Shown: positions 1-64,000 of the stretch, piece after piece
Layout: each line of letters opens with the position of its first letter
Numbering within the stretch: position 1 is the stretch's first letter
Source: an uncultured Lachnospiraceae bacterium
GTDB taxonomy: Bacteria > Bacillota > Clostridia > Lachnospirales > Lachnospiraceae
Direction of reading: 5' to 3'
Assembly (NCBI GenBank): GCA_947628225.1
Contig: CANQYY010000009.1
Span: 1 to 64,000 of the forward strand
Length of the DNA: 64,000 nt
Notes under the pieces: model-generated
The model's database searches: none
Told to the model about the DNA's origin: nothing
The model's input: only the letters and a program-made list of their open reading frames with translations
Translations under genes and position numbers: made by a program

Positions 1-381
1 CTGAAAAAACTAAAGGAGCTTAGCTGGCAAAATGGGAAACTGAAAAAGATCCGGTTTGGCAAAAAGAAAAAGCTGAGGTATATGTATTTGAACCATAACC
101 GGCTGGGAGGGACATGGAAACTGTCCCGTTTCCCTAAATTGTATGAATTTTCTGGTAATTATAACCGGATTGAGTATCTGTATGGAAGAAGCCATAAAAA
201 TCTGGTATCCCTGGAATGCGAGCATAACAAACTAAAGAAACTGGATTTATATAATATTGCTCCTAATGTGATTTGGTTTAAGGGAAATCCGCATGTCGAG
301 GCATATCTTTTATACAAAGGAGGACATGCGGCATATTACAGGTTTGATAAAACGGCAAAAGTACACTACAAAGAAAAATGA
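1..381 (+). CDS. Secreted LRR protein, C-terminal end only (5' cut by window edge)
   Basis: The reading frame is open from base 1 to a TGA at 379-381 and encodes the last 126 residues of a lysine-rich LRR protein. It shows LRR-like units such as LKKLKELSWQNGKLKKI and a terminal segment starting NPHVEAYLL and ending VHYKEK. The same end is found nearly base for base in the next two genes (1337-1717 and 2661-3044), so this is the tail of another member of the same tandem family. The start, signal peptide and EF-hand-like motif would lie upstream of the window. Function is unknown. By analogy with its neighbours it is probably exported. Confidence 0.85.
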   Translation: MKKLKELSWQNGKLKKIRFGKKKKLRYMYLNHNRLGGTWKLSRFPKLYEFSGNYNRIEYLYGRSHKNLVSLECEHNKLKKLDLYNIAPNVIWFKGNPHVEAYLLYKGGHAAYYRFDKTAKVHYKEK

Positions 382-438
382 TAACACGGCAGCCCGTCTG
401 TCGGGGAAGGAGTGGGAAACAATGAAACAATGGTTAAG
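1..438 (+). repeat. Direct repeat copy 1 of the LRR array (3' gene end, spacer and next gene start)
   Basis: The segment from the gene end through the spacer (382-421, containing AACACGGCAGCCCGTC) and the ATGAAACAATGG start recurs at about 1337-1771 and 2661-3094 with only scattered differences. The period is about 1.33 kb, one gene length. This marks tandem duplication or unequal crossing-over. The central parts of the genes are more divergent than these ends. Confidence 0.85.
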
Positions 439-1717
439 GATTTTACTGCTGGCCGTATCGGTAATGGCATGTCTGGGGAATGTGAAGAGCGTAGAGAGCG
501 CCGGGGCAGAGGAAGAAGGTCCTCTGGCTATCAGCAGGGAAAATTTCCCGGATAAGAATGTCAGGAAGGTTTTATCGAAGGATTTGGACAAAAATAAGGA
601 TCAAATATTGTCCCAGGAGGAACTGGCAGCGGCAAAGGAGCTGACATTTGATTATTTTGGGGAAAATAAGAATATTGACATCAAGGGAATCTCCAAATTA
701 AAGTATGTGGAAGACGTGTGGATTCATGCGAACAATGTTAAAAATCTCACGGAGTTCAAAAAGATGCCACAGCTAACCAAGTTATATGCAGATACATTTT
801 ACAACAATTCAATTGACCTTAGCAAAAACATAAATTTGCAGGAATTGAATCTGGATATGCCTCTGGATAAACTGGATCTCAAGCATAATAAAAAATTACA
901 GAAACTAAAGATATATAGTACATACATCCAAAATATAACGGTGGAAAACTTACCGGAATTGGAGCGTTTATATCTCCCATATGGAAGGTATAAACGTGTT
1001 ACTGTAAAAAACTGTTCCAAGCTGGTAAAGGCTACGGTGGACAGTGAAAAGCTAAAGAAACTTACCATGAAAAAACTTCCCAGTCTGGAAGTATTAAAAA
1101 TAGCAAATGCCAAAAAAATAAAAAGCTTTAAGATTCCCGCCTTTCCGAACCTGAAGGAGTTTAAGATTGGGACGAACGGGAGTTTAAAGGCATTAAAAAT
1201 TCCTTCCCTGCCAAAACTGGAAGTACTAACCATAGGAAAAAATCAGATAAAAAAAATAAACTTTAAAAAGGTGCCAAATCTGAAGGAGTTAATTGTTAAC
1301 AAGGCAAAAAAGATAACGAAAATCGATATAGGACCGCTGAAAAAACTAAAGGAGCTTAGCTGGCAAAATGGGAAACTGAAAAAGATCCGGTTTGGCAAAA
1401 AGAAAAAGCTGAGATATATGTATTTAAACCATAACCGGCTGGGAGGGACATGGAAACTGTCCCGTTTCCCTAAATTGCATGAATTTTCCTGTAATTATAA
1501 CCAGATTGAGTATCTGTATGGAAGAAGTCATAAACATCTGGGATTTCTGGAATGCGAGCATAACAAACTGAAAAAACTGGATTTATATAATATTGCTCCT
1601 TATGTAATTTGGTTTAAGGGGAACCCGCATGTCGAGGCATATCTTTTATGTAGAGGACATGCGGCGTATTACAGATTTGATAAAACAGCAAAAATACACT
1701 ACAAAAAAAACTGGTAA
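422..1717 (+). CDS. Secreted lysine-rich LRR protein with EF-hand-like motif
   Basis: Codes for 431 aa from the ATG at 422, preceded by AAGGAG at 407-412 with 9-nt spacing. The reading frame is open further upstream, but that stretch is the previous gene's tail. Residues 1-30 form an export signal; VMAC at 14-17 is a weak lipobox, so lipidation is possible. Around residues 40-65 there is a NFPDKNVRKVL segment followed by a Ca-loop-like DKNKDQILSQEE. The rest is irregular LRR units of about 20 residues, extremely rich in lysine, ending in the family tail starting NPHVEAYLL. There is no LPXTG motif or C-terminal membrane segment. Function is unknown; a surface or secreted binding protein is inferred. 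Confidence 0.85.
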   Translation: MKQWLRILLLAVSVMACLGNVKSVESAGAEEEGPLAISRENFPDKNVRKVLSKDLDKNKDQILSQEELAAAKELTFDYFGENKNIDIKGISKLKYVEDVWIHANNVKNLTEFKKMPQLTKLYADTFYNNSIDLSKNINLQELNLDMPLDKLDLKHNKKLQKLKIYSTYIQNITVENLPELERLYLPYGRYKRVTVKNCSKLVKATVDSEKLKKLTMKKLPSLEVLKIANAKKIKSFKIPAFPNLKEFKIGTNGSLKALKIPSLPKLEVLTIGKNQIKKINFKKVPNLKELIVNKAKKITKIDIGPLKKLKELSWQNGKLKKIRFGKKKKLRYMYLNHNRLGGTWKLSRFPKLHEFSCNYNQIEYLYGRSHKHLGFLECEHNKLKKLDLYNIAPYVIWFKGNPHVEAYLLCRGHAAYYRFDKTAKIHYKKNW

Positions 1718-1771
1718 CACGGCAGCCCGTCGGCCGGGAAAGGAGTAGGAAACAATGAAACAATGGTTAAG
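1337..1771 (+). repeat. Direct repeat copy 2 of the LRR array
   Basis: Matches 1-438 and 2661-3094: the last 380 nt of the gene, a 37-nt spacer and the ATGAAACAATGG start of the next gene. Differences are mostly single substitutions and one codon-length indel near the C terminus. Confidence 0.85.
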
Positions 1772-3044
1772 GATTTTACTGCTGGCCGTATCGGTAACGG
1801 CATGTCTGGGGAATGCGAAGAGCGTAGAGAGCGCCGTGGCAGAGGAAGACGGTACTCTGGCTATCAGCAAAAAAAACTTTCCGGATAAGAACATTCAGGA
1901 GATTTTAGCAAAGAAGTTTGACAAAAACAAAGACTGGACGCTGTCCGAAGAGGAGCTGAGAGCGACAAAGGAGCTGAATCTGGGAGAAATGGAAATAGTG
2001 GACATCAAAGGGATTTCTAAATTAAAGTATGTTAATAGTTTAGTGATTGATGTAGATTATATTGAAAATCTGGGGGAAATTAGAAAAATGCCTCAGTTAA
2101 CAGAACTATATATCAATTCAACAGTGGAGCACCATATTGATCTTAAAAAAAATGTAAATTTGCTAGAGTTACATTTGAATATGCCCTTGTATAAGCTGGA
2201 CTTAAAAAACAACAAAAAGTTACAGAAGTTATGGCTGGATTCGTCTTATTTGGGAAATATAACTGTGAAAGATTTTCCGGATTTACAGCGTATGTACATT
2301 ACATGGGGGAGCTGCAGCCGTGTTACTGTAAGAAACTGCCCCAGACTTATAAAGGCTGTTATAGGAAGCTCTAAATTGAAAAAAATTAGTTTAAAAAAAG
2401 TCCCTAATCTGGAGATATTAAAAATAGGAGGGACGAAGAAAATGAAAACGCTGAAGATTCCTTCTTTTCCCAAGCTGAAGGAGCTTAAAATCGGGAACGT
2501 AAAAAATATGAAAACGTTAAAGTTCCCCGCCTTGCGGGACCTGAAATATTTAACCATAGGGAAAAATCAGATAAAAAAGATAAATTTTAAAAAGGTGCCA
2601 AATCTGAATGAGTTAATTGTTAATAAGGCAAAAAAGATAACGAAAATTGATATACGCCCACTGAAAAAACTAAAGGAGCTTAGCTGGCAAAATGGGAAAC
2701 TGAAAAAGATCCGGTTTGGCAAAAAGAAAAAGCTGAGGTATATGTATTTGAACCATAACCGGCTGGGAGGGACATGGAAACTGTCACGTTTTCCTAAATT
2801 GTATGAATTTTCCTGTAATGATAACCGGATTGAGTATATATATGGAAGGAACCATAAAAATTTGGATTCTCTGGAATGCGAGCATAACAAACTAAAGAAA
2901 CTGGATTTATATAATATTGAGCCTACTATAATTTGGTTTAAGGGGAATCCGCATGTCGAGGCATATCTTATATATAAAAGCGGGCATGCTGTTTATTACA
3001 GATTTGATAAAACGGCAAAAGTACACTACAAAGAAAAATGGTAA
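1755..3044 (+). CDS. Secreted lysine-rich LRR protein with EF-hand-like motif (paralog)
   Basis: 429 aa; the ATG at 1755 follows GGAAAGGAG in a spacer repeated from the previous gene. The first 30 residues nearly equal those of the preceding paralog. VTAC at 14-17 fits a lipobox better than in that paralog, so a lipoprotein is possible. An NFPDKNIQEIL segment and a DKNKDWTLSEEE loop follow at about residues 40-65, then irregular LRRs with K-rich spacers, then the shared C-terminal block. The middle (about residues 80-250) is clearly diverged from the paralog while both ends are almost identical, which suggests conversion or recombination at the ends. Function is unknown. Confidence 0.85.
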   Translation: MKQWLRILLLAVSVTACLGNAKSVESAVAEEDGTLAISKKNFPDKNIQEILAKKFDKNKDWTLSEEELRATKELNLGEMEIVDIKGISKLKYVNSLVIDVDYIENLGEIRKMPQLTELYINSTVEHHIDLKKNVNLLELHLNMPLYKLDLKNNKKLQKLWLDSSYLGNITVKDFPDLQRMYITWGSCSRVTVRNCPRLIKAVIGSSKLKKISLKKVPNLEILKIGGTKKMKTLKIPSFPKLKELKIGNVKNMKTLKFPALRDLKYLTIGKNQIKKINFKKVPNLNELIVNKAKKITKIDIRPLKKLKELSWQNGKLKKIRFGKKKKLRYMYLNHNRLGGTWKLSRFPKLYEFSCNDNRIEYIYGRNHKNLDSLECEHNKLKKLDLYNIEPTIIWFKGNPHVEAYLIYKSGHAVYYRFDKTAKVHYKEKW

Positions 3045-3094
3045 CACGGCAGCCCGTCTGCCGGGGAAGGAGTGGGGAACAATGAAACAATGGT
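2661..3094 (+). repeat. Direct repeat copy 3 of the LRR array
   Basis: Third copy of the gene-end, spacer and gene-start block, running into the remnant gene at 3082. The block again contains AACACGGCAGCCCGTC, GGGGAAGGAGTGGGG and ATGAAACAATGG. Confidence 0.85.
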
Positions 3095-3209
3095 AAAAAC
3101 AAATGAGAATCCGCATGTTCGGGCATATCTTATGAATTGCACGGACAAGGAATCATATTATTAATTTGATGAAACAGCGGTCAGGTATTACAAACATAGC
3201 TGGTTTTAA
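3082..3209 (+). pseudogene. Deletion remnant of an LRR paralog
   Basis: A full ribosome binding site and the start codons for MKQW are present at 3082-3093, followed immediately by TAA. In another frame (3102-3209) the sequence reads as the family C terminus: NPHVRAYLM, then an in-frame TAA where relatives have Arg or Gln, then FDETAVRYY and a final stop. All the signal, EF-hand and LRR coding sequence between is gone. Intact paralogs carry a similar TGGTTAAGG at codons 4-6 and TGGTTTAAGGGG just before the tail, so one deletion between these short similarities explains the remnant. Confidence 0.8.
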
Positions 3210-3245
3210 GAAATCAGCCAGAAATAAAGAGGAAGGGAGAAAAAA

Positions 3246-4547
3246 ATGAAAAAATGGTTTTATTTTCTGCTAATTGCAGCGGCGGTAATGACAGGCGTGG
3301 TAATAGGAGAGAGGGTAAATGTAAAAGCAGCAGCTTCTCTGGCTATCAGCAAAAAAAATTTCCCGGATAAGAATATCAGGAAAGTTTTATCGAAGAATTT
3401 TGACAAGAACAAAGACCGGATATTGTCCAAGGATGAACTGAAGGCAATAAAGAAATTGCGCATCGATGCAACGAATATAGAGCCCTATAAAATTAATTTC
3501 AAGGGTATCTCAAAATTAAAATATGTTAAGATTCTCTGGGCTGAAACAGAGAAAATTAAGAATCTTACGGAACTCAGGAAGATGCCGAAACTGGAAAAAC
3601 TTCATCTATGGACAATGTATAATGATGATATTGATATCAGTAAAAATGTTAATCTGAAAGAATTAAAAGTGGAAATGCCTTTGGATGAAATAAAGTTAAG
3701 CCACAATAAAAAGCTGAAGAAAATATGGATATTGAATACAAAAATAAAAAAGATGGAGATAAAAGGACTCCCGCATCTAAAGTATTTATATCTTCCTCTG
3801 GGAAAATATAAAAACGTTACTGTGAAAAAATGTTCCAGATTGAAGCAAATTAATATGGAAAGTGATAAACTAACAGATGTCGCCTTCCAAAAACTTTCTC
3901 ATTTAGAGATAATAAAAATAGAAGGGGCTGAAAAAATAAAAAATTTTAAAATTCCCGTTCTTCCAAGATTAAAGAAGTTTAAAATCGATACAGACGGGAA
4001 TTTAAGAACATTAGAAATTCCATTCCTGCCCAAATTAGAAACCCTTACGATCAAGAGAAACCAGATTAAATACTTCAATTTTAAAAAAGTTCCAAATCTG
4101 AAAAACTTATATGTATTCGGAGCAAAAAAAGCAACGGAAATCGATTTGCGGCCGTTAAAAAAGCTGGAGTATATTACCTGGAACCGCGGTGTTTTAAAAA
4201 AGATTCGATTTGGTAAAAAGAAGAAACTGTATGGCATAGAGTTGATGCATAACAAACTGAGTGGAACATGGAAGTTGTCGCGTTTTCCGAATCTGTACGA
4301 TTTTTATTGTGATCATAACCGGATAAAGGCTATATATGCAGGAAAGCAAAAAAAGGATCACATTGATATAAGCTGCCGGTACAATAATATGAAAAAGCTG
4401 GATGTAACAGCAGCCAAAAAAAAGGTGGGTATAATGGATTTTAAGGGGAATCCGCATATAAAAGCCTATCTGTATTGTAAACCAAGAGAAGATATGGATT
4501 TTATACATGATAAGACGGCAAAAATATATTATAAAGTAAAACGATAG
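3246..4547 (+). CDS. Secreted lysine-rich LRR protein with EF-hand-like motif (diverged paralog)
   Basis: 433 aa; the ATG at 3246 has GGAAGGGAG about 5 nt upstream. The signal peptide (MKKWFYFLLIAAAVMTGVV, cleavage likely near VKAAA) differs from the MKQW copies and has no cysteine. NFPDKNIRKVL plus a DKNKDRILSKDE loop lie at about residues 37-64, followed by K-rich LRRs and a C-terminal NPHIKAYLY block. The overall layout is the same as the two upstream paralogs, but DNA identity is lower and there is no shared spacer, so it appears to be an older duplicate. Function is unknown. Confidence 0.85.
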   Translation: MKKWFYFLLIAAAVMTGVVIGERVNVKAAASLAISKKNFPDKNIRKVLSKNFDKNKDRILSKDELKAIKKLRIDATNIEPYKINFKGISKLKYVKILWAETEKIKNLTELRKMPKLEKLHLWTMYNDDIDISKNVNLKELKVEMPLDEIKLSHNKKLKKIWILNTKIKKMEIKGLPHLKYLYLPLGKYKNVTVKKCSRLKQINMESDKLTDVAFQKLSHLEIIKIEGAEKIKNFKIPVLPRLKKFKIDTDGNLRTLEIPFLPKLETLTIKRNQIKYFNFKKVPNLKNLYVFGAKKATEIDLRPLKKLEYITWNRGVLKKIRFGKKKKLYGIELMHNKLSGTWKLSRFPNLYDFYCDHNRIKAIYAGKQKKDHIDISCRYNNMKKLDVTAAKKKVGIMDFKGNPHIKAYLYCKPREDMDFIHDKTAKIYYKVKR

Positions 4548-4579
4548 CCCTGCAGAGGAAATAAGAAAGGAGAGAATCC

Positions 4580-5692
4580 ATGAAAAAAATAATAGCGGCT
4601 ATGAGTATGGCAATTTTATTTTGCCTTGCAAGTTTTGTGCCGGTACATACTAAAATCAATGCGGGTACAGAACAGCTGAAAATCAATGCAAAAAATTTCC
4701 CCGATATGTATTTTCGTTATTATATAAGAAACACATTCGATATTAATAATGACAAAAAGCTGAGCCTGGCGGAAAGAAACAAGGTAAAAAAAATTGATGT
4801 AGGGGAAAACTCGGAATATCAGTTGGAATATGAGTACCCAAAGGCGGAAACTGTTAAGGGAATTGAATATTTTCCGAATTTAGAAGAGTTAGATTGTTCT
4901 GAGAGCGGGTTAAGCAGTTTAGATATTTCCCGGAATAAAAAACTGCGGGAGCTTTATTGCAACGGGAACAATCTGGAGAAGCTGAACGTATCCCAAAATA
5001 AAGAACTTCAAAAATTAAACTGCAGCGATAATGATATATCTTCTTTAAAGATAGGGGCGAATAAAAAACTGAGGCAATTATTTTGTGATGAAAATCAGTT
5101 AAAAAAGCTGGAGGTAAAGAAAAATAAAAAACTGGTAGAGCTTTCTGTGTCAAATAATAAATTAAAAAAATTAAAAATAGAAAAGCTGAAAAAATTAAAA
5201 GAATTATATTGTGATACGAATCGTTTGACATCATTAAAGTTATCCAAAAACCGGAATTTGATTACCCTGAACTGCAGTTATAATAAACTGAAAAAACTGC
5301 AATTAAAGAAAAATAAAAAGCTGGATTACCTGGCCTGTTCCGGGAACCGGATTTCCAAACTGGATTTGTCTAAAAACCGCCTGCTGCAATATCTGTATTG
5401 TGATAAAAACCGAATGGTGACGGGAAACTGCCGGATGGGGAGCAGCCAGTTGGAGAATGCGAAAATATCGGTGCAGACCAAAAAAATCAAAGTAAGAAAG
5501 AAAAAGGAACAGTATTTTGTGCCATTATCCAATCTGAATAATACGAATGCGCTTACCCGCCTTTCCCACGGGAAGGTAGGGCAAAAGGGAATCTGGATAA
5601 AAGGGAAAAAATGTCCTGTGAGGATTACTTATGAATATAATATGTTTACCGATGGGAAAAAGAAGACGAAAGTAGTACTGGAATTAAAATAA
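4580..5692 (+). CDS. Secreted LRR protein with regular 21-residue repeats
   Basis: 370 aa; the ATG at 4580 is preceded by AAAGGAGAG. It has a signal peptide (MKKIIAAMSMAILFCLASFV), an EF-hand-like segment with NFPDMYFRYYI then DINNDKKLSLAE, and about nine regular repeats of the form LxxLxCxxNxLxxLxxxxN, such as LRELYCNGNNLEKLNVSQN. These resemble the Cys-containing LRRs of many Firmicute and Bacteroidetes surface proteins. The last 80 residues are a K-rich, non-LRR region. It lies 32 nt after the previous gene and 13 nt before the next, so co-transcription is likely. The ligand is unknown. Confidence 0.85.
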   Translation: MKKIIAAMSMAILFCLASFVPVHTKINAGTEQLKINAKNFPDMYFRYYIRNTFDINNDKKLSLAERNKVKKIDVGENSEYQLEYEYPKAETVKGIEYFPNLEELDCSESGLSSLDISRNKKLRELYCNGNNLEKLNVSQNKELQKLNCSDNDISSLKIGANKKLRQLFCDENQLKKLEVKKNKKLVELSVSNNKLKKLKIEKLKKLKELYCDTNRLTSLKLSKNRNLITLNCSYNKLKKLQLKKNKKLDYLACSGNRISKLDLSKNRLLQYLYCDKNRMVTGNCRMGSSQLENAKISVQTKKIKVRKKKEQYFVPLSNLNNTNALTRLSHGKVGQKGIWIKGKKCPVRITYEYNMFTDGKKKTKVVLELK

Positions 5693-5705
5693 AGGAGAAA
5701 TAGTG

Positions 5706-7823
5706 ATGAAAAGAAGATATATAGCAGAGTTGCTTATTCTGGCTCTTTTGTCAGGATTGTTTTATGGGATGCCTCAAACAGGGAAAGCGGATACCCCTCC
5801 TCTTGTAACCAATTCAAAAATCGTGTATCCAATTTCTTTAAAGACCGGAAAGGATGCGGCGGGAAGGCTTATTTTTCCCGATTCAAATTTTTTCCAATAC
5901 ATAAAAACAGAAAAATTCCAGACCGGCTCATACAGCGGATATAAATTTGATCTGGATGAAAACGGTTCTCTGTCGAAGGAAGAGTGCGAACTGGTGAGGG
6001 TAATATCCGTCAGTGGGGAAAAGAATATCAGCAGTGTCAAGGGGATAGAAGCATTTCCGAAATTAAGGGAATTATATTGCTCGAACTCGAATATTTCAGA
6101 GTTAGATTTGTCTAATAATCCCCGGTTACAGATTTTGGCATGTTCCGATAATAAACTTACCTCTCTGGATGTAAGTGTCTGCCCGTTATTGAAGGAACTT
6201 CGGGTTTCGGGCTGCATGCTGACAAACTTAAATCTCAGTAAAAATCCGGAGTTGAATTTTTTGACCTGTCTGTATCAGGAGCGGGACGCCTATGAGTACA
6301 TTGAGGACGGCAAGTACAAGGTGTCGCTCAAAGATTGGGATAAAAATATGGATGTAACGAAGGTATCGGAGTTAAAAATCGACGGCGCTGGCGGAGATGG
6401 AATAAATTCCGGCTACGAGGCTGATACGGGAATAATCTACTGCTCTGATGAAATGCAGCAGATATCCTACCAGTATGATTTTAGCTTCGCAGGGATTGAC
6501 GGGGTTTCTGTGGATAAGGTAATGAATGTTACTTTAAATGTAAAAACGGGATTCCGCCAGGAATATGCAACAAACGGAGGAAGCAGGATCCTTCCTTCTT
6601 ATATCGAAGCGGGCAAAAAGGACTTGGAACCGGAGAAACCAAAAAGAAACGGTTACCGTTTGAGCGGTTGGTATACGACAGCAGACTGCAAGCAGGATTC
6701 CCGTTGGAGTTTTGGCACGGAAATAACGCAGAATATGCTTCTATATGCCGGTTGGGAAAAAAAGACATATAAGGTTTGCTATGATGCAAAGGGCGGCGCC
6801 ATGACGCTGAAGGAAAAAGCAGGCGTTACCGACTGGTGGACGGCGAACCTGATTCCCACGGGCAAAGCCGCGCCATCAAAGATCGGATATTATCTGGAGG
6901 GCTGGCTGACAGAATCCGGTAAATTGATTACCTATAAAAATGCGGCGTCTGTTTCGTACGGACAGGCAGTGAAAGAGGATGAAAAAGATAGCACGACTTT
7001 GTCGGCAAAATGGGCGCCAAAGAGCGGATACAAATTGCGTTTTGGAAAATCCGTATCGGGAAATAAAGCAAAGGTAGAAGATTTTCCGAATGATAATCTG
7101 TCCGGAAAGATAAATTGGGATAGTAAAAATTATCTGGATTGGGATGAGGAGCCCGAGATTCCCGGCTATGATTTCCTGGGATGGTATACGGCAAAAAGCG
7201 GGGGGAAATTGGTAACGGAAGATACCCCGTACCGGGAAATATATGCGTCGCAGTACAAAGGGGATTCTACCGGAAATATTCCGGTCTTGTATGCCCGGTT
7301 TGCAAAAAAGAAATATACTATTTATTATAATGAAAGCGGGGGCAGCAAAGTAAAGGACAGAAGCGGCGTCTTATGGGGCAGCGCCAATTTATTGCCGAAA
7401 GAAAAGACAAAGAGGAAAAACTATATATTTGCCGGCTGGAAATACGGCGGCAAAAAAATCACGAAAAAAACCAATCTGACCAGTATCTGCGATGGATATG
7501 AGGATTATATTATCCTGAAAGCAGTCTGGTATAAAAAGTATGAGAAAAAGGGAAAGAAATTTTGGCGTTATGGCTGCCGGTATCAGGTTGTCCAGTCAAA
7601 CAAAAAAGGGAATAAAGTTTCTTTGATAAAAGTAAAAAAGGGAAAAAAGAAACTTACTCTCCGTAATAAAGTATTTTATAATGGGAAAAATTTTGTGTTA
7701 AAAAAGATAAAAAAAGGTTCTCTGAAAAAAGTAAAAAAGGTTGTATTGAAAATGCCGAAAAAGCAAAAACGAAAATATGCTAAAATGGTAAGAAAGGCAG
7801 GAGGTAAAACTTCACTTCATTAG
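5706..7823 (+). CDS. Secreted LRR and InlB B-repeat (Listeria-Bacteroides repeat) protein
   Basis: 705 aa from the ATG at 5706, 8 nt after AGGAG; an in-frame GTG at 5703 is possible. It has a signal peptide, an EF-hand-like loop (DLDENGSLSKEE, about residue 80) and a short LRR block (about 110-185). Three or more InlB B-type repeats follow (about 270-620), recognised by a Y-x-GG-type opening and closing motifs such as GYRLSGWYT, YDAKGGAMT and YYNESGGSK. The last 100 residues are extremely Lys-rich. The stop codon lies inside the first of three 27-bp hairpin repeats, so the final residues (KTSLH) are encoded by repeat DNA. This may mean the original C terminus was truncated. No wall anchor is seen; an adhesin-like role is inferred. 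Confidence 0.8.
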   Translation: MKRRYIAELLILALLSGLFYGMPQTGKADTPPLVTNSKIVYPISLKTGKDAAGRLIFPDSNFFQYIKTEKFQTGSYSGYKFDLDENGSLSKEECELVRVISVSGEKNISSVKGIEAFPKLRELYCSNSNISELDLSNNPRLQILACSDNKLTSLDVSVCPLLKELRVSGCMLTNLNLSKNPELNFLTCLYQERDAYEYIEDGKYKVSLKDWDKNMDVTKVSELKIDGAGGDGINSGYEADTGIIYCSDEMQQISYQYDFSFAGIDGVSVDKVMNVTLNVKTGFRQEYATNGGSRILPSYIEAGKKDLEPEKPKRNGYRLSGWYTTADCKQDSRWSFGTEITQNMLLYAGWEKKTYKVCYDAKGGAMTLKEKAGVTDWWTANLIPTGKAAPSKIGYYLEGWLTESGKLITYKNAASVSYGQAVKEDEKDSTTLSAKWAPKSGYKLRFGKSVSGNKAKVEDFPNDNLSGKINWDSKNYLDWDEEPEIPGYDFLGWYTAKSGGKLVTEDTPYREIYASQYKGDSTGNIPVLYARFAKKKYTIYYNESGGSKVKDRSGVLWGSANLLPKEKTKRKNYIFAGWKYGGKKITKKTNLTSICDGYEDYIILKAVWYKKYEKKGKKFWRYGCRYQVVQSNKKGNKVSLIKVKKGKKKLTLRNKVFYNGKNFVLKKIKKGSLKKVKKVVLKMPKKQKRKYAKMVRKAGGKTSLH

Positions 7824-7889
7824 CACGAAGTAAAGACTTCACTTCGCTAGCACGAAGTAAAGACTTCACTTCATTAACATGAAGTGAAG
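7809..7889. repeat. Three tandem 27-bp hairpin-forming repeats
   Basis: Units at 7809-7835, 7836-7862 and 7863-7889 share the pattern ACTTCACTTCNNTANCANGAAGT. The third forms a perfect 10-bp stem (CTTCACTTCA with TGAAGTGAAG) around a 6-nt loop; the first two form imperfect stems. The array overlaps the end of the LRR/InlB gene and the end of the convergent 46-aa gene. No T-tract follows on either strand, so a simple intrinsic terminator is uncertain, although a convergent-end transcription block fits the position. Confidence 0.85.
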
Positions 7890-8014
7890 AGGTTGTACCC
7901 GAGAACTAAACAGGCAATAATAATGGACAGGGCGAGCAGGCCGTTTCGCAAAAAAAGCATGATGCACATTCCAATGCCAATCCAGAAAAGGATAAAGCCA
8001 ATTAAACGTTTCAT
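7874..8014 (-). CDS. Small two-helix membrane protein, 46 aa
   Basis: On the minus strand an ATG at 8014 opens a 47-codon frame ending at TAA (7874-7876). The protein begins MKRLIGFILFWIGIGMCIML and ends YNLFTSC, with two hydrophobic stretches (about residues 4-22 and 25-43) separated by Arg-Asn. An AGGTGA ribosome binding site sits 7 nt upstream. The hydrophobic pattern, start site and short basic N terminus are those of a real small membrane protein. From memory, similar ~45-aa proteins occur in other Clostridia, but no function is assigned. Its stop codon falls in the loop of the third hairpin repeat. Longer frames overlapping this region on both strands look like shadows. Confidence 0.7.
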   Translation of the reverse strand: MKRLIGFILFWIGIGMCIMLFLRNGLLALSIIIACLVLGYNLFTSC

Positions 8015-8101
8015 GCGTCGTCACCTGCCCGGATGCCGGCAGACAGCAATGGATGCCGGCAGTTTTATTATTATATTGTATGCAAAAGGCATGGATTTGA
8101 T

Positions 8102-8130
8102 TTGATTTTTTTGCGGCCATAGTGTAAAAT
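8102..8130 (+). promoter_or_regulatory. Promoter of the asp23 gene
   Basis: TTGATT (8102-8107), 17-nt spacer, TAAAAT (8125-8130), about 40 nt before the ribosome binding site. Confidence 0.6.
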
Positions 8131-8178
8131 AATCAATATTGATATAAACAATAAGTATTTTGGATTGGAGGCTTGGAT

Positions 8179-8535
8179 ATGAAGGGGCAGATGGATACAG
8201 AAATGGGAAAGATCATTGTGGATGAGGATGTGCTTGCCAAGTATGCAGGCTCTGCGGCGGTAGAGTGTTTCGGCGTAGTGGGGATGGCGTCTGTAAATAT
8301 GAAGGACGGGATTGTCAAGCTCTTAAAACGCGACAGCCTGAAACATGGCGTGAATGTTGCCGTCAAAGATGGAAAACTGTTAATTGAACTTCATATTATT
8401 GTCGCTTACGAGGTCAGCATATTGGCAGTGGCTAAAAATCTGGTCGATAACGTGAAATATAAGGTGGAAGAGTATACAGGACTCGAAGTAGGAAAGATTA
8501 CCGTCTGTGTAGAAAGCGTTAAGGTAGTAGATTAA
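8179..8535 (+). CDS. Asp23/Gls24 family envelope stress response protein
   Basis: 118 aa from the ATG at 8179, which follows GGAGG with 7-nt spacing; a TTG at 8173 is less likely. The sequence has the Asp23/Gls24 hallmarks: GKIIVDEDVLAKYAGSAA near the N terminus, FGVVGMAS, then a central IVAYEVSI and a final TGLEVGKITVCVESV. The family is linked to cell-envelope homeostasis and alkaline shock in Firmicutes. It lies directly upstream of the DAK2-domain gene, the same neighbour pair (yloU-yloV) seen in Bacillus. This supports the call and suggests co-transcription across the 34-nt gap. Confidence 0.93.
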   Translation: MKGQMDTEMGKIIVDEDVLAKYAGSAAVECFGVVGMASVNMKDGIVKLLKRDSLKHGVNVAVKDGKLLIELHIIVAYEVSILAVAKNLVDNVKYKVEEYTGLEVGKITVCVESVKVVD

Positions 8536-8569
8536 TCATACTTATACTATATAGTTGGAGGAAAGATAA

Positions 8570-10258
8570 GTGATAATTAAGACAATAGATGCCTCTGTCG
8601 TCCAAAAATGTTTTTTAGCCGGAGCAAATGCGATTGATGCGAAAAAAGAAATGATTAACGACTTAAATGTATTTCCCGTGCCGGATGGCGATACGGGAAC
8701 GAACATGACTATGACTATTATGTCGGCGGCAAGAGAAGTAGCGGCATTGGAAGAGCCGGACATGGCCAGATTATGTAAGGCGATTTCCAGCGGTTCGCTG
8801 CGGGGAGCAAGGGGAAATTCCGGTGTTATTCTGTCCCAGCTTCTTCGGGGCTTTACCAAAGAAATATCCAAGGTAGGACAGGTGGACGTCCATGTTTTGA
8901 CAAAAGCCTTTGAACGCGCGGTGGAATCGGCTTATCGCGCGGTGATGAAGCCAAAAGAGGGAACCATTTTGACAGTGGCAAGGGGCGGCGCGGCAAAGGC
9001 AGTGGAAATATCGGAACGTACAGATAATCTGCTGGAGTTTATGAACACTGTCATAATGCATATGAGAGATGTGTTGGAGCAGACTCCGGATATGCTTCCG
9101 GTTCTGAAGGAGGCAGGCGTTGTGGATTCCGGCGGCGAAGGTCTTCTTATTGTTTTGGAGGGAGCCTATGATGCCCTTCTTGGAAAAGACGTGAATTATG
9201 AAGTGGACGCCGGCGGCTCCGTAGCGGTAAGTGAGGGAACAGATCCCGAAGTGATTTCAGATGCGGATATTACGTTTGGGTATTGTACGGAATTTATTAT
9301 TATGCTGGAAAAAAGATTTGACAGCAAAGAAGAGATAGAATTTAAGAAATACCTGGAATCTATCGGGGATTCTATTGTCTGCGTGGCGGATGATGATATT
9401 GTAAAGGTACATGTGCATACGAATGACCCGGGGCTGGCGATCCAAAAGGCGCTGTGTTACGGCTCCCTGACAAAAATGAAAATCGACAATATGAGAGAAG
9501 AGCATCATGAGCGGGTTATCCGGGATGCTGAGAGAAAGGCGGCGCAGGAAAAAGCAGCAGAAGAAGAAAAGGAAGCCTCGCTGCCACCAAAGGGATATAA
9601 GGAAAATGGTTTTATCAGTGTTTCGGCAGGCGCCGGACTCAATGACATTTTTAAGGATTTGGGCGTTGATTATATTATTGAAGGCGGTCAGACCATGAAT
9701 CCCAGTACGGAAGATATCGTGAGCGCTGTTGATCATGTGAACGCCGGAAATATTTATATTCTGCCGAATAATTCTAATATCATATTAGCGGCGGAGCAGG
9801 CGAAAGATCTGATAGAGGGCAAAAATATTATTGTGATCCCATCTAAAAATATTCCGCAGGGAATCGCCGCCATGATCAATTATGTCGAAGGACTTTCCCC
9901 GGAGGAAAATGAAACGGCAATGAAGGAGGGATTGTCATCGATAAAAGCCGGACAGGTAACCTATGCTGTTCGGGACACGGCAGTGGATGGGAAGGAAATT
10001 AAAGCAGGGGATATTATGGGACTTAGCGATAAGACCATTGAAACTGTCGGAACGGATATTGTAGGCACTACTATTGATTTGTTGAAAAAAATGATGGATG
10101 AGGAATCCGAATTGATTACGATTTACTACGGCGAAGAAGGAAAAAAAGAGGATGCAGAGAAGATAGAAAAAGCCGTCCGTGAGATTGATCCGGATGTTGA
10201 GGTTGAAATCCATTATGGAGGTCAGCCGATTTACTATTATTTTGTGTCGGTAGAATAA
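8570..10258 (+). CDS. fakA: DAK2-domain protein YloV/FakA, fatty acid kinase catalytic subunit
   Basis: 562 aa with a GTG start at 8570, 7 nt after GGAGGA. The N-terminal DhaL-like kinase domain (about residues 10-200) has NDLNVFPVPDGDTGTNM, which carries the nucleotide/Mg-binding aspartates, and SSGSLRGARGNSGVILSQ. A charged linker (about 310-340) is followed by a C-terminal DegV-like half beginning around NGFISVSAGAGL. The known family member FakA phosphorylates exogenous fatty acids bound to FakB proteins for phospholipid synthesis. The neighbouring Asp23 gene matches the Bacillus yloU-yloV order. No FakB gene is nearby, which is usual. Confidence 0.92.
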   Translation: MIIKTIDASVVQKCFLAGANAIDAKKEMINDLNVFPVPDGDTGTNMTMTIMSAAREVAALEEPDMARLCKAISSGSLRGARGNSGVILSQLLRGFTKEISKVGQVDVHVLTKAFERAVESAYRAVMKPKEGTILTVARGGAAKAVEISERTDNLLEFMNTVIMHMRDVLEQTPDMLPVLKEAGVVDSGGEGLLIVLEGAYDALLGKDVNYEVDAGGSVAVSEGTDPEVISDADITFGYCTEFIIMLEKRFDSKEEIEFKKYLESIGDSIVCVADDDIVKVHVHTNDPGLAIQKALCYGSLTKMKIDNMREEHHERVIRDAERKAAQEKAAEEEKEASLPPKGYKENGFISVSAGAGLNDIFKDLGVDYIIEGGQTMNPSTEDIVSAVDHVNAGNIYILPNNSNIILAAEQAKDLIEGKNIIVIPSKNIPQGIAAMINYVEGLSPEENETAMKEGLSSIKAGQVTYAVRDTAVDGKEIKAGDIMGLSDKTIETVGTDIVGTTIDLLKKMMDEESELITIYYGEEGKKEDAEKIEKAVREIDPDVEVEIHYGGQPIYYYFVSVE

Positions 10259-10274
10259 AGATCGTGAACAGAGG

Positions 10275-10312
10275 AAAGAGGGATAGTATGTTAGCTATCT
10301 CTCTTTTTTTTT
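10275..10312 (+). terminator. Intrinsic terminator after yloV/fakA
   Basis: A 12-bp stem (10275-10286 with 10295-10306, G-U pairs included) with an 8-nt loop, followed by a run of T to 10312. Confidence 0.85.
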
Positions 10313-10409
10313 GAGGGCAGAATGCATTTTCCTTCGCCTCTGTATAATTTCCCTTTAAATGGCGCATATTATAATAGCAGGGAAAGGAGAAAAAAATTTT
10401 TTAAAAAAA

Positions 10410-10452
10410 TTAGCACTCACCTCTTGACAGTGCTAACAAATTGTGCTATAAC
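10410..10452 (+). promoter_or_regulatory. CIRCE operator overlapping the hsp20 promoter
   Basis: TTAGCACTC (10410-10418), 9-nt spacer, CAGTGCTAA (10428-10436): the HrcA-binding CIRCE inverted repeat with one mismatch in the right arm. A consensus promoter TTGACA (10424-10429), 17-nt spacer, TATAAC (10447-10452) overlaps it. HrcA bound here would block RNA polymerase, so heat induction of the downstream gene is expected. Confidence 0.9.
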
Positions 10453-10492
10453 ATATATAACAAATAAAACAAAAGGGCGAAAGCCTTAGCAC

Positions 10493-10513
10493 CACAGCAG
10501 TTTTTCTGCTGTG
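10493..10513 (+). other. Perfect hairpin in the hsp20 leader
   Basis: CACAGCAG (10493-10500), five T, CTGCTGTG (10506-10513), located 24 nt before the start codon. It could stabilise the mRNA or act on translation; the sequence alone does not say which. Confidence 0.6.
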
Positions 10514-10536
10514 AGTAATAGAAAGAAGGGAATAAT

Positions 10537-10977
10537 ATGTTAAGACCAAGTATTTTTAGAAGTAATTTTGTAGATGATATGTTTGACGACTTTTTCCGGG
10601 ACACATTTTGGAAAGATTCGCCGGTTACCCGTGTGGAAACCATGAGTACGGATATTAAGGATATGGATGGCCATTATCAGATTGAAATGAATCTGCCGGG
10701 CTTTACCAAAGAGGATGTCAATGCAGAGTTGAAAAACGGATATCTGACGATTTCGGCTGAACACAAGCAGGAAAAAGAAGAAAAGGATACCGAAAACAAA
10801 TTTATCCGCCGAGAGCGCTATCAGGGCATGTGCCGGAGAAGCTTTTTCGTGGGAGAGCAGGTTACCGAGGAAGATATCAAAGCAAAATTTAAAGACGGCG
10901 TGCTGGTTCTGGAAGTTCCGAAAAAGGAAAAGGAGCCGGAGGTAGAGCAGAAAAAGTTCATTGCCATTGAGGGCTAA
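10537..10977 (+). CDS. Hsp20/alpha-crystallin small heat-shock protein
   Basis: 146 aa; the ATG at 10537 is preceded by GAAAGAAGG. It is an ATP-independent holdase chaperone of the cytoplasm. The N-terminal arm reads MLRPSIFRSNFVDDMFDDFF. The alpha-crystallin domain (about residues 38-135) includes YQIEMNLPGFTKEDVNAEL, the NGYLTISAE strand and a late GVLVLEVPK of the conserved G-V-L type. The C-terminal tail is EVEQKKFIAIEG. It is a single-gene transcript with its own CIRCE-controlled promoter and a following terminator, consistent with HrcA heat-shock regulation. Confidence 0.95.
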   Translation: MLRPSIFRSNFVDDMFDDFFRDTFWKDSPVTRVETMSTDIKDMDGHYQIEMNLPGFTKEDVNAELKNGYLTISAEHKQEKEEKDTENKFIRRERYQGMCRRSFFVGEQVTEEDIKAKFKDGVLVLEVPKKEKEPEVEQKKFIAIEG

Positions 10978-11029
10978 AGGGCTGGCTCTTATAAGCCGGA
11001 AAACGGAAAAAACCACAACGAAAGGAATA

Positions 11030-11085
11030 AAAGTCTTCCGATTGTTATCGTAATGCAGGATACGGTGACGTCGGAGGGCTTTTTC
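11030..11085 (+). terminator. Terminator after hsp20
   Basis: Stem 11030-11041 with 11071-11082 (12 pairs, two G-U), enclosing a second stem (GTTATCGTA with TACGGTGAC), followed by TTTT. Confidence 0.7.
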
Positions 11086-11101
11086 CCTTTGTCGGGGCGG
11101 C

Positions 11102-11130
11102 TTGCTTTTTTCTGCGTGAACCGATATAAT
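11102..11130 (+). promoter_or_regulatory. Promoter of the DUF2899-type permease gene
   Basis: TTGCTT (11102-11107), 17-nt spacer, TATAAT (11125-11130), 40 nt upstream of the start. Confidence 0.65.
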
Positions 11131-11170
11131 AAAATTCCAATGAGTTTTTACAGGAGAGAGGATAAGAAAG

Positions 11171-12040
11171 ATGCTGGAATTTTTATGGGATATAATAAAA
11201 GAGTCCCTGCTTGACAGTATAAGGCTTGTACCCTTTTTATTTCTCACCTATCTGATTATGGAGTGGTTAGAACATAGGACGGGCAGCCGTACTCTGGCGG
11301 TGATCCGCCGGGCAGGGAAAGCGGGCCCGTTGATTGGCAGCGTATTGGGGATATTTCCCCAGTGCGGCTTTGCGGCGGCTGCCTCCAATCTGTACGCCGG
11401 AGGCCTGATTACTGCCGGAACCCTGACGGCTGTTTTTTTGTCCACCTCTGATGAGATGCTGCCGATTTTTATTTCCGAGGCAGTACCGGTATTAACCATA
11501 TTAAAAATCCTTGGCTTGAAACTGTTCATTGGCGCTGTCAGCGGTTTTGCCCTGGATTTTCTTTATCGCAAACTGGTCCGCAGGGAGATCCGCTATAAAA
11601 ATATCCACACCCTCTGCGAGAGTGCGCATTGCCATTGCGAAGAAGGAGTTTTTGCCTCCGCTCTGCGGCATACGATTCAGATTACGCTGTTTATTTTTCT
11701 TATTACGCTCTTTCTAAACGGGCTGATAGCAGGGATTCCCCGGGAAGAGCTGTCGGGCTCTTTATTAAACGTGCCGGTGGCAGGGGAATTGATTGCCGGC
11801 CTTTTGGGCTTGATTCCGAATTGCGCGGCTTCCGTTATCCTTACCCAGATGTATCTGGAAGGTGTTCTGGGAGCGGGGGCGATGCTGACGGGGCTTCTCA
11901 CCGGCGCCGGTGTGGGGATCCTTGTTTTGTTCCGCATGAACAAACGGCATATAAAACAAAATGTGGGGATGATTGCCTTTATCTATTTTGTCAGTGTGCT
12001 GTGGGGAGTATTGCTTGATATACTTCCTGTCGCGTTGTAA
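11171..12040 (+). CDS. Putative metal/metalloid permease (DUF2899, ArsP_2-like)
   Basis: 289 aa and very hydrophobic, with about 8-9 membrane segments. It has two related halves. The first contains GIFPQCGFAAAASNLYAGGL followed by a TSDEMLP motif. The second contains GLIPNCAASVILTQMYLEG. They are joined by a cytoplasmic loop with a His/Cys cluster (ESAHCHCEEG). This layout fits the family annotated as putative manganese transporter or arsenic efflux protein (DUF2899). The Cys in each repeated P-x-C motif and the His/Cys loop are good candidates for metal contact. The substrate is not determined. It has its own promoter and no metal-sensing regulator next to it. Confidence 0.75.
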   Translation: MLEFLWDIIKESLLDSIRLVPFLFLTYLIMEWLEHRTGSRTLAVIRRAGKAGPLIGSVLGIFPQCGFAAAASNLYAGGLITAGTLTAVFLSTSDEMLPIFISEAVPVLTILKILGLKLFIGAVSGFALDFLYRKLVRREIRYKNIHTLCESAHCHCEEGVFASALRHTIQITLFIFLITLFLNGLIAGIPREELSGSLLNVPVAGELIAGLLGLIPNCAASVILTQMYLEGVLGAGAMLTGLLTGAGVGILVLFRMNKRHIKQNVGMIAFIYFVSVLWGVLLDILPVAL

Positions 12041-12087
12041 AAAAATTTTATTCTATTATATAAATAGGAAAAGAAAAGGAGAAAGCG

Positions 12088-12906
12088 ATGAAAACCATGA
12101 AATCCAGAGTAATATTAAATAACGGAGTGGAAATGCCGATATTGGGCTTAGGAGTATTTGAATCCGGCGAAAATACCGCGCCCGCCGTGCGATATGCCCT
12201 TGAGAACGGCTACCGGCTTATTGATACGGCTGCCTTTTACGGAAATGAAAAAGAGGTGGGAAGGGCAGTTAAAGACAGCGGCGTGCCGCGGGAGGAGATA
12301 TTTGTTACCACGAAGATCTGGAATGACATGCAGCGGGAGGGACGGCAGAGGGAATCCTTTGAAAAAAGCTTAAAGGCTCTGGATCTGGACTATGTGGATC
12401 TATATCTCGTTCACTGGCCGATTCCGGGGAAAATCGGGGAAACCTGGAAGGTTTTAGAACAATTATACGAGGAAAAACTGGTGCGGGCGATCGGCGTCAG
12501 TAATTTTCTGGAGCATCATTTAGAAGAACTGAGCATAAAGGGAAATATAGCGCCGGCAGTCAACCAGTTTGAATGCCATCCCCATTTGATAAGGAAAGAA
12601 CTGAGAGAGTATTGTAAGTCCTGCGGCATCGTGCCGGAGGCATGGAGTCCGCTGGGACGGGGAGAAGCGCTGGCGGAACCGTTGTTACAGGAACTGGGCA
12701 GAAAGTATGATAAGACGCCGGCCCAGATTATCCTGCGCTATCATGTTCAGAATGGAGTGGCGCCAATCCCCAAATCGGTTCATCCGGAGAGAATTATCCA
12801 GAATAAGGAAGTTTTTGATTTTGCCCTGACTCCGGAGGAGATGGCAGACATAGAAAAATTAGACTGCGGCAGTATGCACGGCGATCCGGATCATGTGGAC
12901 TGGTAG
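12088..12906 (+). CDS. Aldo/keto reductase
   Basis: 272 aa; the ATG at 12088 follows AAAGGAG. It is an NADPH-dependent carbonyl reductase of the (beta/alpha)8 AKR superfamily. The catalytic tetrad is visible: Asp in YRLIDTAAFYGNE with its following Tyr, Lys in VTTKIW, and His in LYLVHWP. Family motifs include IGVSNF, AVNQFECHP and, for the cofactor, PIPKSVHPERI. It resembles the 2,5-diketo-gluconate reductase-like branch (YvgN/DkgA type), which acts on methylglyoxal and other aldehydes. The true substrate cannot be read from sequence. It lies 47 nt after the permease gene, so read-through is possible. Confidence 0.93.
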   Translation: MKTMKSRVILNNGVEMPILGLGVFESGENTAPAVRYALENGYRLIDTAAFYGNEKEVGRAVKDSGVPREEIFVTTKIWNDMQREGRQRESFEKSLKALDLDYVDLYLVHWPIPGKIGETWKVLEQLYEEKLVRAIGVSNFLEHHLEELSIKGNIAPAVNQFECHPHLIRKELREYCKSCGIVPEAWSPLGRGEALAEPLLQELGRKYDKTPAQIILRYHVQNGVAPIPKSVHPERIIQNKEVFDFALTPEEMADIEKLDCGSMHGDPDHVDW

Positions 12907-12966
12907 AAGGGAAAAATAGTTTTTGGGTTTTCGATCTGAGAATCTTCTTATATTATAGCTCGGCAC

Positions 12967-12996
12967 TTGACATAATGCGGCACTGTGCATTATACT
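12967..12996 (+). promoter_or_regulatory. leuB promoter with palindromic operator in the spacer
   Basis: TTGACA (12967-12972), 18-nt spacer, TATACT (12991-12996). A perfect inverted repeat, ATAATGC (12972-12978) and GCATTAT (12987-12993) with an 8-nt gap, fills the spacer and touches the -10 box. This is the position of a repressor operator. It does not match the CodY consensus. Confidence 0.7.
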
Positions 12997-13043
12997 AGAA
13001 AATTATGAGGGAAAAGAAATCTGACTGGGAATGGAGGATGGAT

Positions 13044-14129
13044 ATGAACTATCATATTGCAGTGATTCCGGGGGATGGTATCGGACCCGAAATTGTAACA
13101 GAGGCAAAAAAAGTATTGGATAAGGTCGGGACAGTATATGGCCATACCTTCCAATATGAGGAATTATATATGGGAGGCTGTTCCATTGATAAATATGGGG
13201 AGCCTTTGACGGATGAAACGCTGGAAAAAGCAAAGAAAAGTGATTCCGTCCTTTTAGGGGCTGTCGGAGGCAAAGTTGGTCAGGACAGCTGGTATGAACT
13301 TCCGCCGGATAAACGGCCGGAGGCAGGACTATTGAAAATCCGCAAAGGCCTCGGCCTGTTTTGCAATCTCCGTCCGGCGATACTCTTTGAGGAATTGAGT
13401 GGAGCCTGTCCTCTGAAGACGGAATTAACGGAGGGAGGATTTGATTTTGTCGTTGCCCGGGAATTAACAGGCGGTTTGTACTTTGGGGAACGTTATACAA
13501 AAGAGATAGGAGGATTAATGACGGCGGTAGATACCCTGACTTATAATGAGGATGAAATCCGTCGGATCGCCAGACGGGCATTTGATATTGCCATGAAGCG
13601 GGGAAAACGCCTTTGCAGCGTCGATAAGGCAAATGTGCTGGATTCCTCCCGTCTTTGGAGAAAAATAGTAAAAGAGGTCAGCGCAGAGTATCCCGAGGTG
13701 GAGCTGACGGATATGCTGGTAGATAACTGTGCGATGCAGCTGGTACGGGATCCGAAGCAGTTTGACGTGATTTTGACGGAAAATATGTTTGGCGACATTC
13801 TTTCCGATGAAGCCAGCATGGTAACCGGCTCTCTTGGCATGCTGTCTTCTGCCAGTTTAGGAGAGGGGACTTTAGGGCTGTATGAGCCAAGTCACGGCTC
13901 GGCGCCGGATATTGCCGGACAGAATAAAGCAAATCCGATTGCCACCATTCTTTCTGCAGCCATGATGCTCCGTTATTCTTTTCACTTACAAAAGGAAGCG
14001 GATGCTGTGGAACATGCCGTGAAGGAAGTCTTAAAACAGGGCATGAGGACTATTGATATCATGGATGAAGGCAAGACGCTTTTAGGCACGAAAGAAATGG
14101 GAGATGCCATTGCGGAAAGAATACAGTAA
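13044..14129 (+). CDS. leuB: 3-isopropylmalate dehydrogenase
   Basis: 361 aa from the ATG at 13044, 6 nt after GGAGG; the in-frame ATG at 13038 abuts that site and is rejected. It catalyses NAD-dependent oxidation and decarboxylation of 3-isopropylmalate in leucine synthesis. Visible family features are [10 protein letters not shown] at the N terminus, [19 protein letters not shown], the Mg-binding [13 protein letters not shown] and the C-terminal [18 protein letters not shown] that contacts the nucleotide. It is the first gene of an amino-acid operon with ilvD, ilvB, serC and serA. leuA, leuC and leuD are not in the window. Confidence 0.96.
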
Positions 14130-14165
14130 AAAATAGTGAACCGGATAATACAGGAGGTATGTGTA

Positions 14166-15827
14166 ATGAAAAGTGATTCTGTAAAAAAAGGGATGCAGAC
14201 AGCCCCGCAGCGTTCTCTGTTTAACGCGCTGGGGATGACAAAGGAAGAACTGGATAAGCCGTTAGTTGGTATAGTGAGTTCTTATAATGAGATAGTGCCG
14301 GGTCATATGAATCTGGATAAAATAGTAGAAGCTGTCAAGCTGGGAGTTGCCATGGCGGGAGGGACGCCGGTGGTCTTCCCGGCGATCGCCGTCTGTGACG
14401 GAATTGCCATGGGGCATGTAGGGATGAAATATTCCTTAGTAACCCGCGACCTGATTGCCGACTCCACAGAATGTATGGCGCTTGCCCATGCCTTTGACGC
14501 CCTTGTCATGGTACCGAACTGCGATAAGAATGTACCGGGACTTTTAATGGCGGCAGCCCGGGTTAATGTGCCGACAGTATTTGTCAGCGGAGGGCCGATG
14601 TTAGCCGGTCACGTTCAGGGAAAAAGGACCTCCCTTTCCAGCATGTTTGAGGCGGTAGGCGCTCATGCGGCAGGAAAAATGACGGAGGAACAGGTGGATG
14701 ATTATGTCAGCCATGCCTGTCCGACCTGCGGTTCCTGTTCTGGCATGTACACGGCAAACTCCATGAACTGCCTTACTGAGGCGATCGGTATGGGACTTCA
14801 GGGAAACGGTACAATCCCTGCAGTGTATTCCGACCGTATTAAACTGGCGAAGCATGCCGGGATGCAGGTTATGGAAATGTACCGGAGAAATATCCGCCCG
14901 AGAGATATTATGACAGAGAAAGCATTTCTGAATGCGATGACAGTGGACATGGCGCTGGGCTGTTCCACGAATACAATGCTGCATCTGCCGGCTATTGCCC
15001 ATGAGGCGGGTGTAGAGCTGAATCTGGACATTGCCAATGAAATCAGTGCCAGAACGCCAAATCTGTGCCATCTGGCGCCGGCAGGCCCTACTTATATGGA
15101 GCAGCTGAATGAGGCAGGCGGCGTCTATGCCGTTATGAATGAATTGAATAAAAAAGGATTGTTATATACCAATCTGATTACCGTAACCGGAAAAACGGTG
15201 GCAGAAAATATCGAAAATGCGGTAAATCTCGACCCTGAGGTAATCCGCCCGATAGAGAACCCGTACAGTGAAACGGGTGGCATCGCCGTGCTGAAGGGGA
15301 ATATTGCGCCGGAATCCGGCGTTGTCAAGCGCTCTGCCGTCGTACCGGAGATGATGGTGCACGAAGGGCCGGCGCGAGTCTTTGACTGTGAGGAAGATGC
15401 CATTGAAGCTATCAAAGGAGGAGAGATAGTGGAAGGGGATGTTGTCGTTATCCGTTACGAGGGACCGAAGGGGGGACCGGGCATGAGAGAGATGCTCAAT
15501 CCTACCTCCGCCATTGCCGGAATGGGTCTTGGCTCTTCCGTAGCGCTGATTACGGACGGACGATTCTCCGGAGCTTCCCGCGGGGCTTCCATCGGACATG
15601 TGTCGCCGGAGGCAGCCGTTGGCGGGCCGATCGCCCTGATTGAAGAAGGCGATATGATTAAGATTAATATTCCTGAAAATACACTGAATGTCGATGTACC
15701 GGACGAGGTGCTGGAGGAAAGGCGGAAAAACTGGAAGCCAAGGGAGCCGAAAGTAACCACAGGATATCTGGCGCGCTATGCGAATATGGTAACGTCCGGC
15801 AGCACGGGAGCAATTTTAGAAAAATAG
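14166..15827 (+). CDS. ilvD: Dihydroxy-acid dehydratase
   Basis: 553 aa from the ATG at 14166, 8 nt after AGGAGG; an upstream in-frame ATG at 14136 lacks a site. It is an Fe-S enzyme that dehydrates dihydroxy-isovalerate and dihydroxy-methylvalerate in valine and isoleucine synthesis. The cluster-ligand cysteines are in PNCDKNVPG and in [18 protein letters not shown]. Other IlvD signatures are [20 protein letters not shown] and, near the C terminus, [20 protein letters not shown]. The length is normal for the family. It sits 36 nt after leuB and 16 nt before ilvB. Confidence 0.97.
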
Positions 15828-15843
15828 GAAAGAGGTGCAGGAT

Positions 15844-17532
15844 ATGCAGATAAATGGATCGCAGATTATTATTGAATGCCTGTTAGAGCAGGGCGTTGAT
15901 ACAATCTTTGGCTATCCGGGCGGCGCAATTTTGAATGTATACGATGAATTGTATCGTTATCAGGACCGCATCCGCCACATACTGACCTCCCATGAACAGG
16001 GGGCTTCTCATGCGGCAGACGGATATGCCAGAGCCACGGGCAAGGTAGGCGTCTGTATGGCTACCAGCGGGCCGGGCGCGACAAACCTTGTAACGGGAAT
16101 TGCTACCGCCTATATGGATTCTGTTCCTATGGTGGCGATTACTTGTAATGTAACCTTACCGCTGCTTGGCAAGGACTCCTTTCAGGAGGTTGATATTGCC
16201 GGAGTGACAATGCCGATTACCAAGCATAGCTTTATTGTAAAGGATATTGATAATCTGGCAGCGGTGATGCGCCGTGCTTTTCAGATTGCGCAAACAGGAA
16301 GGCCGGGGCCGGTTCTGGTGGATGTGACAAAGGATGTAACGGCAGCGGTGACCGAATTTGTGCCAAAGACGCCGGAAATAGTAAATCGTCAGGTAGAAAC
16401 CATTGACCAGCAGGATATAGAAAATGTTATCCGGGTAATAAAAAAATCCGAGAAGCCGATGATCTTTGTCGGAGGCGGCGCCGTCATTTCGGGAGCAAAG
16501 ACGGAATTGAAGGAGTTTGTAAAGAAGGTAGATGCGCCGGTTACCGATACTTTGATGGGAAAAGGAGCATTTGACGGTACCGATCCGTATTATACGGGCA
16601 TGCTTGGCATGCATGGGACAAAGACTGCCAATTTAAGCGTTACGGAATGCGACCTCCTGCTTGTATTGGGAGCGCGGTTTTCCGACCGTGTAATCGGAAA
16701 TGCGAAAAAATTTGCCTATAACGCCAAAATCGTGCACATAGATATTGACCCGGCGGAGATTAATAAAAATATCCGGGTAGATTATTCTATTATCGGCGAT
16801 CTGAAAGCGGTACTGGAAATTTTAAATAAAAAATTGGAGCAGCAATACCATAAAGCCTGGATTGATAAGGTAATGGCAAGGAAAGCGGCGCTGCCGATGT
16901 CCTATAATAAAGAGGTTCTCACCGGGCCCTATGTAATTGAGCGAATTAGCGAGCTGACGAACAATGAGGCGATTATCACAACGGATGTCGGACAGCATCA
17001 GATGTGGGCGGCGCAGTATTATAAGTACCGCACTCCCAGACATTTTATCAGCTCCGGCGGTATGGGAACGATGGGCTATGGCCTGGGCGCCTGTATCGGC
17101 GCAAAAATAGGAATGCCGGAAAAGACCGTTATTAACATTGCGGGGGACGGCTGTTTCCGTATGAATATGAACGAAATTGCTACAGCGACCCGTTACAATA
17201 TTCCGATCATTCAGATTATTTTTAATAATCATGCGCTGGGCATGGTTCGCCAGTGGCAGACCTTATTTTACGGGAAACGTTATTCCCACACTATTCTGGA
17301 GGATAAGGTAGATTACTGTAAGGTTTCGGAGGCGATGGGGGCAAAGGCGATCCGCGTCACGAAAAAGGAAGAAGTAGACGATGCCCTTAAAACGGCAATA
17401 GCGGCGGAAGAGCCGGTGGTAATTGAAGTAGTAATCGACCATGATGATAAGGTATGGCCGATGGTGGCGCCGGGGGCTCCGATTGAAGATTCCTTTGACG
17501 AGAAGGATCAGGAAAACAGGATAAAAAATTAA
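15844..17532 (+). CDS. ilvB: Acetolactate synthase large subunit
   Basis: 562 aa from the ATG at 15844, 8 nt after AAGAGG; a GTG at 15835 overlaps that site. It is a ThDP enzyme making acetolactate or acetohydroxybutyrate. The order is N-terminal PYR domain with GVDTIFGYPGGAILNVYD and the catalytic Glu in ILTSHEQGASHAADGYARAT, a central FAD-type domain, and a C-terminal PP domain with the ThDP-Mg motif GDGCFRMN through NIPIIQIIFNN. No regulatory small subunit (ilvN/ilvH) gene follows, so feedback control must come from a subunit encoded elsewhere or be absent. Confidence 0.96.
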   Translation: MQINGSQIIIECLLEQGVDTIFGYPGGAILNVYDELYRYQDRIRHILTSHEQGASHAADGYARATGKVGVCMATSGPGATNLVTGIATAYMDSVPMVAITCNVTLPLLGKDSFQEVDIAGVTMPITKHSFIVKDIDNLAAVMRRAFQIAQTGRPGPVLVDVTKDVTAAVTEFVPKTPEIVNRQVETIDQQDIENVIRVIKKSEKPMIFVGGGAVISGAKTELKEFVKKVDAPVTDTLMGKGAFDGTDPYYTGMLGMHGTKTANLSVTECDLLLVLGARFSDRVIGNAKKFAYNAKIVHIDIDPAEINKNIRVDYSIIGDLKAVLEILNKKLEQQYHKAWIDKVMARKAALPMSYNKEVLTGPYVIERISELTNNEAIITTDVGQHQMWAAQYYKYRTPRHFISSGGMGTMGYGLGACIGAKIGMPEKTVINIAGDGCFRMNMNEIATATRYNIPIIQIIFNNHALGMVRQWQTLFYGKRYSHTILEDKVDYCKVSEAMGAKAIRVTKKEEVDDALKTAIAAEEPVVIEVVIDHDDKVWPMVAPGAPIEDSFDEKDQENRIKN

Positions 17533-17565
17533 TAATGATAAATAAGATTAAGGAGGATTTTGAAA

Positions 17566-18651
17566 GTGGCTAGAGTGTACAACTTTTCAGCAGGACCGGC
17601 AGTACTGCCGGAGGAAGTATTAAAAGAGGCGGCAGAGGAGATGCTGGATTATAAAGGAACCGGTATGTCGGTTATGGAAATGAGCCACCGCTCTAAGGCG
17701 TATGACACCATTATAAAAGAAGCGGAGAAGGATCTGAGGGATATTATGGAAATCCCGGACAATTATAAGGTGTTATTTCTGCAGGGCGGCGCTTCGCAGC
17801 AGTTTGCCATGATTCCGATGAATCTGATGAAAAACGGCGTGGCAGACTATATTGTGACCGGGCAGTGGGCAAAAAAAGCCTATACGGAGGCATGTAAATA
17901 TGGGAAGGCAGTAAAAATTGCCTCCTCCGAAGACAAAACCTTTTCCTATATCCCGGATTGTTCCGATCTGCCGATTGACGATGACGCTGATTATGTGTAC
18001 ATTTGTGAAAACAATACGATCTACGGGACGAAATATAAAACTTTACCAAATACCAAAGGGAAAACATTAGTGGCTGACGTATCCTCCTGTTTTCTTTCCG
18101 AGCCGGTGGATGTGTCAAAATACGGTGTGATTTATGGCGGAGTCCAGAAAAATATCGGTCCTGCCGGAGTGGTTATTGTAATTATCCGCGAGGATTTGAT
18201 TCCGGATGAGGTAGAGGAAAAAGTTCCGACCATGCTGCAGTATAAAATCCATGCGGACGCCCAATCTTTGTATAATACTCCGCCCGCCTATGGTATCTAT
18301 ATCTGTGGAAAAGTATTTAAATGGATTAAGAAAATGGGCGGATTAAAGGAAATGCAAAAAAGAAATATCGAGAAAGCAAAGGTATTATATGATTTCTTAG
18401 ATTCTTCCAAAATGTTCAGCGGAACTGTCCGGAAAGAGGATCGCTCTCTGATGAATGTGCCTTTTGTAACGGGCGATAAAGACTTAGATGCCAAATTTGT
18501 GGAAGAGGCAAAAAAAGCCGGTTTTGAAAACCTGAAGGGACACCGCACGGTGGGAGGCATGCGCGCCAGTATTTACAATGCCATGCCCAAAGAGGGAGTG
18601 GTAAAACTGGTAGAGTTTATGAAAAAGTTTGAGGAGGAAAACGCAAAATGA
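17566..18651 (+). CDS. serC: Phosphoserine aminotransferase
   Basis: 361 aa with a GTG start at 17566, 9 nt after AGGAGG; the TTG at 17560 is only 3 nt from that site. It is a PLP enzyme converting 3-phosphohydroxypyruvate to phosphoserine. Family motifs are VYNFSAGPAVLPEEVL at the start, LFLQGGASQQFAMIPMNL for phosphate and PLP contacts, and the Schiff-base lysine in YGGVQKNIGPAG. The last codons overlap the serA start by 4 nt (ATGA), so the two enzymes of serine synthesis are translationally coupled. Confidence 0.96.
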   Translation: MARVYNFSAGPAVLPEEVLKEAAEEMLDYKGTGMSVMEMSHRSKAYDTIIKEAEKDLRDIMEIPDNYKVLFLQGGASQQFAMIPMNLMKNGVADYIVTGQWAKKAYTEACKYGKAVKIASSEDKTFSYIPDCSDLPIDDDADYVYICENNTIYGTKYKTLPNTKGKTLVADVSSCFLSEPVDVSKYGVIYGGVQKNIGPAGVVIVIIREDLIPDEVEEKVPTMLQYKIHADAQSLYNTPPAYGIYICGKVFKWIKKMGGLKEMQKRNIEKAKVLYDFLDSSKMFSGTVRKEDRSLMNVPFVTGDKDLDAKFVEEAKKAGFENLKGHRTVGGMRASIYNAMPKEGVVKLVEFMKKFEEENAK

Positions 18652-19814
18652 GTATTAAGATAAATTGCCTGAATCCAATCGCCGCCTGCGGTCTGGATAT
18701 GTTGGATGACAAATATGAATTGACGGAGAATGTATCGGAGGCAGAAGCGATCTTAGTCAGAAGCGCCGTCATGCATGAAATGGATTTGCCGGATACGCTT
18801 CTTGCCGTAGCCAGAGCGGGAGCCGGAGTAAACAATATCCCGCTGGATAAATGTGCCGATGAAGGCATTGTTGTCTTTAACACGCCGGGAGCCAATGCCA
18901 ACGGGGTAAAGGAGCTGGTGATTGCCTGCATGCTGTTAGCGGCCAGAGATATTACCGGCGGCATCCAGTGGTGTAAGGAAAACAAAGAGAATGCCGACAT
19001 TGCGAAAGCAGCGGAAAAAGCAAAAAAGGCATTTGCCGGAACCGAGATCAAAGGGAAAAAGCTTGGCATCATCGGATTGGGAGCTATTGGCGTTCAGGTT
19101 GCCAATGCCGCTAACCGGCTGGGAATGGACGTATACGGCTGCGACCCTTATTTGTCGGTTGAGCATGCCCTTAATATGTCCCGCGATGTAACCATGGTGA
19201 AATCAAATGACGAGCTGTTTGAACTGTGTGATTATCTTACCGTTCATGTACCTCTTTTAGATTCGACAAAAGGAATGTTTAATAAAGAGGCGTTTGACAA
19301 GATGAAAGACGGCGTGGTTCTTTTAAACTTTTCCCGCGACACGCTGGTAAAGGAAGAAGATTTAAAAGAAGCGCTGGAATCCGGCAAGGTCGGAAAATAT
19401 GTAGTAGATTTTCCAAATTCAAATACCGTGAATTTCCCGAATACTATTGTAACTCCCCATCTGGGAGCTTCTACGCAGGAATCTGAAGATAACTGCGCCA
19501 AAATGGCAGTCCATCAGGTTCGTGACTTTATAGAAAACGGAAATATTAAAAATTCTGTAAATTATCCGAACTGCGATGCCGGAGTGTGCACCACCCAGGG
19601 GCGTATTACAGTAGCCCATAAGAATATACCGAACGTGTTGAGCCAGTTGACCGCCCTGTTCTCAAAGGATGGCGTCAATATTGAAAACCTGGTAAATAAA
19701 AGCCGTGGGAATTATGCTTACACAATTTTCGATATTTGTTCGGATTCATCGGAGGCTGTCGCAAAAGAACTGGCGGCAGTAGAGGGAGTTATCCGTGTAA
19801 GAATTATAAAATAA
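18648..19814 (+). CDS. serA: D-3-phosphoglycerate dehydrogenase with ACT domain
   Basis: 388 aa. It catalyses NAD-dependent oxidation of 3-phosphoglycerate, the first step of serine synthesis. The substrate domain precedes a Rossmann fold with GIIGLGAIGVQVAN and CDPY. Catalytic residues are visible in VLLNFSRDTLV (Arg), the following Glu and the His of TPHLGAST. The C-terminal 75 residues form an ACT domain (IPNVLSQLTALFSKDGVNIENL), so serine feedback is plausible. It is shorter than the 525-aa SerA type because the intervening domain is absent. A terminator follows. Confidence 0.93.
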   Translation: MSIKINCLNPIAACGLDMLDDKYELTENVSEAEAILVRSAVMHEMDLPDTLLAVARAGAGVNNIPLDKCADEGIVVFNTPGANANGVKELVIACMLLAARDITGGIQWCKENKENADIAKAAEKAKKAFAGTEIKGKKLGIIGLGAIGVQVANAANRLGMDVYGCDPYLSVEHALNMSRDVTMVKSNDELFELCDYLTVHVPLLDSTKGMFNKEAFDKMKDGVVLLNFSRDTLVKEEDLKEALESGKVGKYVVDFPNSNTVNFPNTIVTPHLGASTQESEDNCAKMAVHQVRDFIENGNIKNSVNYPNCDAGVCTTQGRITVAHKNIPNVLSQLTALFSKDGVNIENLVNKSRGNYAYTIFDICSDSSEAVAKELAAVEGVIRVRIIK

Positions 19815-19845
19815 CCTTCCTTATATTTTGTTTATCGAATGAAAG

Positions 19846-19884
19846 ATCCGAACCCGTATATGGTATGGGTTCGGATTCTTTTTC
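19846..19884 (+). terminator. Terminator after serA
   Basis: Perfect 10-bp stem ATCCGAACCC (19846-19855) with GGGTTCGGAT (19867-19876), extended inward by a few pairs, then TCTTTTTC. Confidence 0.9.
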
Positions 19885-19913
19885 TTGTGAAGTTTTATGC
19901 ATAATGATATAAT
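19885..19913 (+). promoter_or_regulatory. Promoter of the folC gene
   Basis: TTGTGA (19885-19890), 17-nt spacer, TATAAT (19908-19913), 50 nt before the folC start and directly after the serA terminator. Confidence 0.75.
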
Positions 19914-19962
19914 TTAGGACAAAGCCGGGAAAAGGGTAAAAGAAATAGAGGAGAGGCAGAGC

Positions 19963-21279
19963 ATGACTTACGAAGAAGCGATGGCATACATAAAAAAAAC
20001 GGAAACCCGGGGGATGAGCCTGGGGCTTCACCGGATGCGGGAGCTGTGCCGGCGGCTGGGAGATCCGCAGAAAAAGTTATCCATTATCCATATAGCGGGG
20101 ACAAACGGAAAAGGCTCTACCGCTGCTTATATCAGCAGTATTCTCGGCGTAAGCGGGTATCTCACAGGCCGCTATGTATCTCCGGCGGTATTTCAATATG
20201 AGGAATGTATCCAATATGAGGATAGGGAGGGGGTTCATTATATTGATCCGGAACTGCTTGCTGCCCTGATCACCCGGGTGGCGTCAGTGTCAGAGCAGAT
20301 GGCGTCTGGGGGAATGGAAGCCCCTACCTCCTTTGAAATGGAAACAGCGGTGGCTTTTCTTGCCTTTTGCCACTGGCAATGCCGGGCAGTTATATTGGAG
20401 GTGGGTCTGGGAGGAGAGGAAGACGCCACCAATGTCATAGACAAGCCGCTGCTTTCTGTTATTACCCCCATCAGCAGGGATCATAGGGAAATATTAGGAG
20501 ATACCGTGGAGGATATTGCGAGGCATAAGGCGGGGATAATAAAAGAGGGCGGAACCGTGATTGCCTATCAGAGAGAAAAGCGGATAGAGCAGGTACTGGC
20601 AGAGCAGGCAAAGAAAAAGGGCGCGGCTCTGACCTTACTGAAAAAAGACGATATGATGAGAATCTCCGCTGATGATAGGGGGATGCTGTTTTCGTATCAG
20701 GGAGAAACCTTCCGCACCGGAATGTCCGGGATCTACCAAATCGAAAATGCCTGTCTTGCTCTGGAAACCTGCAGGCATCTTCCGCCTCCCTATTCTGTTA
20801 CGATAGAGCAGCAAATATCCGGCATTCGCCGGGCGGTCTGGAGGGGACGTTTTGAAGTGGTTTCTACAGAGCCCCTTATTATTCTGGATGGGGCTCATAA
20901 TCCGGATGGGGCGAAGGCGCTGGCAGAATCAATCGGACAGCTTTTGCCGGACAGGGTACGGCATGGGATTATGGGCGTTTTCCGGGACAAGGAATATGAA
21001 AAAATGGTTTCTTATCTGGCGCCCCTGTTGACTGATATTGTCACGATTACGGCGCCGGGCGAACGGGGCTTGCCAAAAGAGATACTGGCCGAAGCCTTCC
21101 GAAGGAACGGCTGTCCTCTTGTTACCACGGCGCAAAACGTCAGTCTGGCGTTGAAGGAAGTCCGGAAACGGTGTAAAAAAGAGGAAGTCATCCTGATATT
21201 CGGCTCTCTGTCGTTTTTTAAAGAGCTGCCGTGGCATGATTTTTATGGAAATCCGATTAAAGAAAGGGAAAATAGTTAG
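19963..21279 (+). CDS. folC: Folylpolyglutamate synthase / dihydrofolate synthase
   Basis: 438 aa. It is an ATP-dependent Mur-ligase-type enzyme that adds glutamate to dihydropteroate and folates. The P-loop is IAGTNGKGSTAAY near residue 45. The glutamate and folate region has SPAVFQYEECIQ, the central EVGLGGEEDATNV is typical, and the C-terminal domain carries DGAHNPDGAKAL. The ATG at 19963 follows GAGGAGAGG. It starts a run of folate genes with folE, folP and folBK, separated from them by a ybaK-like gene. Confidence 0.95.
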   Translation: MTYEEAMAYIKKTETRGMSLGLHRMRELCRRLGDPQKKLSIIHIAGTNGKGSTAAYISSILGVSGYLTGRYVSPAVFQYEECIQYEDREGVHYIDPELLAALITRVASVSEQMASGGMEAPTSFEMETAVAFLAFCHWQCRAVILEVGLGGEEDATNVIDKPLLSVITPISRDHREILGDTVEDIARHKAGIIKEGGTVIAYQREKRIEQVLAEQAKKKGAALTLLKKDDMMRISADDRGMLFSYQGETFRTGMSGIYQIENACLALETCRHLPPPYSVTIEQQISGIRRAVWRGRFEVVSTEPLIILDGAHNPDGAKALAESIGQLLPDRVRHGIMGVFRDKEYEKMVSYLAPLLTDIVTITAPGERGLPKEILAEAFRRNGCPLVTTAQNVSLALKEVRKRCKKEEVILIFGSLSFFKELPWHDFYGNPIKERENS

Positions 21280-21299
21280 CAAAGGAAAGGGATGATAGG

Positions 21300-21788
21300 A
21301 TGGCAAAACGAGAAAAGGAGAAAAAAACCAATGCCATGCGCATTCTGGAAAAAAAACAAATTAATTTTGAAATCAATACCTATGAATGTGAGGAATTTAT
21401 AGACGGCGTCCATATAGCGGATAAGCTGGGACAATCCTATGAGCAGAGTTTTAAAACCCTCGTCTTACAGGGCAAAAGCAGGATGTACTATGTTTTTGTT
21501 GTTCCCATTGCCCGGGAAGTGGATTTGAAAAAGGCGGCGAAGGTAGTGGGAGAAAAATCCTTAGAGATGGTGCCGGTAAAGGAAATTTATGCGGTAACAG
21601 GATATATTCGGGGAGGCTGCACTCCGATCGGCATGAAAAAGCAGTACCCTACGATTATCCATGAATCGGCGCAGGATTTCCGGCAGATCATTATCAGCGG
21701 GGGAAAACTCGGAGTGCAGATTTTTCTTTCTCCTCAGGATCTTTTGACGGTCACGGGAGGAAGTTTTGCAGATATTATTGTGAAATAA
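21300..21788 (+). CDS. ybaK: YbaK/EbsC-type Cys-tRNA(Pro) deacylase
   Basis: 162 aa; the ATG at 21300 follows AAAGGGATGATAGG. It belongs to the YbaK/ProX editing-domain family, which hydrolyses mischarged Cys-tRNA(Pro). Visible features are NAMRILEKKQINFEINTYE at the N terminus, the conserved Lys in KTLVLQGKSRMYYVFVVP, and GYIRGGCTPIGMKKQYP. The length matches the bacterial YbaK family. It is placed within folate genes, 20 nt after folC, probably only as a transcriptional neighbour. Confidence 0.93.
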   Translation: MAKREKEKKTNAMRILEKKQINFEINTYECEEFIDGVHIADKLGQSYEQSFKTLVLQGKSRMYYVFVVPIAREVDLKKAAKVVGEKSLEMVPVKEIYAVTGYIRGGCTPIGMKKQYPTIIHESAQDFRQIIISGGKLGVQIFLSPQDLLTVTGGSFADIIVK

Positions 21789-21806
21789 GCGGGTTCATGC
21801 TATACT
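21778..21806 (+). promoter_or_regulatory. Promoter ahead of folE
   Basis: TTGTGA (21778-21783), 17-nt spacer, TATACT (21801-21806). It overlaps the 3' end of ybaK and could drive folE, folP, folBK and pheA separately from folC. Confidence 0.6.
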
Positions 21807-21830
21807 AATGATTGCTGTGGACAAATAAGA

Positions 21831-21849
21831 AGGCACCTGCCGGGTGCCT
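21831..21849 (+). other. Hairpin in the folE leader
   Basis: AGGCACC (21831-21837) and GGTGCCT (21843-21849) form a perfect 7-bp stem 7 nt before the ribosome binding site. It has no T-tract, and I could not recognise a tetrahydrofolate riboswitch in the remaining leader. Confidence 0.5.
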
Positions 21850-21867
21850 GAGAGAAAAGAGGTACCT

Positions 21868-22422
21868 ATGAATCACGAAAAAATCAAGCAGGCAGTGCAA
21901 TTATTTTTAGAGGGAATCGGAGAAGACCCGGAAAGAGAGGGGTTACAGGATACGCCAAGACGAATTGCCGATATGTGCGGGGAAATCTTTGGCGGTTATG
22001 GACAGGAAGCGGGCGGGCATCTGAGCCGTACCTTTTCCTCTGAAGTGGGGGGAATGGTAGTGGAAAGGGACATCCCGTTTTATTCTGTATGTGAACATCA
22101 TCTGCTTCCTTTTTTTGGAAAGGTACATATTGGTTATATCCCGGACGGCAGGGTAGTGGGGTTAAGCAAGCTGTCGCGCACAGTCGAGGTATATGCCAGA
22201 CGCGCTCAGATACAGGAGCGCTTAACCGACCAGATAGCGGATGCCATTATGACGGAGCTGAGGCCAAAGGGCGTTATGGTAATGATTGAGGCGGAACATC
22301 TGTGCATGTCCATGCGGGGGATACAAAAGCCGGGAACTAAGACTGCCACCTGTTCCGCAAAGGGAATGCTGGAAAAGGACAGCAGCCGGCAGCAGTTGTT
22401 TATGAAACTGATAGGGAGGTAA
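21868..22422 (+). CDS. folE: GTP cyclohydrolase I
   Basis: 184 aa from the ATG at 21868 after AAGAGG; an upstream in-frame TTG or GTG has no site. It converts GTP to 7,8-dihydroneopterin triphosphate, the entry step of folate synthesis. The zinc ligands are Cys and His of [18 protein letters not shown] and the later Cys in MKGMRG-like [21 protein letters not shown]. The N-terminal [18 protein letters not shown] is standard. The stop is followed by folP after 2 nt, giving tight coupling. Confidence 0.97.
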
Positions 22423-22424
22423 GG

Positions 22425-23237
22425 ATGAGAATCGGCAACCGGGAGTTTTCCTCCGGCAGACGCACCTATGTCATGGGGATTTTAAATGTGACGCCGGATT
22501 CGTTTTCCGACGGGGGAAAATATTATCCGTTATCGGATGCTATGAAGGCGGCTGAGAGGATGATAGAGGATGGAGCGGATATAATCGACATAGGCGGGGA
22601 ATCTAACAGACCGGGATATGCGCCGGTCAGTGAAGAAGAAGAAATCCGCCGCATTGTTCCTGTCATCGAAGCGATAAAAAAAAGGTTTGATGTGCCGGTA
22701 TCGGCAGATACCTGTAAAAGCCGGGTGGCAAGGGCGGCTTTGTCGGCAGGCGCCGACCTTCTCAATGATATATGGGGATTTCGCCGTGACGAAGGGATGG
22801 CTGTCCTGGCGGCAGAGCAGCAGGTTCCGGTATGCCTGATGCACAACAGGGAGAAAGCTGAATATGCCGATTTCCGGAAAGAGGTTATTGAGGATCTGAA
22901 ACTCTCTCTTGCCATAGCAGACAGGCATGGTGTAAAAAAAGAGAATATTATATTGGATCCGGGTATTGGTTTTGGAAAGACCTATGAGCAGAATCTGATT
23001 ATAATGAATCATTTGGAAGATATTACAGCGCTGGGGTATCCGGTGCTGTTGGGCGCATCCAGAAAGAGCGTGATTGGCCTTACGCTCGATTTGCCGGTGG
23101 CAGAACGGGAAGAGGGTACGATAGCCGCCAGTGTCATAGCGGCGATGAAGGGATGCGAATATGTCCGGGTGCATGATGTGAAAAAAAATGTCCGCGCCCT
23201 GAAAATGACCGATGCCATTTTGCATGGCGGCGAATGA
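22425..23237 (+). CDS. folP: Dihydropteroate synthase
   Basis: 270 aa, a TIM-barrel enzyme that joins pABA to dihydropterin pyrophosphate and is the sulfonamide target. Signatures are YVMGILNVTPDSFSDGGKYY at the pyrophosphate site, ADIIDIGGESNRPGYAPVS, INDIWGFR-like LLNDIWGFRRDEG, and near the C terminus LLGASRKSVIG and YVRVHDVK. The ATG at 22425 lies inside AGGTAAGGATG, giving coupled translation from folE. The length is normal. Confidence 0.96.
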   Translation: MRIGNREFSSGRRTYVMGILNVTPDSFSDGGKYYPLSDAMKAAERMIEDGADIIDIGGESNRPGYAPVSEEEEIRRIVPVIEAIKKRFDVPVSADTCKSRVARAALSAGADLLNDIWGFRRDEGMAVLAAEQQVPVCLMHNREKAEYADFRKEVIEDLKLSLAIADRHGVKKENIILDPGIGFGKTYEQNLIIMNHLEDITALGYPVLLGASRKSVIGLTLDLPVAEREEGTIAASVIAAMKGCEYVRVHDVKKNVRALKMTDAILHGGE

Positions 23238-23253
23238 AATCGGAGGTGCCAAG

Positions 23254-24078
23254 ATGGATGAAATACGAATTGAAAATCTGGAAGTATACTGTCATCATGG
23301 CGTGTTAAAAGAGGAAAACGTCCTGGGACAGAAATTTCTGGTATCCCTTGTTTTGTATACGGATACGAAAAAAGCAGGCGTGAGTGATGATTTGGCTTTT
23401 TCTATTGATTATGCCGAGCTGTCGCATTTTGCAGAAAAACGGATGAAGGAGAAAAATTATAAATTATTGGAGGCAGCAGCAGAACATTTGGCGGAAGATA
23501 TTTTGATGGATTTTCCCATGGTAAAAAAGATCCGGGTGGAGTTAAAAAAACCCTGGGCGCCGATTTTACTCCCTTTGGATACCGTCTGCGTCCGGATAGA
23601 GAGGGAATGGGTACCGGTTTATTTGTCGGTGGGCTCTAATATGGGAAATCGTAAAGAAAATATTGAGGCGGCTCTCCGCGCGCTGAAGCAGGATAAAAAA
23701 ATAAGCAGCCTGACAGCATCGAAGCTGATAGAAACGGAGCCTTACGGTTATACAGACCAGGCAAAGTTTCTAAACGGGGCGGTAGGGTTTTATACCCTAT
23801 ATTCTCCGGAGGAGTTGCTGGAGAAAATCCATGAAATTGAAAAAGAGGGGAAGCGGGAACGGAATATCCATTGGGGGCCGCGGACGATTGATCTGGATAT
23901 CCTTCTTTTTGGAAACCGGATTATCCAGAGTGAAAGCCTTACAATCCCTCATCGGGAAATGCACCTGCGGCAATTTGTATTACAGCCGTTATCCGAGATA
24001 GCGCCCTGGGCAGTCCACCCGTTATTGCACCGGACGGTCAGCGAGTTAGCAGAAAACGTGAAGGAGGAAAAGCCATGA
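23254..24078 (+). CDS. folBK: Fused dihydroneopterin aldolase / HPPK (FolB-FolK)
   Basis: 274 aa from the ATG at 23254, 7 nt after GGAGG; the frame is open upstream inside folP. Residues 1-117 are FolB, with IRIENLEVYCHHGVLKEE and a YKLLEAAAEHLAEDIL helix. Residues 120-274 are FolK: VYLSVGSNMGNRKENIEAAL, IETEPYG, FLNGAVGFYT, and WGPRTIDLDILLFGNRII with the Mg aspartates. The two consecutive steps (aldol cleavage, then pyrophosphorylation) are on one polypeptide and directly feed FolP encoded upstream. Confidence 0.95.
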   Translation: MDEIRIENLEVYCHHGVLKEENVLGQKFLVSLVLYTDTKKAGVSDDLAFSIDYAELSHFAEKRMKEKNYKLLEAAAEHLAEDILMDFPMVKKIRVELKKPWAPILLPLDTVCVRIEREWVPVYLSVGSNMGNRKENIEAALRALKQDKKISSLTASKLIETEPYGYTDQAKFLNGAVGFYTLYSPEELLEKIHEIEKEGKRERNIHWGPRTIDLDILLFGNRIIQSESLTIPHREMHLRQFVLQPLSEIAPWAVHPLLHRTVSELAENVKEEKP

Positions 24079-25202
24079 TAGATTTATCCGTATCCAGACA
24101 GCAGATTGATGAAATAGACAGCCAGATCGTAGATCTGTTTGAAAAAAGAATGGCGGTATCGAACGAAGTGGCAAAGTACAAGCTAAAAACAGGGAAACCG
24201 GTTTTTGATAAGGAGAGGGAGGAGCAGAAGCTGGAAAAGCTGGGCTCCATGTCGCACAATGAATTTAATGAACGGGCGGTAAGGGAACTCTTCAGCCAGA
24301 TTATGTCCATCAGCCGCAAATATCAGTATGGCGTCCTGCCGCATACAGAAGATGTGACGGCGTTTCAAAAAGTAGAGCAGATTGTGTCAGGGGAGGAACA
24401 GCGGGTTTACTATTTTGGCGTTCCGGGAACCCATACCCAGCAGGCTATGGAGGATGTTTTCGGCGCCGGGGCGCAGGGGATCAGCTGTCAGAGCTTCCGG
24501 GGGATAATGGAGGCGGTAGAGAAGGGAAAGGCTGATTTTGGCGTGCTCCCCATTGAAAATTCCTCGACGGGAGGAATCACAGCAAACTATGACCTGCTTC
24601 TCCAGTATAAAAATGCCATTGTGGCGCAGCATGTTATGAAAATTGACCAGTGCCTTTTAGCGCCGGCGGGAACAAAGCCGGAGGAAATCAGGAAGGTATA
24701 CTCCCACCCGCAGGGTCTGCTCCAATGCCAGCAGTATATGGAGGCGCATCCGGGCTATGAGGGGATTGAATGCGACAGCACGGCGGCGGCGGCAAGAAAG
24801 GTGGCGGAAGAGGGAAGCCGCGCACAGGCAGCCATAGCCAGCCGCAGGGCGGCAAAGGAGTATGGTCTGGAAATCGTGGCGGACAGTATCCAGCAGGAGA
24901 AAAATAACTGTACCCGCTTTATCATTATCGGACCAAAAGAAATTTATACGGAGAAAAGTAATAAGCTGGCGCTTTGCATAGAACTTCCGCACCAGAGCGG
25001 AAGTTTATACCGGATATTGTCGCACTTTTTATATAATGATCTGAATATGACCCAGATTGAATCTCGTCCGATACCGGGGAAAAATTGGGAATATCGTTTT
25101 TTTGTTGATGTAGAGGGGAATTTAGAGGATGCCGCCGTACAGAACGCTCTGCGGGGAATTAAAGAAGAGGCGGCATTTTTGAGAGTACTGGGTAATTTTT
25201 AA
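24075..25202 (+). CDS. pheA: Bifunctional chorismate mutase / prephenate dehydratase
   Basis: 375 aa; the ATG overlaps the folBK stop by 4 nt. Residues 1-90 form an AroQ chorismate mutase helical domain (RQQIDEIDSQIVDLFEKRM, with Arg and Lys of the active site). Residues about 112-290 are prephenate dehydratase with YFGVPGTHTQQAM, GVLPIENSSTGGI and the catalytic NCTRFIII. Residues about 300-370 are an ACT domain (ELPHQSGSLYRILSHF) with the ESRP motif for phenylalanine feedback. The coupling to folate genes makes sense only as shared chorismate use; regulation is not visible. Confidence 0.95.
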   Translation: MIDLSVSRQQIDEIDSQIVDLFEKRMAVSNEVAKYKLKTGKPVFDKEREEQKLEKLGSMSHNEFNERAVRELFSQIMSISRKYQYGVLPHTEDVTAFQKVEQIVSGEEQRVYYFGVPGTHTQQAMEDVFGAGAQGISCQSFRGIMEAVEKGKADFGVLPIENSSTGGITANYDLLLQYKNAIVAQHVMKIDQCLLAPAGTKPEEIRKVYSHPQGLLQCQQYMEAHPGYEGIECDSTAAAARKVAEEGSRAQAAIASRRAAKEYGLEIVADSIQQEKNNCTRFIIIGPKEIYTEKSNKLALCIELPHQSGSLYRILSHFLYNDLNMTQIESRPIPGKNWEYRFFVDVEGNLEDAAVQNALRGIKEEAAFLRVLGNF

Positions 25203-25217
25203 ACAGCCCGATTTTTT

Positions 25218-25562
25218 CTAATCCGAAATTTCTAACAGTTTCCTGACGGCATCCTGCATAGCAGGGTGCTGGCGGTAGGCTTCAATGACCAGACGCTCTT
25301 CTCCGGAAAGAAGAAGCGGAATGTCAAAATTATTTTCAATAGAATAGCCAAAAGCTTCCAGTATATTGTCAATATGATAATAATTGCATAATGTCATAAA
25401 GGTATCGGCATTTGGCTGGGTTCTGCCGCCTTCCCATCCGTAAATGGATTTAGCTTCAATCTTAATATTTTTTGATTTCAGATAATTACTAACCTCTTTC
25501 ACGGAAAGATGGTTCAATTTTCTATAGTACCGCAATACACGGGCGATATTCGGATTTCTCAT
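25218..25562 (-). CDS. XRE-type helix-turn-helix regulator
   Basis: 114 aa on the minus strand from the ATG at 25562, which has GGAG 7 nt upstream. A longer in-frame extension runs across the promoter and is not used. The N-terminal HTH (about residues 5-65) reads IARVLRYYRKLNHLSVKEVS then IEAKSIYGWEGGRTQPNADT, the XRE recognition pattern with the conserved W-E-G-G-R-T-Q-P. The rest is a small helical C-terminal part ending VRKLLEISD. The target is unknown. It is transcribed away from the next small HTH gene and convergently with pheA. Confidence 0.85.
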   Translation of the reverse strand: MRNPNIARVLRYYRKLNHLSVKEVSNYLKSKNIKIEAKSIYGWEGGRTQPNADTFMTLCNYYHIDNILEAFGYSIENNFDIPLLLSGEERLVIEAYRQHPAMQDAVRKLLEISD

Positions 25563-25641
25563 GATAATCTCCATTCCAGAGCGTTTTATGCGACGGGGCG
25601 ATGAAAAATTCGCAACTGCAATCTCTCCGCCGCCATCCAGA

Positions 25642-25668
25642 CTATTTGTGACGCTCCGGCACAAATAG
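25642..25668 (-). other. Hairpin in the XRE gene leader
   Basis: Perfect 9-bp stem, CTATTTGTG (25642-25650) and CACAAATAG (25660-25668), with a 9-nt loop. It lies inside the roughly 120-nt untranslated leader of the minus-strand HTH gene. Confidence 0.6.
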
Positions 25669-25691
25669 CCCTGTTTTGTTTTTTCACTTTT

Positions 25692-25720
25692 ATCATAATG
25701 AAAGTAATGTTTGGTGTCAA
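25692..25720 (-). promoter_or_regulatory. Promoter of the XRE regulator gene
   Basis: On the minus strand, TTGACA (25720-25715), 17-nt spacer, TATGAT (25697-25692). The strong match places the transcript start near 25685, inside the longer open frame, and supports the downstream start codon. Confidence 0.8.
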
Positions 25721-25752
25721 GCAATAAGACTGACCTCGCAGGGAAAAAGTAA

Positions 25753-25781
25753 TTGACGTTCCTTAATAACAAGAATATAAT
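25753..25781 (+). promoter_or_regulatory. Promoter of the small HTH gene
   Basis: TTGACG (25753-25758), 17-nt spacer, TATAAT (25776-25781). It is divergent from the XRE promoter, with only about 32 bp between the two -35 boxes. Confidence 0.8.
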
Positions 25782-25828
25782 AAAAACAGAAACGGAAAAT
25801 TCTCTTTACAAGCGAAAAGAGGCTATTT

Positions 25829-26011
25829 ATGGAAATGACAAAAAAGGTATGGAAATACATAGAAAAAAATAAAATTGATATAGATTCCCTTTCTGAGGCT
25901 ACCGGCGTCAGCCGTAAATTATTCCGGAGAAACCCGGATCGTCCCATGAATGCAACGGAATTTCTGGAAGTATGCGCGTATCTGAAAATAAATCCAAGGG
26001 AGTTCACATAA
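25829..26011 (+). CDS. Small XRE-like HTH protein, 60 aa
   Basis: 60 aa; the ATG at 25829 follows AAAAGAGG with 8-nt spacing and a near-consensus promoter. It is essentially one compact HTH: VWKYIEKNKIDIDSLSEATG, then VSRKLFRRNPDRPMNATEFL, then VCAYLKINPREF, as in the Cro/C1 fold with the last helix preceding an LxxxPxxF-type end. No ligand or oligomerisation domain is present. It may bind DNA as a dimer and act with the divergent XRE gene; this is inferred from position only. Confidence 0.75.
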   Translation: MEMTKKVWKYIEKNKIDIDSLSEATGVSRKLFRRNPDRPMNATEFLEVCAYLKINPREFT

Positions 26012-26107
26012 TTCTCAAATTTCCAACACAAACCGTTCAAAAACAAAACAAACTCCCCTCACAATTTCCGGCTAGGATAAACACATAGAAAGCGAAAGGA
26101 TGTGTTT

Positions 26108-27286
26108 ATGACGAAGAAAATTGTTAAGTTAGTGGCGGGAGCAGCCATTTTTGGATTGATAGCGGGAACGACCTTTCAGGGAGTTTCTTTGGTTGGGAAG
26201 CATCTGGTAAATGTGGAAACAGAGCAGTCCTCCGATAATGGAAGTACGGCGGCGAAGCTGTCAACCACAGAAACCGTGCAGGGGACAACGGATACCGGTG
26301 CCGGCAGCGTTTCCTCTATTGCAGAGCAGGTGCTTCCGTCTATTGTAGCCATTGATGTGAAAGAAACAATGACTCAGAATACGCCCTTTGGAATACAGTC
26401 CGGGGAAAGTACCGGCAGCGCTTCCGGCATTCTCATCGCCGAAAAAGAGGATAAGCTGTATATTGCTACCAATTACCATGTGGTAGAAGACGCTGACAGC
26501 GTGACGATAAAATTCTATGATGGAAGTACGGCAAAGGCGCAGGTAAAAGGGAGCGACTCATCGACGGATTTAGCCGTCGTTATGGTAAATACAAAGGACT
26601 TGTCGGAAAAAACTCAAAAAAGCATTAAGATAGCTGCCATAGGAAACAGCGATAAGACAAAGGTGGGAGAACAGGTCATAGCCATCGGCAATGCTCTTGG
26701 TTACGGAACCAGTGTGACGGTAGGTTATATCAGCGCAAAGGACAGGGAGATTGATGAAGAAGACAGCGCCAGTGTAAAGCTGCTGCAGACAGACGCCGCT
26801 ATTAATCCGGGAAACAGCGGCGGCGCACTGGTAAATACAAAAGGTGCCGTTATCGGGATTAATTCCTCCAAGTTTGCCTCTGAGGAGATAGAAGGAATGG
26901 GCTTTGCGATTCCGATGGCGACAGCGGAGCCGATTTTAAACGAGTTAATGGAGCAGGAGCCGGTGGCGGAGTCAGAGCAGGCATATCTTGGCATTGTGGG
27001 GAAAAATATTCCCACAGAGGCAGCGGAGGCGTATGGCCTTCCGGAAGGGATTTATATTTCCGAGGTGTCGGAGGACTCGCCGGCAGAAAAGGCAGGGCTG
27101 CGCGCAGGATATATTGTGACCGGCATTAACGGAAAGAAAGTAAAAACTCTCGAGCAGTTATCAGAAAGGTTATCCCAGTGCCGTGCAGGGGACAAAGGGA
27201 CTATTACAGTAAAAAAGGGCTCGGGAGATGCGGGGGAGGAAACCCTGGAAGTAACTTTTGGAAAAAAAGAATCCAGTTTCAAGTAG
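26108..27286 (+). CDS. htrA: HtrA/DegP-like membrane-anchored serine protease with PDZ domain
   Basis: 392 aa from the ATG at 26108, with GAAAGGA 7 nt upstream; a GTG at 26102 is too close to it. One N-terminal membrane segment (about residues 8-30) anchors the protein with its protease outside. The trypsin-like domain (about 70-285) has the catalytic triad His in YIATNYHVVED, Asp in SSTDLAVVMV and Ser in INPGNSGGALVNTKG. A single PDZ domain (about 295-385, GIYISEVSEDSPAEKAGLRAG) follows. It probably degrades misfolded exported proteins. There is no CssRS-like two-component gene nearby. Confidence 0.93.
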   Translation: MTKKIVKLVAGAAIFGLIAGTTFQGVSLVGKHLVNVETEQSSDNGSTAAKLSTTETVQGTTDTGAGSVSSIAEQVLPSIVAIDVKETMTQNTPFGIQSGESTGSASGILIAEKEDKLYIATNYHVVEDADSVTIKFYDGSTAKAQVKGSDSSTDLAVVMVNTKDLSEKTQKSIKIAAIGNSDKTKVGEQVIAIGNALGYGTSVTVGYISAKDREIDEEDSASVKLLQTDAAINPGNSGGALVNTKGAVIGINSSKFASEEIEGMGFAIPMATAEPILNELMEQEPVAESEQAYLGIVGKNIPTEAAEAYGLPEGIYISEVSEDSPAEKAGLRAGYIVTGINGKKVKTLEQLSERLSQCRAGDKGTITVKKGSGDAGEETLEVTFGKKESSFK

Positions 27287-27329
27287 AAATTTGCGCAGAA
27301 GTATGATAAACTATATACAATAAACATCT

Positions 27330-27380
27330 ATCAGGAAACCTGTCTGACCCGCAAGCCGGGAAAATGACGGGTTTCTTGAT
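27330..27380 (+). other. Structured leader upstream of miaB
   Basis: An 11-bp stem (27330-27340 with 27370-27380, one G-U) encloses a small CCCG-CAAGC-CGGG hairpin (27348-27360). It sits 45 nt before the miaB start, with no T-tract. It is not a riboswitch class that I recognise. Confidence 0.45.
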
Positions 27381-27425
27381 GTTGTGCTGTCTGGGAGGCT
27401 AAGGTCTTGAAACGGAGGAATATAC

Positions 27426-28871
27426 ATGTTTGATTATGAGCGCTTAGAACTGGTTGACATAGAAAAGGAGGCGCCGGAGCGGGAGCCGGAGCGCCAGTAC
27501 TACTTTATGAAAAAATGCAGGGCATGGGCGGAGGAAGAGGCAGCCGGAAGAGGCCGTCCCCTCACGATGTCGGTACAGACTCTGGGATGTCAGATGAATG
27601 CGAAGGATTCGGAAAAAATGACGGCGGTTCTCGAGTATATCGGCTATCGGGAAACCGAGGAGCCGACGGCGGACTTTGTGCTGTTTAATACCTGTACCGT
27701 GAGAGAAAATGCGAATTTGAAAATATATGGAAGGCTGGGCTATCTGAAAAATCAGAAAAGCAAGAATCCCGCCATGAAAATTGCCCTGTGCGGCTGTATG
27801 ATGCAGGAGGCAGACGAGGTGGAGAAAGTGAAAAAAAGCTATTCCTTTGTAGACCTTGTATTTGGAACCCATAATATTTATAAGCTGCCTGAATTATTAT
27901 ATAGCCAGATTCAGTCCCGTCATCCTGTCATCGATGTGTGGCAGGAGGCAAAGGAGATTGTGGAGGATTTGCCCGGAAAGCGCAAATATCCGTTTAAAAC
28001 CGGCGTAAATATTATGTTCGGCTGCAATAACTTCTGCAGCTATTGTATCGTACCCTACGTGAGAGGGAGGGAGAGAAGCAGAGAGCCGGAGGATATTTTA
28101 GAGGAAATCCGGGGCCTTGTATCAGAAGGGGTAGTGGAGGTTATGCTTCTGGGACAAAATGTCAATTCCTACGGAAAGACGCTGGAAAAGAAAATGACCT
28201 TTGCCGAGCTTTTGCGGGAGGTAAATAAGGTGGAGGGGCTGAAGAGAATCCGCTTTATGACGTCCCATCCCAAGGATTTGTCAGAAGAATTGATAGATGC
28301 CATGAGAGAGTGCCGCAAGGTGTGTGCCCACCTGCACCTCCCCTTGCAATCCGGCAGCAGCAGGATCCTAAAGAAAATGAACCGTCAGTATACGAAAGAA
28401 GGCTACCTGAAGTTAGTGGATAATATCCGGAAAAAGGTGCCGGACATTTCTTTGACCACGGATATTATTGTAGGATTTCCGGGGGAAACGGAAGAAGATT
28501 TTGAGGAAACCCTGGATGTCGTAAAAAAGGTAAGATATGATAGCGCCTACACCTTTATTTATTCAAAACGCAGCGGAACTCCTGCAGCAGCTATGGAAGG
28601 GCAGGTGCCGCAGGAGATTGTGAAAAAACGTTTTGACCGCCTGTTAAAAACGATTCAGAAAATTTCTGCCGAAATTACGGCAGCCAGAGTGGGACAGACT
28701 TTCCCGGTTTTGATGGAGGAGGTAAACAGTCAGGATGCCTCCCTTATTACCGGACGCCTCTCGAATAACGAGGTAGTCCACTGCGCAGGCGACCGGAGCC
28801 TGATCGGTAAAATTGTCCCGGTAAAGCTGACCGAGAGCAAAGGTTTTTATTATATGGGAGAGGTACAGTAA
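27426..28871 (+). CDS. miaB: tRNA-2-methylthio-N6-dimethylallyladenosine synthase
   Basis: 481 aa; the ATG at 27426 follows ACGGAGGAA. It is a radical-SAM methylthiotransferase acting on A37 of tRNAs. The N-terminal cluster cysteines are in TLGCQMNAKDSEKM, FNTCTVRENAN and LCGCMMQEAD. The radical-SAM CxxxCxxC is in MFGCNNFCSYCIVPYVRGRE. A TRAM domain ends the protein (about residues 415-480). The first 50 residues are an extra charged extension, common in clostridial MiaB. It is the only translation-modification gene in this part, 139 nt after htrA. Confidence 0.96.
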   Translation: MFDYERLELVDIEKEAPEREPERQYYFMKKCRAWAEEEAAGRGRPLTMSVQTLGCQMNAKDSEKMTAVLEYIGYRETEEPTADFVLFNTCTVRENANLKIYGRLGYLKNQKSKNPAMKIALCGCMMQEADEVEKVKKSYSFVDLVFGTHNIYKLPELLYSQIQSRHPVIDVWQEAKEIVEDLPGKRKYPFKTGVNIMFGCNNFCSYCIVPYVRGRERSREPEDILEEIRGLVSEGVVEVMLLGQNVNSYGKTLEKKMTFAELLREVNKVEGLKRIRFMTSHPKDLSEELIDAMRECRKVCAHLHLPLQSGSSRILKKMNRQYTKEGYLKLVDNIRKKVPDISLTTDIIVGFPGETEEDFEETLDVVKKVRYDSAYTFIYSKRSGTPAAAMEGQVPQEIVKKRFDRLLKTIQKISAEITAARVGQTFPVLMEEVNSQDASLITGRLSNNEVVHCAGDRSLIGKIVPVKLTESKGFYYMGEVQ

Positions 28872-28898
28872 AGTACCGCCGGACTGTTTTACTCCGCC

Positions 28899-29429
28899 TT
28901 ATCCTTTGCTTTTTTCAGGCTCCGGATAATCCACCCCGCGGGTGTCTACGGTTACTTTTTTCATAACGACAGGAACTAAAGGAGCATCGCCCCAGTCCGT
29001 TTCGCTGGTGGCCAGAGCATTCACTACATCCATCCCCTCAATTATTTTTCCGAAGGCGGCATAGGAGCCGTCCAGATGGGAGGCGTCTTTGTGCATAATA
29101 AAAAACTGGGAGCCCGCCGAATCCGGATCCTGTGCCCGCGCCATGGAAATAACGCCGGCGCTGTGGCGCAGCGGGTTATCAAAACCGTTTGCCAAAAATT
29201 CACCCGGGATGCAGTAATCCGGTCCGCCGGTTCCGTTTCCGTCCGGATCGCCGCCCTGGATCATAAAACCTTCAATGATTCGGTGGAAGGTAAGTCCGTC
29301 ATAAAATCCCTTATTGACAAGTGAAATAAAATTGTTTACTGTGTTTGGTGCGGTTTCCGGGTATAATTCCAGTTTCATCACATCGCCGGAAGCCATTTCA
29401 ATCGTTACGATTGGATTTTGAACTGCCAT
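28899..29429 (-). CDS. Cyclophilin-type peptidyl-prolyl cis-trans isomerase
   Basis: 176 aa on the minus strand; the ATG at 29429 follows AAAGGAAAG. There is no signal peptide, so it is cytoplasmic. Cyclophilin motifs are clear: ETAPNTVNNFISLVNKGFYD, LTFHRIIEGFMIQGGDP with the catalytic Arg, AGVISMARAQDPDSAGSQFF and HLDGSYAAFGKIIEGMDVV. It assists proline isomerisation during folding. It is convergent with miaB, 27 nt apart, and has its own promoter in the region shared with the spoIIGA control region. Confidence 0.95.
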   Translation of the reverse strand: MAVQNPIVTIEMASGDVMKLELYPETAPNTVNNFISLVNKGFYDGLTFHRIIEGFMIQGGDPDGNGTGGPDYCIPGEFLANGFDNPLRHSAGVISMARAQDPDSAGSQFFIMHKDASHLDGSYAAFGKIIEGMDVVNALATSETDWGDAPLVPVVMKKVTVDTRGVDYPEPEKSKG

Positions 29430-29463
29430 TACTTTTCTTTCCTTTCTTTTTTTGATGAATATT

Positions 29464-29492
29464 ATTTTATAGGATTTCTAATAAACATGCAA
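29464..29492 (-). promoter_or_regulatory. Promoter of the cyclophilin gene
   Basis: On the minus strand, TTGCAT (29492-29487), 17-nt spacer, TAAAAT (29469-29464). A 0A-box-like heptamer lies 4 bp upstream of the -35 box. Confidence 0.7.
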
Positions 29493-29496
29493 GCGA

Positions 29497-29503
29497 TTCG
29501 ACA
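29497..29503 (-). promoter_or_regulatory. 0A box (Spo0A-binding site), upstream copy
   Basis: TTCGACA on the plus strand, that is an exact TGTCGAA 0A box on the minus strand. It lies between the cyclophilin promoter and the spoIIGA promoter, about 112 bp upstream of the spoIIGA -35 box. Confidence 0.6.
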
Positions 29504-29571
29504 AGATAAGCGGAAAGATATTCGGTACAGACCGGGTATCTTTTCTTTTTTTGTCTTTCTTTCTCAAATAA

Positions 29572-29578
29572 TGTCGAA
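29572..29578 (+). promoter_or_regulatory. 0A box (Spo0A-binding site), proximal copy
   Basis: Exact TGTCGAA heptamer, 36 bp upstream of the spoIIGA -35 box. A third, one-mismatch copy (TTTGACA at 29614-29620) overlaps that -35 box. Confidence 0.75.
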
Positions 29579-29614
29579 AGGCGAGGATAAATTTCCTGTT
29601 TTTTCCACCTTCCT

Positions 29615-29647
29615 TTGACAAAATCCTCCGGGCGCTGCCGCTATAAT
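29615..29647 (+). promoter_or_regulatory. spoIIGA-sigE promoter with long (21-nt) spacer
   Basis: TTGACA (29615-29620) and TATAAT (29642-29647) are both perfect but 21 nt apart instead of 17. In Bacillus subtilis the spoIIG promoter likewise has consensus-like boxes with an abnormally long spacer and requires phosphorylated Spo0A. The same regulation is inferred here from the spacing and the 0A boxes. Confidence 0.8.
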
Positions 29648-29672
29648 GATAGGCATAGAAAAGAGGAAGCGC

Positions 29673-30467
29673 ATGAAGGTTTATCTCGATATTTTTTTTC
29701 TCGTAAATCTGGGAATGAACTTTGTTGTACTAATGCTGGAAAGTTTTATCCAGAAGCGGCGCATCCGCCCGGCGCGGCTGATTGCGGCGGCGGCAGCGGG
29801 GGCGGCTCTGTCCGTGGCGCTGGTTGTGCTCCATGTCCACAGGCAGCTATGGCTGTTGATTATTTTGTATTTGGCGGGGAGTATTGGAATTCTCCGGATA
29901 GCTTTTGGGAAAACAACAAAGTCAGCCTTGCTGCGGAATCTTTTGGTTTTCTATGTTTGCGCCTTTGTTCTGGCGGGGATTCTCCTTTCCCTCCAAAACC
30001 TGCCCGGTGTACGGGGGAATGCCGCCGCCCTGCTTTTTTTGGCGGGAGCAGCCTTATTTTTGGTTTACCGTCTGCTTCCGTTGAAAAATCAGATAGAGCA
30101 AAAGACCGGACAGTATTATGATGTGCGGCTGTACTGCGGTGGGAAGCGGGTGTGCGGCGTCGGTTTTTTAGATACCGGGAATCAGCTTCGGGAGCCCTTC
30201 AGCCGCAAGCCGGTGCTTATCGGCGAGAAAAAATTCCTTATGCCGCTGCTGGAAGAAGACAGGGTATTCCGCTATATTCCCTTCCACTCTCTGGGAAATG
30301 ATACCGGGATGATACCGGCGTTTCAGTCGGAGTACATAGAAATAAAGGGGAAGAATGGAATCTGGCACCGACAGGACAAACCATGGATTGCGCTTTGTGA
30401 CAGCTATATATCTGCGGATGGAGAATACGAGATCATATTACATCCCGATATGTTAATGAATTTATGA
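29673..30467 (+). CDS. spoIIGA: Sigma-E processing peptidase SpoIIGA
   Basis: 264 aa from the ATG at 29673 after AGAGGAA. Residues about 3-145 form five membrane helices (starting [20 protein letters not shown]). The C-terminal half is the protease domain that cuts the pro-sequence from pro-sigma-E in the mother cell. The aspartic-type active site is visible as [18 protein letters not shown], equivalent to the DSGNQL region of the Bacillus protein. It is followed after 16 nt by sigE, the standard sporulation operon pair. Confidence 0.94.
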
Positions 30468-30483
30468 ACAGGAGGATAATACC

Positions 30484-31230
30484 ATGTTACTACGAATTTC
30501 CATGCCAAATCATTTTCAGTTTCGCATGATGCATGACTGGAGAAGTCTGTTTTTTCATCAGGGAGGCGATATCCACTACATAGGAGGGGCAGAAATCCTG
30601 CCGGCGCCGCTGGAGCCGGGGGAGGAGGCCGCCTGTATAGAATGTCTGGGAAATAAAGAGGATGAACAGGCGAGAAATATGCTGGTGGAGCACAATCTGA
30701 GATTGGTCGTGTACATAGCCAAAAAATTCGATAATACCGGCGTGGGGGTGGAGGATTTAATCTCGATTGGCACAATCGGTTTAATGAAAGCAATCAATAC
30801 CTTTAATCCGGAGAAAAATATTAAACTTGCCACCTATGCTTCCCGGTGTATCGAAAATGAAATTTTAATGTATTTGAGAAGAAATAATAAGACAAAAATG
30901 GAAGTATCCATTGATGAACCCCTCAATGTGGACTGGGATGGAAACGAACTTCTTCTATCGGATATATTGGGGACCAGTGAAGACATCATATACAAAGATA
31001 TTGAAAGGGAAGTGGATAGGAAACTTCTCCGGAAGGCGCTGGAAACACTCAGTGAGAGAGAACAGAAAATTATCCGGCTCCGGTTTGGGCTGGGAGATGC
31101 CCAGGGACGCGAGCTGACCCAGAAGGAGGTGGCGGACTGCCTCGGAATTTCCCAAAGCTATATATCCAGACTTGAGAAAAAAATTATGAAACGGTTAAAA
31201 AAAGAAATCCTGCGTCTGGAGGGACGTTGA
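30484..31230 (+). CDS. sigE: RNA polymerase sporulation sigma factor sigma-E
   Basis: 248 aa; the ATG at 30484 follows AGGAGG. It is the mother-cell sigma factor, made as a proprotein. The first 30 or so residues (including the basic, aromatic [14 protein letters not shown]) act as the pro-sequence. Region 2 includes [35 protein letters not shown] and [18 protein letters not shown]. Region 4 includes [15 protein letters not shown] and the [23 protein letters not shown]. In most relatives sigG follows directly; here a 22-kb sugar island intervenes. Confidence 0.96.
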
Positions 31231-31245
31231 TTGGAATCGGATAAA

Positions 31246-31285
31246 AAAAACAGGCTTTTTCTGTCCTGAGAAAAAGCCTGTTTTT
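31246..31285. terminator. Bidirectional terminator between sigE and the GH43 gene
   Basis: Perfect 17-bp stem (31246-31262 with 31269-31285) with a 6-nt loop. The stem has A- and T-rich ends on both sides, so it can act for both convergent genes. Confidence 0.93.
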
Positions 31286-31297
31286 ATTGTCATTGTT

Positions 31298-32863
31298 TTA
31301 TTTATAGAGAAAATAATCGAAATCAGCCGTTGTGTTACTGGCAATGCCGTTGGATGTGGCATAGACGCCAATGGTAGTTCCTACAAATCCGCCGGCGACA
31401 TCGGTGCTTAATATCCGGGCGTCCACATGGTCTGCCAGAGTTCTGTAAATCTTATCGTCTGTGCTATAGGAAAAAGTCAAATCCTGCTCCTCCTGGGAAA
31501 TTCTTAAAATTATTTCCGGATAGAAACTATCCAGCACAGCCATCACAATCGTTTCCTCCTGCCCTTTTTCCGTGCGGATCAGGGACAGCGTTGTTTTATC
31601 GCCCTTTTTCCCGATCAAAAACTGGTAATGATAGGACTGGCTCTGATAGAGCACAAGTCCCGCCCTTTCATTTTCTGCCTTAGGCTCAAAGGATACGGCG
31701 GTTTTTGCCATAAAATCAAAAGATAACTGTCTGCGGCACACAAAGCTCGGCCTGCCCTGGGAAGAAATCGTATCGGCGTCCAGTTTTAACTGCAGGTATC
31801 CCGGACGCGCTGTCAGAGAATAATTTTCTTCCTTTGGATTGCGGATATACATATAATTCATGGGGAGCTCGGTGCAGTCGAAATCTTCCCGCGGGGGAAC
31901 GACGTCCACGCTGCTGTGCGGCAGATTCGGCGTCGGCACCGTGCTTTCGATTATCCCCTTCCCCGGATTGATGACCGGCCAGCCGTTTTCCCAGATAAAC
32001 GGAACCAGATAGGTTTCCCTGCCGAGATTACGGTAATACCCTCCCTTTGTCCGGGAGGCAAGGCATACCATCCACCATTCTCCGTTCTGTGTTTCTACAA
32101 TATCCGGATGGCCCACATTGACAATCGGATAATTGCGTCCCAGATGACGGTGGGTCAGGATCGGATTTCCCTTATATCCCTCGAAAGGCTCCGTCAGGCT
32201 TTTGCTCCGGGCAATGGATACAGCGTGTTCATGTCCGGTGCCGGCCTCGGAAATCAGCAGATAGTACCATCCGTCCTTCTTGTACAGATGCGGGCCCTCC
32301 GGCCACTCAACATTCCGCAGGGCTCCGTGCCAGGCGGGATAACTTTCGCCTGTTAACTGCATCGTCTGTAAATCCAGTTTTTGGATATAGATTTCATTAT
32401 CCCCATAATATTGGGAGCCTTCCCTTCTTTCCTGGGTTCCGCAGTAGTAGCATGTTCCGTCGTCGTCAAAGAAAAGCGACGGGTCAATGCCGGAAGAACC
32501 AAGGGGATATGGGTCGGACCAGGGACCGGCGGGGTCGGTGGCAGTGACAATGAAATTGCCGTGCTTGTTATTCGGCGTGACATTAGTCGTTATCATATAG
32601 AAGATACCATCGTGGTAACGGATCGTGGGCGCAAAAATACCCTCGCTTGTTTCTGCTCCCTCCAAAAAAAGCTGTTCCCTGCGGTTTAAGATATTCCCGA
32701 TCTGATTCCAGTGAATCAGGTCCTTGCTGTGAAAAATGGGAACTCCCGGGTAATAGGCAAAGGTAGAGGTAACCAGATAATAATCCTCTGCCACGCGGCA
32801 GATAGAAGGATCCGGATAAAAACCGGGCAAAATAGGGTTAGTATTCATGGCATAAGTACTCAT
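31298..32863 (-). CDS. xynB: GH43 beta-xylosidase / alpha-arabinofuranosidase
   Basis: 521 aa; the ATG at 32863 lies 8 nt after AAGGAG. No signal peptide, so it acts in the cytoplasm on imported xylo-oligosaccharides. The five-bladed propeller (about residues 5-310) shows the catalytic residues: Asp in NPILPGFYPDPSI (general base), Asp in SSGIDPSLFFDDDGT and Glu in WPEGPHLYKKDGWYYL (general acid). The C-terminal 190 residues are a beta-sandwich typical of xylosidase-type GH43. It is transcribed opposite to the transporter genes of the island from a shared control region. Confidence 0.93.
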   Translation of the reverse strand: MSTYAMNTNPILPGFYPDPSICRVAEDYYLVTSTFAYYPGVPIFHSKDLIHWNQIGNILNRREQLFLEGAETSEGIFAPTIRYHDGIFYMITTNVTPNNKHGNFIVTATDPAGPWSDPYPLGSSGIDPSLFFDDDGTCYYCGTQERREGSQYYGDNEIYIQKLDLQTMQLTGESYPAWHGALRNVEWPEGPHLYKKDGWYYLLISEAGTGHEHAVSIARSKSLTEPFEGYKGNPILTHRHLGRNYPIVNVGHPDIVETQNGEWWMVCLASRTKGGYYRNLGRETYLVPFIWENGWPVINPGKGIIESTVPTPNLPHSSVDVVPPREDFDCTELPMNYMYIRNPKEENYSLTARPGYLQLKLDADTISSQGRPSFVCRRQLSFDFMAKTAVSFEPKAENERAGLVLYQSQSYHYQFLIGKKGDKTTLSLIRTEKGQEETIVMAVLDSFYPEIILRISQEEQDLTFSYSTDDKIYRTLADHVDARILSTDVAGGFVGTTIGVYATSNGIASNTTADFDYFLYK

Positions 32864-32894
32864 GTCGATATCTCCTTATCATGTTTTTTCTTAG

Positions 32895-32917
32895 TATATT
32901 AAAACAATTTTAATATA
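32895..32917. promoter_or_regulatory. Palindromic operator between GH43 and the transporter operon
   Basis: TATATTAAAA, a 3-nt CAA spacer, and its exact reverse complement TTTTAATATA. It lies about 32 bp before the GH43 start, where its promoter should be. No regulator gene of the island is in the window. Confidence 0.55.
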
Positions 32918-33004
32918 ATTGACATAAAAAGTAAATAGAAATCATTCATACAAAAAAAGATAGTATTTTTTTGTCATTTTACACAAAAAGAATCCGAAAA
33001 ACTG

Positions 33005-33033
33005 TAGACATATAACAAAAAAAATGATATACT
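33005..33033 (+). promoter_or_regulatory. Promoter of the transporter operon
   Basis: TAGACA (33005-33010), 17-nt spacer, TATACT (33028-33033), about 117 nt before the first gene. The AT-rich leader that follows carries no obvious riboswitch. Confidence 0.7.
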
Positions 33034-33149
33034 TACTAATAAACTGTATACAAATTATACAAAAAATTTCAATATGTGGTCTGCCGGGCAGGTTTTTTTT
33101 GGTAAACTGCATAAAAAAAGAGAAAGGACGAAAGGAGATTGCGACAGCT

Positions 33150-36100
33150 ATGTCAAAGTTGATGAAGAAAAAGGGCTTAATGACATTTCTCGTTCTCGTG
33201 ATTGTAATAGTTGCTCTTGTGCTGTTCTTCAAACTCAGGGGGACGTCAGGCAGTGACAATTCCGCAAAGTATGAAGGAGCGAATCTGGAAGCGGCGTCGG
33301 ATGAGTACGGCAGAGGCGATACCTACGCTAAATATGTGAGCAGTCAGGGAAATTCTTTTCCTGCGGGAGAGGACAATACATATTCGGTAGATGTATTCGA
33401 CTATGCAAAGAGCGACAAGGTGTCTACGCGAAAAGACGTGGGTCCTGACGGGGATAAGACGGATGCCCTGCAGATTCCGGAAGAGGGATTTGCCGAATAT
33501 AATGTATCGGTGAAGGAAGCGGGATATTATAATATGTATGTAGAGTATTATCCCACTACCGATAAGGATGACCGCGGGATTTCCATTGAATCAAAGCTGG
33601 AGATCAATGGCAAGGTTCCGTTCAACGGCGCCGATGCTATTTCTTTTTCCCGCGTATATACGGATGAGAGCGAACCCACAACGGATAATCAGGGAAATGA
33701 AATCCGCGCGACCCAGATAGAAGATCCGGACAGAGCCTGGATGAAATGTTATTTTGAGGATGCTACCGGTTATGAGGTAGAGCCGTATCATTTTTATTTG
33801 AAAAAGGGAAATAATACCGTTCGCCTGACCGGTGTCAATGAAAAATTGGTTATCCGCAAATTTGTGATCGGGAACAAGGAAGTAACTCCTGCCTATAAAG
33901 AATATCAGGAGAAAAATGCAGGCGCTGCAAACAATGTCAAGAGCGACAGCATTCTGAAGATTCAGGGGGAAACCGCCAGAAGGCGTTCATCGCCATCCCT
34001 GTATGCTTCTTATGACAGAACCTCCAGCGATACCGAATACCAGAACAAAGAGGGAGAGGTAACGCAGAACAATACCGACAAACAGGTTCTGGATATGATT
34101 GGCGGAACCCAGTGGAAAGTCACAAATGACTGGATTGAATGGGATTTTGAGGCTCCGGAGGAAGGGGATTATGTCATTGGCATTAAAGGACGCCAGGGCT
34201 ATAACCGCGGTTACATCGCTAACCGTTCCCTTTATATTGACGGTGAGATCCCGTTTGAAGAGGTTTCCCAGATCCGTTTCAGCTACAGCAATACCTGGTC
34301 GTTGAATTGCCTGCAGGATGAAAACGGAGAACCGTATAAGTTCCATTTGACCAAGGGGCATCACACGATCCGCTTAAAGATTACATTGGGGGATCTCGGA
34401 CAGTATCTGTCCCAGTTGTCAGATAGCGTCTTTAATATGAATAAGATGTATCGTACCATTCTTGTATTGACGGGTACGGAGCCGGATGAATACCGCGATT
34501 ACCAGGTAGAAAAGAAATATCCGGAAGTAATTAAAGCAATGGATATCGAGTCCAAGAGGCTCTATAAAATTGTAGATGATGTGGTTGCCTATACCGGTGA
34601 AAAGGGAGGAGAGATTTCCGTAGCCCAGACACTGGCAGCCCAGATGGAAACCTTTGTGGAAAGGCCGGACAAAATTCCATCCACCCTTTCCAACTTCAAG
34701 GAGAATATCAGTTCTCTGGGTACTTCCATTAACAACCTCAGCGCCACGCCGTTAGATATTGACTATATTGCCATAGCCGGCAGCAAGGAAAGCCTTCCGG
34801 AGGTAAACGAAAACGGCTTTGACAAGGTGGTGCATGAATCCAAGCTGTTCATCAACTCCTTTAAGAGCGATTCTTCCGCTCTTGGTAATGTATATGATTC
34901 TGACGATCCGGACGTTATTGATGTGTGGATTACCGCAGGACGTGACCAGAGTACTATCCTGAAGAACATGGTTGACCAGATGTTTACTCCGGAGAGCGGC
35001 ATTAAGGTAAACGTAAAGCTGATCGATGCCGCCAACACGGTTTCTTCTAACAGCTTAAACGTTATGCTTCCCGCCGTTATGGCAGGAAACGGGCCGGATG
35101 TCGGTCTGTGCATCGCCCAGACAGAGCCGGTCAACTATGCGCTCCGTAATGCCGTTGTCGATTTAAAACAGTTCGGAAGCGAGCTCGACCAGGTACTTTC
35201 GGAATATTATGAAAGCTCCTATGAGTCCTATAAATTTAACGGCGGGTTATACGCCCTGCCGGAAACGCAAAACTATAATGTATTGTTCTACCGTACCGAT
35301 ATTATGGAAGATTTGGGGATTGACCCGGTGGAAGATGTGAAAACATGGGATGATGTGTTGAAGATTCTTCCTATCCTGCAAAAGAACAGCATGACCTTTG
35401 CCGTTCCTTCGGTAGAGCGTAAGATTGGTAATACAACAAACCCCGACCTTGCCAACTATTATGCGCAGCTGTATCAGAGAGGCGGAAGGCTGTATGATGC
35501 GGAAGCGATGCGTACCCTGATTGGCGAACCGGAGGGGATTAAGGCATTTGAATTCTATACGAAGCTCTTTACGAACTATAAGCTGGTAAAACAGTATGAC
35601 TTCGTAAACCGTTTCCGAAGCGGTGAAATGCCGATTGGCGTAGCCGATTATAATAACTTTAATACTCTTGCTGTATTTGCGCCGGAAATTAAAGGTCTTT
35701 GGAACTTCGGCCTGATGCCGGGCGTAGTACAGAAAGACGGAACTCTGAACCGCGCCACACAGTCCTGGGGAACCTGTGCTATGATGCTTCGCGGCGCAGA
35801 GGACAGAAACAAGAAGGATATTAGCTGGAAATTCCTTAAATGGTGGGCAAGCGCAGCAGTTCAGGCGAAATTCGCAAGTGAACTGGAGGCAGTAATGGGC
35901 GCTTCCGCCCGTTATGCGACGGCAAATAAAGTGACCTTTGATACCCTGTCCTGGAGCAGCAAAGAATCGGCTGCCCTGAAGGAGCAGTGGAAAGAGGCAT
36001 TCGGACTGCCGGAGGTAGCGGGAGGATATTATGTATCCCGCCATATTACCAACGCAATCCGTAATGTAATGAATCAGAACGAGGATCCTCGTGAAACAAT

Positions 36101-36191
36101 TCTTGATTATGCGAGAACGATTGACGAGGAGCTGACAAACAAACGGAAAGAGTTTGGTCTGAAAACAATAGAAGTGGAAAAACAAAAATAA
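33150..36191 (+). CDS. Giant membrane-anchored solute-binding protein with two carbohydrate-binding-like modules
   Basis: 1013 aa from the ATG at 33150, with AAAGGAG 12 nt upstream (a bit far). Instead of a lipobox it has one N-terminal membrane helix (about residues 10-30). Two beta-rich modules follow (about 70-245 and 270-445), each ending in an extended strand segment such as FYLKKGNNTVRL or FHLTKGHHTIRL, as in CBM6-like folds. A helical linker (about 450-560) leads to an ABC-type extracellular binding domain (about 570-990) with NVMLPAVMAGNGPDV, LYALPETQNYNVLFYRTD and WKFLKWWAS. Typical sugar-binding proteins are 420-550 aa. It is first in the operon with two permeases. Confidence 0.85.
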   Translation: MSKLMKKKGLMTFLVLVIVIVALVLFFKLRGTSGSDNSAKYEGANLEAASDEYGRGDTYAKYVSSQGNSFPAGEDNTYSVDVFDYAKSDKVSTRKDVGPDGDKTDALQIPEEGFAEYNVSVKEAGYYNMYVEYYPTTDKDDRGISIESKLEINGKVPFNGADAISFSRVYTDESEPTTDNQGNEIRATQIEDPDRAWMKCYFEDATGYEVEPYHFYLKKGNNTVRLTGVNEKLVIRKFVIGNKEVTPAYKEYQEKNAGAANNVKSDSILKIQGETARRRSSPSLYASYDRTSSDTEYQNKEGEVTQNNTDKQVLDMIGGTQWKVTNDWIEWDFEAPEEGDYVIGIKGRQGYNRGYIANRSLYIDGEIPFEEVSQIRFSYSNTWSLNCLQDENGEPYKFHLTKGHHTIRLKITLGDLGQYLSQLSDSVFNMNKMYRTILVLTGTEPDEYRDYQVEKKYPEVIKAMDIESKRLYKIVDDVVAYTGEKGGEISVAQTLAAQMETFVERPDKIPSTLSNFKENISSLGTSINNLSATPLDIDYIAIAGSKESLPEVNENGFDKVVHESKLFINSFKSDSSALGNVYDSDDPDVIDVWITAGRDQSTILKNMVDQMFTPESGIKVNVKLIDAANTVSSNSLNVMLPAVMAGNGPDVGLCIAQTEPVNYALRNAVVDLKQFGSELDQVLSEYYESSYESYKFNGGLYALPETQNYNVLFYRTDIMEDLGIDPVEDVKTWDDVLKILPILQKNSMTFAVPSVERKIGNTTNPDLANYYAQLYQRGGRLYDAEAMRTLIGEPEGIKAFEFYTKLFTNYKLVKQYDFVNRFRSGEMPIGVADYNNFNTLAVFAPEIKGLWNFGLMPGVVQKDGTLNRATQSWGTCAMMLRGAEDRNKKDISWKFLKWWASAAVQAKFASELEAVMGASARYATANKVTFDTLSWSSKESAALKEQWKEAFGLPEVAGGYYVSRHITNAIRNVMNQNEDPRETILDYARTIDEELTNKRKEFGLKTIEVEKQK

Positions 36192-36210
36192 TGAAGAGAG
36201 GAGTGTAAAG

Positions 36211-37146
36211 ATGGGATTTCTGGGAAAATACATGCAGATTAAGAAACGGAACATGGGAATTGCCTGGAAAAAGGCAAAAATGTCCAAGACCTGTTACCTT
36301 TTCTTGCTGCCGTATATGATTGTATTTACTGCATTTTATATTTTGCCGGTATGTATGTCTGTATTCTACAGTTTTACTTATTACAACGTGCTGGAACCGG
36401 CAAGATTCATCGGGTTAGACAACTACATCAACCTGCTTTTGTCAGATGATGTATTCCTGATAGCAGTAAAAAACACCTTTTTGCTGGCGGCGATTACCGG
36501 ACCGCTCGGATATATCATGGCATTTCTCTTTGCCTGGTTCATTAACGAGCTGCCGCGTTATCTCCGCGCCATTGCCGTCGTAGTATTCTATGCGCCGACA
36601 ATATCGGGGCAGGCATATCTTGTATGGTCTATCCTGTTCAGTGGAGATGCCTATGGTTATGTCAATTCGTTCCTGATTAAATTTGGTATCATCAACGAGC
36701 CGATTTTATGGCTGACAGATACCGCCTACATGATGAACGTAGTGCTTATCATTGTACTTTGGATGAGTCTGGGGCAGGGCTTCCTATCCTTCGTAGCCGG
36801 TCTGCAGGGTATTGATAATTCGCAGTTTGAGGCCGGTTATGTGGACGGAGTCAGGAACCGCTGGCAGGAATTGTGGTACATTACCCTGCCAAACATGAAG
36901 CCTATGCTTTTGTTCGGAGCCGTAATGGCGATCACGCAGTCCTTTGGCGTTGCGGATGTAACAATGGCGCTTTGCGGTTTCCCAAGTACAGACTATGCGG
37001 CGCGGACGGTTGTAACCCATTTGATTGACTATGGTACTACGAGATTTGAAATGGGCTACGCTTCGGCGATAGCAACGATACTGTTTGCCGTAATGCTTCT
37101 GTTAAATAAAGCCATACAGGCGATGCTTAGCAAAGTGGGAACTTGA
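36211..37146 (+). CDS. ABC sugar permease (MalF/LplB type), transporter 1
   Basis: 311 aa; the ATG at 36211 follows GAGGAG. It is an inner-membrane permease of the CUT1 carbohydrate family with about six helices, beginning SKTCYLFLLPYMIVFTAFYI. The ATPase-contact EAA loop is QFEAGYVDGVRNRWQELWYI followed by TLPNMKPM. It is paired with the next permease and the giant binding protein. No ATPase gene occurs in the island, so a shared MsmK/UgpC-type ATPase from elsewhere is expected. Confidence 0.93.
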   Translation: MGFLGKYMQIKKRNMGIAWKKAKMSKTCYLFLLPYMIVFTAFYILPVCMSVFYSFTYYNVLEPARFIGLDNYINLLLSDDVFLIAVKNTFLLAAITGPLGYIMAFLFAWFINELPRYLRAIAVVVFYAPTISGQAYLVWSILFSGDAYGYVNSFLIKFGIINEPILWLTDTAYMMNVVLIIVLWMSLGQGFLSFVAGLQGIDNSQFEAGYVDGVRNRWQELWYITLPNMKPMLLFGAVMAITQSFGVADVTMALCGFPSTDYAARTVVTHLIDYGTTRFEMGYASAIATILFAVMLLLNKAIQAMLSKVGT

Positions 37147-37163
37147 TAGGAGGTATAGCAACG

Positions 37164-38027
37164 ATGAAATTAATCAAAATCAAAAAGAGGAAACCGAATC
37201 GTTCTCTCGGTGGCGACATCGGTATTTACATCCTGCTTATACTGTTTGGTATATTCTTTGTTTTGCCGCTTGTATACTCTATCAGTAGCGCTTTTAAACC
37301 CTTGGATGAGATTTATCTCTATCCGCCGAGATTTTTTGTAAAAAACCCTACGTTTAATAACTTCCAGGATTTGCTTGTTGTTATGTCAAGTTCCTATGTG
37401 CCGTTTACCCGATATGTATTTAATACAGTATTAGTTACTTTAATAGGTACGGTAGGACATTTGATCGTCGGTTCTATGGCAGCTTATGTACTGGCAAAAT
37501 ACGATTTTCCGGGAAGTAAAAGAATTTTCAAGATTATTCAGGCGGCGATCATGTTCAATGCCTATGTATTACAGATTCCGACGTATCTGGTACTGACCTC
37601 TCTGGGGTGGATTGATACATATCTGGCATTGATCGCGCCGGCGCTGGCGCTTCCCATGGGATTATTCCTGATGAAACAGTTTATGGAACAGATTCCGGAC
37701 GCGCTGATTGAAGCGGCAAAGATTGACGGCGCAAAAGAGGGAAGAGTATTCCTTCAAATTGTAATGCCTAACGTAAAACCGGCATGGCTGACGGTAACTA
37801 TTTTCTCTGTACAGAACCTTTGGAATATGAAAGGACAGGTATACATTTATTCGGAGGAGTATAAAATGCTCCCATACGCGCTGCAGCAGATCATGCAGGG
37901 TGGTGTATCCCGTGCCGGCGTTGGCTCTGCGGCCACTATGGTCGTTATGATGGTGCCGATTATAATCTTTATATTAGCAGAGAGTAATATTCTGGAAACA
38001 ATGGCTAGTTCCGGTATCAAAGACTGA
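37164..38027 (+). CDS. ABC sugar permease (MalG/YtcP type), transporter 1
   Basis: 287 aa from the ATG at 37164, 10 nt after AGGAGG; the earlier in-frame TTG lies in the upstream gene. It has six membrane helices (first: IGIYILLILFGIFFVLPLVY). The EAA motif is LIEAAKIDGAKEGRVFLQIV then MPNVKPAWL, as in MalG-type partners. It forms a heterodimer with the product of the gene 18 nt upstream. Substrate specificity comes from the binding protein, here probably xylan-derived oligosaccharides. Confidence 0.93.
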   Translation: MKLIKIKKRKPNRSLGGDIGIYILLILFGIFFVLPLVYSISSAFKPLDEIYLYPPRFFVKNPTFNNFQDLLVVMSSSYVPFTRYVFNTVLVTLIGTVGHLIVGSMAAYVLAKYDFPGSKRIFKIIQAAIMFNAYVLQIPTYLVLTSLGWIDTYLALIAPALALPMGLFLMKQFMEQIPDALIEAAKIDGAKEGRVFLQIVMPNVKPAWLTVTIFSVQNLWNMKGQVYIYSEEYKMLPYALQQIMQGGVSRAGVGSAATMVVMMVPIIIFILAESNILETMASSGIKD

Positions 38028-38043
38028 TGAAGGAGGAAAGAAA

Positions 38044-39528
38044 ATGAGATTATTTAAACGATTTACTTCTGTATTTGCGTTCCTGCTCGTTACATCCCTC
38101 CTGATAGGCAGCGTAGAATCTCTGGCAAACAGTTCCGATACAGACCGTTATACCTATACATACGACTGTTGGGATGTTGACAGGGAATCGCCGGATGCTT
38201 ATTCAGTAAGGCGTACTATTACAGGTGCAAATTTCCCATGCGGAAGCTTTAAGGGCCCCCAGGGACTTTATGTGGTGGGAAATGAGATGTATGTAACAGA
38301 TACCGGTAATAACCGGATTGTCCATTTTACATTTAAAAATGACAATTTTTCTTATGTAGAACAGATTAACGGTTATACCAACCAACAGGGACAGAGGGTA
38401 AACTTTAAAACACCTCAGGATTGTTATGTGACGGAGGGCGGAGAGATTTATATTGCTGACACCGGCAACAATCTCATTGTTCATCTGGATAAGGATAAAA
38501 AGTTAGTAAAAACAATCGGAAGACCAAATGACAGTACATACGAAGAAAAATCCTTTTTACCGCAGCATATTGTAGTGGACAGTTCAAACCGTATTTTTGC
38601 CCAGGTGCAGAATATTAATAAAGGATTTATGGAATTTGATTCCCAGGGCGGTTTTACCGGTTATGTAGGAGCCAGCGAGGTTACCTATGACTTCTTTACC
38701 TACCTGTGGAAAATGGTTGCCACGAAAGAGCAGAGAGAGCAGATGGAGCTGTTTGTTCCGACCGAATATTCCAATTTGTGTCTGGACTCCGAGGGCTTTA
38801 TCTATGCAACCATCAGCAATCCGGACGGCGCCATTGAGTCGGCAGAACCGATTCGTAAGCTAAATGCAAAGGGAACGGATATTCTTGTGCGAAACGGCTA
38901 CAATGACCCATACGGCGACCTTCGTTATACGGATGAGGGAGAGTTAAAGGATCCTTCCAAATTTGCCGATATTACCTGCCTTCCCAATGATGTATATTAT
39001 GCGCTGGATAGCAATAAGGGGCGTATCTTTGCTTATGATTTCCAGGGAAATATGCTCTATGCCTTTGGCGGTCATGGTTATAAGGCGGGATACTTTATGA
39101 ATCCGTGCGCGATAGAAGATATGGGAGATTCGCTTTTGGTCGTAGACCAGAATCTGGGGAATATTACCCAGTTTACTCTGACAGAGTATGGAAAACTCAT
39201 AAACGAGGGGCTTTCCCTTTACAAGGAAGGCGAGTACGACGCTTCTGCAGACACCTGGAGAAAGGTCCTGAAGCTGAATGGTAACTACGACCAGGCATAT
39301 ATTGGCATTGGCCGCGCGCTTCTCCGTCAGGAACACTATCAGGAGGCAATGGATTATTTTAAATTGAAACTGGACGACAAGAACTATTCCAAAGCCTATA
39401 AGCTTTATCGAAAGGAATGGTTTGAGGACCATATCAAAGTCATCCTGATTGTTCTGGCAGTATTTATTCTCCTTTGCTTTGGTATCGGCTTTGTAAAGAA
39501 AGCCAGAAGGGAGGTTGAGAAAGGATGA
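38044..39528 (+). CDS. NHL-repeat and TPR membrane-anchored extracellular protein
   Basis: 494 aa; the ATG at 38044 follows AAGGAGGAAAG. A signal peptide (about 1-28) is followed by an NHL-type beta-propeller (about 60-370) with repeats such as GPQGLYVVGNEMYVTDTGNN and GEIYIADTGNNLIVHLD. One or two TPR units follow (about 380-455, including EGEYDASADTWRKVLKLNGN). A C-terminal membrane helix (about 466-485) ends in a basic tail. The topology puts propeller and TPR outside. No catalytic motif is visible; it may be a scaffold linking the binding protein, Yip1 and DUF5696 products. The gene overlaps the Yip1 gene by 4 nt. Confidence 0.82.
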   Translation: MRLFKRFTSVFAFLLVTSLLIGSVESLANSSDTDRYTYTYDCWDVDRESPDAYSVRRTITGANFPCGSFKGPQGLYVVGNEMYVTDTGNNRIVHFTFKNDNFSYVEQINGYTNQQGQRVNFKTPQDCYVTEGGEIYIADTGNNLIVHLDKDKKLVKTIGRPNDSTYEEKSFLPQHIVVDSSNRIFAQVQNINKGFMEFDSQGGFTGYVGASEVTYDFFTYLWKMVATKEQREQMELFVPTEYSNLCLDSEGFIYATISNPDGAIESAEPIRKLNAKGTDILVRNGYNDPYGDLRYTDEGELKDPSKFADITCLPNDVYYALDSNKGRIFAYDFQGNMLYAFGGHGYKAGYFMNPCAIEDMGDSLLVVDQNLGNITQFTLTEYGKLINEGLSLYKEGEYDASADTWRKVLKLNGNYDQAYIGIGRALLRQEHYQEAMDYFKLKLDDKNYSKAYKLYRKEWFEDHIKVILIVLAVFILLCFGIGFVKKARREVEKG

Positions 39529-40196
39529 GCATAAAAGAAAGACTGTGTAATAAGGAAAGCTGGCTGTGTTATCGCGATACGATGCGCTATGCGTTGCACT
39601 GTTGTGTTCGGCCTTTTGACGGTTTTTGGGATTTGACCCATGAGAAGAGAGGGTCTTTAGCAGCCGCCAATACAATCGTCATTCTGGTGCTTTTAACTAA
39701 TCTTTTAAAACTTGGCTGTACCAGCTTCATGTTTGACGCCGGCCGGGTAAACTGGGATGATGTTAATATGATAATGGAAATCGCCCAGTTTTTAGTACCG
39801 TTTATTGTCTACTGTGTGGCCAACTGGTGTCTTACCACGTTGTTTGACGGGAAAGGAAGACTGAAGGATATTTGGATGGGAACGGCATATGCCATGACGC
39901 CTTATATACTGATTCAGATTCCGATGATTATAATTAGTAACTTTGTAACACTTGAAGAGGGTGCTTTTTATGACTACTTTGGATACTTCTCCTTAGTCTG
40001 GTGCGGTTTCCTTGTAGTGGCGTCCGTTATGATGATCCATGACTTCCTGTTAGGAAAGACATTTTTGTCATTAATATTTACTGCGGTTGGAATGCTGATT
40101 ATTATATTCCTTTTAGTACTCTTCTTCAGTCTGATTACGGATGGTTTCGATTATTTCTACTCGATTTATGAAGAAACTATTTTCCGTATGTATTGA
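39525..40196 (+). CDS. Yip1-family five-helix membrane protein
   Basis: 223 aa, ATG overlapping the previous stop. It is a polytopic membrane protein with about five hydrophobic segments. The short cytoplasmic N terminus (RYALHCCVRPFDGFWDLTHE) matches the bacterial Yip1-domain pattern of a P-x-x-G-F-W-x-x-x-x-E/K motif before the first helix. The helices include VPFIVYCVANWCLTTLF and the GTAYAMTPYILIQIPMII segment. The molecular role of bacterial Yip1 proteins is not established. Here it is coupled to the NHL-TPR gene and overlaps the next gene region, implying one complex. Confidence 0.78.
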   Translation: MSIKERLCNKESWLCYRDTMRYALHCCVRPFDGFWDLTHEKRGSLAAANTIVILVLLTNLLKLGCTSFMFDAGRVNWDDVNMIMEIAQFLVPFIVYCVANWCLTTLFDGKGRLKDIWMGTAYAMTPYILIQIPMIIISNFVTLEEGAFYDYFGYFSLVWCGFLVVASVMMIHDFLLGKTFLSLIFTAVGMLIIIFLLVLFFSLITDGFDYFYSIYEETIFRMY

Positions 40197-40216
40197 TGAA
40201 AGGAGGAAATATCAGA

Positions 40217-42805
40217 ATGAAAAACAAATTGTATTTACTCCTTGTTGCAGTACTTTGCTGCTTTGTTCTCTCTGCCTGTGGAGATGAAGGCTCCGGGACG
40301 GGAGAATTGGCGGCCTATGAATATGATAACAGCGGAGATGTTACGATTGCCAATGATTCGCTTAGCCTTACGGTAAGCGGCTCCTCTACCCAGGTTGAGA
40401 TTAAGGATAAAAAATCAGGAAAGACATATCGTTCCAATCCGTCAGCGGCTGATATTGCAAAGTATGCAAATGCAACAGGACAGCACAGGGATATTTTAAG
40501 CGCCACGCTGGGATTAACGTATTCCAATATCACGGATACGCAAAAACAGATTGATAACTATGGCTCCTGTATCATAAACGGCAATTACAAAATTGAAAAA
40601 GTGAGTGACACAGAAGTAAAGGTTAGTTATTCCATTGGCGACTTTGAAAAGACTTATGCCTGTCCGGTCGCAATAAAAGAATCCAGAATGAACCAGTTTT
40701 TGGAGAAAATGAGCCGTTCCGACCAGTCTTCGGTAAAACGTTATTACAATTACTATAATTATGAAGAACTGACGGGAGAATACGCGGACGAAACATCGGC
40801 AAAGACGTTGGAAGAGGCGGAGGCACTGTTCCCGGATTTGCAGGATGAACCGATTTATTATCTGTCAGCGGATATAACAGATGCGAAACTTCAGTCCTGC
40901 GAAAAATATTTTAAGGCGGTAGGCTATACGTTGGATGACCGGATTAAAGATATGGGCAATTATAAAGTGTCCCGTAATGAAGGGAAACCAATCTTTGATA
41001 TTTCTATCCATTATGTGTTAGACAATGACCAGCTGCTGGTAAAGGTTCCGATGAAGGAAATCCAGTATAATGAAGATTATCCGATTGTAAAGCTGGAAGT
41101 CCTTCCTTATATGGCGGCAGCCAACACCACGGAAAAGGGATACCTTTTTGTTCCGGACGGAATGGGCGGACTGATTCATTTCAATAATGGAAAAACAGAA
41201 CAGCAGACCTACCAGAGCGACCTGTACGGTTGGGATTACGGACAAAACCGTTCCATGATCGTAGATGAAACAAAATCCAATTTCCCGGTATTTGCGATTT
41301 CCAATGAAACGGCAAAGGATTCGGTTCTCTGTGTATCCGAGGAGGGAAGCTCCTATGCGACGGTAGAAGCGGATATTGCCGGAAAGAAAAACGGATATAA
41401 TTACAGTACCTTTGTATACTCTATGGTTCATGGAGAAACCATGGACGTAGCTTCCAAGTCAGATGCTACGGTCCGCGTTTACGAAGACGGACTGCCGGAT
41501 GAAACACTGACCCAGCGTTATATCTTTTCCACGAGGATGGAATATTCAGAGCTGGCTGCCGTGTACCGTGAATATCTGATGAAACGGTATCCGGAATTAG
41601 TAAAACAGGAAAAGAGCGAAGTGCCATTGGCAGTTGAAATGATAGGCGCGGTAGATGACACAGAGCATATCTTAGGATATCCGATTGTGCGTTCCCAGTC
41701 CCTGACCTCCTATGAGCAGGCTCAGAATATTCTAAAGAGCCTGAAGGATGCGGGTATTGGAACGATAAATGCCAAATACACCGGTTGGTTTAACGGAGGC
41801 GTTAAACAGACCTCGGCAAAGAAGGTGCGTCTGGTGGGACGTCTGGGAAGCAAATCGGATTTGACGGATCTGACTGCTTATGCAGAAAAGACGGACGGTC
41901 TGAACCTGTTCCTGAATGGAAACTTTATGTATGTATACAAAGATAAACTCTTTGACGGTTTTGGACCGAGGAAAAATGCCGCTAAGTTCTGCAGCAGGGA
42001 ATTATGTGAGCTGTATACATTAGACCCGGTTACTTATCAGGCAAATGAGGATTATATTAACTATCACAATTATGATACCTATTATCTGCTGAAGCCTTCT
42101 TATTCCATGGATGCGATTGACAGCTATGTAGAGGATATTACCGACTACGGAACCAGAAACATCAGCTTTGAGGATATAGGTTCCCAGCTTGCCGGCGATT
42201 ACAATCCGAAGGATCCTGTTTCCCGCGAAGCTTCCATGAACCTTCAGGCAGATAAGATGAAATCACTGAAGGGAAGCGGCAATAAGGTAATGATAACCGG
42301 TGGTAACCAATACGCAGTTCCGTATGCAGATTTTGTTACCGATATGAATATTGCCAGCAAGCCGGTCAATCTCATTGATGAGCAGATACCATTCTATCAG
42401 ATGGCGCTGCACGGACTGGTTAATTATTCCGGCGAGGCATTAAACCTGGCAGAGGATGAGGAAGAGAGCATCTTAAAATCCGCAGAAACCGGAGCCGGCC
42501 TGTATTACACCTACATATATGAAAATACCAGTGTATTACAGGATGGCAAATATACAAGATATTATGCCTGCAACTTTGACCAGTGGAAAGAGGATACGGT
42601 AAACCTTTACAACAAGTTTAAGGAACAGTTGGGAGATATCTACAATCAATTTATTACCTCCCATGAGAAAGTGGCAGATGGCGTTTACAAGACAACTTAT
42701 GAAAATGGAAAGACAGTACTCGTAAATTACAATTACAATGATTATAATTATGAAGGAACTGCCGTTCCGAAACGAGATTTTGTCACGATAGGAGGTGAGA
42801 AATAA
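40217..42805 (+). CDS. DUF5696-type surface lipoprotein
   Basis: 862 aa from the ATG at 40217, 10 nt after AGGAGG. Lipobox CFVLSAC gives lipidation at Cys21. The N-terminal half is beta-rich (about 45-460). The C-terminal half (about 480-800) reads like an alpha/beta barrel, with segments VPLAVEMIGAVDD, AGIGTINAKYTGWFNGG, NLFLNGNFMYVYKD, ISFEDIGSQLAGDYNP and KVMITGGNQYAVPYADFV. From memory, this arrangement fits DUF5696 proteins found beside sugar ABC genes. Barrel plus beta-sandwich suggests a glycosidase-like fold, but no catalytic pair is proven. It follows the Yip1 gene and precedes the second permease pair. Confidence 0.72.
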   Translation: MKNKLYLLLVAVLCCFVLSACGDEGSGTGELAAYEYDNSGDVTIANDSLSLTVSGSSTQVEIKDKKSGKTYRSNPSAADIAKYANATGQHRDILSATLGLTYSNITDTQKQIDNYGSCIINGNYKIEKVSDTEVKVSYSIGDFEKTYACPVAIKESRMNQFLEKMSRSDQSSVKRYYNYYNYEELTGEYADETSAKTLEEAEALFPDLQDEPIYYLSADITDAKLQSCEKYFKAVGYTLDDRIKDMGNYKVSRNEGKPIFDISIHYVLDNDQLLVKVPMKEIQYNEDYPIVKLEVLPYMAAANTTEKGYLFVPDGMGGLIHFNNGKTEQQTYQSDLYGWDYGQNRSMIVDETKSNFPVFAISNETAKDSVLCVSEEGSSYATVEADIAGKKNGYNYSTFVYSMVHGETMDVASKSDATVRVYEDGLPDETLTQRYIFSTRMEYSELAAVYREYLMKRYPELVKQEKSEVPLAVEMIGAVDDTEHILGYPIVRSQSLTSYEQAQNILKSLKDAGIGTINAKYTGWFNGGVKQTSAKKVRLVGRLGSKSDLTDLTAYAEKTDGLNLFLNGNFMYVYKDKLFDGFGPRKNAAKFCSRELCELYTLDPVTYQANEDYINYHNYDTYYLLKPSYSMDAIDSYVEDITDYGTRNISFEDIGSQLAGDYNPKDPVSREASMNLQADKMKSLKGSGNKVMITGGNQYAVPYADFVTDMNIASKPVNLIDEQIPFYQMALHGLVNYSGEALNLAEDEEESILKSAETGAGLYYTYIYENTSVLQDGKYTRYYACNFDQWKEDTVNLYNKFKEQLGDIYNQFITSHEKVADGVYKTTYENGKTVLVNYNYNDYNYEGTAVPKRDFVTIGGEK

Positions 42806-43720
42806 ATGGCTCGTAAAAAGAAAAAGAAAACTTTGGCATTTAAGAATGCAGTTGCCGGCTATTTATTCATTGCCCCATTTATACTGGGATTTGTCCTGTT
42901 CATGGTAATTCCGCTGGCACAATCTCTTCGGATGAGTTTCAGTGATGTTACTCCGGATCCGTCTGCCGGCGGTGTCGTGATGGCATGGGCGGGGATCAAA
43001 AATTTCCGAAATGCCTTTATGGTGGATAAGGACTTTGTTCCCTATCTCATCCAGGAACTTTTGAAAATGGCATCTAATGTGCCGGCTACTTTGATTTTCA
43101 GTTTCTTTATTGCGTTACTGTTAAATCAGAATTTCAAGGGAAGAGGAGTTGTTCGTGCTATCTTTTTCCTGCCGGTTATCTTATCCTCCGGTGTTATTGT
43201 CGGTCTGGAAACCAACAACTCATTGCTGAAGGATATGCAGGAAGTTATTGAACATACGTCCAATGACTCCAGCGTGACCGGTGTGCTGGAAAGCATTTTG
43301 GTAACCTCGGAAAGCAGTCCGATGGCGACGATGTTTAACTATGTATTCCAGATTATAAACAGTGTTTATGATATTGCCATTGCTTCCGGCATACAGATTA
43401 TTATCTTCTTATCCGGTCTGCAGACGATATCGCCAAGTATGTTTGAGGCAGCAAAAATTGAGGGCTGTACGGCATGGGAAAGCTTTTGGAAGATTACTTT
43501 GCCAATGGTAAGCTCCATGATACTCGTAAACTTTGTTTATACGGTAATCGATTTCTTCCTAAAATCCGACAACACGGTTATGGAGAAGATATCGGAGGAA
43601 GTAGGACAATTAAAATATGGATTTAGTTCGGCGATGGCTTGGATTTATTTCCTGTGCGTGATATTGGTGCTGGGAATTGTATCCTTGATTATTTCCAGAA
43701 AGGTGTACTATTATGAGTAA
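42806..43720 (+). CDS. ABC sugar permease (LplB type), transporter 2
   Basis: 304 aa; the ATG directly follows the DUF5696 stop, with AGGAGG 7-8 nt upstream. The first helix is AVAGYLFIAPFILGFVLFMV. The EAA loop is MFEAAKIEGCTAWESFWKI then TLPMVSSM. It is a CUT1 carbohydrate permease. An inserted region (about residues 135-170, rich in Glu, Ser and Thr) lengthens one periplasmic-side loop relative to the transporter 1 permease. It overlaps its partner gene by 8 nt. Confidence 0.92.
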   Translation: MARKKKKKTLAFKNAVAGYLFIAPFILGFVLFMVIPLAQSLRMSFSDVTPDPSAGGVVMAWAGIKNFRNAFMVDKDFVPYLIQELLKMASNVPATLIFSFFIALLLNQNFKGRGVVRAIFFLPVILSSGVIVGLETNNSLLKDMQEVIEHTSNDSSVTGVLESILVTSESSPMATMFNYVFQIINSVYDIAIASGIQIIIFLSGLQTISPSMFEAAKIEGCTAWESFWKITLPMVSSMILVNFVYTVIDFFLKSDNTVMEKISEEVGQLKYGFSSAMAWIYFLCVILVLGIVSLIISRKVYYYE

Positions 43721-44708
43721 AATGAACAAATTTAAGTCTTTCAGGGAACGAAACAAAAAATCCAATGGCTACCTGCTTAGAAAAACATCCTTTAACGTAG
43801 CATATAAAATTATTCGTACAATATTGCTGTTTGGATTGTGTTTCCTGATTTTGCAACCATTGTTAAACAAAATATCTGTCAGTTTTATGGAGGAACGGGA
43901 TTTATATGACTCTACGGTAAATGTCATTCCCCGGCACTTTACGCTCAGTAATTATAAGATTGCATCATCACTGATGAGCTACTGGCAGTCACTGGGAAAT
44001 ACAGCGTTAATTTCACTGTTAGTCAGTGTCTTGCAGATTATTTCCTGTACGCTGGTGGGCTATGGCTTCGCCAGATATAAGTTCCCGTTAAAGGGACTGT
44101 GGTTTGGTATGGTTATTCTGGTAATTGTAATTCCGCCATCCACAATTCATGCGGCCCTTTACCTGAACTTCCGTTACTTTGATATTTTCGGACTTTTCCG
44201 GCTTATAACCGGCGAGCCGCTGAACCTGCTGGATTCACTGGTGCCGTATGCCCTGATGTGTCTGGGCTGTATGGGCTTAAAGAGCGGTCTGTACATTTAC
44301 ATGCTGCGGCAGTTCTTCCGCGGCATACCAAAGGAGCTGGAAGAGGCAGCTTATGTGGATGGATGCGGTAAGATTATGACCTTTATCCGTATCATGCTTC
44401 CGGATGCAAAACCGATGATAACATCCTGCTTTTTGTTCTCTTTCGTATGGCAGTGGACAGACAGCTTTTATTCCCGGATGTTCCTATCCTCGGATTTTGT
44501 CCTGCTCTCGAATAAGCTGTCAGGCCTGGCGGGGGCGCTGGATGGTTATCTGGACGCCAGGGGGATTGCCCAAAAGGCTACAACGGCATATTCCGGAGCC
44601 ATGGTGGGAACCGGAACCCTGATTACGATCATCCCGTTGATCATCGTATATCTGTTTGCTCAGAAAGGCTTTGTAGAGAGCTTGAGCCAGTCGGGACTGA
44701 AGATGTAA
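43713..44708 (+). CDS. ABC sugar permease (YtcP/MalG type), transporter 2
   Basis: 331 aa, start overlapping the preceding gene. It has six helices (first: IIRTILLFGLCFLILQPLLN) and an EAA motif ELEEAAYVDGCGKIMTFIRI then MLPDAKPM. It forms the second permease heterodimer with the 42806 gene product. The arrangement resembles the LplB-YtcP pair of the aldouronate cluster of xylan-degrading Paenibacillus. The following intergenic hairpin separates it from its binding-protein gene. Confidence 0.92.
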   Translation: MSKMNKFKSFRERNKKSNGYLLRKTSFNVAYKIIRTILLFGLCFLILQPLLNKISVSFMEERDLYDSTVNVIPRHFTLSNYKIASSLMSYWQSLGNTALISLLVSVLQIISCTLVGYGFARYKFPLKGLWFGMVILVIVIPPSTIHAALYLNFRYFDIFGLFRLITGEPLNLLDSLVPYALMCLGCMGLKSGLYIYMLRQFFRGIPKELEEAAYVDGCGKIMTFIRIMLPDAKPMITSCFLFSFVWQWTDSFYSRMFLSSDFVLLSNKLSGLAGALDGYLDARGIAQKATTAYSGAMVGTGTLITIIPLIIVYLFAQKGFVESLSQSGLKM

Positions 44709-44736
44709 TAGCGGGAGATGTCAATTTAGGTTATTG

Positions 44737-44762
44737 TCTGCTGCGGATGCTGCCGCAGCAGA
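44737..44762 (+). other. Strong intergenic stem-loop before the second binding-protein gene
   Basis: TCTGCTGCGG (44737-44746), a 6-nt loop, and its exact complement (44753-44762). There is no T-tract, so it is more likely an mRNA processing or 5'-stability element than a terminator. This is common where binding proteins are expressed above their permeases. Confidence 0.7.
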
Positions 44763-44800
44763 TGTAACAATATAAATCTAAATTTTAAGGAGGAATCATA

Positions 44801-46234
44801 ATGAAAGCAAGCATGCAAAAATTAATTGCTGTGGGCTTGAGTGTGATGCTTGTCGTAGGGACCTTGACAGGCTGTGGAGGCGATAGCGATAATAAAACAG
44901 CTTCCGGGTCAGCTACAACAGGTAACAACAACGGCACGTCAAGCGGACAAAAGAAAACCTTTGATGATCTGGGTGGCATGAGCATTACTATCAGTGACTG
45001 GTATACAGCGCCCGAATCTGCACCAACAACAGATTATGAAAAGAAAACAGAGCAGTACAGAAAGCAGATTCAAAAGGATTACAATTTTAAGATCAAACGT
45101 GAAAACACAATGGCATGGGGCGACACCCTGGAAACTTACACAACACAGGTAATGGCGAATAATCCAAAGTATCAGTTGTACTATCTGTATCAGGAGTGGA
45201 TTAGTGAGCCGGTATTGAAAGGCTTGATGAAAGACCTTTCCAAACTCCCTGAATTTGATTTTACGGAGGAAAAATGGAATCCTACCGTAACAAAGAGAAT
45301 GAGTATTGGTAACGGTATCTGGGGAATGAATATTGAATCTGAGCCGCGAGGCGGAATCTTCTTCAATAAGCGTCTTTTGAAAGAGGCAGGTATTGATCCG
45401 GATGAACCGTATGATTTGCAGCAAAACAATCAATGGACATGGGAAAAATTTGAAGAGTACTGCAAGAAGCTGACAAGAGATACCGATGGCGATGGAAAAA
45501 TCGACCAGTATGCTATGGGAAGTTTCAATAAGTATTACTTAAAGATGTGTGCAGCTTCTAACAATGCCACCTATGTAGACTTTAAGGACGGTAAGTATGT
45601 GAACGGAATTAAAACCCAGGAATTTAAAGATGCAATGAACTGGGGCGTTAGCATTATTAAGAAAGGCTGGATTATGCCGGATCCGCCGGGATCTACTGAC
45701 TGGGCTTGGTATAAGGCTGCTTTCCGTGATGGCGAGGTAGCAATGCAGACATCTGAGGTTTATGAGATCAGCGCTTTCTCTGCTATGGAAGATGAGTGGG
45801 GCTTTGTTATGTTCCCATATAATCAGGCAAACCCGGATGCAACAAACAAAACGGTACCGGACGACAATATTGTTGTAATGCCATCCTGCTTTGATGATGA
45901 AACAGCAGAAAAGATTGCATTTGCTTATGATTTGTACACAGAGCCGACCGAAGGCTTTACTAAGGAGGAAGCTTACAAGGAAGGATATTATCCACAGTTT
46001 AAAGATGAGCGCGCAGTGGATGAAACACTTGTTATGATGAGTCAGGAAGAACATAAGATGCCGGCATATCATATGATGATCAGCGGTATCAATGATGGTG
46101 ATTTTGCTTATGGTGTATATGCATTGGCAGCTACACCGGCACAGCAGATTGAAAAACTTTCTACTGCATGGGATACTAAGATTAATGAGGCAAATGAGGC
46201 ATACGCAAAATTTGCAAAAGAGCACAGTAAATAA
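44801..46234 (+). CDS. Sugar ABC transporter solute-binding lipoprotein, transporter 2
   Basis: 477 aa; the ATG at 44801 follows AAGGAGGAA. Lipobox TLTGC gives lipidation at Cys25, and a Ser/Thr/Asn-rich linker (about 30-50) follows. The bilobed binding domain includes QYRKQIQKDYNFKIKRENT, WGMNIESEPRGGIFFNKRLL and DTDGDGKIDQYAMG, the last a Ca-loop-like segment seen in several CUT1 binding proteins. The length is normal, unlike the giant protein at the start of the operon. It likely captures aldouronic or xylo-oligosaccharides; specificity is inferred from the adjacent GH67 and GH3 genes. Confidence 0.93.
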   Translation: MKASMQKLIAVGLSVMLVVGTLTGCGGDSDNKTASGSATTGNNNGTSSGQKKTFDDLGGMSITISDWYTAPESAPTTDYEKKTEQYRKQIQKDYNFKIKRENTMAWGDTLETYTTQVMANNPKYQLYYLYQEWISEPVLKGLMKDLSKLPEFDFTEEKWNPTVTKRMSIGNGIWGMNIESEPRGGIFFNKRLLKEAGIDPDEPYDLQQNNQWTWEKFEEYCKKLTRDTDGDGKIDQYAMGSFNKYYLKMCAASNNATYVDFKDGKYVNGIKTQEFKDAMNWGVSIIKKGWIMPDPPGSTDWAWYKAAFRDGEVAMQTSEVYEISAFSAMEDEWGFVMFPYNQANPDATNKTVPDDNIVVMPSCFDDETAEKIAFAYDLYTEPTEGFTKEEAYKEGYYPQFKDERAVDETLVMMSQEEHKMPAYHMMISGINDGDFAYGVYALAATPAQQIEKLSTAWDTKINEANEAYAKFAKEHSK

Positions 46235-46251
46235 ATACGGTAAACTTTGAA

Positions 46252-46301
46252 AAAAGGGCTGTTCAGAATGAGCGGAAGGTTTGTTTTGCACAGCCCTTTT
46301 C
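46252..46301 (+). terminator. Terminator after the second binding-protein gene
   Basis: AAAAGGGCTGT (46252-46262) pairs with ACAGCCCTTTT (46290-46300) around a 27-nt loop, ending in T. The GH3-GH67-uxu genes downstream therefore need read-through or a weak promoter in 46302-46372. Confidence 0.75.
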
Positions 46302-46372
46302 TAAATAAAAAACGAAAACAATAGGACGTGATCCTTATTAATAGATAGTAATACTGCGTAAGGAGAAACAGG

Positions 46373-48517
46373 ATGGAAAAATATCAGGATGAAACTTTAT
46401 CTTTTGAGGAACGCGCCGCAGATCTGGCCTCCCGTATGACGTTGGAGGAAAAGGTATATCAGACCCTGCATGGCGCCGCCGCCATAGAGAGATTGGGCGT
46501 CAAGGCATACAATTATTGGAATGAGGCGCTCCATGGAGTGGCGAGAGCCGGTGTGGCTACGGTGTTCCCACAGGCAATCGGCCTGGCAGCGACCTTCGAT
46601 GAAGATTTTCTGGAAAAAGCAGCGGAGGTCATATCAGATGAGGGCAGGGCGAAGTTTAATGTACAGCAAAAATATGGCGACTATGATATTTACAAGGGAT
46701 TGACTTTTTGGTCCCCCAATGTCAATATTTTCCGCGATCCGCGCTGGGGCAGGGGGCATGAAACCTTTGGGGAAGACCCCTATTTGACCTCCCGCCTTGG
46801 AGTGCGCTTTATTAAGGGATTGCAGGGCTCTGATAAAAAGTATTTAAAGGCGGCTGCCTGCGCCAAGCATTTTGCCGTTCACTCGGGACCGGAAGATACC
46901 CGCCATAGCTTTAATGCCGTGGTGTCGGAAAAGGATCTGCGGGAAACTTATCTCCCGGCTTTCAAGGCATGTGTGAAGGAAGCCAATGTGGAAGTGGTGA
47001 TGGGAGCTTATAACCGGACGAATGATGAACCCTGCTGTGGAAGTAAACGTCTGCTGGAGGATATCCTCCGGGGGGAATGGGGATTTAAGGGACATGTAAC
47101 CTCCGACTGTTGGGCGATTAAAGATTTCCATGAATTTCATATGGTCACAGCCAATGCCGTTGAAAGCGTGGCGCTTGCCATGAACCGGGGATGCGACTTA
47201 AATTGCGGGAACATCTACGGAAATCTCTTAAAGGCAGTAGAGCAGGGATTAGTAAAAGAGGAAACAATAGAAACGGCAGTTACCAGACTGCTGACAACCA
47301 GAATGAAGCTTGGACTTTTTGACGCGCCGGAGAAGGTACCGTATCATGCCATATCCTATGATGTAGTAGACAGCAGAAAGCATCAGGAAATAAATGAAGA
47401 GGCGGCAAGAAAGAGTATCGTTCTTTTGAAAAACGAAAATAATATGCTGCCGTTACAAAAAGATGCGATTCATACAATCGGCGTGATTGGCCCGAATGCC
47501 AATAACCGGAAAGCCCTGGTAGGAAATTACGAGGGGACTGCTTCAGAGTATATTACGATACTGGAGGGGATCCAGAGATATGTCGGCGATGACGTGCGCG
47601 TGATGTTTTCCGAGGGCTGTCACCTCTGTAAGGACAGGATCCAGGGATTGTCACAGGGGAACGACCGTATATCGGAGGTTCGTGCCGTGGCAGAGATGTC
47701 GGATGTTATTATTGCCTGTATGGGCCTGGATGCCAGCCTGGAGGGCGAAGAAGGCGACGAGGGAAATGAGTTTGCCAGCGGGGATAAACCGAATTTGGAA
47801 TTGCCGGGACTTCAGGAGGAAATACTGAAAGAATTGGCGGCAACAGGGAAACCGGTCGTTCTTGTCCTGCTTTCCGGCAGCGCTCTTGCCATTCCTTTTG
47901 CCGCGGGAAATATTCCGGCTATTTTGCAGGGCTGGTACCCGGGGGCAAGAGGCGGAAAAGCCATTGCGGAAGTTCTTTTTGGAGATTTTTCACCGGAAGG
48001 AAAGCTGCCGGTTACCTTTTACCGTACGACAGAGGAATTACCGGACTTTACGGATTATTCCATGAAAAACAGAACCTACCGTTATATGAAGAATGAGGCG
48101 CTGTATCCCTTTGGGTATGGCCTTAGCTATACCGACATCAGCTGTCAGGACGCCACACTGGAAAAAACGGGCGATAACTTTATTATAAAAGCCGTTTTGT
48201 CCAATAACGGGGCGAGAATGGGACGGCAGACCTTACAGGTATATGTCAGGGCATGCCGGGAGCAGGAATTAAACTGGCAGTTAAAAGGACTGAAAAAGAT
48301 AGAATTGCAGCCGGGAGAGAAAAAGGAAGTTTCCCTGACGCTGACGGAAGCAGACTTTGGACTTTACAATGAAGATGGCATCCGGGTTTTGGAGGCAGGC
48401 GATTACGAGGTATATGTGGGAACCTCCCAGCCGGATAAAAGGAGTATTGCCCTTACCGGTAAAACGCCGATAAAAGTACCGGTTCATATAAAGGAAAGTA
48501 AAAGGATACCGGAATAA
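46373..48517 (+). CDS. GH3 beta-xylosidase / beta-glucosidase
   Basis: 714 aa; the ATG at 46373 follows AAGGAG. No signal peptide. Domains: (alpha/beta)8 barrel (about 20-320) with YNYWNEALHGVARAG and PNVNIFRDPRWGRGHETFGE, the substrate-binding KHFAVHSGPEDTRH and the nucleophile Asp in FKGHVTSDCWAIKDF. An alpha/beta sandwich (about 345-560) and a C-terminal fibronectin-type domain (about 600-700) follow. The LHGVAR and SDCWA motifs are those of the beta-xylosidase branch of GH3. It probably removes xylose from imported oligosaccharides together with GH43. Confidence 0.93.
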   Translation: MEKYQDETLSFEERAADLASRMTLEEKVYQTLHGAAAIERLGVKAYNYWNEALHGVARAGVATVFPQAIGLAATFDEDFLEKAAEVISDEGRAKFNVQQKYGDYDIYKGLTFWSPNVNIFRDPRWGRGHETFGEDPYLTSRLGVRFIKGLQGSDKKYLKAAACAKHFAVHSGPEDTRHSFNAVVSEKDLRETYLPAFKACVKEANVEVVMGAYNRTNDEPCCGSKRLLEDILRGEWGFKGHVTSDCWAIKDFHEFHMVTANAVESVALAMNRGCDLNCGNIYGNLLKAVEQGLVKEETIETAVTRLLTTRMKLGLFDAPEKVPYHAISYDVVDSRKHQEINEEAARKSIVLLKNENNMLPLQKDAIHTIGVIGPNANNRKALVGNYEGTASEYITILEGIQRYVGDDVRVMFSEGCHLCKDRIQGLSQGNDRISEVRAVAEMSDVIIACMGLDASLEGEEGDEGNEFASGDKPNLELPGLQEEILKELAATGKPVVLVLLSGSALAIPFAAGNIPAILQGWYPGARGGKAIAEVLFGDFSPEGKLPVTFYRTTEELPDFTDYSMKNRTYRYMKNEALYPFGYGLSYTDISCQDATLEKTGDNFIIKAVLSNNGARMGRQTLQVYVRACREQELNWQLKGLKKIELQPGEKKEVSLTLTEADFGLYNEDGIRVLEAGDYEVYVGTSQPDKRSIALTGKTPIKVPVHIKESKRIPE

Positions 48518-48534
48518 GAAAAGAGAGGGATAAG

Positions 48535-50505
48535 ATGGATTTTAGTAATTGCTGGCTGGACTACCGGCCGATGGAAATAAAAGAACAGGCGCTGAGCGCG
48601 CTCTCCGTTCTCTGCGAGGGAGAGATTATTGAGAGCGCCGTGAAAGAGTATCAGCTCGCGCTTAGCAGGATGACGGGCAGGGAGCCGGAGGTTTTCCGGG
48701 AGAAGACAAATCGCTGCGTCGCCCTGTATCTGGAGCCGTTGCTGCCGATAGGGAAAGATGGCTACGAGATAAAAAAAGAAAAGGACAGTTATCATATAAC
48801 CGGGCAGTCAGAGAGCGGGGTTTTATATGGCGTGTTTCATTTTTTAAGGCTGATCCGGACAGGGCATATGGATGAGCTTCCGGTAAGCAATGCGCCGGAG
48901 ATGCCTCTCCGCATGATGAACCACTGGGACAATATGGATGGCACGATTGAGAGAGGCTACTCGGGAAATTCATTTTTTTACGAAAATTATGAGATTTTGT
49001 ACAATGAGAGAATCGAGCAGTATGTCAGGCTGATGGCATCCATTGGAATTAATGCGATTGTCATTAATAATGTCAATGTGCATCAAAGGGAAACCTACCT
49101 CATTACCGATACCTATCTGGAGCAGGTAAAACAGTATGCGGCGTTATTTGCCCGTTATGGCATTCAGCTTTTTACCAGTGTGAATTTTGCGGCGCCTATG
49201 GAGCTTTCCGGCTTTGATAATTGCGACCCCCTCAATGATAAGGTGGCGCAGTGGTGGAAAGACGCGGTAAAACATATTTATGAAGTGATTCCGGAATTTG
49301 GCGGTTTTTTGGTAAAGGCGGATTCCGAAGGGCGTCCGGGCCCGTTTACTTATGACCGAACGCACGCCGACGGCGCCAATATGCTGGCAAAGGCTCTTGC
49401 CCCTTACGGCGGTATTGTAGTGTGGCGGTGTTTTGTGTATAACTGCGGACAGGACTGGCGGGATAAAAAGACAGACCGCGCCAGGGCGGCATATGATAAT
49501 TTTATTGCGCTGGACGGGCAGTTTGAGGATAATGTGATTTTGCAGATTAAAAACGGCCCCATGGATTTTCAGGTCAGGGAACCGGTTTCTCCGTTATTTG
49601 GCGGTTTAAAAAAGACAAATATGATTCTGGAGGTAGAAATTGCCCAGGAGTATACCGGACAACAGATCGATCTTTGCTATCTTTTGCCGATGTGGCGGGA
49701 AATTTTAGACTTTGATACCTTTTCGGAGGGAGAGGGCTCTACCGTCCGGCAGATTGTGAAGGGCGCCCAGTACGGACAGAACTGCTGCGGTATGGCGGCA
49801 GTCATCAATACCGGAAACGATTATAACTGGACGGGGAATGATTTGGCGGCGGCAAATACATACGGCTACGGGAGAATGGCGATGAATCCTTCCCTTACTT
49901 CGGAGGCAATAGCGAAAGAGTGGATCGAGCTGACCTTTGGCGCCGCCGTGGCAGACGATTTGACGAAAATTCTGATGGATTCCTGGCCTACCTATGAAAA
50001 GTATACTTCTCCTCTGGGGATTGGCTGGATGGTAACCCCGCACTATCATTACGGCCCGGATGTGGACGGGTATGAATATGACCGCTGGGGTACCTATCAC
50101 CGCGCGGACAGAAACGGACTGGGGATAGACCGGACTCCGGCGGGAACCGGATATACGGCGCAGTATAATGAACCATGGTCCGCTATTTATGCCGACAGGA
50201 ATCTGTGTCCGGAGGAGCTGCTTTTGTTTTTTCACTACGTTCGCTATGATGAGGTGTTAAAAAGCGGGAAAACGCTGATACAGCACATCTATGATACCCA
50301 CTTTGAAGGGGTGGAAGAGGTGGAGGAAATGATAGAGCGCTTCGACGGGCTGCAAAACAAACTGCCGGGCGATGTATATGACCGGGTGCGCGAACGGATG
50401 GAAAGACAGTTGGAAAACGCAATCGAATGGCGCGACCGCATCAATACGTATTTTTACCGGAAAAGCGGCGTACCGGATGAAAAGGGAAGAAAGATTTATG
50501 AATGA
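48535..50505 (+). CDS. aguA: GH67 alpha-glucuronidase
   Basis: 656 aa, ATG at 48535 after AGAGAGGGA. It cleaves the alpha-1,2 bond of (4-O-methyl)glucuronic acid on the non-reducing terminal xylose of aldouronic acids; no signal peptide, so cytoplasmic. The fold is an N-terminal beta-sandwich (about 5-130), a TIM barrel (about 135-450) and a helical C-terminal domain. Catalytic residues fit the family: Glu in LVKADSEGRPGPF as acid, Asp in IKNGPMDFQVREPVSPLFG and Glu in LEVEIAQEYTGQ as bases. It is the diagnostic enzyme for glucuronoxylan use and sits in a GH3-GH67-uxuA-uxuB run. Confidence 0.95.
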   Translation: MDFSNCWLDYRPMEIKEQALSALSVLCEGEIIESAVKEYQLALSRMTGREPEVFREKTNRCVALYLEPLLPIGKDGYEIKKEKDSYHITGQSESGVLYGVFHFLRLIRTGHMDELPVSNAPEMPLRMMNHWDNMDGTIERGYSGNSFFYENYEILYNERIEQYVRLMASIGINAIVINNVNVHQRETYLITDTYLEQVKQYAALFARYGIQLFTSVNFAAPMELSGFDNCDPLNDKVAQWWKDAVKHIYEVIPEFGGFLVKADSEGRPGPFTYDRTHADGANMLAKALAPYGGIVVWRCFVYNCGQDWRDKKTDRARAAYDNFIALDGQFEDNVILQIKNGPMDFQVREPVSPLFGGLKKTNMILEVEIAQEYTGQQIDLCYLLPMWREILDFDTFSEGEGSTVRQIVKGAQYGQNCCGMAAVINTGNDYNWTGNDLAAANTYGYGRMAMNPSLTSEAIAKEWIELTFGAAVADDLTKILMDSWPTYEKYTSPLGIGWMVTPHYHYGPDVDGYEYDRWGTYHRADRNGLGIDRTPAGTGYTAQYNEPWSAIYADRNLCPEELLLFFHYVRYDEVLKSGKTLIQHIYDTHFEGVEEVEEMIERFDGLQNKLPGDVYDRVRERMERQLENAIEWRDRINTYFYRKSGVPDEKGRKIYE

Positions 50506-50516
50506 CCGGTAAATAT

Positions 50517-50537
50517 TAACCGGGGAAACCCGGGTTA
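50517..50537 (+). other. GNRA-capped hairpin between GH67 and uxuA
   Basis: TAAC-CGGG (50517-50524), GAAA tetraloop (50525-50528), CCCG (50529-50532), bulged G, GTTA (50534-50537). A compact stem without a T-tract, likely to protect or separate mRNA segments. Confidence 0.6.
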
Positions 50538-50558
50538 GCAGAATGGAGGAAAATAAAT

Positions 50559-51629
50559 ATGGATATGACATTAAGATGGTATGGAGAGGGAAATGACAGT
50601 GTGACTCTGGAGCAGATTCGTCAGATTCCCGGTGTGACGGGCGTCATTACTGCGCTCCATGATATTCCGGCAGGAGAGGCATGGAGTTATGAACAAGTTA
50701 TGGAGAGGAAAAAGCAGGTAGAGGCAAAAGGACTGAAACTGGTCGGCATAGAGAGCATTAACGTACATGAAGATATCAAAATCGGCCTGCCAACCAGGGA
50801 TGCACTGATAGAAAACTACTGCAAGTCGCTGGAAGCGGTGGGAAAGGCAGATATTCATCTGGTCTGCTATAATTTCATGCCGGTATTTGACTGGACAAGA
50901 ACGGATCTGGCTATGCCCCTTGCTGACGGTTCTACGGCTCTTGCCTATGATTCTTCCGTTATTGACGGCATTAATGCCAGTGAAATGTTTGAGCGCATTG
51001 AAAAGGCAAGCGGCGGTTTTGTTATGCCGGGATGGGAGCCGAACCGGCGCGACGAGATAATGGAGCTGTTTGATAAGTATAAAGATGTGGATGCTGAAAA
51101 GTTACGGGAAAATTTCAAATATTTTTTGGATGGCATTATGCCTGTCTGCGAGAAATACAAGATTAAAATGGCGGTTCATCCGGATGATCCGGCATGGGAT
51201 GTGTTTGGGCTTCCCCGGATTGTAACCTGTGAAGAGGATTTATTAAAGATTGCCCGGATGAATCCGAGTATCTACAACGGTTTTACCTTCTGCACCGGTT
51301 CCCTTGGCAGTAACCTGAATAATGATCTTCCCCGGATAATACGCAATCCGGAAATTGCCAGGAGAATCTATTTTGCCCACCTGAGGAATATAAAATATGA
51401 GAACGAGGAGCTGTTCCATGAAGTATCTCATCTTTCCTCGGATGGAAACTTTGATATGTATGAGATTGTTAAGGCGTTAATTGATATGGGCTTTGACGGC
51501 TGCATCCGCCCGGATCATGGACGTATGATCTGGGACGAGCAGGCAAGACCGGGTTACGGCTTGTATGACCGGGCGCTTGGCGTGGCATATTTAAATGGGC
51601 TCTGGGAGGCAATACACAAAAATAAATAA
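50559..51629 (+). CDS. uxuA: Mannonate dehydratase
   Basis: 356 aa; the ATG at 50559 follows GGAGGA. It dehydrates D-mannonate to 2-keto-3-deoxygluconate. Metal and substrate residues of the TIM barrel are visible in DIHLVCYNFMPVFDWTRTDL, KMAVHPDDPAW, GFTFCTGSLGS, YFAHLRNIKY and IRPDHGRMIW. The length matches bacterial UxuA. It acts after UxuB in the glucuronate pathway. The isomerase uxaC and the kinase and aldolase for KDG are not in the window. Confidence 0.96.
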   Translation: MDMTLRWYGEGNDSVTLEQIRQIPGVTGVITALHDIPAGEAWSYEQVMERKKQVEAKGLKLVGIESINVHEDIKIGLPTRDALIENYCKSLEAVGKADIHLVCYNFMPVFDWTRTDLAMPLADGSTALAYDSSVIDGINASEMFERIEKASGGFVMPGWEPNRRDEIMELFDKYKDVDAEKLRENFKYFLDGIMPVCEKYKIKMAVHPDDPAWDVFGLPRIVTCEEDLLKIARMNPSIYNGFTFCTGSLGSNLNNDLPRIIRNPEIARRIYFAHLRNIKYENEELFHEVSHLSSDGNFDMYEIVKALIDMGFDGCIRPDHGRMIWDEQARPGYGLYDRALGVAYLNGLWEAIHKNK

Positions 51630-51640
51630 GGGAGGACAGT

Positions 51641-53248
51641 ATGAAATTATTAGAATTACAGGCAGGTATATCGGAAGAATGGGAGAAAAAAGGATATGAA
51701 CTTCCCCAATATGACAGAGAAGCAGTAAAAAAAGCGACCAAGGAGGCTCCGGCATGGGTGCATTTTGGGGCCGGCAATATTTTCCGCGCCTTTCCGGCAG
51801 AACGATTACAACAGGTTTTGAATCAGGGCGTTTATGACAAGGGAGTGATTGTGGCAGAGAGCTTTGACCACGAAATTATTACCAGGGCATATAAGCCTTA
51901 TGACGGGCTGAGCCTGTCTGTTGTATTAAAGGCAAACGGCACGATAGAGAAAATTGCAGTGGGAAGCGTAGTAGAGGCGCTGGTGGCAGACCCGGAATAT
52001 CCGGAGGACTATAAGAGATTAACAGAGATCTTTGAGAACCCATCGCTTCAGATGGTCAGCTTTACCATTACCGAAAAAGGCTATTCCCTGATAAACGGAA
52101 AAGGGGAAAGCCTTCCGGGAGTGGAAGAGGGAATGAAAGCCGGACCGGGGCCCCAGAGCCATTTGATGGGGCGGATTGCGTCCCTGTGCTATTCCCGCTT
52201 TATGAAAGGGGCGATGCCGTTAGCGCTTGCCAGCATGGATAACTGTTCCCATAATGGCGACAAATTAAAGGCGGGAGTAATGGCTTATGTGCAGGCATGG
52301 GAAAAAGCCGGAAAAGTAGGGAAAGATTTCGTTGCTTATATGAAGGGCAAGGTATCCTTCCCGTGGTCCATGATTGATAAAATCACACCAAGACCGGACG
52401 GGGCTGTTAAGGAAATGTTGGAAAAGGATGGTTTTGAGGACACAGAGCTGATTATTACGGAGCGCAATACCTATACGGCGCCCTTTGTAAATTCAGAGGA
52501 AACCGGATACCTTGTGATTGAGGATGATTTTCCGAACGGACGCCCGCCGCTGGAAAAAGCCGGTATTGTATTTACGGACAGGGAAACCGTGGACAAGGTA
52601 GAAAAGATGAAAGTATGCACCTGCCTGAATCCGCTCCACACGGCTTTAGCAGTATACGGCTGTATGCTGGGACATACTTCCATCCATGATGAGATGGAGG
52701 ATAATGAACTGCGTACTCTGATTACGAGGATGTGTTACGAGGAAGGAATGCCGGTAGTGGTAAATCCGGGGGTTATTGAGCCAAAAGATTTTGCCGATGC
52801 GGTATTGACCCTGCGCCTGCCCAACCCGTTCATGCCTGACACTCCCCAGAGAATTGCCTGCGACACCTCTCAAAAACTGCCGATCCGTTTCGGAGAAACC
52901 ATTAAGGCATACCAAAAAAGGGAGGATCTGGATGTAAAAACGCTGACCCTGATTCCCCTTGTGCTGGCAGGCTGGTGCCGTTATCTCCTTGGCGTGGATG
53001 ATTCCGGGAAGAGCTTTGAACAGAGCCCGGACCCGCGGTTAGAGGAAGTAAAAGCCTATGTAAAGGATATTACTCTGGGAAAGACAGATAATGTGCATCA
53101 GGCTTTGGAACCGATTTTGTCAGACGCCTCTATTTTTGCCGTAAATCTTTATGAAGCAGGACTGGGTGAAAAGATAGAGGGGATGTTTGCTGAGCTGACG
53201 GCAGGAGCGGGAGCGATTCGTGCTGCCCTGAAGAAATATTTGCAGTAA
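51641..53248 (+). CDS. uxuB: Fructuronate reductase (mannitol dehydrogenase family)
   Basis: 535 aa; the ATG at 51641 follows GGGAGGACAG. It is an NAD-dependent long-chain polyol dehydrogenase that reduces fructuronate to mannonate. Features are APAWVHFGAGNIFRAFPAER (Rossmann glycine motif), PWSMIDKITPRP, ERNTYTAPFVNSEE and the catalytic-lysine segment with VCTCLNPLHTALAVYGCML-type residues. With uxuA it forms the glucuronate branch that uses the product of GH67. It lies 11 nt after uxuA and ends the island. Confidence 0.94.
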   Translation: MKLLELQAGISEEWEKKGYELPQYDREAVKKATKEAPAWVHFGAGNIFRAFPAERLQQVLNQGVYDKGVIVAESFDHEIITRAYKPYDGLSLSVVLKANGTIEKIAVGSVVEALVADPEYPEDYKRLTEIFENPSLQMVSFTITEKGYSLINGKGESLPGVEEGMKAGPGPQSHLMGRIASLCYSRFMKGAMPLALASMDNCSHNGDKLKAGVMAYVQAWEKAGKVGKDFVAYMKGKVSFPWSMIDKITPRPDGAVKEMLEKDGFEDTELIITERNTYTAPFVNSEETGYLVIEDDFPNGRPPLEKAGIVFTDRETVDKVEKMKVCTCLNPLHTALAVYGCMLGHTSIHDEMEDNELRTLITRMCYEEGMPVVVNPGVIEPKDFADAVLTLRLPNPFMPDTPQRIACDTSQKLPIRFGETIKAYQKREDLDVKTLTLIPLVLAGWCRYLLGVDDSGKSFEQSPDPRLEEVKAYVKDITLGKTDNVHQALEPILSDASIFAVNLYEAGLGEKIEGMFAELTAGAGAIRAALKKYLQ

Positions 53249-53266
53249 AATCAGAAGAGATCAGAA

Positions 53267-53330
53267 AAACCGTCATTCCCGGCCCGATGCAAAGTCTGGC
53301 GCAGACGGTAGGAAATGACGGTTTATTTGT
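53267..53330. terminator. Bidirectional terminator between uxuB and sigG
   Basis: AAACCGTCATT (53267-53277) pairs with AATGACGGTTT (53314-53324); T-runs lie on the outer side in both directions. It serves the convergent uxuB and sigG genes. Confidence 0.8.
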
Positions 53331-53333
53331 TTT

Positions 53334-54110
53334 TTACATGAGATGATTTTTCATTGTATTAAGGGCGTTTTTTTCCAGCCGGGAAACCTGCGCCTGCGAG
53401 ATGTGGATTTCCTCCGCTACTTCCATCTGGGTCTTTCCCTCGAAGTAGCGGAGTTTTATAATGCGGTTTTCTCTTTCCGACAGGCTTTTCATCGCATCCT
53501 TTAAAGACAGATGCTCGACCCAGCTCGCCTCTTTATTTTTCTTATCGCTGATTTGATCCATAATATACAGAGTATCCCCGCCCTCGGAATAGACCGGCTC
53601 ATATAAAGATACCGGGCTCTGGATGGCGTCCAGGGCAAAGGCGATATCTTCGGCGGGGATCTGGATGGCGGCGGAGATTTCTTCCAGAGTAGGCTCCTTT
53701 TCCTGCTGTTTCATAATGGCTTCCTTGGCATAAATTGCCTTATAGGCTGTATCCCGCAGGGAGCGGCTGACCCGGATGGCGTTGTTGTCCCGCAGATACC
53801 GGCGCACTTCCCCGATGATCATAGGCACGGCGTAGGTGGAAAATTTTACCTTTTGCGTAACATCAAAATTATCAATGGCTTTAATCAGTCCGATACAGCC
53901 AATCTGAAATAAATCGTCAATATTTTCGTTACTGTTATTAAAACGCTGTATAATACTCAGTACCAGCCGCAGATTTCCTTTAATATACTGTTCTCTGGCG
54001 TCTTTATCTCCTGCTAGTATTTTTTGAAAGAGTTCATCCTTTTCATCATTGGAAAGAAGTGGTAATTTACTGGTGTTAATTCCGCATATTTCGACTTTAT
54101 ACTGCGCCAT
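53334..54110 (-). CDS. sigG: RNA polymerase sporulation sigma factor sigma-G
   Basis: 258 aa on the minus strand from the ATG at 54110, 6 nt after GGAGG; the ATG at 54122 abuts an AAGGA. It is the late forespore sigma factor. It starts AQYKVEICGINTSKLPLLS, the sigma-G-specific N terminus. Region 2 is DDLFQIGCIGLIKAIDNF and KFSTYAVPMIIGEVRRYL. The VSRSLRD segment and the region 4 HTH TQMEVAEEIHISQAQVSRLE complete it. Usually sigG follows sigE on the same strand. Here it is 22 kb away and inverted relative to sigE. Confidence 0.96.
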   Translation of the reverse strand: MAQYKVEICGINTSKLPLLSNDEKDELFQKILAGDKDAREQYIKGNLRLVLSIIQRFNNSNENIDDLFQIGCIGLIKAIDNFDVTQKVKFSTYAVPMIIGEVRRYLRDNNAIRVSRSLRDTAYKAIYAKEAIMKQQEKEPTLEEISAAIQIPAEDIAFALDAIQSPVSLYEPVYSEGGDTLYIMDQISDKKNKEASWVEHLSLKDAMKSLSERENRIIKLRYFEGKTQMEVAEEIHISQAQVSRLEKNALNTMKNHLM

Positions 54111-54145
54111 GGCATCCTCCATTCCTTGCTTGTTGATGTTGCTTA

Positions 54146-54176
54146 TAGGATTGACGAAAGAGGAACGAATTATGCG
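54146..54176 (-). promoter_or_regulatory. Possible forespore (sigma-F/G) promoter of sigG
   Basis: On the minus strand, CGCATA (54176-54171), 18-nt spacer, AATCCTA (54152-54146). It matches the TGAATA / CATNCTA-type forespore consensus at 4 of 6 and 5 of 7 positions, and lies 36 nt upstream of the start codon. Confidence 0.4.
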
Positions 54177-54221
54177 TAAAAAAATACAATAATACCAAGA
54201 GATTTTATGAGGGAAATTTTG

Positions 54222-54482
54222 ATGCGTATTTGCGATTTAAAGGAAAAAGAAGTAATCAACATATGCGACGGGGAGAGGATGGGGTATGTGGAGGATGTGG
54301 AATTTGATTTATGCACTGCCAAAATTACCCACATTATTGTTCCCGGTCCCTGCAAATTTTTTGGAGTATTGGGAAGAGAAGAAGAATTTATCATACCAAT
54401 CGGCGATATTTGCAAAATCGGAGTTGACTTGATCTTAGTGGAGGCAAATTTGGAACAGGTGCGAAAAAAATGTGAGATGTAA
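54222..54482 (+). CDS. ylmC: YlmC/YmxH family PRC-barrel protein
   Basis: 86 aa from the ATG at 54222, 9 nt after AGGGAAA; a further in-frame ATG at 54207 is possible. It is a short PRC-barrel-like protein: MRICDLKEKEVINICDGERM, then MGYVEDVEFDLCTAKITHII and FIIPIGDICKIGVDLILVE. YlmC/YmxH proteins are found next to sporulation sigma genes in many Firmicutes, and this gene lies beside sigG, divergently. The molecular function is unknown; a role in sporulation is suggested only by context. Confidence 0.88.
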   Translation: MRICDLKEKEVINICDGERMGYVEDVEFDLCTAKITHIIVPGPCKFFGVLGREEEFIIPIGDICKIGVDLILVEANLEQVRKKCEM

Positions 54483-54485
54483 GCC

Positions 54486-54514
54486 TTTACTTCCGGGAAA
54501 AAATCCAGTATACT
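54486..54514 (+). promoter_or_regulatory. Promoter of nrdR
   Basis: TTTACT (54486-54491), 17-nt spacer, TATACT (54509-54514). Confidence 0.55.
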
Positions 54515-54556
54515 TAACGGTAAGGATCTATCAGTGATAAAAAGGAGAGAATATCT

Positions 54557-55018
54557 ATGAAATGTCCGTTTTGTGGAGAAGAAAATACAAAGGTAATTGA
54601 TTCCCGGCCGGCAGATGATAATAATTCTATCCGCCGCCGCCGTCAGTGCGAAAAATGTAAAAAGAGATTTACGACCTATGAAAAATTGGAAACGATTCCT
54701 CTGGTTATTATTAAAAAGGATCAGGTCAGGGAACCTTATGACCGCTCCAAGATTGAACGGGGGGTATTTCGCTCCTGTATTAAACGTCCCATTTCCGTAG
54801 ACCAGATAAACGAGCTGGTGGACAGTGTAGAGAGCATGGTATTTAATCTGGGGGAAAAGGAAGTGCCCAGCAGCAAGATCGGAGAGTTCCTTATGGATAA
54901 ACTCCAGCAGCTGGATCCGGTAGCTTATGTTCGGTTTGCTTCGGTATACCGTGAATTTAAAGATGTGAATACCTTTATGGATGAGATAAAAAAATTGCTG
55001 GATAAACAGACAAAATAA
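54557..55018 (+). CDS. nrdR: Transcriptional repressor NrdR
   Basis: 153 aa; the ATG at 54557 follows AAAGGAGAG. It is a zinc-ribbon/ATP-cone repressor of ribonucleotide reductase genes. The zinc site is MKCPFCGEENTKVIDSRP and RRQCEKCKKRFTTYE. The ATP-cone starts at VIIKKDQVREPYDRSKIERG and runs to VAYVRFASVYREFKDV. No nrd gene or NrdR box was found in the window, so its targets lie elsewhere. The length is typical. Confidence 0.97.
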   Translation: MKCPFCGEENTKVIDSRPADDNNSIRRRRQCEKCKKRFTTYEKLETIPLVIIKKDQVREPYDRSKIERGVFRSCIKRPISVDQINELVDSVESMVFNLGEKEVPSSKIGEFLMDKLQQLDPVAYVRFASVYREFKDVNTFMDEIKKLLDKQTK

Positions 55019-55039
55019 CAATCAATGCAGGAAATTTAC

Positions 55040-55068
55040 TTGCATAGCAGCACGCCATATGCTAAAAT
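55040..55068 (+). promoter_or_regulatory. Promoter of the comM-like gene
   Basis: TTGCAT (55040-55045), 17-nt spacer, TAAAAT (55063-55068). Confidence 0.65.
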
Positions 55069-55100
55069 AAATACGGATTAACCCTCGGACAGGAGGATGT

Positions 55101-56618
55101 ATGTATGCCAGCGTGTATGCTGCGGATATTTCGGGCTTGGAGGCGAGAATTATCCGCATTGAGGCAGACGTCCATGACGGTCTGCCTGTTTTTGATATGG
55201 TGGGGTATCTGGCATCGGCAGTAAAAGAGGCCAGAGAGCGCGTACGGATATCGGTACGCAACCTGGGGATTCGTTTTCCGGCGAAGCGCATTACCGTCAA
55301 TCTTTCGCCAGCGAATCTCAGAAAGGAAGGAACCAGTTTTGACCTTCCGATTGCACTTTCTCTATTAACCGCATTCGGTTATCTTCCCAATGAATTGACC
55401 AAACAGACATTGATGATAGGGGAATTGGGCTTAGACGGCAGCGTAAGGGAGGTAAAGGGGATTCTTGCCATGATAATGGCAGGGGAAAAAGAGGGAATAA
55501 AAAGATTTATCGTACCGGAGAAAAATGCGCCGGAGGGCAGTATGCTGACGGGAGTTCAGGTATATGGGGTGAGCAGCCTGCAGCAGGCGTACGGATTTTT
55601 AAAGGGAGAAATTCCCCTGACGCCGGCACGCGCGGAATGTTTCCGGGAAAAACCGGAGGCATATGATATGGATTTTTCTGATATTCAGGGACAGCGCCAT
55701 GTAAAGCGGGCGGCAGAAATTGCTGTCAGCGGAAGGCATAATCTGTTAATGATAGGGGCGCCCGGCAGCGGAAAAACCATGCTGGCGAAAAGACTGCCCA
55801 CTATTATGCCGAAGCTTGGCAGAGAGGAAAGTCTGGAGATCACAAAGCTTTACAGCATCTGTGGAAAACTTCCCGAAGGAGAGCCCATCATAAAAAAACG
55901 CCCTTTCCGCGCGCCGCACCATACTGCTACCGCCACGGCGCTGACCGGAGGAGGAAGGATCCCCGTTCCGGGAGAGATTACGCTGGCGGCAAAGGGAGTA
56001 TTATTCCTGGATGAACTTCCCGAGTTTTCCAGAGAGTCCCTGGAAGTGCTCCGTCAACCCTTAGAGGAGCGCAGGGTTGCCATCTCCCGGGTGGGGCATA
56101 CCTATGAATACCCCTCCGACTGCATGTTTGTAGCCGCCATGAACCCCTGCCGGTGCGGCTATTTTCCAAACCGGGAAAAATGCCGGTGTACCGAGGGGGA
56201 GATTCGGAGGTATCTTGCCAGAATCAGTGAACCGCTGCTCGACCGCATGGATATCTGTGTTGAAACCTCTCTGCCGGACACTTCCCTCTACGGCGGGGAG
56301 GAAGAAACCTCGGCGCAGATACAAAAACGGGTGGAAAGAACGACGGCAATCCAGCGAGAGCGTTATAAAGGGGAAAATTTCTGCTATAATGGAGAACTGC
56401 CGGTCAATGCCCTGAAAAAGTACTGTTATCTGCATAAAGCAGAAAAAAGCTATCTGGAGGATTTTCTGCGGGACGGCACATGCAGTTTAAGGCGCCTGTA
56501 CCGGATAATCCGGGTGGCGAGAACGATTGCCGATATGGAAATGAGCGATCGGATTACGGAAGAACATATTACGGAGGCAGTGTGTTTCCGAAGTGTTGAT
56601 AAAAGGTATTGGGGGTAG
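55101..56618 (+). CDS. comM: YifB/ComM-family AAA+ ATPase (Mg-chelatase-like)
   Basis: 505 aa; the ATG at 55101 lies 4 nt after AGGAGG. It has an N-terminal Lon-protease-like domain (FDMVGYLASAVKEARERVR, ITVNLSPANLRKEGTSFDL), then the AAA+ domain with Walker A IGAPGSGKTMLAKRLP and Walker B GVLFLDELPEFSRESLEVL, and a C-terminal domain. A cysteine cluster (NPCRCGYFPNREKCRC) is typical of the family. ComM helps branch migration in natural transformation in some bacteria. The neighbouring dprA supports a DNA-uptake or recombination context. Confidence 0.94.
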   Translation: MYASVYAADISGLEARIIRIEADVHDGLPVFDMVGYLASAVKEARERVRISVRNLGIRFPAKRITVNLSPANLRKEGTSFDLPIALSLLTAFGYLPNELTKQTLMIGELGLDGSVREVKGILAMIMAGEKEGIKRFIVPEKNAPEGSMLTGVQVYGVSSLQQAYGFLKGEIPLTPARAECFREKPEAYDMDFSDIQGQRHVKRAAEIAVSGRHNLLMIGAPGSGKTMLAKRLPTIMPKLGREESLEITKLYSICGKLPEGEPIIKKRPFRAPHHTATATALTGGGRIPVPGEITLAAKGVLFLDELPEFSRESLEVLRQPLEERRVAISRVGHTYEYPSDCMFVAAMNPCRCGYFPNREKCRCTEGEIRRYLARISEPLLDRMDICVETSLPDTSLYGGEEETSAQIQKRVERTTAIQRERYKGENFCYNGELPVNALKKYCYLHKAEKSYLEDFLRDGTCSLRRLYRIIRVARTIADMEMSDRITEEHITEAVCFRSVDKRYWG

Positions 56619-56624
56619 CGCGGG

Positions 56625-57701
56625 ATGGAAGAAGCATTATTATGGTACTGGTTGGGAAATATAAAGGGAATTGGTATCCGGAAAGAAAGAAAACTGTTGG
56701 AACAGTGGAAAACCCCGGAGCAAATTTTCTGTGCGCCTGAGGAAAAATTAAAGCAGACGCAGGGAATCGGGGAAAAAGATCTGCAGGCGATTCTTTCCTC
56801 CCGGAAGGAGGAGGGCTGGCGAAGGCAGTTCGAGTGGCTGCGCCGGAAAAAAATCCGGTATATATCCTATTTTGACAAGGCTTATCCGGAAAGGCTGAGG
56901 CAGATCCCCGCGCCTCCGAAACACCTTTATGTCAAAGGAGAAATGCCGGAATTATCCGGGGTTACAATTAGTATTGTCGGCGCCAGGGACTGTACCTGCT
57001 ATGGGAGGGATATGGCGCGGATGTTTGCCCACCGCCTGTCAGGAGCGGGGGTGCAGATTATAAGCGGAATGGCAAAGGGGATAGACGGATGGGCGCATCA
57101 GGGCGCCCTGGAAGGGGGAGGGAAAACTTTTGCCATTTTGGGCTGCGGGGTGGAGGTATGTTATCCGCCGGCCCACAGAAAATTATATGAGAGCATATTG
57201 CGGCAGGGAGGCGTTTTGTCGGAGTTTTCCCCTTATACGCAGGCAAAGCCCGGATTTTTCCCAATGCGGAACCGGATTATCAGCGGTCTGTCCGACGGCA
57301 TCCTCATTGTGGAGGCGAGAGAAAGAAGCGGCTCCCTGATCACGGCGGACGCGGCGCTGGAGCAGGGAAAGGATGTATTTGTGATTCCGGGGCGGATCGG
57401 GGATGAACTGAGCGTGGGCTGCAACCGTCTGATTTGTCAGGGAGCCGTACCGGTCCTGTCGCCGGGCGACATTCTGTCGTATTATGGGATGAAGGAGAAA
57501 AGAGATAATATAGAAGAAACTCTTTCGGAGGAGGAGAAAAATATTTTGTCTGTTATTGGAATGAAACCAATCCATGCCCTGCAGATTGCGGCGGCGGTAA
57601 AAGTGGAAGAAACTACTGTATTTAAACGACTTTTTGCCCTGAAAGGGAAAAAACTCATTCAGGAGGTTTCCCGCTCTTATTTTACCCGGATAATGCCCTA
57701 G
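56625..57701 (+). CDS. dprA: DNA processing protein DprA
   Basis: 358 aa; the ATG at 56625 follows the comM stop by 6 nt. It loads RecA on incoming single-stranded DNA. It has an N-terminal HhH/SAM-like region, then the Rossmann-like DprA domain with VGARDCTCYGRDMARMFAHR, QIISGMAKGIDGWAHQGAL, GCGVEVCYPPAHRKL and FPMRNRIISGLSDG. A C-terminal winged-helix follows (about 295-355). The comM-dprA-topA order is common in Clostridia and fits DNA repair or uptake. No com pilus genes are visible. Confidence 0.95.
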   Translation: MEEALLWYWLGNIKGIGIRKERKLLEQWKTPEQIFCAPEEKLKQTQGIGEKDLQAILSSRKEEGWRRQFEWLRRKKIRYISYFDKAYPERLRQIPAPPKHLYVKGEMPELSGVTISIVGARDCTCYGRDMARMFAHRLSGAGVQIISGMAKGIDGWAHQGALEGGGKTFAILGCGVEVCYPPAHRKLYESILRQGGVLSEFSPYTQAKPGFFPMRNRIISGLSDGILIVEARERSGSLITADAALEQGKDVFVIPGRIGDELSVGCNRLICQGAVPVLSPGDILSYYGMKEKRDNIEETLSEEEKNILSVIGMKPIHALQIAAAVKVEETTVFKRLFALKGKKLIQEVSRSYFTRIMP

Positions 57702-57725
57702 CCCAAAAAAGAAATTAAATTTTGC

Positions 57726-57754
57726 TTGAAATCAAAATAAAAATGGTGTATGCT
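57726..57754 (+). promoter_or_regulatory. Promoter of topA
   Basis: TTGAAA (57726-57731), 17-nt spacer, TATGCT (57749-57754), 40 nt before the start codon. Confidence 0.7.
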
Positions 57755-57794
57755 GATTTACGTCGTAAACAGAAAAACAAGGAGCGGAAGAACT

Positions 57795-59861
57795 ATGGCC
57801 AAAAATCTTATTATCGTGGAGTCACCGGCAAAATCAAAGACGATTAAAAAATTTTTGGGGAAGAACTATGAAGTTGTGGCTTCTAACGGACACGTCAGAG
57901 ATTTGCCTAAGAGTCAGATGGGAATTGATTTTGAGCATAATTTTGAACCGAAATATATTACGATACGGGGGAAGGGAGATTTGCTTGCCAGTCTGCGCAA
58001 GGAAGTGAAAAAAGCAGATAATATATATCTGGCAACAGACCCGGACCGGGAGGGGGAAGCCATTTCGTGGCATCTGGCTAACGCCCTGAAGCTGACCCCG
58101 GAAAAAACCAGACGGATAACTTTTAATGAAATTACGAAACGGGCGGTTAAACAGTCCATTAAACAGTCAAGAGAAATCGATATGGATCTGGTAGATGCGC
58201 AGCAGGCGCGACGGGTACTGGACAGAATGGTGGGATATTCCATTAGTCCCCTGCTGTGGGAAAAGGTAAAAAGAGGGCTTAGCGCCGGACGCGTACAGTC
58301 TGTGGCGCTGCGTATCATTGCCGATAGGGAAAATGAGATTGACGCCTTTATCCCGAAAGAATACTGGACATTGGAAGCCCGGTTTGTGATAGAGGGAGTA
58401 AAAAAACCGCTGCTTGCCAAATATTACGGCAATCCGGATAAATATGAAATTACGTCCCGGAAGGAAGTCGATGCGATCTTATCGGAATTGAAGGGCGCGC
58501 GTTATAAAATTGCGGGGATTCGCAAAAGCGAGAGGATCAAAAAACCGCCGCTTCCTTTTACGACCTCAACGTTACAGCAGGAATGCTCCAAAAATTTGAA
58601 TTTTGCCACGAGAAAAACAATGCAGCTTGCCCAGCAGTTATATGAGGGCGTTCCGGTAAAGGGGCGCGGCACTATTGGATTGATAACCTATCTGCGTACA
58701 GATTCCACCCGCATTTCGGAGGAAGCGGATACAGAGTGCCGGGAATTCATCGAAAAAACTTATGGGAGCGAAAATATAATAGAACAGGGAATTTCCCGGA
58801 AAACCAAAAAAAATATTCAGGATGCCCATGAGGCGATCCGGCCAACCTATGTGGAACTGACGCCGGCGATTGTGAAAGAATCTTTGACCAGGGATCAGTT
58901 CCGGCTATATCAGTTAATATGGAAACGTTTTGTGGCAAGCCGGATGCATTCCGCAAAATATGAAACAATATCTGTAAAAATAGAAGGGAAAGGGCATTGC
59001 TTTACCAGCGCCGGCTCCAAACTTGTTTTCCCGGGCTTTATGTCTGTGTATCAAAACAGCGAGGATAAAGAAGAAGCAAATGCGGCTTTAGCCCGGCTGA
59101 AAGAGGATTCCGGGTTAAAATTGGAAGAATTGAAAGAAGAGCAGCATTTTACGCAGCCGCCTTCGCATTATACGGAAGCCTCTCTGGTAAAGGCGCTCGA
59201 GGAGCTGGGGATAGGGCGTCCAAGTACGTATTCCCCGACGATTTCCACCCTGATTTCCCGCCGTTATGTGGTAAAGGAGCAGAAAAATCTGTATCTTTCC
59301 GAATTGGGGGATATTGTAAATACTATTATGGTAAACGCGTTTCCGAGCATTGTCGATGTTCATTTTACCGCCACCATGGAGGCGCTGCTGGACAGCGTGG
59401 CAGAAGGCGCCGTGGAGTGGAAAACGGTAATAGCAAACTTTTATCCCGATTTAAAACAGGCGGTCAGCCAGGCAGGGGAAGCGCTGGAGAAAATAGAGAT
59501 TGAAGATGAGGTTACCGATGTTGTCTGCGATTTGTGCGGACGCAATATGGTAATAAAATATGGGCCTCATGGAAAATTTTTAGCCTGTCCGGGATTTCCG
59601 GAATGCCGCAATACCAAACCATATTATGAAAAAATCGGGGTATCCTGTCCGAAATGCGGCGGGGAAATCGTCATTAAGAAAACCCAGAAGGGACGCCGGT
59701 ATTATGGATGTGAAAATAATCCGGAGTGTGATGTGATGACCTGGCAGAGGCCTTCTGCCAAAAAATGCCCGAAATGTGGCGGTATGCTTTTAGAAAAAGG
59801 GAATAAACTGGTTTGCGCAGACCCCTCCTGCGGATATCTTACCGAAAAACCAAAGAGTTAA
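57795..59861 (+). CDS. topA: DNA topoisomerase I (type IA)
   Basis: 688 aa from the ATG at 57795, 10 nt after AAGGAG; the frame is open upstream but without a site. It relaxes negative supercoils. The Toprim domain begins NLIIVESPAKSKTIKKFLG and has the acidic DPDREGEAISWHL. The catalytic Tyr is in TIGLITYLRTDSTRISEEAD, with the type IA barrel around it. The C terminus has three CxxC zinc-ribbon units (CDLCGRNMVIKYGPHGKFLA, CPKCGGEIVI and CPKCGGMLL). The topA-codY-flgB order resembles other Firmicutes. Confidence 0.97.
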   Translation: MAKNLIIVESPAKSKTIKKFLGKNYEVVASNGHVRDLPKSQMGIDFEHNFEPKYITIRGKGDLLASLRKEVKKADNIYLATDPDREGEAISWHLANALKLTPEKTRRITFNEITKRAVKQSIKQSREIDMDLVDAQQARRVLDRMVGYSISPLLWEKVKRGLSAGRVQSVALRIIADRENEIDAFIPKEYWTLEARFVIEGVKKPLLAKYYGNPDKYEITSRKEVDAILSELKGARYKIAGIRKSERIKKPPLPFTTSTLQQECSKNLNFATRKTMQLAQQLYEGVPVKGRGTIGLITYLRTDSTRISEEADTECREFIEKTYGSENIIEQGISRKTKKNIQDAHEAIRPTYVELTPAIVKESLTRDQFRLYQLIWKRFVASRMHSAKYETISVKIEGKGHCFTSAGSKLVFPGFMSVYQNSEDKEEANAALARLKEDSGLKLEELKEEQHFTQPPSHYTEASLVKALEELGIGRPSTYSPTISTLISRRYVVKEQKNLYLSELGDIVNTIMVNAFPSIVDVHFTATMEALLDSVAEGAVEWKTVIANFYPDLKQAVSQAGEALEKIEIEDEVTDVVCDLCGRNMVIKYGPHGKFLACPGFPECRNTKPYYEKIGVSCPKCGGEIVIKKTQKGRRYYGCENNPECDVMTWQRPSAKKCPKCGGMLLEKGNKLVCADPSCGYLTEKPKS

Positions 59862-59864
59862 TAC

Positions 59865-59893
59865 TTGTCATTTATATTGATTTATGGTAGAAT
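59865..59893 (+). promoter_or_regulatory. Promoter of codY
   Basis: TTGTCA (59865-59870), 17-nt spacer, TAGAAT (59888-59893), directly after the topA stop. Confidence 0.7.
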
Positions 59894-59923
59894 TGTCATG
59901 TAGGTGGAGATAAGGAGGATATG

Positions 59924-60706
59924 ATGAGTATTGAGTTATTAGATAAAACTCGAAAAATCAACCGTCTCCTTAATGACAGGCATTCTTCCAAAGTGGCGTT
60001 TGCAGATATATGCTCTGTATTGGGGCAGCTTTTACATGCCAGTGCCTTTGTGATTAGCGGGAAGGGAAAGATGCTGGGGGCTTATGTCGCCGACAGGAAA
60101 GAACCTATCAGTTGTTTTCCGTATCATCAGGGCAGTTATATTGAAACGAAGCTCAATGAAAGGCTTCTCAGCATATTATCCACGAAGGAAAATGTCAATC
60201 TGGAAATATTAGGATTTCCCAAAGAGGAAGTGACAGGCCTTCAGGCATTGATTACGCCTATCAGTATTGGCGGGGAACGTCTGGGAACGCTCTTTTTATG
60301 CAGAAAACAGGATGCTTTCTGCATTGAAGATATTATTTTAAGTGAATATAGCACAACTGTAGTAGGGCTGGAAATGATGCGTTCAGTTCAGGAAGAGTCC
60401 GATCTGGAAGAACATAAAAAAAAGAATTTCTCTTCAGCGCTTACGGCATTGACCCCATTAGAACAGAGAGCAGTGGTTTCTGTTATCCATGAGCTGGAGG
60501 GGAAAGACGGGATGCTTGTGACAAGCAGGCTTGCCGGTCAGATTGGAATTACCAGGACAGTAATTGTCAATGCGCTCCGCAAACTGGAAAGCGCAGGACT
60601 GATTAAAACGAAATCCCTCGGCATGAAAGGAACGCACATTGAAGTGCTGAATGATATTGTGTATACGGAATTTGACAACTACTACAAGGAGAAATGGAAT
60701 TCTTAA
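59924..60706 (+). CDS. codY: GTP- and branched-chain-amino-acid-sensing regulator CodY
   Basis: 260 aa from the ATG at 59924, 5 nt after AGGAGG; the adjacent ATG at 59921 is only 2 nt away. The N-terminal GAF-like domain (about 1-160) senses isoleucine and GTP and includes SAFVISGKGKMLGAY. The C-terminal winged helix has SRLAGQIGITRTVIVNALRK then SAGLIKTKSLGMKGTHIEVL. CodY represses nutrient-scavenging and branched-chain amino acid genes. The leuB-ilvD-ilvB genes in this window would be natural targets, but no clear CodY box was seen there. It is the last gene before the flagellar operon. Confidence 0.96.
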   Translation: MSIELLDKTRKINRLLNDRHSSKVAFADICSVLGQLLHASAFVISGKGKMLGAYVADRKEPISCFPYHQGSYIETKLNERLLSILSTKENVNLEILGFPKEEVTGLQALITPISIGGERLGTLFLCRKQDAFCIEDIILSEYSTTVVGLEMMRSVQEESDLEEHKKKNFSSALTALTPLEQRAVVSVIHELEGKDGMLVTSRLAGQIGITRTVIVNALRKLESAGLIKTKSLGMKGTHIEVLNDIVYTEFDNYYKEKWNS

Positions 60707-60754
60707 ACGCAAAGGGAATTGTGATATATGAGTCATAATGCCATTTGCGTTTTT
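60705..60754 (+). terminator. Terminator-like hairpin at the codY end, before flgB
   Basis: AAACGCAAA (60705-60713) pairs with TTTGCGTTT (60744-60752), with an inner ATTGTGA/TCATAAT stem, then TTC. It overlaps the codY stop codon. Only 25 nt remain before flgB. Confidence 0.8.
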
Positions 60755-60779
60755 CTAAGACAAGAAAGGAAGTGTGTAG

Positions 60780-61169
60780 ATGATACTTTCCAATGCGTAC
60801 AATTATATCAATGTACTGGACAAGGCGGCGGACGCCAGTTGGACGAGGAATGACGTTCTTGCCAACAATATCGCCAACGCCGACACGCCAAATTACAAAA
60901 GAAAAGACGTACAGTTTGAAACGTATCTGCAGGGCGCGGTTGCCGGCACGGATTCGCTGGACGAAACGGTGGCGACGCTGGACTTAAATGCGCTGAATGC
61001 CACTACTTATACGGAGCAGGTAAATTTAAGCTACCGCATGGATGGGAATAATGTGGATATCAGTACAGAAAATGTGGAGCTGGCAAAAAACCAGTTAAAG
61101 TATTATACCCTGATGAATTCCATTAACAGTGAATTTAATCGGCTGCAATCAGCGCTTCGTACATCATAA
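60780..61169 (+). CDS. flgB: Flagellar basal-body rod protein FlgB
   Basis: 129 aa; the ATG at 60780 follows AAAGGAAG. It is a proximal rod protein. The N-terminal signature RNDVLANNIANADTPNYKRK is the flagellar rod/hook motif. The C-terminal VDISTENVELAKNQLKYYTL is typical of FlgB. The length is normal. First gene of the flgB-flgC-fliE-fliF-fliG order seen in Bacillus and Clostridia; its own promoter was not found. Confidence 0.95.
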   Translation: MILSNAYNYINVLDKAADASWTRNDVLANNIANADTPNYKRKDVQFETYLQGAVAGTDSLDETVATLDLNALNATTYTEQVNLSYRMDGNNVDISTENVELAKNQLKYYTLMNSINSEFNRLQSALRTS

Positions 61170-61226
61170 GCGCCGTAAGCCCGGAGAAATAAAGAGGATA
61201 AGGTAAACAGAAAGGAAGGGATGAGT

Positions 61227-61664
61227 ATGTCAGTGTTTGGAGCCATGGATGTGAGCGCCACAGGAATGACGGCGCAGCAGCTCAGGATGGACACTATTTC
61301 AGAAAATATTGCCAATGTCTATACCACCAGAGATGCCGAAGGGAGAGTATATCGGCGGAAGACCGTAGTCTTTGAGGAGAAAAGTTATCCTACCTTTGGG
61401 GAGAGCCTGAGCATGGCAAACGGCCACATCGGAAAAGGGGTAAAGGTTTCTCAGATCGTTGAGGATAATACCGAGGGGAATAAAGTATATGACCCGTCGC
61501 ATCCGGATGCCGATGCCGATGGCTATGTTATCTATCCGAATGTCAATACGGTAACGGAAATGACAAATATGATTGATGCCACCCGTGCCTTTGAAGCAAA
61601 TGTTACCGTGCTCAATTCGACAAAGGGAATGGCGATGCGGGCATTGAATATCGGTGAGTCATAA
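61227..61664 (+). CDS. flgC: Flagellar basal-body rod protein FlgC
   Basis: 145 aa from the ATG at 61227, 7 nt after AAGGAAGGG; the ATG at 61221 abuts the site. It is a rod protein with VFGAMDVSATGMTAQQLRMD and SENIANVYTTRDAEG at the N terminus, YVIYPNVNTVTEMTNMIDAT and RAFEANVTVLNSTKGMAMRA near the C terminus. Its neighbours are flgB and fliE. Confidence 0.95.
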   Translation: MSVFGAMDVSATGMTAQQLRMDTISENIANVYTTRDAEGRVYRRKTVVFEEKSYPTFGESLSMANGHIGKGVKVSQIVEDNTEGNKVYDPSHPDADADGYVIYPNVNTVTEMTNMIDATRAFEANVTVLNSTKGMAMRALNIGES

Positions 61665-61681
61665 GAGAAAGGAAGGGCATA

Positions 61682-62011
61682 ATGAGTAATATTACCAATA
61701 TATCAGCCATTGACCGTCTGGAGGATGTCAGCCGTTATTCGTCCGTGAATCCGCTTGCTGACAAATCAGACCAGGCGGGGGAAACAAGCTTTGATAATTT
61801 GCTCAACTCTGCTATGAAGCTGGTAAACCAGACAGAGGAATATTCCAATAAAGCAGAGGAGGAAGAAATCAAATATGCCATGGGACAGTCAGACAGCCTC
61901 CATGATTTGATGATTGCTCAACAAAAAGCGAATGTATCACTGCAATACACCGTGGCAGTAAAAAATACGGCGGTGGAGGCCTATCGTACTCTGATGAACA
62001 TGCAGTTCTGA
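61682..62011 (+). CDS. fliE: Flagellar hook-basal body protein FliE
   Basis: 109 aa; the ATG at 61682 follows AAAGGAAGGG. It joins the MS ring to the rod. The family C terminus is clear: QSDSLHDLMIAQQKANVSLQ then AVKNTAVEAYRTLMNMQF. The N-terminal 40 residues are low in conservation, as usual. It ends 43 nt before fliF. Confidence 0.93.
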   Translation: MSNITNISAIDRLEDVSRYSSVNPLADKSDQAGETSFDNLLNSAMKLVNQTEEYSNKAEEEEIKYAMGQSDSLHDLMIAQQKANVSLQYTVAVKNTAVEAYRTLMNMQF

Positions 62012-62054
62012 TTTGGCGGCATAATAATACATAGCTTTGGGGAGCGAGAAACAT

Positions 62055-63686
62055 ATGATGGATCAACTGATAGCCATTAAAGATAAAATTGTTGAGTTTT
62101 GGAATAAGTATACGACCAAGCAGAAAACGATAATTGTCTGTGTCACACTGGCAATCTTTTTTGCATTGGTTTTATTAGGCTATTTTTTAACACGTCCCGT
62201 CTATACCAATCTGGTTACTCTCAGCGGTGATACGGCGAGTGAATTTGCCGCTGCCATGGATGCCGCCGGAATTGACTATGATAAAGATTCTGACAGTAAC
62301 GGAAATACAAGTTTTAGGGTAGAGCAGTCCCAGTATTCGGATGCGGTTCTTTTAATGGGCGAAAATAAGATTACCGACGAGGCAATGACCTGGGAGGATG
62401 CCCTGGACAACGATATGACGACCTCCTCGGCAGAAAAGAGCACAAAGGCGACCTTAGCGCTGCAGTCCTCGATCCGCAGCGGGCTGATGAATTTTGACGG
62501 AGTTGAGGACGCTACCGTCTATCTCAACCGTCCGCAGGATGATGGGACCATTTTTTCCGAGAAAAAAGAAACGGGGGTCAGCGTTGCCTTTAAGCTGAAA
62601 CAGGGATATGAGATGTCAACGGAAACAGCCACAGGCATTGCCTATTATCTGGCAAACGCCGTGGGGAACCCGACCACAGATAACATTATCATTACGGATA
62701 CTACCGGAACCCTTCTCTATGGCGCAAAAGAAGATAATACTCTGGGCGGCTCCATATCCGGCAGCGCCGAATATGTCACAAAACTTCGCAATACCTTTAC
62801 CCAGAATGTCAGCGATATGCTTTTGAAAGCGGGATATGACGACGTACAGATCGGAAGTTCCCATATTATGTTTAATATGGATAAGATAACGGAGTTAGTA
62901 AAAACCTATACTGCCAATGAAGGGCAGGATCAGGGATTATATTCGCATTCCTATAATTATAAGTCCACCGGGCAGTCCGGGAGCGGAGGGATTCCGGGGA
63001 CAGATTCCAATGGGGATGAAACCGATTATGATATTCAGAGCAACGGCACGAGCAATACCGAAACCATACTGGATAAATACGATTATCTTCCGAATGAAAC
63101 CGTTCAGAATATCGAGCATGAGGTAGGGGCTGTCCTGCCGGAGGAATCTTCCATTGGCATTGTGCTGACACAATATAATGTTGTGACAGAGGAAGCGTTG
63201 GAAGATCAGGGGTTATTGGAGGATGTAACCTTTGATGAATATGTAGACCAGAACAGCGCGGCAACGGAATTAGAGGTGCCGGACGAGATTATACAGTTAG
63301 TGGCGGCGGCTACCGGTATTGCCACGAACAATATTGTGATACAGGCGCAGCAAAAACCGGTTTATGAGGCGGCGACAGAAGGCTCCTTTGGCGACAATGT
63401 AGCCAACTACCTTATGATCATACTGACGGTGCTGATTGCCGGACTGCTTATTTTCGTAATCATTCGTGGAACTTCACCGGTAGAGGTGACAGAGCTGGAG
63501 CCGGAGCTTTCCGTGGAAGATTTGCTTGCTACTACTCAGGATGAAGAAAAGCAGAATCTGGATGAAATTGAACTGAGTGAAAAATCGGAAACCAGAATTA
63601 TGATAGAGAAGTTTGTAGATGAAAATCCGGAAGCAGTGGCAATGCTCCTGCGGAACTGGATTAATGATGAATGGGGAGGTATGTAA
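62055..63686 (+). CDS. fliF: Flagellar MS-ring protein FliF
   Basis: 543 aa from the ATG at 62055 after GGGGAG (11 nt); ATG at 62058 is equally possible. It forms the membrane ring on which the rotor assembles. The first membrane helix is TIIVCVTLAIFFALVLLGYF. The ring-building domains follow (about 45-240, with NLVTLSGDTASEFAAAMDAA and ATVYLNRPQDDGTIFSEKKE). A Gly/Ser/Asn-rich stretch (about 295-350) precedes a second helix near 455-475 and a cytoplasmic C-terminal tail that binds FliG (about 515-543). Confidence 0.95.
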   Translation: MMDQLIAIKDKIVEFWNKYTTKQKTIIVCVTLAIFFALVLLGYFLTRPVYTNLVTLSGDTASEFAAAMDAAGIDYDKDSDSNGNTSFRVEQSQYSDAVLLMGENKITDEAMTWEDALDNDMTTSSAEKSTKATLALQSSIRSGLMNFDGVEDATVYLNRPQDDGTIFSEKKETGVSVAFKLKQGYEMSTETATGIAYYLANAVGNPTTDNIIITDTTGTLLYGAKEDNTLGGSISGSAEYVTKLRNTFTQNVSDMLLKAGYDDVQIGSSHIMFNMDKITELVKTYTANEGQDQGLYSHSYNYKSTGQSGSGGIPGTDSNGDETDYDIQSNGTSNTETILDKYDYLPNETVQNIEHEVGAVLPEESSIGIVLTQYNVVTEEALEDQGLLEDVTFDEYVDQNSAATELEVPDEIIQLVAAATGIATNNIVIQAQQKPVYEAATEGSFGDNVANYLMIILTVLIAGLLIFVIIRGTSPVEVTELEPELSVEDLLATTQDEEKQNLDEIELSEKSETRIMIEKFVDENPEAVAMLLRNWINDEWGGM

Positions 63687-64000
63687 ATGAGCGCGAGTTC
63701 AAATGCGTCAGAGCTGGACGGCCTTCAAAAAGCCGCCACATTGCTTATTACTCTGGGGCCGGAAAAGGCATCCACTATTTTCAAGCATTTAAAAGAGGAT
63801 GAGATTGAACAGCTCACACTGGAAATTGCCGGGACCAGAAGTGTTTCGCCTGCCCAGAAAGAGGCTGTTTTAAATGAATTTTATGAGGTGTGTCTGGCAC
63901 AGCAGTATATTGCCGAGGGCGGTATTGGATATGCCAAGGATTTGCTGCAGAAAGCGCTGGGCGAGGAAAAAGCGCAGGAGGTTCTCGGTAAGCTGACGGC
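63687..64000 (+). CDS. fliG: Flagellar motor switch protein FliG (3' cut by window edge)
   Basis: The ATG at 63687 starts right after the fliF stop, with GGGGAGG 8-9 nt upstream in the fliF end. The first 104 residues are present, with the FliG N-terminal domain that binds FliF: LDGLQKAATLLITLGPEKAS, TIFKHLKEDEIEQLTLEIAG and YAKDLLQKALGEEKAQEVLG. The middle and C-terminal motor domains lie beyond the window. This is a normal full-length start, not a truncation. Confidence 0.94.
   Translation, partial: MSASSNASELDGLQKAATLLITLGPEKASTIFKHLKEDEIEQLTLEIAGTRSVSPAQKEAVLNEFYEVCLAQQYIAEGGIGYAKDLLQKALGEEKAQEVLGKLT

Follow-up and report, generated by a model that had tools for sequence, protein, structure and literature searches.

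The eight genes at positions 33150 to 44708 of the window, the 64,000-nucleotide stretch of DNA from an uncultured Lachnospiraceae bacterium analysed here, probably represent one copy of a conserved glycan capture and import module, composed of two CUT1-type ABC importers and accessory proteins (probability about 0.6). The module is best read as a previously undescribed two-transporter glycan import system with its ATPase encoded elsewhere. The order giant binding protein-PermA1-PermA2-NHL-TPR-Yip1-DUF5696-PermB1-PermB2 recurs in Lachnospiraceae, Oscillospiraceae, Paenibacillaceae and termite Treponema, and is identical in more than 100 loci of other genomes. No paper describing this gene set was found in the literature searched, and DUF5696 is not mentioned in that literature.

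Gene content and arrangement of the module

In two families, the set is divided into block A (binding protein and PermA) and block B (NHL-TPR-Yip1, DUF5696 and PermB). The genes in the window, the second solute-binding lipoprotein that is the usual ninth member, and an upstream promoter-like site are as follows.

33005..33033, + strand: promoter-like site TAGACA-N17-TATACT with TG extension, 5′ of the module (weak; consensus match)
33150..36191, + strand: giant membrane-anchored binding protein (1013 aa), block A (Pfam SBP_bac_1, E 4e-16)
36211..37146, + strand: PermA1, sugar ABC permease (UgpA/GlcT-like), block A (BPD_transp_1, E 9e-11)
37164..38027, + strand: PermA2, sugar ABC permease (UgpE/GlcU-like), block A (BPD_transp_1, E 3e-14)
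38044..39528, + strand: exported NHL propeller and TPR protein with a C-terminal TM helix, block B (NHL, E 4e-12; TPR_2, E 2.5e-7)
39525..40196, + strand: Yip1-family membrane protein, block B (Yip1, E 1e-9; TM scan)
40217..42805, + strand: DUF5696 lipoprotein, block B (DUF5696, E 5e-191; lipobox)
42806..43720, + strand: PermB1, sugar ABC permease, block B (UgpA-like, E 8e-9)
43713..44708, + strand: PermB2, sugar ABC permease, block B (BPD_transp_1, E 5e-10)
44801..46234, + strand: SBP2, second solute-binding lipoprotein (SBP_bac_1, E 6e-10; lipobox)

All eight module genes are co-directional, with gaps ranging from −8 to +20 bp. Start-codon inspection revealed a clear Shine-Dalgarno sequence at most of the starts, and placed the start of PermA2 at the ATG at 37164 behind AGGAGG, instead of the TTG at 37143, and that of DUF5696 at the ATG at 40217 behind AAAGGAGG. 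With the starts corrected, the junctions measure, in order, 19, 17, 16, −4, 20, 0 and −8 bp. The coupling proposed in the first-pass annotation is therefore upheld, and its count of seven coupled genes out of eight is replaced by all eight. The promoter-like site is a weak candidate, as the region holds 51 such sites where chance alone predicts 35.

Scans for TM helices, signal peptides and lipoboxes predict an exported or membrane location for every one of the eight products; the TM anchor of the giant protein, the C-terminal helix of NHL-TPR, the Yip1 helices and the DUF5696 lipobox were each detected. Both CUT1-type pairs consist of two homologous permeases, and profile searches matched them to UgpA/UgpE and MalG models. 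PermB1, at 25.2 bits, falls slightly below the Pfam BPD_transp_1 cut-off of 26.4 and was picked up by the UgpA model.

The giant protein and SBP2 both carry an extracellular solute-binding domain (SBP_bac_1). In the giant protein, a signal-anchor at residues 9-27 is followed by two CBM-like β-sandwiches, a helical stalk and a C-terminal CUT1-type solute-binding domain, and MalE-like structures match that last part of the AF2 model (pLDDT 89.4). Homologues of the giant protein match CBM35, CBM6, Golvesin_C and GH115_C in profile searches, with CBM35 in 10 and CBM6 in 3 of 26 homologues; these are family-level matches confined to some homologues. The protein in the window reaches 23.4 bits against GH115_C (cut-off 24.1). 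The only SusF_SusE match was sub-threshold (E 0.006). SBP2 usually adjoins the module, though not in every locus, and lies 3′ of it here and 5′ of the giant protein in Paenibacillus.

No ATPase gene is present within the module or locus in the window. The genome includes a single OB_MalK-type ATPase gene, located outside the cluster, and on a Paenibacillus plasmid a ugpC ATPase gene lies directly 5′ of the module.

Conservation of the module and relationship of its two blocks

Co-occurrence was assessed in 398 genomes drawn evenly within the phylum, where DUF5696 is present in 37, NHL-TPR in 38 and the N-domain of the giant protein in 38. Among the 40 genomes having any of the three, 36 have all of them (Fisher p 1e-46 to 1e-51). 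The sole genome with DUF5696 and no N-domain (G163) has its giant protein cut at a contig end (L138). Copy numbers also agree, at 3/3/3 and 2/2/2, in three genomes (G394, G126, G435), and DUF5696 reaches 10-11 copies in some Paenibacillaceae. Gene order is kept at 20-40% identity over Bacillota and Treponema; many of the loci compared derive from metagenome-assembled genomes. Weak DUF5696 matches of about 19-27 bits (L162-L168) proved to be other proteins, with the module absent. Chance clustering of the eight genes is ruled out by the co-occurrence and by the more than 100 loci of like order. The genes thus travel together in other genomes, including those of Paenibacillus and Lachnospiraceae, in which the first-pass annotation placed similar groups, and its proposal of a conserved, uncharacterised surface system around two sugar importers is borne out by gene order and co-occurrence. 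The lack of co-occurrence that it named as a ground for refutation is decisively contradicted.

The conserved order is evidence of functional coupling and not proof of a single complex. In some loci the A and B blocks are swapped or unlinked, and solo A blocks (L174, L177, L180, L185) as well as solo B blocks (L139, L140, L156-L158, L160, L161) exist. Since either block comes with a permease pair of its own and a candidate binding protein, the operon might simply hold two independent CUT1 importers with separate ligands, PermA working with the giant protein and PermB with SBP2, and with NHL-TPR, Yip1 and DUF5696 as ordinary accessories of PermB. This arrangement is doubtful, however, because far more frequent separation would be expected: block B without block A was not found in the 398 sampled genomes, and block A without block B was seen in only two, whose A genes sit on contigs 3.8 and 4.3 kb long. 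At the other extreme, PermA and PermB could be obligate partners within a single surface assembly, which NHL-TPR-Yip1 would hold together and which would thread long branched glycans or pass them on, a suggestion that we put forward tentatively. Such an assembly might be an ATP-driven functional counterpart of SusCD, common to Gram-positives and diderm Treponema, and this extension is equally tentative.

The NHL-TPR, Yip1 and DUF5696 proteins

NHL-TPR was found in all 124 loci whose contig spans its place. An apparent loss in a Cohnella locus (L124) was an ORF-picking artefact, and the fused gene is present there. The protein ends in a TM helix (residues 466-484), and its neighbour has four to five TM helices and a Yip1 domain scoring 38.9 bits (gathering score 28.6). 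In at least 33 of 126 loci the two form a single fused protein and, because of these fusions in many genomes, NHL-TPR and Yip1 are considered to act together, as the first-pass annotation had supposed. The above-cut-off Pfam domain is shared with the eukaryotic Yip1/YIPF family, of which prokaryotic Yip1 members are distant relatives (PMC6682643), and a trafficking role for the module protein cannot be inferred.

The predicted topology, with an extracellular propeller and TPR, a TM helix, a cytosolic linker and a membrane domain, would also fit signalling. NHL-TPR-Yip1, perhaps with DUF5696, might then serve chiefly to sense transport or bound glycan and inform a two-component system, instead of acting as a transport scaffold, and a histidine kinase and response regulator do lie directly upstream in Butyrivibrio fibrisolvens pNP243. 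Nevertheless, a regulator is absent from the conserved module, none is adjacent at the window locus, and the strict neighbour is the permease PermB and not a kinase, making this role unlikely.

The AF2 model of DUF5696 (pLDDT 90.5) has a predicted β-sandwich and TIM-barrel fold, as in the GH129/GH101 family, consistent with the barrel-type protein initially proposed. Foldseek matches range from E 2.9e-30 to 1e-17, led by 5opq (E 2.9e-30), 5wzr and GH101, and the sequence profile also gives a local match to 5opq (E 2e-11). DUF5696 thereby resembles the GH129/GH101 α-N-acetylgalactosaminidases, NagBb and the active α-1,3-(3,6-anhydro)-D-galactosidase DagB (5opq), which is GH129-like and lacks the second catalytic residue of NagBb (PMC5698469). 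It differs from them in sharing only 9-12% identity, in having mostly lost the presumed catalytic residues, and in being permanently tied to ABC permeases.

The catalytic columns were located by a register inferred from how the strands are ordered and spaced, rather than from a superposition of coordinates. A register obtained directly by sequence against GH129 was rejected, as the sub-profile did not extend beyond the first barrel strands. A search of 149 genomes of the phylum turned up no GH129 (PF11308) protein from which a local profile might be built. The presumed nucleophile column holds Asp in 70 of 127 DUF5696 proteins, including that of the window, and the position of D720 (+1 when numbered from the ATG at 40217) is acidic in 94%. 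These residues, together with the fold and profile matches, would suit an active surface glycosidase that trims polymer ahead of import. However, the nucleophile column is non-Asp (mostly S, T, G, N or Y) in the other 57 despite identical modules, the presumed nucleophile and acid/base occur together in only 3 of 127, so that an Asp/Glu pair is not conserved, and one type of protein serves loci for differing polymers. An active enzyme is therefore unlikely, and the earlier suggestion that the system trims polysaccharide is weakened. With the presumed pair intact in so few proteins, binding is a likelier role for the modelled DUF5696 than catalysis, and the protein is a probable pseudo-glycosidase.

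Substrate context and relation to known systems

The module in the window is flanked by the following enzyme genes.

31298..32863, − strand: GH43 β-xylosidase, no signal peptide (Pfam), a conserved neighbour of type-1 loci
46373..48517, + strand: GH3, no signal peptide (Pfam)
48535..50505, + strand: GH67 α-glucuronidase, no signal peptide (Pfam)
50559..53248, + strand: UxuA (mannonate dehydratase) and a mannitol-dehydrogenase-family (UxuB-like) protein, glucuronate catabolism (Pfam)

Together with SBP2, these genes agree with the glucuronoxylan context first assigned to the locus, and the lack of signal peptides is expected if oligosaccharide import comes first. The module is not confined to glucuronoxylan loci. 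Enzyme neighbours differ between loci (GH67/GH3/GH43, GH26, GH10, GH51, GH130), with counts of 12 for GH26, 9 for GH10, 8 for GH3 and 5 for GH130 out of 90, and within the same genus the module also lies beside GH43/GH51 arabinan-type enzymes. A glucuronoxylan-specific system is ruled out by these arabinan, mannan, xylan and other loci, and the variety of neighbours indicates a general module with the substrate set by the locus. On the Paenibacillus plasmid the neighbours are oxidoreductases and not glycosidases, so even "polysaccharide" may be too narrow.

In the proposed mechanism, the CBM-like domains and DUF5696, as a putative binder, would retain branched oligosaccharides or polysaccharides at the surface, and NHL-TPR-Yip1 would gather these proteins about the permease pairs. 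Ligand would pass from the two binding domains to PermA and PermB, presumably in the import direction, and both pumps would be driven by an MsmX/UgpC-type ATPase encoded elsewhere. Locus enzymes would define the substrate, here probably glucuronoxylan fragments (aldouronates), which once imported would pass to cytoplasmic GH67, GH3 and GH43 and then to a UxuAB-type route.

ABC sugar importers normally comprise one binding protein and one permease pair, and LplA/YtcP-type aldouronate transport in Paenibacillus sp. JDR-2 is a CUT1-type example. Like Firmicutes CUT1 importers that use a shared MsmX/UgpC ATPase (Ugp, MalEFG), the module has a solute-binding domain, two heteromeric permeases and no ATPase gene in the locus, and it shares glucuronoxylan enzyme neighbours with the JDR-2 type. 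In contrast to these importers, each conserved unit combines two binding proteins with two permease pairs, the giant one of these binding proteins has a TM anchor and CBM-like domains, and NHL-TPR, Yip1 and DUF5696 are added. Neither NHL nor Yip1 is mentioned in the main text of the Paenibacillus sp. JDR-2 paper or of the Butyrivibrio transcriptome and proteome papers. In the SusC/SusD-SusE/F systems of Bacteroidota, surface glycan binders are likewise coupled to an importer and GH enzymes. The module, known here from its genes, would be analogous and is not a member, as its proteins are different and its energy source would be ATP rather than TonB.

A fixed set of two permease pairs and three proteins with no defined role has thus been kept over distant bacteria and in many plant-polysaccharide loci. 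It offers a testable function for DUF5696 and for bacterial Yip1-domain proteins, and bears on the uptake of large glycan fragments by Gram-positive gut and soil bacteria.

Layout of the xylan locus

The window lies on a contig of 107,841 bases in a genome of 2.28 Mb whose relatives are Lachnospiraceae. In the window annotation and Pfam assignments all eight genes of the module share one direction of transcription. After revision of the starts of PermA2 (to its ATG at 37164) and DUF5696 (to 40217), the seven intergenic spacings come to 19, 17, 16, -4, 20, 0 and -8 bp.

Genes of the locus (window positions)
Upstream of the module, divergent: GH43 beta-xylosidase gene
33150-44708, +: the module, in the order 1013-residue binding protein, PermA1, PermA2, NHL-TPR protein, Yip1-family protein, DUF5696 lipoprotein, PermB1, PermB2
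44801-46234, +: SBP2, a second solute-binding lipoprotein, 92 bp past PermB2
After SBP2: GH3, GH67, UxuA and a mannitol-dehydrogenase-family (UxuB-like) gene

A simple hydropathy scan detected no signal peptide in GH43, GH3 or GH67. A probable surface protein unrelated to the module locus is encoded at 5703-7823; its 706 residues include Listeria-Bacteroides repeats and a stretch matching leucine-rich repeats. The segment 59921-63686 carries a CodY regulator gene with a gene for the FliF flagellar M-ring downstream, and flagellar genes appear to start beyond the xylan locus.

Conservation of a two-block module

The module is strongly conserved and consists of block A (binding protein-PermA1-PermA2) and block B (NHL-TPR-Yip1-DUF5696-PermB1-PermB2). 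To escape the bias of a best-hit search, 398 genomes were drawn evenly over the phylum. DUF5696 (strong matches) was found in 37, NHL-TPR in 38 and the N-domain of the giant binding protein in 38, with Fisher p values of 1.9e-51, 1.2e-47 and 2.4e-46, shared ancestry being ignored. The first-pass annotation had proposed these genes as a candidate system, and they do occur together, as 36 of the 40 genomes with any marker, spanning many families, have all three. Copy numbers agree (3/3/3 in G394, 2/2/2 in G126 and G435). Among the four exceptions, a contig end cuts the giant protein in G163, G164 and G214 carry block A on contigs 3.8 and 4.3 kb long, and NHL-TPR is at a contig end in G302.

NHL-TPR and/or Yip1 accompanies DUF5696 in all 124 of 126 loci where the contig reaches that place (123 from the automated survey and L124 from reading frames; L054 and L092 start at DUF5696), directly preceding it in 121/126, and PermB1 follows in 122/126. 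Profile hits indicate an NHL-TPR-Yip1 fusion in at least 33 of the 126. Block order is reversed, B then A, in genomes G264, G390, G401 and G444. Families f73 and f88 include some solo A blocks (L174, L177, L180, L185) and some solo B blocks (L139, L140, L156-L158, L160, L161), and where several B blocks accompany a separate solo A block (G122, G161, G195, G225 in f88; G100, G142 in f73), this one A block may work with more than one of them. No sampled genome has block B without block A, which is the strongest evidence that both permease pairs serve one process.

Within the genus, DUF5696 matches are strong (E below 1e-100) in 26/37 genomes, and two versions of the module are found. Type 1, with DUF5696 identities of 54-88% among the loci compared, is mostly accompanied by GH43/GH3/GH67. 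In type 2, DUF5696 is at ∼25% identity, NHL-TPR and Yip1 form a single protein of ∼690 residues, and GH43 and GH51-type arabinofuranosidases adjoin. The best 79 loci in a scan of 84,980 species (one genome each) belong to Lachnospiraceae, Oscillospiraceae, Defluviitaleaceae, Paenibacillus/Cohnella and Treponema, with gene order alike in nearly all, in line with the first-pass annotation, which named similar groups in Paenibacillus and Lachnospiraceae. Many Treponema, which are diderm spirochaetes, carry the complete module (L067-L070, L073, L075, L076, L078, L079, L081-L083), and its surface proteins would there lie in the periplasm. Only 5/198 sampled genomes of the spirochaete phylum have a strong DUF5696 match, which suggests horizontal transfer. 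In Paenibacillaceae, 68/101 sampled genomes have a match over the cut-off, with up to 10-11 per genome (G460 and G461, Paenibacillus; G672, Paenibacillaceae) and two length classes of about 750-790 and 850-900 residues.

Predicted properties of the proteins

The permeases and solute-binding domains belong with the known CUT1-type importers. The giant protein model (pLDDT 89.4) has an N-terminal TM helix, two beta-sandwiches, whose homologues match CBM35, CBM6 and Golvesin_C, a helical stalk and a MalE-like domain. A signal sequence and a single TM helix at the C terminus are predicted for NHL-TPR, and four to five TMs for Yip1. The genome has one OB_MalK-type sugar ABC ATPase gene, away from the module; on a Paenibacillus cellulosilyticus plasmid, ugpC is directly 5' of it.

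The AF2 model of DUF5696 (pLDDT 90.5, pTM 0.88) resembles the GH129-like galactosidase DagB (5opq) and the GH129 glycosidase NagBb, and the sequence profile independently matches 5opq (E 2e-11) and NagBb. DagB loses activity on mutation of Asp486, Glu517, Glu531 or Asp202, and Asp435 of NagBb is the counterpart of Asp486 (PMC5698469). In a register set by strand order and spacing, not by superposition, the window counterparts of the catalytic pair would be D652 and T693 (numbered one less than from the ATG). Asp occupies the presumed first column in 70/127 proteins, Glu the second in 16/127, and both are present in 3/127. A function common to all modules would hardly depend on this pair. Part of the family may nevertheless be glycosidases, because the register is set without superposition and D720 is conserved.

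NCBI annotation names single genes only ('NHL repeat-containing protein', 'YIP1 family protein', 'DUF5696 domain-containing protein') and assigns them to no system. The open-access literature searched included no paper that describes the complete gene set or gives DUF5696 or a bacterial Yip1 protein a part in it.

Probable ligands and proposed role

The link to glucuronoxylan drawn in the first-pass annotation holds for the window locus (GH67, GH3, GH43), where glucuronoxylan fragments are the most likely ligand, but not for the module at large. Enzymes among 90 module neighbours include GH26 (12), GH10 (9), GH3 (8) and GH130 (5), as well as GH42, GH5, GH67, GH35, GH113 and GH30, and this variety suggests a general module with specificity supplied by the locus. 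On the P. cellulosilyticus plasmid (L189; NZ_CP054609.1, 2398-25097), the module behind ugpC lies amid LLM-class flavin oxidoreductases, aldo/keto reductases and an NADPH-dependent oxidoreductase, a neighbourhood that resembles sulfoquinovose monooxygenase loci; by this likeness, its ligand may be a sulfo-sugar glycoside.

The module is most likely a machine for glycan capture and import. In the mechanism that we infer, which extends to a physical assembly, to how PermA and PermB share the work and to what Yip1 does, glycan would be held by the CBM-like domains and DUF5696, NHL-TPR-Yip1 would arrange the surface proteins round the permeases, and oligosaccharides would be imported through PermA and PermB with one ATPase common to both.
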